From the IMG/VR virus record IMGVR_UViG_3300030328_004747, positions 1-33,052 of that record: DNA of 33,052 nt; one strand, 5' to 3'. The position numbers were made by a program, and so were the translations under genes. Within the stretch, counting starts at the first letter, position 1, and the number at the start of each line of letters is the position of its first letter. Origin of the DNA: a virus. Under the pieces are notes generated by a model. The model was not told the DNA's origin, did not search any database, and was given only the letters and a program-made list of their open reading frames with translations. Positions 1 to 33,052 of this stretch are shown in pieces.

Positions 1-370
1 CCAATCCGCTATCATTTTTCATTGCTTCGAGTACAGGTACAAACTGTTCAACTTGTTTATACTTGTCTCTCCACCGTACGGCTTCACGACTGCTATCTTT
101 GTAGCGTTTCAATGAAACCATTTCCTCTTTAGAGGGTTCCGCCACATTGTTGGAGCCAACGTCTTCTTGTGCGTGGGTTACCTGTTCGGAGCCACTATCT
201 TGACTTTGGGTTGCCTCAGTGTTATCTTGAATACCACCGTTGACCTGATTTTCTAATTCATTGAAAAAGTCTTCGGAGCCTACACTAGTATCTTGTAATT
301 GTTCAGCTGCTTCTAAGGAATCAGCCTCCATACCAATGTTAGGGTTGCCTTGACTTGAAGAATCATTCAT
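1..370 (-). CDS. Probable capsid scaffolding protein (3' end outside window)
   Basis: The reading frame starts with ATG at 370, after an AGGAG-type ribosome site, and stays open for 123 codons to the window edge, so the C-terminus is missing. The visible part is acidic and low in complexity, rich in Glu, Gln, Ser and Asn, with a thrice-repeated Gly-Ser-Glu/Asn pattern around residues 30-75. It then changes to a charged, helix-prone stretch with SLKRYKDSSREAVRWRDKY. An acidic disordered start followed by a coiled-coil-like region, directly downstream of the portal gene, is typical of phage scaffolding proteins, which guide capsid assembly and then leave the shell. The function rests mainly on position and composition. 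A minor head protein is the alternative. Confidence 0.6.
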   Translation of the reverse strand, partial: MNDSSSQGNPNIGMEADSLEAAEQLQDTSVGSEDFFNELENQVNGGIQDNTEATQSQDSGSEQVTHAQEDVGSNNVAEPSKEEMVSLKRYKDSSREAVRWRDKYKQVEQFVPVLEAMKNDSGL

Positions 371-409
371 TTTATCTCCTTTTTTAGGGTTGTCAACTAT
401 CGTAGTTTA

Positions 410-2707
410 TTATTGGTTATCTTTATTTTCCAAATTATTTTTAATTGACTGTAACATATTGCCTGCTTGCTGGTTTTGAGATTGTACATTATTTGCCATC
501 ATATTACGCAATACTTCTTGCTTTCCAGATGTCTGATTCAGCTCATCTTTCAATCCAGACTTAACCTCTTCTTTCTTTTTATTTATCTCAACTGCAGCTT
601 GCATTACTTTGCCTTTAATTCCAGCTTGAACTAACTGTCTTTGCAATGTTTCAATAGTACCGTCTTTATCTTTCATAGCTTCTGATAATTGCTGTACTTG
701 ACCTTGCAACTGAGCATATAAAGATTTTCTTTGTGCAATATTATCTTTATTTTTAATATCAGTTTCTGCTAATACAGCAATATCATCTACTACTCCAAGT
801 TGCATTAATTGTTTCAATTCCTCTAAATATGCCCATCTATTTACTGGAAGTGTAGATCCTTTTACAACTCGTATATCAAATTTCAAACTAGATATATCCA
901 TTGACTTTCCAATAGCCTGACCCATATCATTATAGATTGGAATATTAATTTCTTTTTCAGAAGCTTCTTGCAATGCACTTGGCTGTATAATTCTAAATCT
1001 TTTATTTGCAGTGTATGTAGACTGGCAGAATTGCAACATTACTTTTCCTAATTGCTTTAAAGAAGGTTCTATACAAGTGCTCATCCACTGCTTAATTCTT
1101 CGTGTTCCATATTCATCTAACGCCAACATACCTCTATATGTTTCAGATGCTCCACCAGAATCTCCCATCATAGAAGAATATATTCCTGCTAAATACTCCA
1201 TATCAGTTTTACTTTCTTGAACTATAGTATAAAAAGCATTTGATAGTGGAGCTGGTTGAACAGGAGTAGGAGGAGTAATTCCTGGTCTTACTGATAATAA
1301 GGCACCTGGAGATGACGCATATTTTTCCCAAGTCTCTGTATCAATACTACCTTCTTCATACATCCATCTTAAACTACTACCTAATGACGCATTGTGAACC
1401 ATAATCTGATGAGATTTATTTATCTCCTGTTGCTTTCCAATCAATGGAGCTACAGCACTCATAGAATATGGAGTCCCTGTCCATTTAAAATGGAAGGGGA
1501 TAATAGGATACTCAGTTACTGTATCAGGAAGAATTTGTTCATAAAGAAGTTTATCTCCTGCAACACAACACTGCTTTATTCTATTGTTAAAAAATTGAAC
1601 CTGATCTACTATATTCTTAGAGACCATTGGATCTTTCATTAACAGTTTAAATTCTTTTTCGGTTACTACTTGATTCTCTATTATAGAGGCTTCAGCTTGT
1701 AGCTTGCTCATACATTCTTGAGCGAAAGATTGTAATTGATTGGCCATCATTTCTTGAGCTTTTTTCATTTCAAGCTCAAATCTTTCAGGTAACATTTCAC
1801 CTGACTGAACTGCTTGTTGCATTTGCTGTTGCTGTTCTAGCAAATTAACTTGCATTTCCTGCTCTTGCTCTTTTACCATTATATCACATTGTTCTTTTAA
1901 TTCTTTTAATCGAGCTTCATCAGGAGGAACTCTATAGAAAACATTTACATAAGATATTTTAATTTTTTCATATATTTCAAAAAATTCAATCAACTCATCA
2001 TTTTCACCAGAAGCTAATACACCTTTTACAGTATCAACATCATCATTAAAAGCAAAGAGTTTATGATCATCTTGACCTAAAGGTCTAGTTGTATAAGTAG
2101 TTTGAAATTGTTCATCACTAGATGCTTGGGAAATTTTTCTTTTAAACTTTGGGAATATTTTAGCTAAGTGACCTTTTGGTAAAACTTTTCGTATCATAAT
2201 AAAAGCAGCATCACTAAATAACATATCTCTGGATTTAGGATCAACATATACATCAAAAGGCTCAGGTTGTTGAACTATCACTTCACCCATTCCATTGTCT
2301 GCATCTTTATCAACAGATATTAACATGTATCCGATACTTTTTGTTACTGCATCATTAATAGCATTAGTATATAGAGAAGAACCATTTGAATTATTCCAAA
2401 CATAATCAGCTAAATCAGAAAATACTGCAGCAACATCTGTGTCAGAACCTTCTACACCTACCGCTTGCCATCTTGGATCGTTATCAGTAGCATAGAAATT
2501 TAGCATTTCAACAACAGGAAGGATTCTATTTATAGTAAAGGTAGGCATTCCTTGGTCTTCAAGATTTGTTTTTTCTACCTCAGTAAGCTGTTCATCATGA
2601 GCAAATTCATATCCTTTTTGATTTACCTTTTGCCACTGCTTTCGTGTCCAGCTATTTGCTAGATGATATAGTTGCCTTACTTGATCTGCTTTCTTTTGTT
2701 TAGCCAT
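410..2707 (-). CDS. Portal protein, P22-type
   Basis: At 765 residues it has the length of P22-like portals, which form the dodecameric ring at one capsid vertex through which DNA is packed and ejected. The N-terminal third carries the family pattern: a helical start, then PTFTINRILPVVEMLNFYAT around residues 54-73 and a following segment with DPRWQAVGVEGSD. PEPFDVYVDP near residue 150 also fits. A Gln/Glu-rich coiled-coil stretch lies around residues 270-340. Another helical Gln-rich region ends the protein, as expected of a barrel-like C-terminus. The ATG at 2707 has a GAGGAAATT ribosome site. It sits between the lysis genes and the scaffold-like gene, as expected for a head module. Confidence 0.85.
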   Translation of the reverse strand: MAKQKKADQVRQLYHLANSWTRKQWQKVNQKGYEFAHDEQLTEVEKTNLEDQGMPTFTINRILPVVEMLNFYATDNDPRWQAVGVEGSDTDVAAVFSDLADYVWNNSNGSSLYTNAINDAVTKSIGYMLISVDKDADNGMGEVIVQQPEPFDVYVDPKSRDMLFSDAAFIMIRKVLPKGHLAKIFPKFKRKISQASSDEQFQTTYTTRPLGQDDHKLFAFNDDVDTVKGVLASGENDELIEFFEIYEKIKISYVNVFYRVPPDEARLKELKEQCDIMVKEQEQEMQVNLLEQQQQMQQAVQSGEMLPERFELEMKKAQEMMANQLQSFAQECMSKLQAEASIIENQVVTEKEFKLLMKDPMVSKNIVDQVQFFNNRIKQCCVAGDKLLYEQILPDTVTEYPIIPFHFKWTGTPYSMSAVAPLIGKQQEINKSHQIMVHNASLGSSLRWMYEEGSIDTETWEKYASSPGALLSVRPGITPPTPVQPAPLSNAFYTIVQESKTDMEYLAGIYSSMMGDSGGASETYRGMLALDEYGTRRIKQWMSTCIEPSLKQLGKVMLQFCQSTYTANKRFRIIQPSALQEASEKEINIPIYNDMGQAIGKSMDISSLKFDIRVVKGSTLPVNRWAYLEELKQLMQLGVVDDIAVLAETDIKNKDNIAQRKSLYAQLQGQVQQLSEAMKDKDGTIETLQRQLVQAGIKGKVMQAAVEINKKKEEVKSGLKDELNQTSGKQEVLRNMMANNVQSQNQQAGNMLQSIKNNLENKDNQ

Positions 2708-2729
2708 AATTTCCTCGATTTAATCCTTT

Positions 2730-2924
2730 CTAATTTATTATGAAACGTGTAATGATTGCAATACATACTATCACTGCAATTGATATTAATAGAATGCGTA
2801 ATATGAAAATGCTCAACTTCACAATATTTAGGGCAATAATAGGATAAGCTCTTTGCAGTAAAGATCGTATCGATCCCTGCACAGTTTGTAACTGCCTTAA
2901 ATAATTGAGGAGTGTGTCTTTCAT
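2730..2924 (-). CDS. Small membrane protein, holin candidate
   Basis: This 64-residue protein has a polar, amphipathic N-terminal half with several Arg and Gln. A strongly hydrophobic segment follows, from about residue 28 to the C-terminus, rich in Ile, Leu and Val and broken only by a few charged residues. One or two membrane passes are possible. Holins are small membrane proteins that let endolysin reach the wall at the end of infection, and this gene lies directly after the peptidase endolysin. No strong Shine-Dalgarno site precedes the ATG, so the start is less certain and expression may be low. An accessory lysis protein or an unrelated membrane peptide cannot be excluded. Confidence 0.55.
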   Translation of the reverse strand: MKDTLLNYLRQLQTVQGSIRSLLQRAYPIIALNIVKLSIFILRILLISIAVIVCIAIITRFIIN

Positions 2925-2968
2925 TATACGAGCCTATTATAAATAAAATTATTATCAGCCATATTTCT

Positions 2969-3361
2969 TTAATCTCTTACCTCAAAATGCGGAAAGTCAT
3001 CAAAGCGATTGTCCATCACTTCGAAGTCTTGGTCCCAGTCTCCGCCCCACCGAAGATTAATACCCATCCCACGAGCCAACCCAAGCACGAACCCAGCAAA
3101 AAGAGTTTGTCTTTCACGGTCATCCCAGTTAACGGGGTAAGGTGTAACATCAACAGCACGGCTAGGCTTACTATTATGCCTACCATTAGGGAACTTGACT
3201 TTTGTCTTTCCTTCTTCAAATAGTTTGTTTTGCCTTTCTTCACTTCTGTGTCCTTCTAATACAGAGCAGTCTACATATTTAATAACCTCATTAAATACTT
3301 TCTGTATTCTTTCATCACATGTTGCTAGTCTTTTTTTACTTGTCTTTCCAAATCTTGGCAT
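2969..3361 (-). CDS. M15-family peptidase endolysin (L-Ala-D-Glu or D-Ala-D-Ala type)
   Basis: The 130-residue protein matches the M15 zinc peptidases used by many phages to cut peptidoglycan cross-bridges. Visible landmarks are EGHRSEERQ near residue 37, the zinc-site region GRHNSKPSRAVDV with H62 and D71, RWGGDWD near 104-110 with a candidate catalytic acid at D108, and the third zinc ligand H125 in FPHFEVR at the C-terminus. The size equals a single catalytic domain with no added wall-binding domain and no signal peptide, so release should need a holin; a holin-like gene follows. The ATG at 3361 has a good AGGAGAAGAG site and lies inside the small preceding ORF. Confidence 0.87.
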   Translation of the reverse strand: MPRFGKTSKKRLATCDERIQKVFNEVIKYVDCSVLEGHRSEERQNKLFEEGKTKVKFPNGRHNSKPSRAVDVTPYPVNWDDRERQTLFAGFVLGLARGMGINLRWGGDWDQDFEVMDNRFDDFPHFEVRD

Positions 3362-3456
3362 CTCTTCTCCTGTTTTTTAAATTTAAATATTTTATCAAAT
3401 TTTTGAGCATAATCCTTAGACCATTTCACTCTATATGTATCACCTTTACCATTCAT
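3325..3456 (-). CDS. Small basic protein, 43 residues, unknown
   Basis: A 43-codon frame begins at an ATG that overlaps the TGA stop of the large terminase gene as ATGA, a usual sign of translational coupling. It runs 37 nt into the peptidase gene in another frame. The product is very rich in Lys, with a few aromatic residues (YRVKWSKDYAQKFDKIFKFKK) and no membrane segment or Cys pair. I do not recognise it. The coupling and the lack of any other use for this gap argue that it is translated; it could instead be a leader that couples terminase translation to that of the peptidase. Confidence 0.5.
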   Translation of the reverse strand: MNGKGDTYRVKWSKDYAQKFDKIFKFKKQEKRCQDLERQVKKD

Positions 3457-5006
3457 GCTGTTATCCAACTCTTTGCCTTACGCTTCTTTTTATACCAACC
3501 ATCTTTAGAATCACTTAATCCTTGAGGTGGATGTGCATATTTACAGGCGTATGCTAATGCATCTATAGTATCATCATGTGCCATACGAGGGCCAAAAGTC
3601 ATTATCTCTCTATGTAGATCGTATTGAGTTTTCTTTATATGAACTTGACCTACTGCAAATCTTTGTGCTAATATTTCCTGTATTCTATCCCTCTTGCTCA
3701 TTCTGTTTCCAGGCTTCTCTTCTTTGAAAGGTATTATAAATTCATTCCTACGTCTCATCTCTGCTCTAATAGCTTGGAAGATTGGTTTTGACATAGAGGT
3801 ATCTTCTATTGTAAATAATGTAGGATTATAAAATTTAGCATAGTCAAACAAATGATCAACAATTCCTTTTTTATCTACCCCAGGTATTCCTAATACAGGA
3901 AGAGTTCTATTTCTGATATAATCTAAAACATAGATATTATTATTTGGAGTGACCGCAACAACAAGTATGACGCTAAAGTCACTATTCCTACGAGCAGAAT
4001 CAGTAGCAGGATCAACACCGATAAATATATTGCACGGCTGCGGATCTTCTCCATCTGGGACAATATATGATACTGAACTTTCTTGATCCTTAACAAACTG
4101 TCCATCCCAATAATTGATATGATCCCTATTAAATATAGAATCTTCTTCACTTTGAACCTCCATCATATATTCTTGATAAAACTTCTGAGGTGTTCCATTG
4201 TCTTGGTAGAACTTTTTCTTACGCTCCATTTCCTTTTTACCAAACCAATCTGGCCATAATGGAGTTCCATCATCTAATAAAGCCTTATATGTTATTACAT
4301 CCCAAGAAAATTTTTGCTTTTCTTTCTTTGATTGCTCATATCCCGTTAAAATCTTTTGTATGAATGCGTCAAAATGTACAGGCGTACCATTAATTCTTAG
4401 CCTTCCTGTCTTTGGTTCGAGTGCAGGGAAGACAACAGCAGTAACAAGGTTGGAGATTTTAGAACGACTCTCTGGCGTAATCGTATTATTCTCATCTTCA
4501 AAATCATCAAGAACAATAAGATCATACCGCTTATGCAACTTGGCACCACCACGAATACCAGAAAGATTAGACTTAGAAATAAGTTTAGTCCCATTCTTGA
4601 GTTCAATATCATCTTCTGTCCACTTCCTTCCTTTTAAATCACCAAAGTAATATTTTATCTTCTCATTATATTCTATATGATATTTTATATAATCTAGATT
4701 CGGTACACTAATTTTAGAGCTTGCAGCGACCCAGCCATAAAAGAGAGGTTCTTGTGTGAATACGAAGTCGTGTAGGATATTGCACTTTGTCAATACAGTT
4801 TTGCCATGGCCACGAGGAAGAATCACTGCAAGCTGTCTAATGCTTAAATCTGATAAAGCATCTGCTACTTCATAATGAAAAAATGGAGTTTCAGATCGTT
4901 TGAAATCATCTTGTAAAAATAATTTACCAAAAGCAATTAAATCTTTATGAGCTAATCTTAACTCATCTTCTGCTTTAGATACATTTTGGGTGTTTATATT
5001 AGCCAA
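3453..5006 (-). CDS. terL: Terminase large subunit
   Basis: This 517-residue ATPase-nuclease powers DNA packaging and cuts the concatemer. The ATPase half shows Walker A ILPRGHGKT at about residues 62-70 and Walker B YDLIVLDDFEDE at 161-172. The RNase H-like nuclease half shows IFIGVDPATD with D332, TIEDTS with E401, and MAHDDTIDALAYA with D478/D479, which together form the usual metal-binding acidic set. The start is TTG at 5006 with GAGG five to nine bases upstream; no ATG is better placed. The stop overlaps the next ATG. It lies downstream of the small subunit and two tiny basic ORFs, and upstream of the lysis genes. Confidence 0.95.
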   Translation of the reverse strand: MANINTQNVSKAEDELRLAHKDLIAFGKLFLQDDFKRSETPFFHYEVADALSDLSIRQLAVILPRGHGKTVLTKCNILHDFVFTQEPLFYGWVAASSKISVPNLDYIKYHIEYNEKIKYYFGDLKGRKWTEDDIELKNGTKLISKSNLSGIRGGAKLHKRYDLIVLDDFEDENNTITPESRSKISNLVTAVVFPALEPKTGRLRINGTPVHFDAFIQKILTGYEQSKKEKQKFSWDVITYKALLDDGTPLWPDWFGKKEMERKKKFYQDNGTPQKFYQEYMMEVQSEEDSIFNRDHINYWDGQFVKDQESSVSYIVPDGEDPQPCNIFIGVDPATDSARRNSDFSVILVVAVTPNNNIYVLDYIRNRTLPVLGIPGVDKKGIVDHLFDYAKFYNPTLFTIEDTSMSKPIFQAIRAEMRRRNEFIIPFKEEKPGNRMSKRDRIQEILAQRFAVGQVHIKKTQYDLHREIMTFGPRMAHDDTIDALAYACKYAHPPQGLSDSKDGWYKKKRKAKSWITA

Positions 5007-5097
5007 TTTTGCCTCATTCCTATAGCATAGGTTAATACTTTTGTAATCTTAATCACAAATTATTAGTATTTAACTGTAAAAAAATGAAGTTTATATT

Positions 5098-5211
5098 CTA
5101 TTTTGAGATACGATTAGTTTTTTTAAGATCGCTTTTCTTTTTCCATCTACTACTCTTAAAGTATCTCTTTATTCTTTCTTCAGCAGATAGAAGCTTTTTG
5201 CTTCTCTCCAC
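5098..5211 (-). CDS. Possible 37-residue basic ORF with GTG start
   Basis: After the 29-residue ORF, another frame opens at GTG 5211 and encodes 37 residues dominated by Lys, Arg and Ser (for example ERIKRYFKSSRWKKKSDLKK). There is no convincing Shine-Dalgarno site, and the GTG lies three bases past the stop of the preceding ORF. It could be translated by coupling or it may be the rest of a longer basic protein cut by a stop. The function is unknown. The composition would suit nucleic acid binding or a virion-associated basic peptide. Confidence 0.28.
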   Translation of the reverse strand: MERSKKLLSAEERIKRYFKSSRWKKKSDLKKTNRISK

Positions 5212-5213
5212 TC

Positions 5214-5303
5214 TTAATAGCCACGCTTATATGTGTTTTTTCTTGTCGTAGCTTTCTTTCTTTTTTTTGGAGTTACCTTTTTAGCTTTTTTATATCCTGG
5301 CAT
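5214..5303 (-). CDS. 29-residue Lys/Arg-rich peptide
   Basis: An ATG at 5303 with AAAGGA upstream opens a 29-codon frame, 2 nt after the stop of the small terminase gene. Roughly half of the residues are Lys or Arg, beginning MPGYKKAKKVTPKKRKK. It has no hydrophobic segment. Very small basic proteins are common in phage packaging and head modules, where they bind nucleic acid or the capsid, but I cannot assign this one. The ribosome site and tight spacing favour a real gene. Confidence 0.5.
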   Translation of the reverse strand: MPGYKKAKKVTPKKRKKATTRKNTYKRGY

Positions 5304-5305
5304 AA

Positions 5306-6037
5306 TTATCCTTTTATTTCCTTTGGCCTTTCAGCCTCTTTTATCTCGTTATCTTTAAATCCTTGAAATACAGCACCAGTCAGTTGTGTTACTTGAGTCT
5401 TGTTCTTATCTTCCATATCCATTATATCAGCCAACTTAAACAATGCTTTCAATTTAGTATCATCTTTCTGACTGCTTTGAGCTATTATAAATATATTCCT
5501 AAGTATACTCTCTTCATCTATACCTAATTGCTCTAAAATTGGTTTTAACTCTTCCTTCATAGCTGTTTTTATCCTTGTTGTTTTAACTAATTGTCCAGCA
5601 CGGACTCCTGCATAGTGCGGGTCATTCGTAGGGAATGCCTTTAGATACGCTGTCCGTGCATCCATGCCCGAAGCAAGGAATTGGACAAATGTATGCTCAC
5701 GTGAAGATAGGTTTTCCCTAGTCTCCAAGCGATCGTTACGTTCTACATCTCCACCTAAACTATAAATATTAATACGCCTAGAAGCATCCATCTTTGTCTT
5801 CTCAGATACTATGAATGTTCCAGTGCATGTACCAAGATATCGTACTTGACGCACCTTACCTTTAGGCTTCATCATAGTACCCTCTCTTAGTATTTGAATC
5901 ACACATCCATCGTCAGTTAATACCCAATCACCAATGCGACCATCCCTCCATTCCCTGAGATATGTAATCCTCTCAGGTACTTCCTCAGAACTATCGAATA
6001 CAGTGTGATTAATCTTATTTACTTTGTAGTGTCTCAT
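5306..6037 (-). CDS. terS: Terminase small subunit with extra N-terminal domain
   Basis: The C-terminal part of this 243-residue protein matches small terminases: LSSREHTFVQFLASGMDARTA around 110-130 followed by AFPTNDPHYAGVRAGQLVKTTRIKTAM. This is the helix-turn-helix arrangement that recognises the packaging site, followed by a helical oligomerisation region with LEQLGIDEESILRNIFIIAQ. Residues 1-105 form an additional, probably beta-rich domain (DGRIGDWVLTDDGCVIQILREG) that usual small terminases of 120-180 residues lack. It lies upstream of the large subunit in the same transcript. Its Shine-Dalgarno site is weak. The assignment rests on the motif and the position together. Confidence 0.75.
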   Translation of the reverse strand: MRHYKVNKINHTVFDSSEEVPERITYLREWRDGRIGDWVLTDDGCVIQILREGTMMKPKGKVRQVRYLGTCTGTFIVSEKTKMDASRRINIYSLGGDVERNDRLETRENLSSREHTFVQFLASGMDARTAYLKAFPTNDPHYAGVRAGQLVKTTRIKTAMKEELKPILEQLGIDEESILRNIFIIAQSSQKDDTKLKALFKLADIMDMEDKNKTQVTQLTGAVFQGFKDNEIKEAERPKEIKG

Positions 6038-6072
6038 ATTTTGGCTTCAAACCCTGCCAAGGGTTTGATTTC

Positions 6073-6243
6073 CTAAGCAAGCCCTAATACTGATCCATCT
6101 ATGTATTTAGCCATTTCTTCAGAAACTTCAATAGTCTCATCTCCAATTTCAAATGACATTTCATCTTGTTCGAGATATTCATAAATGCTTTCAACTTCTT
6201 CTGTATCAGGATTGTATATTATCTTTAAAACATATGTCTTCAT
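6073..6243 (-). CDS. 56-residue acidic protein, unknown
   Basis: The first gene of the leftward operon. The start is taken at the ATG at 6243, where GGAGG lies seven bases upstream, rather than at the in-frame ATG at 6279, which has no ribosome site. The 56-residue product is acidic, with MKTYVLKIIYNPDTEEVESIYEYLE in its first half giving a strand-helix pattern, and many Glu/Asp residues later. No membrane segment or metal motif is visible. Being first after the divergent control region, it may be regulatory or an inhibitor, but nothing in the sequence proves this. Confidence 0.6.
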   Translation of the reverse strand: MKTYVLKIIYNPDTEEVESIYEYLEQDEMSFEIGDETIEVSEEMAKYIDGSVLGLA

Positions 6244-6825
6244 AACTGCCTCCAGCTGAATGTAGTTAGCCCCTGACACTCGCAGTGCTTTTTTTAACTT
6301 TAACTTTAAATTTCACTTAAGCCAGTCATTCTCTCCCATACTCAAGCTTATAATAAAGCAGTTTCTAGCGATTATTGGGGAAACGCTTAACCCTATATTC
6401 AGTCTTTATTTCAGACCTGGATTGCCAACCCAACTTCTGACCCATCTAGCAGAACGATTCTCACGGGTACTATTTGGGTGATAGCTTATTTTCTAAACTA
6501 TCGCTTTTCAAATATAATCAATGTTAGTGTTTCATGGAAAGATATTTATTTTTTAATGTAATACTCGGTACATAAAGGTACCCAACTAGAGTAAAGTGAC
6601 CGAAAATTAACATGTTTTTAGAGGAGAGATATATTTTAGCCAATTATAAATATGAAAGAGCAAAGAGACCATTTTAAAGGGGAGGTTTCAAAAATTGTAG
6701 CATTTTGGTATGTAGTGTTTTTTATAGGGTACCCCCCTAACGGGCGTATTTTCGATTCCGAAATTACGTTATTTATGATTTATATTATTTTAAATTTTTA
6801 AAGATTATAACTATAAGGAGTATAT
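6244..6825. other. Divergent intergenic control region
   Basis: No convincing gene lies in these 580 bases between the leftward packaging operon and the rightward early genes. Both transcripts must start in or near it. Nested inverted repeats occur at 6429-6480 (ACCCAA with TTGGGT, enclosing ACCC with GGGT) and around 6478-6505 (TGATAG with CTATCG). A short stem CACT/AGTG at 6276-6289 is followed by seven T. A GTACCC...CGGGCGTAT element lies at 6728-6749. A short stem TTTCG/CGAAA follows near 6750-6763. I could not define the start sites. A 21-codon ATG frame at 6611 has no ribosome site and is not called. Confidence 0.5.
6728..6749 (+). promoter_or_regulatory. CGGGCGTAT element, copy 1 (possible phage promoter)
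   Basis: The bases CGGGCGTAT at 6741-6749, preceded by GTAC and a run of C, recur at 7412-7420 after a related GTAACCCTA context. The first copy lies about 80 bases before the first rightward gene. A repeated GC-rich element in such AT-rich DNA could be a promoter for a phage polymerase or a protein-binding site. No consensus host -35/-10 pair overlaps it. The role is inferred from repetition and location only. Confidence 0.3.
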
Positions 6826-7149
6826 ATGTCTTTATTTGTATTTAGTATGCCTACTACACCTGCTGAAGCATTGAACATGTTGCCTGAACTTAGGGTTTAT
6901 GCTGTTGAAGTATTAATGCCTAGTTCAAGAAGGAACTTGTTTCAAAAGCGTAAGAAGGTTAATTCTTATTACGATAAAGTAATATTGTTAGCTAATGATA
7001 TTGCTTTAGAGTTAAAGGATGATCCTAATCTTGCTCAGCTTCATACGGAATGGGCTGACGTTGCAAAGAAGTACAAATCTTCAAAGGCTATGCTTGACGG
7101 TACTAAGACCGCAATGCAACAGTCTGAAGAAATAGTACAACTTTACTAA
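6826..7149 (+). CDS. 107-residue protein of unknown function, first rightward gene
   Basis: The gene has a clear AAGGAG site before ATG 6826. The 107-residue product starts with a moderately hydrophobic segment (SLFVFSMPTTPAEALNML) and then becomes helical and charged, with SSRRNLFQKRKKVNSYYDKV and a last third likely to form a coiled coil. No catalytic motif is visible. It is the first gene after the divergent region and lies just before the large non-coding block, so it is probably expressed early and strongly. I do not recognise a family. Confidence 0.75.
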   Translation: MSLFVFSMPTTPAEALNMLPELRVYAVEVLMPSSRRNLFQKRKKVNSYYDKVILLANDIALELKDDPNLAQLHTEWADVAKKYKSSKAMLDGTKTAMQQSEEIVQLY

Positions 7150-7150
7150 T

Positions 7151-7888
7151 GTCTAAGGGTGGTGTCCACAACTGGAGGTTTAGCTGTACCTTCTTAATCC
7201 AAACAGCTAGTAATACTTATCTTATATATATACCAACTTATACTTAACATAGTCTAGATAAAATGTAAAAAGATTTAGAGTATTCAGTAATATTAATAAC
7301 AACCTATTGTGATAACTAATAATAGGTATAAGGAGTTTAGCAATGGTTATGCTTCATCCATTCTTCAATCATTAACATGTAATGGTTCAAGAAGAAAAAG
7401 TAACCCTATATCGGGCGTATAATAGATAGGTTATTGTTAGTGTAACCTTTAGCTATGTAAACAATGAATAGTTTATTATTAGATAGCAATCAAAGATTCA
7501 TTCTACAAACTCCCTTGTTTGTTGAGAGGCAGTGATATTATAAATAACCAGTAGCATTAACTCTCCAAGTCATGTTACTAATAAAGTGTAGACATATAAT
7601 GTGCTAGTTTTTAATGTTCCTAGTACTAATGTTTATTACTATTTATAGTATCATTGCCAAAGATTTGCGCTGCTTGAGAGTAATCCAAGTTAGACGGGTG
7701 AGGATTGTGCTTGTAAGACCTCGGACTAGCATTTATGTTCCTTAAGTCCAAAATTTGAGCACCTTAGAGTAGAGTCGCTAACATCTCGTATGTTTATGAT
7801 AGGGGTCAGCTAGAACGTGATATAGAGTCACCTTAGATGACATAATGCTGGTTAAAGCCTCCTAGAATGTTCTACTCAAAAGATTTAT
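7151..7888 (+). ncRNA. Candidate large structured RNA upstream of tRNA (ROOL/GOLLD-like context)
   Basis: About 740 bases without a credible gene, ending at a tRNA. Many short and long stems can be seen: 7181-7187 with 7203-7209, 7302-7308 with 7321-7327, 7361-7373 with 7381-7393 (13 positions, one mismatch, one wobble), 7428-7433 with 7443-7448, 7463-7469 with 7496-7502, 7505-7510 with 7517-7522, 7602-7608 with 7725-7731, and 7767-7773 with 7871-7877. TCTAAGGGTG at 7152-7161 can pair with CACCTTAGA at 7760-7768 or 7829-7837, which would close most of the region. Known ROOL and GOLLD RNAs are of this size and often lie beside phage tRNAs. I cannot confirm family membership, and AT-rich DNA gives some stems by chance. 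Confidence 0.5.
7402..7423 (+). promoter_or_regulatory. CGGGCGTAT element, copy 2
   Basis: The second copy of the element seen at 6728-6749. Here CGGGCGTAT at 7412-7420 overlaps a TATAAT hexamer at 7418-7423, which could serve as a -10 box although no good -35 is present. It lies inside the large non-coding block, so it might start a transcript covering the 3' part of that block and the tRNA, or it may be an RNA structural element. Confidence 0.25.
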
Positions 7889-7960
7889 AGCGGAGAGGAC
7901 AATTGGTAAGTCGCTTGGCTCATAACCAAGAGATAGTAGGTTCGATTCCTACCTCCGCAA
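7889..7960 (+). tRNA. tRNA with CAT anticodon (Met, initiator Met or lysidine Ile)
   Basis: The full cloverleaf is visible. The acceptor stem is GCGGAG with CTCCGC, the D arm GAC/GTC holds a TTGGTA loop, and the anticodon stem CTTGG/CCAAG holds loop CTCATAA. A five-base variable loop follows, and the T stem GTAGG/CCTAC holds TTCGATT. CCA is not encoded. Counting 72 bases leaves A1 opposite A72, an unpaired first position that resembles initiator tRNA. However, the anticodon stem lacks the three G-C pairs of initiators. Elongator Met or tRNA-Ile(CAU) is therefore equally possible. It directly follows the large candidate RNA. Confidence 0.92.
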
Positions 7961-8007
7961 CAAGATTTGTTTAAACAGTATTTAATTAAAGCACAAAGGA
8001 GGATTGT

Positions 8008-8253
8008 ATGCCGAAATTCATAAAGTTTATGGGAATCACTATTAATACTGCACATATACTATCTCTAGACTATAAGTATAATGTTGCAACAAAAAAGCAT
8101 TTCTTAAAGATATATATGTCTGGTAATGTATTCCCTAGTCGCAATTTATATTCATTTGGCTTCACTAGTATGGGTAGATATAATAAAGCTAGAGATTGGC
8201 TTGATCGACAGTTGAAGACAGATGATGTAGAATATACAACACTTGAAATGTAG
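8008..8253 (+). CDS. 81-residue protein of unknown function
   Basis: A strong AAAGGAGG site precedes ATG 8008, 47 bases after the tRNA. The 81-residue product begins MPKFIKFMGITINTAHIL, suggesting an early beta hairpin, and ends with a helix-like KARDWLDRQLK segment. The pattern of strands with a surface basic patch (YKYNVATKKHFLKIYM) could suit a small nucleic acid or protein binding fold, but no family is recognised. It is followed by a short stem GAGC/GCTC at 8270-8281 before the next ribosome site. Confidence 0.7.
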   Translation: MPKFIKFMGITINTAHILSLDYKYNVATKKHFLKIYMSGNVFPSRNLYSFGFTSMGRYNKARDWLDRQLKTDDVEYTTLEM

Positions 8254-8296
8254 TACTAACTAACATAAACTGAGCAATAGCTCGAAAGGAATTAAT

Positions 8297-8449
8297 ATGA
8301 ATAACTTTAAAGGTTCAATTATATTAATGGGTATTGATTGGAATAAAGCAGCGGAAAAGGTAGCAAACAAACAGCTCAAACAGGAAGATCCAAAATTATA
8401 CTCTGTTATCAATCTCTTAGATAGGAATTTTAGAGAAAGAACTAGATAG
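8297..8449 (+). CDS. 50-residue small protein, unknown
   Basis: An ATG at 8297 preceded by AAAGGA opens a 50-codon frame. The product has a short hydrophobic start (FKGSIILMGIDW) followed by a helical, Lys/Gln-rich region and an Arg-rich end. It has the same orientation as its neighbours and fills a gap that would otherwise be unexplained. No motif allows a functional guess. Small proteins in this phage zone often take over or block host functions; that is general knowledge and not shown here. Confidence 0.5.
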   Translation: MNNFKGSIILMGIDWNKAAEKVANKQLKQEDPKLYSVINLLDRNFRERTR

Positions 8450-8474
8450 CAGAATCCTCATGTTGTTTTATACA

Positions 8475-8501
8475 GGGAGTAAGAATACCCAACTTACTCC
8501 C
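8475..8501 (+). other. Perfect 9-bp inverted repeat
   Basis: GGGAGTAAG at 8475-8483 and CTTACTCCC at 8493-8501 are exact complements around a nine-base loop. Only a short A-rich stretch follows, with no T run, so it is not a typical intrinsic terminator on the plus strand. It may be an RNA processing or stabilising hairpin between two small genes. Confidence 0.55.
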
Positions 8502-8541
8502 AAAAGTTTATTGACATTAAATAGCTTAGGAGAATAATATT

Positions 8542-8730
8542 ATGAATGTATTCCATAAGATATATTGGGAAGTAAAGACTAGATGCTTAAATCTAGAAGA
8601 TCTGACAGATGTATGGTTTAAATCACAGGGAGACCTATCAAAGCCTGCTGGATTAAGACCTTACAACCCATTGACTAGAATAGCATTTAGTGAGTTAGTG
8701 AGAAGGTTAGAAAGAATTAAAAAGAAATAA
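8542..8730 (+). CDS. 62-residue protein, unknown
   Basis: ATG 8542 has TAGGAGA upstream with a long but workable spacing. The 62-residue product is helical and basic at its C-terminus (FSELVRRLERIKKK) with two Trp in the first half. A PLTRIAFSELVRRLERI segment resembles part of a small helix-turn-helix but is too short to assign. It is flanked by a perfect hairpin upstream and a structured element downstream. Confidence 0.6.
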   Translation: MNVFHKIYWEVKTRCLNLEDLTDVWFKSQGDLSKPAGLRPYNPLTRIAFSELVRRLERIKKK

Positions 8731-8735
8731 TAATG

Positions 8736-8817
8736 TATAGGGGATATTGACAGGCGAGCATGGAGCGGTAATGCTTAATAAATGATATCCATAACTAACG
8801 AGGGTCAAGCCCCTATA
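8736..8817 (+). ncRNA. Structured RNA element A
   Basis: Between two small genes, TATAGGGG at 8736-8743 pairs exactly with CCCCTATA at 8810-8817, and TTGAC 8747-8751 continues with GTCAA 8804-8808, giving 13 pairs broken by a small internal loop. Inside, AGCAT 8757-8761 pairs with ATGCT 8771-8775. GGATAT 8742-8747 could alternatively pair with ATATCC 8785-8790, so two folds compete. The ribosome site of the next gene lies shortly downstream, so a regulatory leader or an independent small RNA are both possible. Confidence 0.5.
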
Positions 8818-8842
8818 TTTAACACAAAAGGAGTAAAAATCT

Positions 8843-9007
8843 ATGAAAGATTTAAAAGACAGTGCATTTGGTAATGGTAGTGCTAAACTACATGAAGTAA
8901 TATCAAAATTAACTATAACAGATAGAGCTAATCCTGAACTTGCTCAGAATATATTGAGCTGGACTAAAGATAGTGTTACTGATATAGTTTACAAAAAGAA
9001 GTTTTAA
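8843..9007 (+). CDS. 54-residue protein, unknown
   Basis: AAAAGGAG lies nine bases before ATG 8843. The 54-residue product begins with a charged stretch and Gly/Asn/Ser residues (MKDLKDSAFGNGSAKLHEVI), followed by a helical section and a Lys-rich end, KKKF. No Cys pair, membrane segment or catalytic motif is visible. It sits between structured element A and a 430-base non-coding block. Confidence 0.55.
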   Translation: MKDLKDSAFGNGSAKLHEVISKLTITDRANPELAQNILSWTKDSVTDIVYKKKF

Positions 9008-9207
9008 GCTTAGTCCAACGTAAGGCTCTCTACCGTAATGGGAGATTGATGTCTTATGGTACGGATGATATACATAGTAAACCCTGCGACCACTCTGGCT
9101 GAACGTAACGCTGCTTTTACTGTATATGTATGGGGACAACATGCTGACCACGCAATGGCCTCGAAGTAACAGATGCTTGTCCCAAAGATTTCACATATAA
9201 CATGTGT
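9008..9207 (+). ncRNA. Structured non-coding block, 5' part
   Basis: No ribosome-site-backed gene is seen here. ATATAC 9068-9073 and AGTAAA 9076-9081 pair with TTTACT 9116-9121 and GTATAT 9122-9127, a 12-bp stem with a two-base bulge. GGGACAA 9133-9139 pairs with TTGTCCC 9177-9183. A further stem may join TACCGTAA and TTATGGTA around 9029-9061. Together with elements B and C this forms a 430-base block of consecutive stems. It may be one large RNA or several small ones. Confidence 0.4.
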
Positions 9208-9211
9208 TCCT

Positions 9212-9314
9212 ATAGCAGGTATTAGTAAAATTTCTGGATTCTAGCGAATCTCCCTAAATATATCATATGCTAATCCTATATGGTATAGCAAGAAACTGCA
9301 CTAGTACCTGCTAT
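9212..9314 (+). ncRNA. Structured RNA element B, three-way junction
   Basis: The ends 9212-9226 and 9300-9314 form a 15-bp stem with a single G-U wobble. Inside, GATTC 9237-9241 pairs with GAATC 9246-9250 around a four-base loop, and TGCTA 9268-9272 pairs with TAGCA 9286-9290. The result is a compact three-way junction of about 100 nt. A 15-bp closing stem is well above chance expectation for this composition. No gene overlaps it, and it lies nine bases before element C. Confidence 0.6.
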
Positions 9315-9322
9315 TAATTTAT

Positions 9323-9412
9323 TTAAGAGAGTGGAGAGTGGATACCGTGAGGTCTACCCTGGGTTTTATTCATATTGCCTTTTCGAGCTGCCCTGTGTTG
9401 ACACTCTCTTAA
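9323..9412 (+). ncRNA. Structured RNA element C with GNRA-type loop
   Basis: TTAAGAGAGTG at 9323-9333 is an exact complement of CACTCTCTTAA at 9402-9412, an 11-bp closing stem. Inside, ACC 9344-9346 and GGT 9351-9353 hold a GTGA loop, a GNRA tetraloop of the type used in tertiary contacts. The remaining interior is unusually GC-rich for the window. The ribosome site of the next gene starts 17 bases after the stem. It could be a cis-acting leader or a separate RNA. Confidence 0.55.
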
Positions 9413-9437
9413 TCATTTCATAAAACAGGAGGTTATT

Positions 9438-9668
9438 ATGACCTATATACCAAAAACAGAAGGTTATGGTAAGGTAAATAAATGTTGTACAAAAGAAAAT
9501 CTTCATTTTGTTGATGGAGGTGATGGCTGTGAATGGGAAGTATGGACTTGTTTAAGATGTGATCAACATTATGTAGTAACTATAGAAATTGTAAGATATT
9601 TTCAAGATTCTATGATACAACCTATTATAAAGGAGGAAGATAATGACACTAGACGTAATAGTAGTTAA
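9438..9668 (+). CDS. 76-residue Cys-rich protein, probable zinc-binding
   Basis: ATG 9438 follows CAGGAGG. The 76-residue product contains a CC pair near residues 17-18, then C31 and a WTCLRCDQHY knuckle at about 37-46, arranged like a small zinc ribbon. The C-terminal part is acidic and hydrophilic. Small zinc-ribbon proteins in phages are often nucleic acid binding or bind host polymerase, but no such role can be read directly. The last 26 bases overlap the next frame. Confidence 0.65.
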   Translation: MTYIPKTEGYGKVNKCCTKENLHFVDGGDGCEWEVWTCLRCDQHYVVTIEIVRYFQDSMIQPIIKEEDNDTRRNSS

Positions 9669-9936
9669 AGTATTTCTATTCATGTTACCATTTAGTATGG
9701 AAGCAGCTAATTGTTTGAATCCACATTATGATGGTAAGCATGAGAATATAGGATTTGTATGACAATGGTATGCTGATGACTTTCAGGTTGCTGAAAGAAG
9801 AATATGGAAAGAACCTAAGCGTTATACTTTAAATCTATATGACAAAGATGATAATTATATAGAGAGATTAATGCGAAAACGTTATTGGAAAATTAAAGAT
9901 AAAAAGAATGCTAAATATATGGAGGATTTGAAGTGA
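9643..9936 (+). pseudogene. Small gene split by an in-frame TGA
   Basis: AAAGGAGG precedes ATG 9643. The frame encodes 39 residues, ending at TGA 9760-9762, and then continues in the same frame for 57 codons (starting QWYADDFQVAERR) to a TGA at 9934-9936, which overlaps the GTG of the next gene as GTGA. Without the internal stop it would be a 97-residue gene that ends in the coupled manner used elsewhere here. A single TGG to TGA change would explain it. The context TGA-C is also known to favour readthrough. The N-terminal part has a hydrophobic run, VIVVKVFLFMLPF. The function is unknown. Confidence 0.55.
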
Positions 9937-10235
9937 ATTACACTAATGAACCTAATAAATATCTAAATAAAATCAGATTGATGATTGATAAGCTAGAAAC
10001 AATAGAAGATCTAAACTTTGTAAAAGAAATGGTTATTAAATGTAAGAAAATTAAAGCTGTTGAAATACGAAATGATCTGATTGTGGGAAGTTCTGTTAAA
10101 ATAATTGGAGCCGAGTCTAGAGGTATCTTTAGAGGAACTATTGTGAAAATCAATAGAAGTAAGGCGGTGGTTGATGTAGATGGTCATGTTAGGCATTTTA
10201 CAATACCATTTGAAATGTTAAGTAAACAAGGTTAG
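9933..10235 (+). CDS. 100-residue protein with a small beta-barrel-like C-terminus
   Basis: The GTG start at 9933 overlaps the preceding stop, and GGAGG lies at 9921-9925, so translational coupling is likely. Residues 1-50 are helical. Residues 55-95 read as alternating beta strands (VGSSVKIIGAESRGIFRGTI and VKINRSKAVVDVDGHVRHFT), like the KOW/SH3-type folds that bind RNA or proteins. I infer a small RNA- or ribosome-associated protein, with low certainty. Confidence 0.7.
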   Translation: MNYTNEPNKYLNKIRLMIDKLETIEDLNFVKEMVIKCKKIKAVEIRNDLIVGSSVKIIGAESRGIFRGTIVKINRSKAVVDVDGHVRHFTIPFEMLSKQG

Positions 10236-10243
10236 GAGGTTTT

Positions 10244-10438
10244 ATGGGAGCTTTTAGCGAAATAGATGCAGTAATGCAAGAACATGCAAAGAAATATATT
10301 GGAGATGATTATAACCAATATTGTCATAATGTACTTGTAAAAATAGAAGAAATTATTAACAGTAAAGGAGTGAAGTCGTGGGCAAAATATGTAGCAATAA
10401 AAAAGGTCGTAGAAGACAACTCAAGAGGTTACAGATAG
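10244..10438 (+). CDS. 64-residue protein, unknown
   Basis: A near-perfect AGGAGG lies seven bases before ATG 10244. The 64-residue product is helical, with HAKKYIGDDYNQYCHNVLVKIEE in the first half and a basic end. It overlaps the following basic ORF by 61 bases in a different frame. There is no recognised family and no membrane or metal motif. Confidence 0.65.
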   Translation: MGAFSEIDAVMQEHAKKYIGDDYNQYCHNVLVKIEEIINSKGVKSWAKYVAIKKVVEDNSRGYR

Positions 10439-10506
10439 AAAACCCAGTATATTTAGCTTGGTTATTAAATAAGATTGAACTTATCTATGAAGGAGGAAAG
10501 AGATGA
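10378..10506 (+). CDS. 42-residue basic protein with GTG start, overlapping
   Basis: AAAGGAG at 10364-10370 precedes a GTG at 10378 at good spacing. The frame runs 42 codons and ends TGA, overlapping the next ATG as ATGA. The first half is strongly basic (CSNKKGRRRQLKRLQ), and the second half is a hydrophobic helix-like stretch with VYLAWLLNKIELIY. It shares 61 bases with the previous gene. The ribosome site and coupled stop make translation plausible. Confidence 0.5.
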   Translation: MGKICSNKKGRRRQLKRLQIENPVYLAWLLNKIELIYEGGKR

Positions 10507-10754
10507 CTGGTACGATATATGCAGTATTAGACGAAGATAGAGGCGGTGACACTAAGGTTACCTTGCATAGAAATTATAAGTCAGCAAAAAAAGAATTTGA
10601 CCAAAGAGTTGAAATTTGGAAAGAATGCTTTGATAAGACTGAGTTAAAGGATCTAGAAAGATGGGATCTAAAAGATAATCATTTAAGATATGATATGGAT
10701 TCTAGCTGGGGAAATGTAGCAATCATTACAGAAGGAGATGAAAAATGGATGTAG
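10503..10754 (+). CDS. 83-residue protein, unknown
   Basis: GAAGGAGG precedes ATG 10503, which overlaps the previous stop. The 83-residue product starts with a strand (TGTIYAVLDEDRGGDTKVTLHRN) followed by a charged helix and a second strand near the end (WGNVAIITEGDEKWM). This alpha/beta pattern is common among phage hypothetical proteins of this size. No motif allows assignment. It overlaps the next gene by 10 bases. Confidence 0.7.
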   Translation: MTGTIYAVLDEDRGGDTKVTLHRNYKSAKKEFDQRVEIWKECFDKTELKDLERWDLKDNHLRYDMDSSWGNVAIITEGDEKWM

Positions 10755-10930
10755 AATTTATAGAAAATGATATATGGTGTGATGGTGAATGCGACAATCC
10801 TGAAGATGAAGCTAATTTCCATGATGATGGGAATCAAAAAGTATATTATGATAGAAATGGGAATCAAGGTATATGTGATAAGCATCATTGGTCATGTAAT
10901 GCCTGTGATAAAATAATTCAAGTAGGCTAA
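10745..10930 (+). CDS. 61-residue zinc-ribbon-like protein
   Basis: ATG 10745 has AGAAGGAG at suitable spacing. The 61-residue acidic protein has two Cys pairs: CDGEC at residues 12-16, and CNAC near 51-54, with C44 and HH between them. This resembles a small zinc ribbon. The many Asp and Glu residues around the first pair suggest a protein-binding role rather than DNA binding. It is the second Cys-rich small protein in this cluster. Confidence 0.65.
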   Translation: MDVEFIENDIWCDGECDNPEDEANFHDDGNQKVYYDRNGNQGICDKHHWSCNACDKIIQVG

Positions 10931-10947
10931 CCTTAAAGGAGGTAGAT

Positions 10948-11424
10948 ATGGCTAAATTAAGTGAAACTCAAAGACATTACTTTATTAATAGAGTAAAAGA
11001 CTCTATAAGCGAAGAAATAAACATTATCAGACAGAAAAATAGTGTTAATATAGCTAAAGCAACAGAAAAAGGCTTTGGAAGATATGTAAAAGAGCTTGGT
11101 GTAGATAAAATGCTGTCAGAATTAAAGAAAGTTTCTGAACGAAAAGATTATTTACAAGAAACATTATCAAATGTAGCTCATACAATATCAAAATATGAAA
11201 CCTTCTACAAATATGAAGATTATCGTCAATTCTTTATGAAAGAAGCTAGAAATATAGCAGATAAACAATTTTCTAAAACTAAAGAAGGTAAGCGTATAGC
11301 TGAATTAGAAGATTTAAAGACTAAATCTATTGATTATCTATATGGTTTGAACAATAATAGTGAAATAGCACGAGGATTAAATGCAATACTTAATCCAAAA
11401 GGTGTTAAATTGATTGAGTCTTGA
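10948..11424 (+). CDS. 158-residue coiled-coil protein, unknown
   Basis: AAAGGAGG lies nine bases before ATG 10948. The 158-residue product is almost entirely helical and rich in Lys and Glu, with heptad-like stretches (DKMLSELKKVSERKDYLQETL and KEGKRIAELEDLKTKSI). No Cys, membrane segment or catalytic motif is visible. The stop codon lies inside the closing stem of structured element D. It is the longest gene of the small-gene cluster and could be a structural or regulatory oligomer. Confidence 0.75.
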   Translation: MAKLSETQRHYFINRVKDSISEEINIIRQKNSVNIAKATEKGFGRYVKELGVDKMLSELKKVSERKDYLQETLSNVAHTISKYETFYKYEDYRQFFMKEARNIADKQFSKTKEGKRIAELEDLKTKSIDYLYGLNNNSEIARGLNAILNPKGVKLIES

Positions 11425-11504
11425 TTTGCCTGTGTATAATCTCATAATAATAAAAATAAAAGAGATTGTTAGAATTAAGCTACTAATTATTGCACAGGCA
11501 TCAA
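11421..11504 (+). ncRNA. Structured RNA element D overlapping a stop codon
   Basis: TTGAT 11421-11425 and GCCTGTG 11428-11434 pair with CACAGGC 11493-11499 and ATCAA 11500-11504, giving 12 pairs with a two-base bulge. An inner stem AATCTC 11438-11443 pairs with GAGATT 11462-11467 around an A-rich loop. The 5' strand of the closing stem includes the stop codon of the upstream gene, so translation through that gene would open it. No T run follows. Confidence 0.5.
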
Positions 11505-11516
11505 TTTAGAATAGTA

Positions 11517-11823
11517 TGTAACTAGTTTAGTAGCAGTCCTGAGAAGTTACACTAAGTTTATTCCAGGAACTCTTAGAGTACGGTGATAGGATTTGAAGCC
11601 TGGACTACGATACTCTTTTATACTAAAAATCCCTCGGCCATTGACGGAGATGGGAGGATTAGCTAAGAGCACTACTATTAAACGAAAAAAAAGCTAATCT
11701 AATAACTTGAGAATCAGTAATTGGTCCTGTAAGTCCTATGTAATTCAACAGTAGAGTGTTTACACTTGCTCGTATTAGGCAATGGAATATGTTACACTAA
11801 ACAGGTAGAGCTGAGATTCTCAA
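11517..11823 (+). ncRNA. Structured non-coding block E with possible pseudoknot
   Basis: Several pairings fill this gene-free stretch. TGTAACT 11517-11523 pairs with AGTTACA 11545-11551. TCCAGG 11562-11567 pairs with CCTGGA 11599-11604, while AGAGTA 11575-11580 pairs with TACTCT 11611-11616. The last two stems cross, as in a pseudoknot. A GATTAGCT/AGCTAATC pair follows around 11656-11700. TTGAGAAT 11707-11714 pairs with ATTCTCAA 11816-11823, with CAG/CTG inside it. The block ends just before a GGAGG site. It may be one RNA of about 300 nt or two. Confidence 0.45.
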
Positions 11824-11849
11824 TAATTTCAAATAAAACTGGAGGTGAT

Positions 11850-11969
11850 ATGATACAAATAAGTAAAGGTATATTTAAGGAAATCAGAAGATCCTGGAGG
11901 AAACATATCTTAGATAAGAATCCTGTAGGAAGACCAAGAAAAAGGAGACCTCATGTCAAAAAAAGTTAA
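11850..11969 (+). CDS. 39-residue very basic peptide with AT-hook-like end
   Basis: The start is set at ATG 11850 because GGAGG lies four bases earlier; an in-frame ATG at 11766 lies within structured block E and has no ribosome site. The 39-residue product ends with VGRPRKRRPHVKKS, similar to the AT-hook motif that binds the minor groove of AT-rich DNA. A DNA-binding or host nucleoid-targeting role is possible. It overlaps the next gene by 17 bases. Confidence 0.55.
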   Translation: MIQISKGIFKEIRRSWRKHILDKNPVGRPRKRRPHVKKS

Positions 11970-12261
11970 TTATACAAAAAAATGGACTAAAGTTGCTAGC
12001 GATCTATTGTTAGGTAGAAAAATAGTTAAAGTAGAATACTTATCTTCAAAAGAATGTGATGAAGATTTTGGATGGTACAAAAGACCAATCACATTTACAT
12101 TAGATGATGGTAAAATAGTAGTAGCACAAATGGATGATGAAGGTAATGATGGAGGAGTGTTGTTAATTGAAACTCCCAATGAAACTGTAACTAATGATAG
12201 TTTTCCAGGTCAATTATTCCGAAGAACTGATATATTGCCAGTATTATCATTGGAGGATTAA
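11953..12261 (+). CDS. 102-residue protein, unknown
   Basis: AAAAGGAG precedes ATG 11953. The 102-residue product has a basic start, then alternating strands (GRKIVKVEYLS, PITFTLDDGKIVVAQMDDEG and GGVLLIETP), which suggests a small beta barrel or sheet. It ends in TAATG, coupling it to the next gene. No known family is recognised. The beta-rich pattern and acidic middle fit a protein-binding role. Confidence 0.7.
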   Translation: MSKKVNYTKKWTKVASDLLLGRKIVKVEYLSSKECDEDFGWYKRPITFTLDDGKIVVAQMDDEGNDGGVLLIETPNETVTNDSFPGQLFRRTDILPVLSLED

Positions 12262-12428
12262 TGAAGAATGATATTAATAAACTAACTACTGAAGATCTAA
12301 AAGAACAGCTTAAAAGAGTTTCTATTATTATGAATTCAGCTCTAGAGTTTATCAACAAAAACAATCTTAGCAACGAGTTTTATGATCATATGAAAAGTTA
12401 TGATGAAAAAATATCTAGCAAGCAGTGA
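12261..12428 (+). CDS. 55-residue helical protein, unknown
   Basis: The ATG shares one base with the preceding TAA stop, and TGGAGG lies at 12251-12256, so translation is probably coupled. The 55-residue product looks like two helices (TTEDLKEQLKRVSIIMNSALEF and EFYDHMKSYDEKISS). It has no metal or membrane motif. A gap of 74 bases follows, with a possible CCATAA/TTATGG pairing. Confidence 0.55.
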   Translation: MKNDINKLTTEDLKEQLKRVSIIMNSALEFINKNNLSNEFYDHMKSYDEKISSKQ

Positions 12429-12502
12429 ATTTTTGTTGCCATAAAACACAATATAGAGTTAAATTATGGTACGAGTCAAACTCCAATACACAAAAGGAAT
12501 AG

Positions 12503-12664
12503 ATGGTAGAAGAAGCCCTCATTGAAGAGACTGTAATCAAAACTTATATGGAACTATACCTAACGGCTATTAAAGAAAATAAGCCTGATGAAGAAGTTGA
12601 TAGAATTCATTCAAGAATGGTCGAACTACTCGAACGTAAGAAGCAACGTAGTAAATTAATCTAG
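12503..12664 (+). CDS. 53-residue helical protein, unknown
   Basis: AAAAGGAAT lies before ATG 12503. The 53-residue product is acidic at the start (MVEEALIEETVIKTYMELYL) and basic at the end (ELLERKKQRSKLI), probably a helical hairpin. Nothing identifies its role. Its stop lies just upstream of a likely promoter for the replication genes. Confidence 0.5.
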   Translation: MVEEALIEETVIKTYMELYLTAIKENKPDEEVDRIHSRMVELLERKKQRSKLI

Positions 12665-12672
12665 ATACAATA

Positions 12673-12681
12673 TGCTATAAT
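12673..12681 (+). promoter_or_regulatory. Extended -10 promoter before the replication genes
   Basis: TGCTATAAT fits the extended -10 pattern TGnTATAAT used by host sigma-70-type polymerases, which needs little from a -35 box; none is clear at the usual distance. It lies 57 bases before the ATG of the permuted ATPase gene, in a short gene-free gap. It would allow the replication module to be transcribed by host polymerase independently of the upstream cluster. Confidence 0.45.
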
Positions 12682-12737
12682 ATTTGGTTAGTCCAATTAT
12701 GGAAGTATATTTTGTCTTCAAAATAGAGAGGATATAT

Positions 12738-13553
12738 ATGAATGTATTATTATTTGATTTAGAGAATGGAAGTAAAACTTTAGGTAATAAAGAATTTATT
12801 AAAGATAGATTTAATTTACCAGTTTTAGCTCCTTCTACATTCAATCAATTCCAATTAGTATTAGGTCAATTATATCAACAAGAAACAGTTCAAGTTGTTG
12901 AGAAGATTGGAGGATTGGAAATTAGCGATGAACAACGAGTATTAAAACTTAAAGATCCAAAACTTAAAGTAGATGCAGTTGTAATAGATACTGTATCTGA
13001 ACTATCTAAGAAATATCAAAGAAGTTTGGTAGATAAGAGTGGTGTTATGCAATTACAATCTTGGGGAAAATTGAAAAATAAGCTAGATAAAATGCTAGAA
13101 TATGTAACGAGTCTCCCTGGAGTAGTAATTTGTAATTGTCATAGCAAGATTCAAACTATGGATGATGGTAGTACTAAAATATTACCATATATAGATGGAT
13201 CTACTAAAGAAGATATATCTAAATGGTTTGATTTTGTTCTATATACTAAGACTGTTAATTATCCAGACGGGACCAATAAATATGTATGGCAAACATCACA
13301 TACTACTATGTATGACCATGCTAAGGATAGGACTCAGTTATTAAAACCTGAGATAGAACAAAATTATCAAAGTATAATAGAAGTTGCAAAGAAGAAAGGA
13401 TTCGATGGTGCTAAGATATTAGTTATTGGAAGTCCTGGCACAGGTAAAACTTACTCTTTGAGAACACTAGCAAATTTTCAGGAAGAGCCTGAAAAAAAAG
13501 TAGAAACTCCTAAAGTAGCCGCTAATGGAGTTGCTCAAGAAACCTCAGTTTAA
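12738..13553 (+). CDS. RecA/Sak4-like ATPase with circularly permuted motif order
   Basis: The start is set at ATG 12738 with GAGAGG upstream, giving 271 residues. The protein has the usual parts of phage Sak4-like ATPases (AAA_24 group), which act in recombination-dependent replication, but in a different order. Residues 1-11, LLFDLENG, look like the strand and acidic motif that normally follow Walker A. Walker B, VDAVVIDTVSEL, has D84. ICNCHSK has H135. DHAKDRTQLL comes near 206-215, like the usual C-terminal part. Only then, at 231-238, comes Walker A GSPGTGKT, in KILVIGSPGTGKTYSLRTL, normally at the N-terminus. A disordered 20-residue tail ends it. Its neighbour is an ssDNA-binding protein, the usual Sak4 partner. 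The reading frame is uninterrupted. Confidence 0.82.
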   Translation: MNVLLFDLENGSKTLGNKEFIKDRFNLPVLAPSTFNQFQLVLGQLYQQETVQVVEKIGGLEISDEQRVLKLKDPKLKVDAVVIDTVSELSKKYQRSLVDKSGVMQLQSWGKLKNKLDKMLEYVTSLPGVVICNCHSKIQTMDDGSTKILPYIDGSTKEDISKWFDFVLYTKTVNYPDGTNKYVWQTSHTTMYDHAKDRTQLLKPEIEQNYQSIIEVAKKKGFDGAKILVIGSPGTGKTYSLRTLANFQEEPEKKVETPKVAANGVAQETSV

Positions 13554-13572
13554 ATTAGGAGGACAATTATAA

Positions 13573-14130
13573 ATGGCTATTAGAACAACATCCGCCTCAG
13601 GTGGAGGTGGACAATACAATGCTGGATGGCATACTTTAATCATATCTAAAGCTGAATACGGAAGCTGGAAGGGTCCAAAAGGTGATAAAAGGTACTTAGA
13701 TATATGGTTCAAAGACTATCCAGATAATATGAATCTAAGAGTATATGAAGCATTTAGTAATGATGAAGAATTCAAAATTGCTAATATCTTTAAATACGCT
13801 AATGCAGGTATTATAGATGTACTTGAAGATTCAACTGGTAAGAAGAGAATCCAATTTGACGATGAAGCTAATGGCTTGATTGGAAAAACTGTTAATGTAT
13901 TCTTCTATAAAGAAACAAAAACAGGTAATGGATATTCTAGAGTGTTTGATTCTATAGCTCCAATTGAACAAGAAGGTGAAAAGCTTTCTTATTCAGCTGA
14001 TGCTGTAGAGTCAATAAAGAAAAGTGTTGCTGCCAATTGCGAGAAGCGTAATGCTCCTCAAGATGATGGTGACGATTTCTTCTCAAATCCAGAAACTGAA
14101 ACTACTAAAACAGAGACCGCTGGTTTCTAA
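13573..14130 (+). CDS. Probable single-stranded DNA-binding protein (OB fold)
   Basis: This 185-residue protein follows the ATPase by 19 bases, with TTAGGAGG upstream of its ATG. A Gly-rich start leads into alternating strands (GWHTLIISKAEYGSWKGPKG, KRYLDIWFKDYP and LIGKTVNVFFYKETKTGNGYSR), the pattern of phage OB-fold proteins of the DUF669/DUF2815 kind. The C-terminus is an acidic disordered tail with DDGDDFFSNPE, as in SSB proteins, where it recruits partners. It probably coats ssDNA and loads the ATPase or annealing partners. A terminator follows. Confidence 0.72.
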   Translation: MAIRTTSASGGGGQYNAGWHTLIISKAEYGSWKGPKGDKRYLDIWFKDYPDNMNLRVYEAFSNDEEFKIANIFKYANAGIIDVLEDSTGKKRIQFDDEANGLIGKTVNVFFYKETKTGNGYSRVFDSIAPIEQEGEKLSYSADAVESIKKSVAANCEKRNAPQDDGDDFFSNPETETTKTETAGF

Positions 14131-14154
14131 ATGTAGCTAACATAAGTTATATAG

Positions 14155-14187
14155 AAAGGGAGTTTATGTATTTAAGCTCCCTTTTTT
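14155..14187 (+). terminator. Intrinsic terminator after the ssDNA-binding gene
   Basis: AAAGGGAG followed by TTTA pairs with TTAAGCTCCCTTT around a five-base loop, with one G-U pair, and runs directly into a T tract. This is a classic rho-independent terminator. It would reduce transcription into the primase-helicase genes, giving the ATPase and ssDNA-binding genes a higher expression. Confidence 0.88.
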
Positions 14188-14211
14188 ATATCTAAAAAGA
14201 TTGGAGGTAAA

Positions 14212-14469
14212 ATGAAAGTAACTGTAAAAGAGCATTTAATGAGATTCTTAGATTATTATTATTCAAATAAGAGAATATTCAAAACCCATGAAATACAAAA
14301 TTTATCAGAACGAGGATTAAGTAAATTTGGAAAAAGATTAGGATCCCCTGAAACATATACTAGACAATTTAGAACACTAAAAGAAAATGGTGATTATCTT
14401 GTTAGAAAAGTTCCAGGAAAAGGAAATGAACAGTCTTGGATTGTAATAGGGAGGCTGAAAAATGTTTAA
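14212..14469 (+). CDS. 85-residue winged-helix-like protein
   Basis: TTGGAGG precedes ATG 14212. The 85-residue product shows HLMRFLDYYYSNKRIFKTHEI, then RLGSPETYTRQFRTLKENG, and ends with a strand pair containing VRKVPGKGNEQSWIVIG. This order is that of a small winged helix, with the second helix as recognition helix. It overlaps the primase-helicase gene by 8 bases, so the two are probably coupled, and it could help in origin or DNA binding. The fold is inferred by eye. Confidence 0.65.
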   Translation: MKVTVKEHLMRFLDYYYSNKRIFKTHEIQNLSERGLSKFGKRLGSPETYTRQFRTLKENGDYLVRKVPGKGNEQSWIVIGRLKNV

Positions 14470-16195
14470 AGAATATGCATTTGGAGTTTCAAATAGACAT
14501 CATATAGGTGATACCTCAGATGTAGAAAAATATGCTGGAATGGCTGAAGATACTTTCATGTCCTTATGGGATTATGATAATTATGTAATTGATTATATAA
14601 AGAAAAAAGAAAGTATATCTAGTTATGATGGTATGCTATATATGCCTGATGAATTCATTCTTGATGTTGATGGTGAAAACTCTCAAAAAGCAAAAGATAA
14701 AACAATAGGTCTAACTATAATGCTAGATGATTTGTTAATTCCATTTAGATTATACTTCTCTGGAACAGGATTTCATGTAGGAATTCCTGGAGAAGCATTT
14801 AGATGGAAGCCAGCTCCTGATTTGCATTTAAGAGTTAAAGATGAATTGAAATCTCATGGTATTTATGAATATGCTGATATATCTGTTTCTGATAAAACAC
14901 GATTAATCAGGATTGTAAATACTAGAAATAGTAAATCTGGACTATGGAAAATACCTATTACAAGAAGTGAATTAAATAAACCTATAGCAGAGATTCAAGC
15001 ATTAGCTAAAAATAAAAGAAATACATTTGAATGGACTGCATTAGAATGTGAGCCTGTATTTGATGCATTAAAGAGAAAAACTATAGCTAGTGATAAGACA
15101 TTTGAAAAGGTTACATTGGGATATAATCCAGACCCAGGATGGTACACTTGCATTCAAAAAATGTTAGGTGGTAGTCCCCAAGGTTCTAGGCATCAAATAG
15201 CATTAGTAATTGCAGCTCACTTTAGATGGAGATTTCCAGAACATGTAGTTCGATTGGTTATGGAAGATTGGAGGCAAAGAGTTGATCTGCCTTCACATCC
15301 ATTTACTAAAGCAGAGATGGATAGAGTTGTAACTGATTGCTATGAAGGACATGGAGGTAAAGGATATAATTATGGATGCACAAGTGAACATATGGATGCT
15401 AATTGCAGTAGCACATGTAGGCTTTATAAAAGTAAGAAATCTAATGGAATAATGGATGCTGCAAGTATGGAAAAAGAACTTGTTGATTTCTTAAGTAGGG
15501 ATCATAATCCTATAAACATAGGAGAATTATATGGTCAAAACTATCCTGTATATCCAGGTGAAACTGTAATCCTACAAGCTCCGCCTAAATCTATGAAAAC
15601 AATGTTATTGCAAAATTGGGTTAATTCATTTAAACGACCAACATATTTTCTTGAAATGGAGATGAGTCCTAGACAGATGTGGTCTAGATTTGTTCAAATT
15701 GAGAAAGGTTGGGATGAAGAGGAATTGAAAACTCATTACAAGCAATATGCTAATGGTGTTAGTCAAAGCTTTGGATGGCTGACAATGGATTATAATAGCT
15801 GTTATGTTCAAGAGCTAGACAAACGATTACAAATGTTACCACATAAGCCTGAAATAGTTGTTATCGATCATATGGGATTATTTAAATCTCAAAAGAGTGA
15901 TAATAATATGAAGGTTGAAGAAGTATCTCAATCAATCATGGAACTTGCAATAAGAAACAATGTAGTAGTATTTGCTGTTTCAGAAATAACAAAGCAAGCT
16001 TATCATGAAGGTATGGATATTACATCAGCAAAAGGTTCATTTCGTATTGGATATAACGCTAATAAAGTGCTCTCTTTAACTCCATATTTCTCAGATGAAA
16101 GATTGGTTAAAGCATTAAAGATAGAATCCACAGCTAACAGAGAAAAAGAAACCTTAAATGTAGAACTTAATATTGATGGAGTGAGAATAGTATGA
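14462..16195 (+). CDS. AEP primase fused to DnaB/RecA-like helicase
   Basis: A 577-residue replication protein. The N-terminal domain is an archaeo-eukaryotic primase: EFILDVDGE with metal acids D68 and D70, SGTGFHVGIP with S100 and H105, and TRLIRIVNTRNSKSG. A Cys/His cluster, C306, H310, C315 and C319, likely binds zinc between the domains. The C-terminal RecA fold has APPKSMKT at 373-380 in place of a normal Walker A: both Gly positions are changed (A373, M378), but K379 and T380 remain. Walker B is EIVVIDHMGLF with D469, and SEITKQA follows. It would prime and unwind DNA at the phage fork. The next gene overlaps its stop. Confidence 0.85.
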   Translation: MFKEYAFGVSNRHHIGDTSDVEKYAGMAEDTFMSLWDYDNYVIDYIKKKESISSYDGMLYMPDEFILDVDGENSQKAKDKTIGLTIMLDDLLIPFRLYFSGTGFHVGIPGEAFRWKPAPDLHLRVKDELKSHGIYEYADISVSDKTRLIRIVNTRNSKSGLWKIPITRSELNKPIAEIQALAKNKRNTFEWTALECEPVFDALKRKTIASDKTFEKVTLGYNPDPGWYTCIQKMLGGSPQGSRHQIALVIAAHFRWRFPEHVVRLVMEDWRQRVDLPSHPFTKAEMDRVVTDCYEGHGGKGYNYGCTSEHMDANCSSTCRLYKSKKSNGIMDAASMEKELVDFLSRDHNPINIGELYGQNYPVYPGETVILQAPPKSMKTMLLQNWVNSFKRPTYFLEMEMSPRQMWSRFVQIEKGWDEEELKTHYKQYANGVSQSFGWLTMDYNSCYVQELDKRLQMLPHKPEIVVIDHMGLFKSQKSDNNMKVEEVSQSIMELAIRNNVVVFAVSEITKQAYHEGMDITSAKGSFRIGYNANKVLSLTPYFSDERLVKALKIESTANREKETLNVELNIDGVRIV

Positions 16196-16380
16196 TACAA
16201 ATAACTAAATGGCTAAATCCTAAAGATACAACTTGGTCTCCTGAATCTAATTCTTTTATAACAACTAGGCAATGGTTGGAAAATGAAAGAGAAAGATTGC
16301 AAGAAAAGACTGATAAAGAAGTGACTATTAGAACTAATGAGGAAGGAGCTCAAGCTATCTTTAGAGGTAAAATTAAATAG
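16192..16380 (+). CDS. 62-residue protein, unknown, coupled to primase-helicase
   Basis: The ATG at 16192 overlaps the stop of the primase-helicase gene as ATGA. The 62-residue product starts with a hydrophobic/aromatic segment (MIQITKWLNPKDTTW) and then forms a charged helix rich in Glu, Arg and Lys. There is no recognised family. Coupling suggests a partner or regulator of the helicase. Confidence 0.55.
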   Translation: MIQITKWLNPKDTTWSPESNSFITTRQWLENERERLQEKTDKEVTIRTNEEGAQAIFRGKIK

Positions 16381-16393
16381 AAGAGGAGGTTTT

Positions 16394-17182
16394 ATGAACC
16401 CATACGCAGAAGTACGAAAAGTACCTTTAGATCATAAAGGTATACAATCCTCTGCCTATTCAGTACAATTAAATAAAGATGCTGAAAAAGGATTTGAGGA
16501 AGTAGGTGTAGTAGGTAATAACTATATGTTATTATCAAATCAAGAAGTAAAAGATGCTGCAGATTATGTAGCTCAAGAGTGCAATGTAGGATTTAAAGAA
16601 GATAAGACATTCTTTAATGGTAAGGTATATATGCATTCTTTAATATCAGATCATGTAGTCGGAGATGTAGATAAAGGAGATGATGTTGCTTTAGGTATGC
16701 AATTTTGGAACAGTTATGATGGCTCTAAAGCATTTGGATTCTCATTAATGCTATATAGATTACTATGTACAAATGGTATGATGAGCAAACAGGCATTTGG
16801 AACGTATAGATTCAAACATTCACCTGACAATGAAAAATGGGAAGAAGATATTTCAAAGGTGATAAACAATATTAACAATGTAGAACGTGGTGCTTATTCT
16901 GGAATAGAAAGCATTCTAGATAGATTTAAAGCACTAAATAAAACCAAAGTTAATACTGATATGTTAGGTATTATTAGACATGGCCATCTTCAAGATATTC
17001 CTGTAGGATTATGGGGTAGTATTGTAGATAGATTTACTAATGCTGAACACTATCAAGACCATACTGGCTGGAATTTACTTAATTCAGCTACTGATATATT
17101 ATGGCATAAAGAGAAACCAACGGTTGCTAGTTATGACCAGAATGCTCAGATAGTTGATGGATTATGTAATGCGATAGCATAG
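16394..17182 (+). CDS. DUF932-family phage/plasmid protein
   Basis: The start is set at ATG 16394 after GAGGAGG, giving 262 residues; an in-frame upstream start would overlap the preceding gene without a ribosome site. The sequence matches the DUF932 pattern: SAYSVQLNKD, VGVVGNNYMLLSNQE, MHSLISDHV, then LGMQFWNSYDGSKAFGFSL and LYRLLCTNGMM. DUF932 proteins are common in phages and plasmids near replication and recombination genes, but their biochemical function is not settled. An alpha/beta core with a helical C-terminus is seen. Element F follows. Confidence 0.85.
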   Translation: MNPYAEVRKVPLDHKGIQSSAYSVQLNKDAEKGFEEVGVVGNNYMLLSNQEVKDAADYVAQECNVGFKEDKTFFNGKVYMHSLISDHVVGDVDKGDDVALGMQFWNSYDGSKAFGFSLMLYRLLCTNGMMSKQAFGTYRFKHSPDNEKWEEDISKVINNINNVERGAYSGIESILDRFKALNKTKVNTDMLGIIRHGHLQDIPVGLWGSIVDRFTNAEHYQDHTGWNLLNSATDILWHKEKPTVASYDQNAQIVDGLCNAIA

Positions 17183-17195
17183 TTATTTTCGGGGG

Positions 17196-17267
17196 ATATT
17201 GCAGGTCATTGGAGAGCTATTGGAATTATATTCCGAAGCATTTCATGTAAACAGTGGCCTGCAGTAT
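17196..17267 (+). ncRNA. Structured RNA element F
   Basis: Bases 17196-17211 and 17252-17267 form a 16-bp stem, with three G-U pairs and no mismatch. An inner stem GGAAT 17222-17226 pairs with ATTCC 17230-17234. The three wobble pairs keep the helix only in RNA on the plus strand, which argues for selection at the RNA level. It lies 14 bases after a stop codon and about 50 bases before the next start. Confidence 0.6.
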
Positions 17268-17318
17268 TATAGAAAAGTTTGTCAAATTATAATTGTAATT
17301 TAAATTATGGAGGTGAAA

Positions 17319-17639
17319 ATGAAGTATAGAGCATACATAGATGAATCTTTAGTTCACAATCTACAAGATATAGTTGATATGCATTGGGAGGAAGAAAGAA
17401 AGCATTGGGATGAATTAGAGTGTCCTGATAAACATATATATCATTCTTTAAATAATTTAAGAAACTTTCTTATAAAGCTTAAGAATGAAACTCCAGCAGA
17501 TATAGATGAATGGGAAGTAGTACCAGATGAAGAATTATGGGAAGATGGTGAGATAAATGAGTCACAAGTAAAGCGTAAAATAATTAATAGAGTATTAAAT
17601 ACAGGTGATTGGAGACTTCAAAGTATAAAGGAGAGATAA
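17319..17639 (+). CDS. 106-residue acidic protein, unknown
   Basis: The start is set at ATG 17319 after GGAGG; an in-frame ATG at 17307 is less well placed. The 106-residue product is acidic and rich in Trp and His in its first half (DMHWEEERKHWDELECPDKHIYH), ending with a basic helix (SQVKRKIINRVLNTGDWRLQ). The TAA stop shares a base with the next ATG. No family is recognised. Confidence 0.7.
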   Translation: MKYRAYIDESLVHNLQDIVDMHWEEERKHWDELECPDKHIYHSLNNLRNFLIKLKNETPADIDEWEVVPDEELWEDGEINESQVKRKIINRVLNTGDWRLQSIKER

Positions 17640-17962
17640 TGGATATTAAAGATAAATACCCTGAAACTGTAAATGATTTTATGAATGTTACAGGTAAAAT
17701 GTTACAAGTATTTGTTAAGAAGCAAGCTGATTATGGACCTACTAATATAGGTATGGGATTAGCTAAAGTTGTAGAAGATGAAGATGTTCAAAAGTCTTTA
17801 TTAGGATTATCAGTTAGAATGAATGATAAGGTTCAAAGATTAATGAATCTTACTTTTAATAAAAAGAAACCTAATAATGAAAGCATTGAAGATAATCTTT
17901 TAGATATAGCCAATTATGCAGTAATGGCTTTAATTGTTAAACATAAAAAATGGGGGCAATAA
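17639..17962 (+). CDS. Nmad1/DUF1599-like protein (nucleotide modification associated)
   Basis: The start is set at ATG 17639, which overlaps the preceding stop and has AAAGGAG upstream, giving 107 residues. The sequence carries KKQADYGPTNIG, LSVRMNDKVQRLMNL and ESIEDNLLDIANYAVMALIV, the order of conserved Asp, Arg, Lys and Asn residues seen in the Nmad1/DUF1599 family. That all-helical family is related to MazG/dUTPase-like pyrophosphatases and is often found near nucleotide-modification genes. No partner modification enzyme is visible in the window. A role in nucleotide pool control is likely. Confidence 0.75.
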   Translation: MDIKDKYPETVNDFMNVTGKMLQVFVKKQADYGPTNIGMGLAKVVEDEDVQKSLLGLSVRMNDKVQRLMNLTFNKKKPNNESIEDNLLDIANYAVMALIVKHKKWGQ

Positions 17963-17963
17963 T

Positions 17964-18602
17964 ATGGTAGAAGCAGATGAAAGATTGATTAAATTTGTTC
18001 AACTAATTCAAGAAATGAAATTAGAAGATCCTGAAGAAATATATCAGTGGGGTTTATTTCATGGGCTTGATTCTCACACTATAAATAAATCTATTCAATA
18101 TATAATGTACGAACTCAATAAAGATAGATTGGTAAATATAGAGAAGGAGATAAAAAAGAGTAACAAGCTCAATAAGAAGGATAAGCTTCCAAGGCACCTT
18201 AGAAATATTAAATTCACATCTAAGCATACAAAGAAAAAGCATATGAATTATTGGAATAAGAAATTAGGAGATTTATTTCCAAAAGTATTTAGCGATGCTT
18301 TATTCGATCTTGGAGCTAAAAAGAAGTATACAGATTCTGAGCATTTCAAGAAGATACAGAGAGAAAGAAAATGTTCTTTAGGAACTAAAGTTCCTTCAAC
18401 CGTATCAAATCCTACATCACCTGAAAGTTATAATACAATCCCAAATATTATATATACTCCAGAGGATTATAGCTGTAAACAGGAAATTCACATAGAGCTA
18501 TTAAGGATGAATGAAAGTGTAAATCCTTATTGGATGATTAGAGAGGATGATTCTATAATAGATTATCCTGAAGCTTTAGAAGAACTAGAATTTGATATGT
18601 AA
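17964..18602 (+). CDS. 212-residue basic protein, unknown
   Basis: The start is set at ATG 17964, two bases after the preceding stop, with GGGGG as the only weak ribosome site, so coupling is likely. The 212-residue product has a helical first 60 residues, a very Lys-rich centre (KKSNKLNKKDKLPRHLRNI, then KFTSKHTKKKHMNYW) and an acidic C-terminus. The Lys-rich middle suggests nucleic acid binding. I do not recognise a family. Confidence 0.7.
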   Translation: MVEADERLIKFVQLIQEMKLEDPEEIYQWGLFHGLDSHTINKSIQYIMYELNKDRLVNIEKEIKKSNKLNKKDKLPRHLRNIKFTSKHTKKKHMNYWNKKLGDLFPKVFSDALFDLGAKKKYTDSEHFKKIQRERKCSLGTKVPSTVSNPTSPESYNTIPNIIYTPEDYSCKQEIHIELLRMNESVNPYWMIREDDSIIDYPEALEELEFDM

Positions 18603-18603
18603 T

Positions 18604-18867
18604 ATGGGATATGGAATTATTGCAAAACTGCCTAGAAAATATCTTAGATGCGAGATGTGTCACAAATCTCAGATGCAAGATGTTTATATATATGGTAGTT
18701 TTGCAATGCCCCCAGAATATGTATATTATGAGTTGGAAATTTGTAGAGTTTGTGCATTAAGAGAGTATGGCAACAAATCTAAACCTAAACTAGATGAAAT
18801 AATAAAGGAGAAAACAGAGAAATGGTTAAAAAAACAGAAGAACCAAAAGCTACAATCAAAGAAGTAG
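18604..18867 (+). CDS. 87-residue zinc-knuckle protein
   Basis: The ATG at 18604 lies just after the preceding stop; an upstream in-frame TTG at 18592 is the alternative start. The 87-residue product has CEMC at about residues 17-20 and CRVC at about 49-52, a typical spacing for one treble-clef or ribbon zinc site. A strongly Lys-rich tail follows (EKTEKWLKKQKNQKLQ). Nucleic acid binding is plausible. It overlaps the next gene by 46 bases. Confidence 0.6.
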   Translation: MGYGIIAKLPRKYLRCEMCHKSQMQDVYIYGSFAMPPEYVYYELEICRVCALREYGNKSKPKLDEIIKEKTEKWLKKQKNQKLQSKK

Positions 18868-19016
18868 TAAAAGAAAAAGCAATACAACCAAAGAAAGATG
18901 AAGCTTTGTATCATCGTATGGATTTGCTAAAAGACACTATTGATGAGATGCAAAAGAACCTTGATTTTGTTAATGACAAAGTAAAGCGAATATTAGATAG
19001 AATGGGATTGGAATAA
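18822..19016 (+). CDS. 64-residue coiled-coil protein
   Basis: AAAGGAG lies before ATG 18822 with long spacing. The 64-residue product has a Lys/Glu/Pro-rich N-terminal half and a clear heptad coiled coil in the second half (LLKDTIDEMQKNLDFVNDKV). It overlaps the previous gene and is coupled to the next by TAATG. It is probably an oligomerising small partner protein; the function is unknown. Confidence 0.6.
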   Translation: MVKKTEEPKATIKEVVKEKAIQPKKDEALYHRMDLLKDTIDEMQKNLDFVNDKVKRILDRMGLE

Positions 19017-19267
19017 TGAAGAGGAAGAAACCTACAATTATGGAGGTGAAAACAGCTATAGATAATATCCTTGTTGAAATGGATTATATGTATAACTACA
19101 TAAGAAATATAGATAGTAGCTTTGCTGCATATATAGATTTCAATAAAGATGGAGATAAGTTTAAGAAATGGCTAGATAAAGCATTAAAGGAGAAAAATGA
19201 CCAAAAAAAGAAAGGATCCATTCCAAGTAGCCCTGGAGACAATAAGAGAACTAAAAAAGGAAAATGA
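19016..19267 (+). CDS. 83-residue protein with Lys-rich tail
   Basis: The ATG shares a base with the preceding stop. The 83-residue product is helical up to about residue 60 (MEVKTAIDNILVEMDYMYNYI) and then changes to a disordered Lys/Ser/Pro tail. The tail region overlaps the next gene by 71 bases in another frame, so its composition may partly reflect constraint from the overlapping gene. The function is unknown. Confidence 0.6.
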   Translation: MKRKKPTIMEVKTAIDNILVEMDYMYNYIRNIDSSFAAYIDFNKDGDKFKKWLDKALKEKNDQKKKGSIPSSPGDNKRTKKGK

Positions 19268-19466
19268 TATCTTAAATAATAAGATTGACTCTTTAGAAGA
19301 AAAGATCTCTGGGGATGCATACAAGTTTGAAACAGTAATTAACTCAGATTATTCTATAGAAGCTAGACTGGAAAATATAATCAAAGAGTCTGGAGAAGCT
19401 ATGAAAAGAAATATAGAGAAGATTAATAAGGAGGCCCAAAGATATGCCAAGCAAATCAAAAACTAA
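19197..19466 (+). CDS. 89-residue coiled-coil protein
   Basis: AAAGGAG directly precedes ATG 19197, well inside the previous gene. The 89-residue product is a charged coiled coil, with LETIRELKKENDILNNKIDS and later LENIIKESGEAMKRNIEK. It overlaps the previous gene by 71 bases and the nuclease gene by 23. No catalytic motif is seen. It may oligomerise or hold partners together. Confidence 0.65.
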   Translation: MTKKRKDPFQVALETIRELKKENDILNNKIDSLEEKISGDAYKFETVINSDYSIEARLENIIKESGEAMKRNIEKINKEAQRYAKQIKN

Positions 19467-19761
19467 AGGAAATAACTTTGAAAGAATCATAGTTAATATG
19501 GCTAAAGAGTTGGATATTCCAGCTAAGAGAGCTTGGGGTTCTAACGGTGCAGCCATAGGTCAACATGAAGAGGTTGATGTCTTGTTAGATACTGACTTTA
19601 AAATACAAGCTAAATGCAGGAAGAAGCTTGCTGATTTTCTATTACCTAGTGAGCATGTAGATGCTGTGGTTTGTAAGCAAGATCGAGGTGAAACCTTAAT
19701 CATAATGCCTTTTAAAGAGTTCTTATTAAAGCATTATATGAAACCTGAAGAGGTTAAATGA
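19444..19761 (+). CDS. Hjc-like PD-(D/E)XK nuclease, probable Holliday junction resolvase
   Basis: AAGGAGG lies ahead of ATG 19444. The 105-residue protein has the compact restriction-like fold pattern: KGNNFERIIV with E13, then WGSNGAAIGQHEEVDVLL with D45, then KIQAKCRKK with Q55 and K57 in the position of the usual E-x-K. Length and motif spacing suit the archaeal-type Hjc resolvases and related phage nucleases. It would resolve branched DNA before packaging. A related structure-specific nuclease is the alternative. The stop overlaps the next ATG. Confidence 0.75.
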   Translation: MPSKSKTKGNNFERIIVNMAKELDIPAKRAWGSNGAAIGQHEEVDVLLDTDFKIQAKCRKKLADFLLPSEHVDAVVCKQDRGETLIIMPFKEFLLKHYMKPEEVK

Positions 19762-19934
19762 TGCTAAGGGATTATTATGGTATTAGTATTTCAAGAGAAT
19801 ATGGAACATGTATTAAACTGTTTCCATTTTATATAAGTATTGTAAGAATAGATACATCTATACATATAGATTTTACCTTACTCCTTATAACTATAGGTAT
19901 AAAAATAGATATATCTGATAGTACTTATATGTAG
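19758..19934 (+). CDS. 58-residue hydrophobic protein, unknown
   Basis: GAAGAGG precedes an ATG at 19758 that overlaps the previous stop. The 58-residue product is rich in Ile, Phe and Leu (IKLFPFYISIVRI, then IDFTLLLITIGIKI), with scattered charges. It may be a beta-rich or weakly membrane-associated protein. It is the last rightward gene before the convergent hairpin. The function is unknown. Confidence 0.5.
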   Translation: MMLRDYYGISISREYGTCIKLFPFYISIVRIDTSIHIDFTLLLITIGIKIDISDSTYM

Positions 19935-19937
19935 GTA

Positions 19938-19965
19938 TATAGGGGGATGTAAAAGTCCCCTTATA
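19938..19965. terminator. Hairpin between converging transcripts
   Basis: TATAGGGGGA at 19938-19947 pairs with TCCCCTTATA at 19956-19965, ten pairs with one G-U and an eight-base loop. It exactly fills the gap between the last rightward gene and the stop of the 936-residue leftward gene. There is no clear T run on either strand, so termination may be incomplete or factor-dependent. Confidence 0.6.
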
Positions 19966-22776
19966 CTATTGCAAATCTCTTATAGCCTCTAATGAAGCTA
20001 ATGCTTTCTCTGCATCAAATTTAGAAATACCTTTACGTCTATTTTCTGTTGAAGGAACTTTCTCTGGATCAAATCCTGCAGCTCTCAATGCAATATTTCT
20101 CATTCTAGTTTCAGGTGTAAGGTTTTTAACTTTTGGTTCTCTAGCCCAACCCCAAATTCTATCATTCCATTCATTTGTCCATTTCGTAGGATAAGTCTTA
20201 AACATACTCACAGCTAAATCATCAACACCTCTACCATCTCTAATTACAGGCCAAAATTTATTTACAGTACCCCCTCCAAATGTTCCAAAATATTGATAGT
20301 TTTTTAAATACTCAGTCTTTGGATCTTCATAATCAACATCACCCCATAATACCTTACCTATGGTACTTTCAGGCATATCTAATACCCCTAACACTTGCAT
20401 TCCGAATACTGTTTTATTTACAGCAGGACCTGTAAAGTTAGAAATAATTCCAAAGAATGCTTTTTTAGACTCTTCATCATCTTTTAGAACAGAATCATAT
20501 AAATCAACGGTTAGAGACTTTAATCTATTAGCTAAATCAAAATCGATTATACCACCCAAATTTGTATTAAAAGCCGCTTCTGTAAGCGCAACCAGTCCAA
20601 ACACTTTTGCATATCTAGCCCAAAACATCTGTGCATCAGGACTTAATCCTTTAATAGACATTTCTACACCTGTTCTTTCAGCCATTCTATGATGAGTTTG
20701 AACTAATGACATAGGATAGTGAAGTAAAGAAAAGGCTACTTCAGATGCACCTCCCTTTAAATCTCCAATCAATTTATTATTACCTATAATAACCTTATTA
20801 CCAATTTCATCAAACTTAACTTCACCACCTCTTAAAGCTCTAGATTTGGAATGAGCTGCATATTCATAAGCATAAAGATTTACTTCATTTAAAGCAAAAT
20901 TCTTAGCAAAATTTCTTGCTGTTGTTTCATCTGGAACATATGATTTTTGTTTTTTTCCATTAACTTCAGCAACAACTTCTTTAAAATAAGATGGATTAGT
21001 TATCAATTCATTATACTTTGATGCAAATGAATAGTCAAACATATTTTTACGAATAAAATTTTCACCCATTCTATGAAACACTAACATTCCTTCAATAGGT
21101 TTCTTTATAAACCATTTATCTAAAAATTCTTTAGCATCTCCACCTTTATAAGTAATCTTTCCACTCATAGGATCGTAATCCCATTCCTTTAGATTTGCAT
21201 CATTCTTACTCTTTATTAATCCTTCAGTAACCAAATCCTTTGCTACATCAGGATATAAGTAACCTTGTTCTTCTGAAACTTTCTGCAATGCTTCTTTAAC
21301 TTTAGGGTCAGTTGATAATAAATCTCTAGTAGCAAGCATTTTGGTTCTTCCCATATTGAACATGTAATAAGCAGCACCTGATATATTCTTTACAGCCCCT
21401 CCAATATTTAGACCCATTGTTGATACGGTCATCAGAGCATTTATTCTTTTTACAGTATTATTAACCCAAGGAGCTCTATCTGACGTACCTCTATTCATTA
21501 CATGATGCTGTTCATGTATCCATCTAGCCATTCCTTTTAGCCATGGAGTTGAAAGATTGGGAATGTCTTGCAAAGCCTCTAAATAAGCTTTAGTAGATTT
21601 TACATGCTTATTGAATTGAAGAGCTTCTCTAGAATATTGCTCCATCATAAATATAGGATCTTCATTGTTAACATTTCTTAATAGTTCATTTTTACCTCTA
21701 ACATGATCAGGAAGCATTCCTAAATTTATACCAAGAAGACTTTGAGTTAAAACAGATGTATTGTCTTTTAGTTCGCTATTATATTTATGATCCAAAGCTT
21801 TTTCCATCATACTTCTTATACTAATAACAGTTTCAAAAGACTTTCTAGGTAAGTATCCACCACGCTTTATACTGTTTTCTAAGCTCTCTATAACATCTGT
21901 AACTCTATTTTTAAAGTTAACATATTCTCTTGAGTTTAAGCTTAAATTTCCAGATTTCCATTTTAACTCCATTAAAGGAATTAATCCTTTTAAACCATCA
22001 ACAAAAACTCTACCATTATTACTTAAATACTCTCTTGCTTTTGACACTGCCTTCAACGTACTTAAAGGAACGTTAATATATTTATCAGGAGATGTGCTAT
22101 CAACCTCCTTATACCTCTTAAATGAATATGCATTCTTAAAATCTTCATTTGTAAGTTTAGCTAATGCTTGAAAATCTCTCATAATCTTACCATCTTCACT
22201 ATTAACCAACTTGGTAAGTTCCTGCATATATTTAATCTTATCAGCTTCAGATGCAGTTTTGTATATATTTTGCTGAATTTTTCTAAGATCATTTAAAAAC
22301 TTTATACCTACAGTTTTATAATATAGTCCCGATTTATTAAACGCATCTCTTAAATGAGTAGTCACTTCATTCATCACTTTTATATTTTTAGCATCTGCAT
22401 TACGCTGATACCCCAGAATATCATTAAATGTAGTAAAAAACTTCCATCCCGTAGGATCTCTTTGTGCAATACCTTCTCCAACAAACCATCCTGCAGAGCT
22501 AAATTCCCCAGTCAACCTATTATTAAATTTGTCAGCCCATTTTTCCAGTGCCTGCCATTGCTCCTTACTTAAAGTCATATGCTCATGATAAGGTAACTCT
22601 AATTTATCTTGAACAAATGTTTTTATATTTCTTCTTACAGAATCATAGTTATAGTCAAATCTTTTAGCTATATTTTTCCACTTACCACCTGTAGCCCAGT
22701 TTGATTCAAATTCTCTCATCTTACTCTTATGAAAATCTCTTTCTATATCTTCTGGTTGGCATATTGGGGAACCCAT
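19966..22776 (-). CDS. Large internal virion protein, probably ejected
   Basis: This 936-residue protein lies directly downstream of the giant gene, sharing one base in TAATG, with AAAGGAGG upstream. It begins with a possible helix-turn-helix (WKNIAKRFDYNYDSVRRNI) and is otherwise mostly helical. The central stretch IHEQHHVMNRGTSDR and following INALMTVSTMGLNIGGAVKNIS resemble helical domains found at the ends of large polyvalent phage proteins. Mild hydrophobic segments, such as FWARYAKVFGLVALTEAAF, could contact the membrane. No active-site motif is obvious. An ejection or virion core role is inferred from size, position and composition. Confidence 0.6.
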   Translation of the reverse strand: MGSPICQPEDIERDFHKSKMREFESNWATGGKWKNIAKRFDYNYDSVRRNIKTFVQDKLELPYHEHMTLSKEQWQALEKWADKFNNRLTGEFSSAGWFVGEGIAQRDPTGWKFFTTFNDILGYQRNADAKNIKVMNEVTTHLRDAFNKSGLYYKTVGIKFLNDLRKIQQNIYKTASEADKIKYMQELTKLVNSEDGKIMRDFQALAKLTNEDFKNAYSFKRYKEVDSTSPDKYINVPLSTLKAVSKAREYLSNNGRVFVDGLKGLIPLMELKWKSGNLSLNSREYVNFKNRVTDVIESLENSIKRGGYLPRKSFETVISIRSMMEKALDHKYNSELKDNTSVLTQSLLGINLGMLPDHVRGKNELLRNVNNEDPIFMMEQYSREALQFNKHVKSTKAYLEALQDIPNLSTPWLKGMARWIHEQHHVMNRGTSDRAPWVNNTVKRINALMTVSTMGLNIGGAVKNISGAAYYMFNMGRTKMLATRDLLSTDPKVKEALQKVSEEQGYLYPDVAKDLVTEGLIKSKNDANLKEWDYDPMSGKITYKGGDAKEFLDKWFIKKPIEGMLVFHRMGENFIRKNMFDYSFASKYNELITNPSYFKEVVAEVNGKKQKSYVPDETTARNFAKNFALNEVNLYAYEYAAHSKSRALRGGEVKFDEIGNKVIIGNNKLIGDLKGGASEVAFSLLHYPMSLVQTHHRMAERTGVEMSIKGLSPDAQMFWARYAKVFGLVALTEAAFNTNLGGIIDFDLANRLKSLTVDLYDSVLKDDEESKKAFFGIISNFTGPAVNKTVFGMQVLGVLDMPESTIGKVLWGDVDYEDPKTEYLKNYQYFGTFGGGTVNKFWPVIRDGRGVDDLAVSMFKTYPTKWTNEWNDRIWGWAREPKVKNLTPETRMRNIALRAAGFDPEKVPSTENRRKGISKFDAEKALASLEAIRDLQ

Positions 22777-25700
22777 TATTCACATCCTCCTTTTGGTTTT
22801 ACTTCTCTTTGGATCAATCGCTGCTCTTGGTCCATAGTAGTTTCTTTCTTTATTACATCTTCGTAAGACTTTCTATACTTCTTCATTGCTTCCTTGAAAA
22901 ATATACTTTTATGAGCCATACCAGATAAACTTCTTATAAAATCAGGAGCCTCTGAAAGTCCTTTAAAGTCATAACCTCTTTTCATACCAAGGTAATTTAA
23001 TTGCCTATCCTTAAAATCTTCCTTATGATCCCCTCTAACTCTTGCCTCCCATTCCTTTATTACATTTTCAACTATTTTCTCTTTCCCGTTATTTCTCATC
23101 CACTCGAAGACTTTATTTGTTATTCTTTTCTTTACTTTATAGTAAGGCAAATCTATCTTTTCATTTCTTTTTATACCACCAATTTGAACATATTTACCCA
23201 TTAAAGGTTCAGGTTTAATTAAAGAATACATTAGGAATTCAGATATCTCTACATCCGAGTAGTTAGTATACTTTTCTAAAATAGGTTCATACTTTTTGAA
23301 ATATGAATCTATTATAGACATTTCTTGCTTTCCAGTTAAAACCCAACTTTTTTGAGATGTAGGCTTCATTCCTTTAACATTCCTCATTGTACTTGAGAAT
23401 ATATTTGAGAAATGCTTTTGAATGTCAATCCCATCTCTTCTGAAAAGATTTGCATCTGCTTCTGAGAATACATCTTCAGGTAATCTAATTCTAGACATAT
23501 TATTTAGTATGTGACCATATTTAGCATCTCTTTCGCTTACAGTTTCTCTAATTATAGGATTCTTTATCTCTATATAGGTATGACCTCTTAAAGACTCGTA
23601 TATTTGACCTTTATCAACAAATCCTACTTTATTAAATTCAGATAAAGTCATATCTCCCTTCTCAAGAAGCTCTTTCAATTTAGCCTCCGTACCTTTATAA
23701 TAAAGAACAAAAGAATTATCTGAAACTCTTTCAAACCCTCTATTATTAAAGCCACCTCCAATTTTAAATTTAGCATAACCTTTGTTTGCTAAAAAGCCTT
23801 GAGAATATTGAACTTCTAATACATGTAAAGCATCTTCAGTTCTTTTTATTTTTTCATTCAAAGATTCAAGTTTATTTTTAGCATATTCATTATTGAATTT
23901 TGATAAATGCCTTTTACTTCTATTTAAACTTTCAATAATACCATGCAATCCTTGTCTGATAGCACCTCTTCCTATAGTACCTGGAAGATCATTTTTCATT
24001 TCTTTTTTGAACTTAGTAAAGTCTACACCTTTATTAAACGAAAATTCTTGAGCAATCTGATTTATCTTATCTCCCCTATTAACCAATATAGCAACTCTAT
24101 CTATAGCATCGCTTATAGTTGAACCTAGCATTGTATTTAATTTCCTAACTCTATTTGCACTAAAATTACCACCATCAGTATAGGACAAATGATCACCCTC
24201 TTTAAAAACTTCTCTAGTAACTACTTCCCTAAGAAGCCTTCCTTGAGGACTTGCATCAAACATTTGCTTCCAATCTTTGCTAGGGTTTGGAAAGTTCTCC
24301 CATGAAAGTCTATTCTCAGTTTTAAAGTTCATAGGAGTATACCCTGATTTTAAAGATTTAATAAATTCTCCATATTTATCTTGAGGGCTTTGCCATTTAG
24401 GGGTATCTTTATAAAAATAATTTATCATATCAATTAATTTTTGTTCAGAATCAGGACCTTTTTTTCTAGTATATCTTTTAGCTAACTCACTTACTACATA
24501 TCTAGTAGGGTTTTTAAATAAATTCATATTATTATAATAAGCACTTGTTAACTCTATAGCTTCTGGAGCTCTTGTTACTCCATCTTCATAGACATCAGAA
24601 CCCATTATATTTAGCTCTTTAGTTGTTCTCAATATTATATCAGCTATATCTTGCTCTAACAATCCATCCTTTTTGTTTGGATTCCCAAAACCTTCTTTCC
24701 ACATTGGCTTATCAATCCAAGTTGGGACTTCTTTATTATGCTTAAATCGAACCCTATTATCTCCTATCATTGTTTCTGGAGATGTTTCGCCAAAACCTAT
24801 ATTTCTTTTCAATATCTCTGGCTTCATAATAGAACTTGTTCCACCATGTATATCTACTGCATTTTGAAATAAAACAAGCATCTTCTGAAGATTGTCCATT
24901 CTATCTAAATGCCTATCTAAATTCACGTCTTTTTTAAACTTTCCAGATTTATAGTCGATTAAATCACTACTTGATAAATTATTTAGGAGATTATCATAAG
25001 TCTTCCCGTCTTGCCTTGCTTTTCTTAACCCTAAATTAGAAAGTACAGAGTAAGCACTTCTATCTCCTATTATAGCTATATTTCTACTTAAATTGTCTAA
25101 ATTATCTAAATATTTGCTTGGACCTACTTCAGGTGTATATCCTGCAAAAGACTTAGGATCTGATGGATTGATTCCAAATATATTTATAGGAAAGGGATCT
25201 TTTTCTAACATAAAGAAATCTTGCATAAATGATTGCTTGTGAGCATTCATAACATTCATTTCAAAAGGAAGCTGATAATATAAATAAAACTTATCACCAT
25301 CATTATCTCTCTGATGCATTACTCTCTCATCATAATGATTTATCTTAACCAAACCTTTTAGCTCATGATAATCTTTAATTCTATGAAATCCTTTATCATA
25401 TCCTTTTAAAGGTATAGCAATATTACTACTTCCTATAGCGATATTATTATCTTGAACAATTTTTAAAACCTTTTTACTTAATCTTTTCCATGAAAGACCA
25501 ACCTTAACTCTTCTTCCATTTAAAAGATCAATCATTTCTTTCATAGTTAAATTATTGTCAATTCTATTTATATCCTTTAATACAGGCTCTATAGCTTTAT
25601 ATGCATCTTTGCTAACCCCTTTATAGAATTCTTTATCTGCAAGTACATCTAAATCTTTATCCTTATATCTATCTTTAATTCCTTCTTCTATAACTAGTCT

Positions 25701-28700
25701 ATTTCTTCTTCCTTTAAAATCCTTTTGAAATACATTAGGTCTCAATGCTTCTCTTAGTGGAGATATAGCAGTTCTTTTAGAATAATTAGCTAAATAATCG
25801 GTACCATTAAAGTTTATAACAAAAGTAGTATTTTCAAGTCCTACATGTTTTTTTACTTGACGACCATCAGCAGCAATTCTTTCATGTAAACTATATCCAT
25901 CTGGACTAATTTCCCCAAATCTCTTTGTAGTTCTCCAGGTTATAGGGTCGTTAGGGTCTCCAGATGAATTTAATTCAACTCTAAGACCACTCTTTAATTC
26001 ACTTTTAATATCTGGAATGATAGTCATATCAGCTCCATTAGGAGTAGCCTGCCTATTCAATTCTTTAAAGTATTCATTTTTTATAGCTCTATTTGCAGCA
26101 TTCCTTATTATAGGACTCTTATAATCAACCCCCATTGTTATTAAAGCATCTAACTGAGAAAGCTCACCCTGTGTCTGAGTAAATCCCTGGTTTTCTTTTG
26201 ATTGCTTTATATAGTCTAACATCTTGGGAGCAGATTCAAATAATCTTGTAGTATTTATATCAATAGATTTTAATAGACTCTCCATATTAGATACTTGTGC
26301 ACCCATCATATCTTTTGCATATTCCATAGATTCAAAATCTGCTTTTGACCTACTAACAACAACACCATCTCCTCTCTTAGAAGAAAATCCTAATCCATAA
26401 TCTTCTATATTTAGCTTTATTGTGTTGTTTTGCAATATATCTGCAAGCTCTTTACCTTGATAGGTTCCTAATTTATCATACCATTTTTTCGTAGGTATTC
26501 TTAATGGAGTTACATTTATACCCATTTCTTTTGCAGCAGTTTCACCCATAACCATATCAATACCTTGAGGCATTTTTACAGCAGGATCATGAGCATTATA
26601 TCCTTTACCTAGCAACCCATTTTCACCTAGCTTATAGTCAATAGTTTTATAACCACCTAAGTCGCTATAATCTTTACCATTTACATATAAGTCATATTTA
26701 GTTTTCTCTCTACTGCTATATTTTATTCCATCTGTTATAGCATTATCTAAAGAAGGAATTTCACCTCTCTCTACCTTTCCTAACTCTCTTGATAATGCAC
26801 TTATTTCTAAAGCATGAGATCCATCTTTATCTGCTTTTTCTGCAGCATTTAATCTAGATTTCAGCCTATCTATTTCAATTCTTTTTATAGAAGTGCCTGC
26901 ACCTACATACTCATCTGCAACAATAGTTACATTTATATCTCCCTTATTAGCTTCTAATCTTTTAGCATAATTTTGTATATCTACATCAGGAGCATTCTTT
27001 GCAATATCTTTATTTACTATCCTGCTTGGAGATAAAGTTGTTCCTCCATCAATAAGATTACTCCTTTTTACCATATTCATTTCAATCAATTCTCTTCCAA
27101 TATTATCTCCAGCTACTCTTGATGCAAGCCATTTATTAAAGGCACCTCTTTTTCCTTCAGCTGCAAATATAAATTGAAGCTTTAAAGCACCTTCGCTTGG
27201 ACTTACAACTACTTTAGATAATAAAGGCTCAAATACATCATTAAATGCTATTTCTAATCGATCACCAGGTATAGTAATAATTTCTCCATTTGAATGCTTA
27301 TACTTTATTGTCTCAAAACCTCTATCTAATACCTTCTTAACAAGACGCCCATAAGCATCAGAAAGCTTCATGTATGAATCCTTACCACCTTTAAATATTA
27401 ATCTTGTGCCTGCTGTAGGCCTTGCATAAAATCCAGTCCTTAAAGACCATAATCCAGTCTTAATTTCTCTTTCTAAAGTCTTTTTATACTTAGATGGATC
27501 TACATTTCTTCCATCTGCAAAATCTATAAAGAGTTTACTTTCAGACTCAGGAATTACAACTCCAGACTCCTTAGCGTTAGCCAGCATATCATTGACCTTT
27601 CTTTCACTACTAAGACCTTCTGATGATTTCTCTATATTTAAATCTCGAATATTTTTAGTTTCAAGATTTTTTGTTAAAGGATTAACCATATCCATGGTAG
27701 CATCAATATATACAACCTCTTCATGTAAACCATACTTCTTTAAAATCTTCTTAGGAGGGGTTAGCTTAGATACTTCAGCATCATTCATTACAAGATTTAA
27801 TTTTCCACCATCATGTATAAATCTTCCTCTTTTAACTCTAGTTCTATTTGATAGCACTGTTAGTACGTTATGCTTTACCTTGTTCCAATCTGATTTTAAT
27901 TTTGTTATTTCAGCATCAGGCAGTCCTTTAGTTCCTAATAATTCAAATACTTTTTTATTAAACTTATCAACAATATTAGCCTGCTTGCTTTTTATACTAA
28001 AATCACCCATTATATTTAATATATCAGGATGAAACTCATTAGGGTTTTTTGGATCGTTAAATCCATATCTTTTAGCTATAGTAAGTGGAGTGTCTGAGGA
28101 TTGTTGAACTTTTTTATCATTAGCTAGATTTATATAATTATCTGCCTCTGCTCTATTTACCTCAGCTACCTTATTCATGGTTAGCATTTGAGTTATTTGC
28201 TCATTTAGCATTCTAGTTACTTCTTTCAAGCTTGTCCATGACTTTGTTTTGTCAAATGTCATAATCAATTCATCTAAAGATTTACTTTTGCCTAGAGAAA
28301 GGTCTCCTAATATTCTACTAAGTTCAGCAGCTGCTCTATCTTGCCATACACTTACACCTTCTGGGCTTAAATTCTTAGATTTTATACCTATAACTATATC
28401 GCTAACAACCTCATTAAAATCTTGTCTTATTTGATTCTCTTGAACTATAAGCTTATCCATAACTTCTTGCATACTTATAATATTTTTATCAATTTTTTTC
28501 TGAAGCTCAACTGGCTTATTTATTTCCTGACCAACAGGATCTGATATTTTCTGTAAGTTATTTAAAGTTTTTTCTCCCTTAGCTATAAAACTATCATAAT
28601 CTTTTAACTCTGGAGCTTTAGGGTTTTCAGTATATATAGCATCTCTCAAACCTCTAATGTCAGTTAATATATTATTTATTCTAGTTGGAACTTCTGAATT

Positions 28701-31700
28701 ATAAAGATTATCACCTATAAATTCTAATCCCTGATTTATATCTGAAAATGTCTGTTCATACCCACCTTTTTCTTTCAACACTTGACTTCTTATGTCTGCA
28801 TTTCTAATAAATTCTGCAACCTCATTCAATTTAAAGTTTTTAGTTATTTCGCTTATATCTGTAACATTTGGCGTTTTATATGTAGGGTCTGTTGACTCTA
28901 AATAAGTCTCTCTCATCAATTGAATTCTATCAGGTCCAATAGCATCATATATCTTTTGATATTCCATTTTTAAAGTTGCTATATCATTCTCAGTCATAGC
29001 AGGATTCTCTTCTCGTCTAGCCATTCTATCTATACTGTCCATATCAGGAGCATGTATCTTTCCATCTCTTATATTCCATAATCCCTTTTCTTGGCCCTCT
29101 ATCACACTATTTACAACTCTAGGGTTTATATCCCCTACTGATGTAATATCTCTCAATATAGGCTTAAAATCACCTTTTAAAAGAGGTTCTCTTAATGTAG
29201 GAGGTAGTATAGAAATTAAATCAGTAAAGCGATCTGCGATCTGTTTTGCATCTTTAACATCTATTTTACGACTACTGCTATAAGGGTCACCACTAATTCT
29301 TCCATTGTTATGGATTTTAAGTAACTGCAAAACAGGTCCTAATTGAGCATCTAATTCAGCCCTAGTAAATTCAGGCTCTTTTTTCATTTGCTCTACAGAA
29401 ACTCCTCTTTGTTTTGCTATCGCAGTCCAATCATAATCATAGTTTTCAATTTTAGGCAAAAATCCTTTCTCTCCACTAGTACTTCTATTAAAAACCTTAA
29501 CAGCATCATTATGAAGCTGTCTATCAGATTGTATTTCAGATTTTCCTGATATAGTATTGTAAAATCTAACAGTAGCATCTGCTTGAGAGTATTCTCTAAA
29601 CACTTGCATATGAGGATTATCTGCAGCCCAAAAATCATAAGCCACATCAGCAACACCTGCAGTTTTATTCATATTAGATTGAGTGTTGTTTAGGATTTTC
29701 AAAACATTTTCTGAGGCTTTATCTAAAGACAGCTTACTATCTTTATTATAAGTCATCTTTTTATTTTCAAGGATTGTTATAACGTTATGACTTTCAAGCA
29801 TTTCTAGAGTTTTATTGTAATGATCCAAACCTATAGGAAGCTCTCTTGAACCTTCTGGCTCAACTCTACCAGCTGCAAATTGCTCTTTCTTAGCCTCTCC
29901 TCCAGGTAATCCTTCAACCACTTCTTCTATAGGAAGGCCATTCTCTTTAAACTGCCTCGCAACATTTTTTATAGCTTGTCCAGTTTGACCTAGCATTTCC
30001 TTTACTATTCTTGCTTCAAATTCTTGAGGAGTAATATCCTTTAACTTTTTCCCATCTTTAAACTCTACTGCATTTAATATAGAAACAGCTTCGTCTAATT
30101 GCTTTCCAGACCATCCTCCAGTTCTAAAATTCTTTTCTACGAAAGGAGTACCTTCAGTTACACTTCTCATTTTTTTAATTCTAGTATAAACATTTTGCTT
30201 ATGTATTAGCGAACTATGTCTAGTTTTAAATCCACTTCTACCACCTACAGGATGCATATCATCAATAATAGCTTCTATTTTTTCACCAATCTCTGTAGTT
30301 GCATAATTACCACCTTTTATCTCAGAAACAACATTTTGATTCACATGTAAATATCTTTGAAGCTCTCTATGACTCAATCCAAAAGGCCTTAAAGCTTGCT
30401 GTATCTTTCTTACATCTGCTAAATGAGACTTATATGTTGTTCCATCACCTGGAGCCATCCATGCCTTTCTATCCATACCCCAAGGACCTCTATGTCTTGT
30501 CATAGCAGCGGATAGTACAATATTAGAAGCTAACTCTTGATTTGACATTCCTTCAAAATGACCTTGCTGAAAAGCTTCATAGTTAAAAGCTAATGTCCCT
30601 ATAGTCATTCTAGGTATAGAACCTACAAAATCAGCTATATTTCCTTTTAAAAAGTCCATACTTGTAAAAGCATTTAGTTTGTTTGCAGCTGTATTTCTAT
30701 ATTTCTCTAATAACTCTACTACATCATCTATATGCATATTATCTGCTTCAGATAGAACACTAGTTTTTCCACCATAAGTATTACCTCTTCTAGTCTTCCA
30801 TTTGAATGCTCCCATTAGAGGAGAGTTTTGTATTCCAAAGTATCCACCTCTTGCATGCATTTTCAACAATTCTCTTAAAGTTCCTTCTCCGTTATCATTT
30901 AAGATTTTTTTATAATTTAATTTGCTAAATCTAGCTGCTATTGCTTGATACATTTCTCTACCTGCTCGTCTATGACCACTCCCAAAGAATACATTTGGTA
31001 TCCCTTGAATAACAGGAAACATAAATCCAGCCTTTACACTCTCTCCAAAAGTTTTTTCTAATCCTTTTTGACTCCAATCGAAGGGAGTTCCTCTTGTAAA
31101 AGTATGAACATTCCCTCTTATAATATGATCCGTAAGCATAATTGCAGACATATTTATAGAATTGCCTAAATATCTTCTAATATAACTTCCAACATCCTTT
31201 CCAATCCCATACTTACCACCAACAGTAGAAATAAATTGTTCCAATCCTTGATAACCAATTCCACTAGATATTTTATCTGTTAATTCTTTTGATAAATCAT
31301 TAAGCCATGGACCTCTAGTAGGCATAGGTAGTCCAAATTTACCATAAGCCTTTGCTATACTAGACTTTACATTTCCTTGAACAATCTTAAATGCATCCTC
31401 TGCTATTTCACCCTTTCTACCTAAAGAATATATATCATTTAGATAAGGCTTTGTTCTTACAAAAGGAAATTTAGATTTCCAAGTTTGAGAGTATGGAGCC
31501 CATCTTCTTACATCAGCTTGTATTTGTTCATAAATCTTAGGAGCAACTTTTTTCCTTACTTCATCTAAGGTGAGATTAGGATTAGTTTTTTGTTGAACGT
31601 TATGTATCTTTTTTAACTCTCTATCAATAGTTTTAGTAAACATCTTGCTTTCATTTACACCCATTTTAGATAGATTTTTAACTACTCCTTTAGCTCCATA

Positions 31701-32174
31701 TTTACCCATATTTGCAAAATAACTAAAAGCTTTTCCATACCATCCAAAAGGAACTAATATTCCTCCAAATTCACCCATCATATAACCAGCTTTTTCCGAT
31801 GCAGACATTTTATCTAAGTCAATCTCCATACCAGGAATAAACTCAGAGAGTCCAATAGTTACACCAGAGGCAAAACCTTTAAATATACCTTTTCCTAAGT
31901 CCATAGCAGACCATAATCCTTCTGTAGGATCTGAAACTAAATTAGGATTAGCTCTCCATCTATCTAAAGCTGCCTTACCCTCTGGATCGTCTCCATATAC
32001 AGACATATTTAAAGGACTATTTTCAGGTAATATAGTACCAGCATTATCATCTAAGGGTTTTGTATAGCTTTTTTGTTGAGTAGGTTCCCAGCTATACTCA
32101 TTTAAATCTACACCTGCTTCACCTATAGCAGATATTCTTCTTTGCCAGTCTGACTGTTTATTCCAATCGTTCAT
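22776..32174 (-). CDS. Giant virion protein with DxDGD motif, candidate two-barrel RNA polymerase
   Basis: A 3132-residue protein, the largest in the window. The N-terminus has Gly-rich hydrophobic helices (GFASGVTIGLSEFIPG and GEFGGILVPFGWYG), as in ejected polyvalent proteins. Around 1867-1885 stands MPQGIDMVMGETAAKEMG, with K1882, and then IEDYGLGF near 1923-1930. RDNDGDKFYLYYQLP has acids D2290, D2292 and D2294. This order resembles the two double-psi barrels of DxDxD virion polymerases of crAss-like phages, where the three Asp bind catalytic Mg and a Lys lies in the other barrel. The remaining 840 residues are mainly helical. The start has AAGGAAAAGAA. Polymerase activity is inferred from motifs read by eye; a non-catalytic ejection protein remains possible. 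Confidence 0.65.
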   Translation of the reverse strand: MNDWNKQSDWQRRISAIGEAGVDLNEYSWEPTQQKSYTKPLDDNAGTILPENSPLNMSVYGDDPEGKAALDRWRANPNLVSDPTEGLWSAMDLGKGIFKGFASGVTIGLSEFIPGMEIDLDKMSASEKAGYMMGEFGGILVPFGWYGKAFSYFANMGKYGAKGVVKNLSKMGVNESKMFTKTIDRELKKIHNVQQKTNPNLTLDEVRKKVAPKIYEQIQADVRRWAPYSQTWKSKFPFVRTKPYLNDIYSLGRKGEIAEDAFKIVQGNVKSSIAKAYGKFGLPMPTRGPWLNDLSKELTDKISSGIGYQGLEQFISTVGGKYGIGKDVGSYIRRYLGNSINMSAIMLTDHIIRGNVHTFTRGTPFDWSQKGLEKTFGESVKAGFMFPVIQGIPNVFFGSGHRRAGREMYQAIAARFSKLNYKKILNDNGEGTLRELLKMHARGGYFGIQNSPLMGAFKWKTRRGNTYGGKTSVLSEADNMHIDDVVELLEKYRNTAANKLNAFTSMDFLKGNIADFVGSIPRMTIGTLAFNYEAFQQGHFEGMSNQELASNIVLSAAMTRHRGPWGMDRKAWMAPGDGTTYKSHLADVRKIQQALRPFGLSHRELQRYLHVNQNVVSEIKGGNYATTEIGEKIEAIIDDMHPVGGRSGFKTRHSSLIHKQNVYTRIKKMRSVTEGTPFVEKNFRTGGWSGKQLDEAVSILNAVEFKDGKKLKDITPQEFEARIVKEMLGQTGQAIKNVARQFKENGLPIEEVVEGLPGGEAKKEQFAAGRVEPEGSRELPIGLDHYNKTLEMLESHNVITILENKKMTYNKDSKLSLDKASENVLKILNNTQSNMNKTAGVADVAYDFWAADNPHMQVFREYSQADATVRFYNTISGKSEIQSDRQLHNDAVKVFNRSTSGEKGFLPKIENYDYDWTAIAKQRGVSVEQMKKEPEFTRAELDAQLGPVLQLLKIHNNGRISGDPYSSSRKIDVKDAKQIADRFTDLISILPPTLREPLLKGDFKPILRDITSVGDINPRVVNSVIEGQEKGLWNIRDGKIHAPDMDSIDRMARREENPAMTENDIATLKMEYQKIYDAIGPDRIQLMRETYLESTDPTYKTPNVTDISEITKNFKLNEVAEFIRNADIRSQVLKEKGGYEQTFSDINQGLEFIGDNLYNSEVPTRINNILTDIRGLRDAIYTENPKAPELKDYDSFIAKGEKTLNNLQKISDPVGQEINKPVELQKKIDKNIISMQEVMDKLIVQENQIRQDFNEVVSDIVIGIKSKNLSPEGVSVWQDRAAAELSRILGDLSLGKSKSLDELIMTFDKTKSWTSLKEVTRMLNEQITQMLTMNKVAEVNRAEADNYINLANDKKVQQSSDTPLTIAKRYGFNDPKNPNEFHPDILNIMGDFSIKSKQANIVDKFNKKVFELLGTKGLPDAEITKLKSDWNKVKHNVLTVLSNRTRVKRGRFIHDGGKLNLVMNDAEVSKLTPPKKILKKYGLHEEVVYIDATMDMVNPLTKNLETKNIRDLNIEKSSEGLSSERKVNDMLANAKESGVVIPESESKLFIDFADGRNVDPSKYKKTLEREIKTGLWSLRTGFYARPTAGTRLIFKGGKDSYMKLSDAYGRLVKKVLDRGFETIKYKHSNGEIITIPGDRLEIAFNDVFEPLLSKVVVSPSEGALKLQFIFAAEGKRGAFNKWLASRVAGDNIGRELIEMNMVKRSNLIDGGTTLSPSRIVNKDIAKNAPDVDIQNYAKRLEANKGDINVTIVADEYVGAGTSIKRIEIDRLKSRLNAAEKADKDGSHALEISALSRELGKVERGEIPSLDNAITDGIKYSSREKTKYDLYVNGKDYSDLGGYKTIDYKLGENGLLGKGYNAHDPAVKMPQGIDMVMGETAAKEMGINVTPLRIPTKKWYDKLGTYQGKELADILQNNTIKLNIEDYGLGFSSKRGDGVVVSRSKADFESMEYAKDMMGAQVSNMESLLKSIDINTTRLFESAPKMLDYIKQSKENQGFTQTQGELSQLDALITMGVDYKSPIIRNAANRAIKNEYFKELNRQATPNGADMTIIPDIKSELKSGLRVELNSSGDPNDPITWRTTKRFGEISPDGYSLHERIAADGRQVKKHVGLENTTFVINFNGTDYLANYSKRTAISPLREALRPNVFQKDFKGRRNRLVIEEGIKDRYKDKDLDVLADKEFYKGVSKDAYKAIEPVLKDINRIDNNLTMKEMIDLLNGRRVKVGLSWKRLSKKVLKIVQDNNIAIGSSNIAIPLKGYDKGFHRIKDYHELKGLVKINHYDERVMHQRDNDGDKFYLYYQLPFEMNVMNAHKQSFMQDFFMLEKDPFPINIFGINPSDPKSFAGYTPEVGPSKYLDNLDNLSRNIAIIGDRSAYSVLSNLGLRKARQDGKTYDNLLNNLSSSDLIDYKSGKFKKDVNLDRHLDRMDNLQKMLVLFQNAVDIHGGTSSIMKPEILKRNIGFGETSPETMIGDNRVRFKHNKEVPTWIDKPMWKEGFGNPNKKDGLLEQDIADIILRTTKELNIMGSDVYEDGVTRAPEAIELTSAYYNNMNLFKNPTRYVVSELAKRYTRKKGPDSEQKLIDMINYFYKDTPKWQSPQDKYGEFIKSLKSGYTPMNFKTENRLSWENFPNPSKDWKQMFDASPQGRLLREVVTREVFKEGDHLSYTDGGNFSANRVRKLNTMLGSTISDAIDRVAILVNRGDKINQIAQEFSFNKGVDFTKFKKEMKNDLPGTIGRGAIRQGLHGIIESLNRSKRHLSKFNNEYAKNKLESLNEKIKRTEDALHVLEVQYSQGFLANKGYAKFKIGGGFNNRGFERVSDNSFVLYYKGTEAKLKELLEKGDMTLSEFNKVGFVDKGQIYESLRGHTYIEIKNPIIRETVSERDAKYGHILNNMSRIRLPEDVFSEADANLFRRDGIDIQKHFSNIFSSTMRNVKGMKPTSQKSWVLTGKQEMSIIDSYFKKYEPILEKYTNYSDVEISEFLMYSLIKPEPLMGKYVQIGGIKRNEKIDLPYYKVKKRITNKVFEWMRNNGKEKIVENVIKEWEARVRGDHKEDFKDRQLNYLGMKRGYDFKGLSEAPDFIRSLSGMAHKSIFFKEAMKKYRKSYEDVIKKETTMDQEQRLIQREVKPKGGCE

Positions 32175-32183
32175 TTCTTTTCC

Positions 32184-33052
32184 TTATTTTATTATGTCAA
32201 AAGGGATAAGTATCTCATCAGATACATCTTGAATGGCTGTAGCTCCATACTTTAAACTTCTTTTCTGAATCTTACTTAAACTTCTCAAAGTTTCTTCTTT
32301 TTTAGATATTGCCTGTTGAAAGTTTGGCATATATTTTTCTGCAGAAGAAAAGAAACTCTCTAATTCATCTGACCTAGCTTCATCTGACAATCCTGTTTTT
32401 GATTGTATAGAATTTATAGCCATTAAATATATTCTATAAGGATCCATCCCTCCAGCTAGCGTACTTGTAATCTGATCCCATTTATCTCTAGTAGGATCAT
32501 CTGAAGGTTGTTTCCCTGGAATGATAGGGAGGACATTTGTAGGATCGTCTAATTTTTTAATTAAATCCATGCTGTTCTTAATTTCACTCCAATTGTTGGC
32601 AAAAGGCATCTCTTCTGTAGTAGCAGCAGCTGAATCCATAACATCTTTTAAAGTTCTAGTAATAACTCCTGGAACATATTGGTCGACAGGAGTATCTAAA
32701 TATCTAATAAATTCTTCAGTATCTGAGACTTTAGTTGCAAGGTTTTGTATATGTTGCTGATATACTTTTTTAGTTTCTGTTGGCAGTGTATCTAAATACT
32801 TTCCAAATGCAGCATTAGCATTTTTCCAACTATTAGCAAAGTCAAAATATAATGCTCCCATCCCTATATTATCTTGTATAGAGTTAATGGTTTCATTTTT
32901 AAGATTTTGCTGATTAGATCTCATTGTGTTCATTCTTTGACTGTAACCTTGAGAGTAAAAAGAATCTGTAAGATTTTTTATAACAAACTCATCATACTTA
33001 CCTGCTTGTGGACCTAATGATGAAATATCTATAGCATTTAAAGCTTTTGTAT
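32184..33052 (-). CDS. Virion protein upstream of giant gene (5' end outside window)
   Basis: The frame is open to the right edge, 39 codons beyond the ATG at 32933. That ATG has no ribosome site, so the true start lies outside the window. At least 289 residues are present. The visible part is helical, Asn/Gln/Ser-rich and acidic (for example FDFANSWKNANAAFGKYLDTL and QQHIQNLATKVSDTEEFIRYL), with no membrane segment or catalytic motif. It ends 9 bases before the giant gene, so it is in the same transcript, and probably belongs to the same ejected core. Confidence 0.55.
   Translation of the reverse strand, partial: TKALNAIDISSLGPQAGKYDEFVIKNLTDSFYSQGYSQRMNTMRSNQQNLKNETINSIQDNIGMGALYFDFANSWKNANAAFGKYLDTLPTETKKVYQQHIQNLATKVSDTEEFIRYLDTPVDQYVPGVITRTLKDVMDSAAATTEEMPFANNWSEIKNSMDLIKKLDDPTNVLPIIPGKQPSDDPTRDKWDQITSTLAGGMDPYRIYLMAINSIQSKTGLSDEARSDELESFFSSAEKYMPNFQQAISKKEETLRSLSKIQKRSLKYGATAIQDVSDEILIPFDIIK

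Follow-up and report, generated by a model that had tools for sequence, protein, structure and literature searches.

A Sak4-like recombination ATPase with circularly permuted motif order in a family of metagenomic phages

Motif order of cpSak4 and its conservation

Canonical Sak4-like ATPases carry the Walker A motif N-terminally. A viral DNA stretch of 33,052 nucleotides (IMG/VR record IMGVR_UViG_3300030328_004747, positions 1 to 33,052; here called the window) encodes a Sak4-like protein that carries this motif close to its C-terminus, which raises the question of whether the chain has been circularly permuted, as a sequence-only reading had proposed. The gene, designated cpSak4, occupies positions 12738..13553 of the plus strand (as do all features below unless stated otherwise) and encodes 271 amino acids from an ATG start. 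A Shine-Dalgarno-like sequence, AGAGAGGA, precedes the start codon (12725..12732), and AGGAG-like sites were found ahead of most open reading frames (ORFs) of the family. The N-terminal strand reads MNVLLFDLENG and corresponds to strand 2 (residues 3 to 11; 12744..12770), aligning just past the canonical P-loop segment. Its acidic motif FDLENG (residues 6 to 11) includes the invariant residues D7, E9 and G11, and E9 presumably corresponds to the catalytic Glu of RecA. A β-hairpin insertion follows at residues ~46 to 77 (12873..12968; strands 46 to 57 and 60 to 71 in the structural model), opposite a gap in ten canonical relatives. In an alignment of 45 family members, the stretch from residue 46 to 78 had a length of 30 to 34 residues in every member. 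The same alignment placed the Walker B strand (AVVIDT, with D84) in the middle of the protein (12975..12992), followed by the invariant H135 (13140..13142), which we infer to stand where RecA has its sensor Gln, and by a family signature, DGSTKEDISKWFDFV (13194..13238), most positions of which were invariant. In Sak4-like proteins of canonical order, the AKDR motif (here 13320..13331) is found close to the C-terminal end. In cpSak4, model and alignment indicate that it is followed by a linker of constant length containing a helix (residues 210 to 220; 13332..13409), which joins the old C- and N-terminal parts. Behind it, profile, model and hhalign located a relocated unit of strand 1, Walker A and helix 1 (13410..13475), with the Walker A sequence GSPGTGKT at residues 231 to 238 (13428-13451). 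The C-terminal tail (13476..13550) is variable and modeled with low confidence. These positions agree with the initial description, which had put FDLENG at the start, Walker B (D84) midway and Walker A 33 residues from the C-terminus. That reading had also named a second Walker A in a spliced or frameshifted N-terminal part as a finding that would refute it. Neither the rest of the gene nor any frame of the preceding 300 nt contained one, and there is thus no hidden N-terminal P-loop. The pattern GxPGxGK[ST] arose by chance in only 6 of 200,000 shuffles of the cpSak4 protein.

Scanning IMG/VR with the single protein identified at least 74 metagenomic viral loci that encode cpSak4 relatives; a family-profile search of the same database gave 110 matches, of which the best 80 were kept. 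From the family, 70 ORFs were extracted, and 45 representatives (50 to 71% identity to the window protein) were aligned. Every complete copy among the 70 started with strand 2, mostly from an ATG with an upstream ribosome-binding site, and contained exactly one Walker A, located C-terminally. Homologs with the same motif order, for which the sequence-only reading had suggested a search, are thus present in IMG/VR viral contigs. No copy with canonical order was found in the family (at least 74 loci), and no form lacking the P-loop occurred among complete members. Walker A, the strand-2 acidic residue and Walker B were all present in 45/45 representatives, in which D7, E9, D84, S87, E88, H135, AKDR, G231, P233, G234, G236, K237 and T238 were invariant. 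The spacing from AKDR to Walker A was likewise constant, at 36 residues in all 45, and 7 to 77 residues follow the GKT of Walker A across the family. In three loci whose conserved start position lacks ATG, GTG and TTG (L015:191, L030:903 and L032:2236), an ATT behind AGGAGG may serve as start codon.

Relation to canonical Sak4-like proteins

The family relation was established by profile comparison. By far the best Pfam match of cpSak4 was PF13479 (AAA_24; 76.8 bits, cut-off 27), and PHROG 124 (Sak4-like) was matched by 45/45 members. The match to PHROG 124 was split: residues ~2 to 214 of the native protein covered profile positions 65 to 254, while positions 44 to 65 were matched by the C-terminal Walker A piece. 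Rejoining the ends in silico produced a single match over positions 44 to 254 and raised the score from 94.4 to 116.4 bits (E from 1.9e-26 to 3.8e-33), while rotation at a different cut left the match in two pieces. The same arrangement was observed in viral contigs, where the N-terminal part of the ORF matched PHROG 124 from positions 62 to 67 onward in 21 of 21 cases; the earlier profile part was located behind it in about half of them. An HMM built from ten canonical phage Sak4-like proteins was used for a rotation scan and for hhalign. The scan of the 45 members gave a flat optimum at cuts 210 to 223, with 61 bits against 45 for the native order, and the hhalign and HMMER rotation scans both peaked at cuts 205 to 225. 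Rotating five canonical proteins as controls gained at most 0.7 bits. Aligned natively to the ten canonical proteins by hhalign, family positions 2 to 207 matched columns 45 to 233 and positions 223 to 246 matched columns 22 to 45, with the pieces abutting at column 45; rejoining the family improved the E-value from 5e-16 to 1.9e-22. The two pieces of cpSak4 thus fall on a single canonical domain, in reversed order and directly adjoining. These results bear out the proposal that joining the end to the start restores the normal order, since the rejoined chain gives one continuous match to the Sak4 profile and the canonical controls gain nothing comparable. Profile and hhalign pieces both put the break after the P-loop helix and ahead of the next strand, as proposed. 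The region before Walker A had been taken for the usual Sak4 C-terminus, correctly so for AKDRT..L, which lines up with MAKDRTRCLEP in a canonical relative.

Canonical Sak4 is represented by the proteins of phage 52A (8rc5; PMC11846896) and HK620. Like cpSak4, they consist of a RecA core only, with Walker A and B, and HK620 Sak4 has an ssb-like neighbor; cpSak4 differs in its C-terminal instead of N-terminal Walker A and in the β-hairpin 46 to 77. Sak4-like AAA-ATPase or RecA-like proteins of actinophages (Onyinye gp76 and others; PHROG 124, PF13479) aligned along the rejoined cpSak4 with a VILDSLTEM-type Walker B, LPMLQGK and AKDRT, at an hhalign probability of 99.5%. However, they show canonical order and only ~20% identity to cpSak4, and their genes often stand beside a Cas4-type exonuclease gene. 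As Walker A was C-terminal in all complete members and the canonical order was not met, we classified the family as a permuted offshoot rather than as ordinary Sak4-like proteins. On this evidence, strand 1, Walker A and helix 1 have been relocated as one segment from the N-terminal to the C-terminal end, the short constant-length linker connects what used to be the two ends of the chain, and the new termini fall within the helix 1-strand 2 loop. Of the usual route to a permutation, through tandem duplication followed by trimming, no intermediate was seen. Neither a double Walker A nor a canonical sister in the same neighborhood was found through the family alignment, two divergent members, or searches with the SSB-like and primase-helicase neighbors, which turned up ERF annealases instead. 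No convincing second, canonical Sak4 was present among the 21 contigs.

Gene neighborhood and exchange with ERF annealases

Directly downstream of cpSak4 lies a gene for an OB-fold SSB-like partner (13573..14130), an arrangement observed in 103 of 103 loci checked. Its product was modeled as an OB-type fold (pLDDT 84.3), with PrgE as best PDB match (Z 7.9, including a DNA-bound structure), followed by PriB and SSBs at Z 4 to 5; viral model matches included DUF669 proteins. An acidic tail ending in Phe was found in 68 of 103 SSB-like proteins, many with DDIPF- or DDLPF-like tips. Up to 80% of sak4 genes adjoin an ssb gene, and annealing by HK620 Sak4 depends on ATP and is enhanced by an SSB of the DUF669 type (PMC5928155). 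A further conserved neighbor is a replication protein (14462..16195) in which an archaeo-eukaryotic-type primase is fused to a DnaB-type helicase; its primase half was nearest to primases of Thermus and Moorella phages, at ~24 to 31% identity.

Searches with the SSB and the primase-helicase also recovered sister phages that have the same neighbors and lack cpSak4. Their slot holds an ERF-family annealase (PF04404, E ~1e-24; PHROG Erf-like, E 2.4e-38), and PHROG 124 was matched in 0 of 11 ERF-type sister contigs. Among distinct SSB-bearing loci, 95 carried cpSak4, 74 ERF, none both and 2 neither. On a quick SSB tree, the label changed between cpSak4 and ERF 8 times, at least 6 of which were forced by supported branches, although recombination of the SSB gene itself could inflate this count. 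The exclusive sharing of a slot with ERF and the repeated switches provide good evidence for cpSak4 functioning as a single-strand annealing protein. It nevertheless remains possible, if rather improbable, that the permuted Sak4-like fold serves as an accessory in replication or SSB loading instead of in strand annealing. The primase-helicase among the neighbors and the absence of activity data leave room for such a role, against which stands the replacement of cpSak4 by an annealase beside the same SSB. Taking cpSak4 as the single-strand annealing recombinase of its phage, for which the ERF annealase would substitute in sister phages, the protein would most likely load on phage single-stranded DNA in an ATP-dependent manner and anneal complementary strands together with the SSB of the next gene, as HK620 Sak4 does.

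Several other features of these genomes were recorded. In sister contigs L211-L356 (e.g., L240:2035-2592, or upstream of 3992 in L213), cpSak4 and ERF are swapped at the slot that precedes the SSB gene. In two of them, a third, unrelated gene of unknown function occupies this slot (PHROG 11717, E 1.1e-25; upstream of 1841 in L266 and of 3989 in L267) and may encode another annealase. Some ERF-type sister phages contain, a few hundred bases ahead of the SSB gene, an ORF that by eye resembles ThiF/E1-type adenylyltransferases (L283:2688-3362 and 11 similar loci). Elsewhere in the window, the minus strand carries portal and large terminase genes (410-5006), the best listed cultured terminase matches being N4/G7C-type coliphages at ~25% identity. 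A tRNA-Met (CAT) gene lies at 7889-7961 (plus strand). An ORF of 3,132 codons (22776-32174, minus strand) had no detectable relatives in cultured phages (first 3,000 residues searched) and only a weak PHROG match; its identification as an N4-type virion RNA polymerase found no support.

Predicted fold and implications of the permutation

An AlphaFold2 monomer model computed with the family alignment reached a pLDDT of 88.9 and a pTM of 0.84. Confidence in the C-terminal P-loop strand (226 to 231) was 93 to 97 and dropped only in a short stretch at ~151 to 160 and in the tail past ~250. The closest solved structure was phage 52A Sak4 (8rc5; Z 13.1, 167 residues, rmsd 3.0), consistent with a fold comprising the RecA core only; model residues 1 to 220 aligned to residues 49 to 258 of this Sak4, that is, from behind its P-loop. 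The next matches, RAD51 paralogues and RAD51 (Z ~10 to 11), also began behind the P-loop. A profile search of the PDB by sequence gave only weak P-loop matches. The best viral model match was UniProt A0A516LUR7 (248 amino acids, 46% identity over 245 columns, TM 0.92), very probably another member of the cpSak4 family. The model predicts the usual RecA core, in which the C-terminal P-loop would complete the ATP site with E9, D84 and H135. Foldseek and VIA-align work sequentially, however, so that their superpositions do not extend to the C-terminal P-loop itself. Where it sits in the sheet is inferred from sequence and from the confidence of the model, and protomers might still exchange this segment. 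Within the reach of the tools used, the prediction did not bear out the refuting fold named by the sequence-only reading, in which the P-loop would not pack against Walker B: the P-loop strand is confidently predicted, while its packing beside Walker B within the same chain remains an inference.

Terminal segments can swap, and RecA-type ATP sites lie at protomer interfaces. The C-terminal P-loop could accordingly complete the ATP site of the neighboring protomer in a filament, with the motif order still permuted, and since only a monomer was modeled, we regard this as an outside chance rather than as dismissed. The confidence of the monomer model for strand 226 to 231 and its pTM argue against it, and a fixed path within one chain would suit the constant AKDR-Walker A spacing. 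A still less probable origin is a fusion, in which a Sak4-like protein lost its own P-loop and later gained the P-loop segment of an unrelated ATPase. Taken alone, the 22-residue P-loop piece is short and resembles many P-loop families at similarly weak E-values, so that the Sak4 origin of the moved segment rests on exact abutment and score gain, not on a strong stand-alone match. Nevertheless, the best PHROG matches of the piece were two Sak4-like families, it abuts exactly on the N-terminal match, nothing past helix 1 of Sak4 was brought in, and the P-loop-less form that a fusion would pass through was not seen among complete members. Although the source is a 33 kb virus record and possibly a fragment, an artefact, whether a chimeric contig, a frameshift or an overlooked upstream part, is ruled out by the family-wide conserved order in independent contigs, the single open frame with its own ATG and ribosome site, and the lack of an upstream Walker A.

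We are thus confident, short of certainty, that cpSak4 is a circularly permuted Sak4-like (AAA_24/PHROG 124) ATPase of the RecA/Rad51 type that acts as an ATP-dependent single-stranded DNA-annealing recombinase. ATP binding, ATPase activity and annealing are deduced, without biochemistry, from the conserved residues, the fold and the gene neighborhood. That the permutation is not neutral can be offered only as speculation: with the P-loop helix freed for an exposed variable tail and the formerly N-terminal part held in a rigid linker, the protomer interface or its regulation might differ, perhaps evading host or satellite factors that recognize Sak4 filaments.

Natural permutation of P-loop enzymes is rare. 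As stated in the initial reading, it is known for GTPases. The YRG (YawG/YlqF) family and cpRAS belong to another P-loop class and have break points unlike that of cpSak4, with the orders G4-G5-G1-G2-G3 or G3-G4-G5-G1-G2 (PMC2430557). cpSak4 shares with them the natural permutation of a P-loop NTPase; it does not show their GTPase motifs, having PF13479 as best Pfam match and motifs of the RecA type. A full-text search of the open-licence literature found no description of a permuted RecA, Rad51, Sak4 or similar ATPase. The earlier statement that none was known for Sak4-like recombination ATPases thus held, as far as open papers go, and cpSak4 is apparently the first case of a natural circular permutation reported for the Sak4-like recombinase family, with none found described for the RecA/Rad51 superfamily. 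A tblastn search of 50,697 cultured-phage records returned no relatives at E 1e-5 and, at E up to 10, only weak matches, the best of them to canonical Sak4-like proteins; none were found in ~85,000 bacterial and archaeal genomes either. This serves as a warning that recombinases can escape detection, cpSak4 being probably the main annealase of its phages. The permutation interrupts the strand-P-loop-helix-strand unit, commonly regarded as the ancestral core, yet all catalytic residues are kept across a large and diverse phage family. cpSak4 offers a natural experiment on the chain connections that a RecA-type filament ATPase requires.
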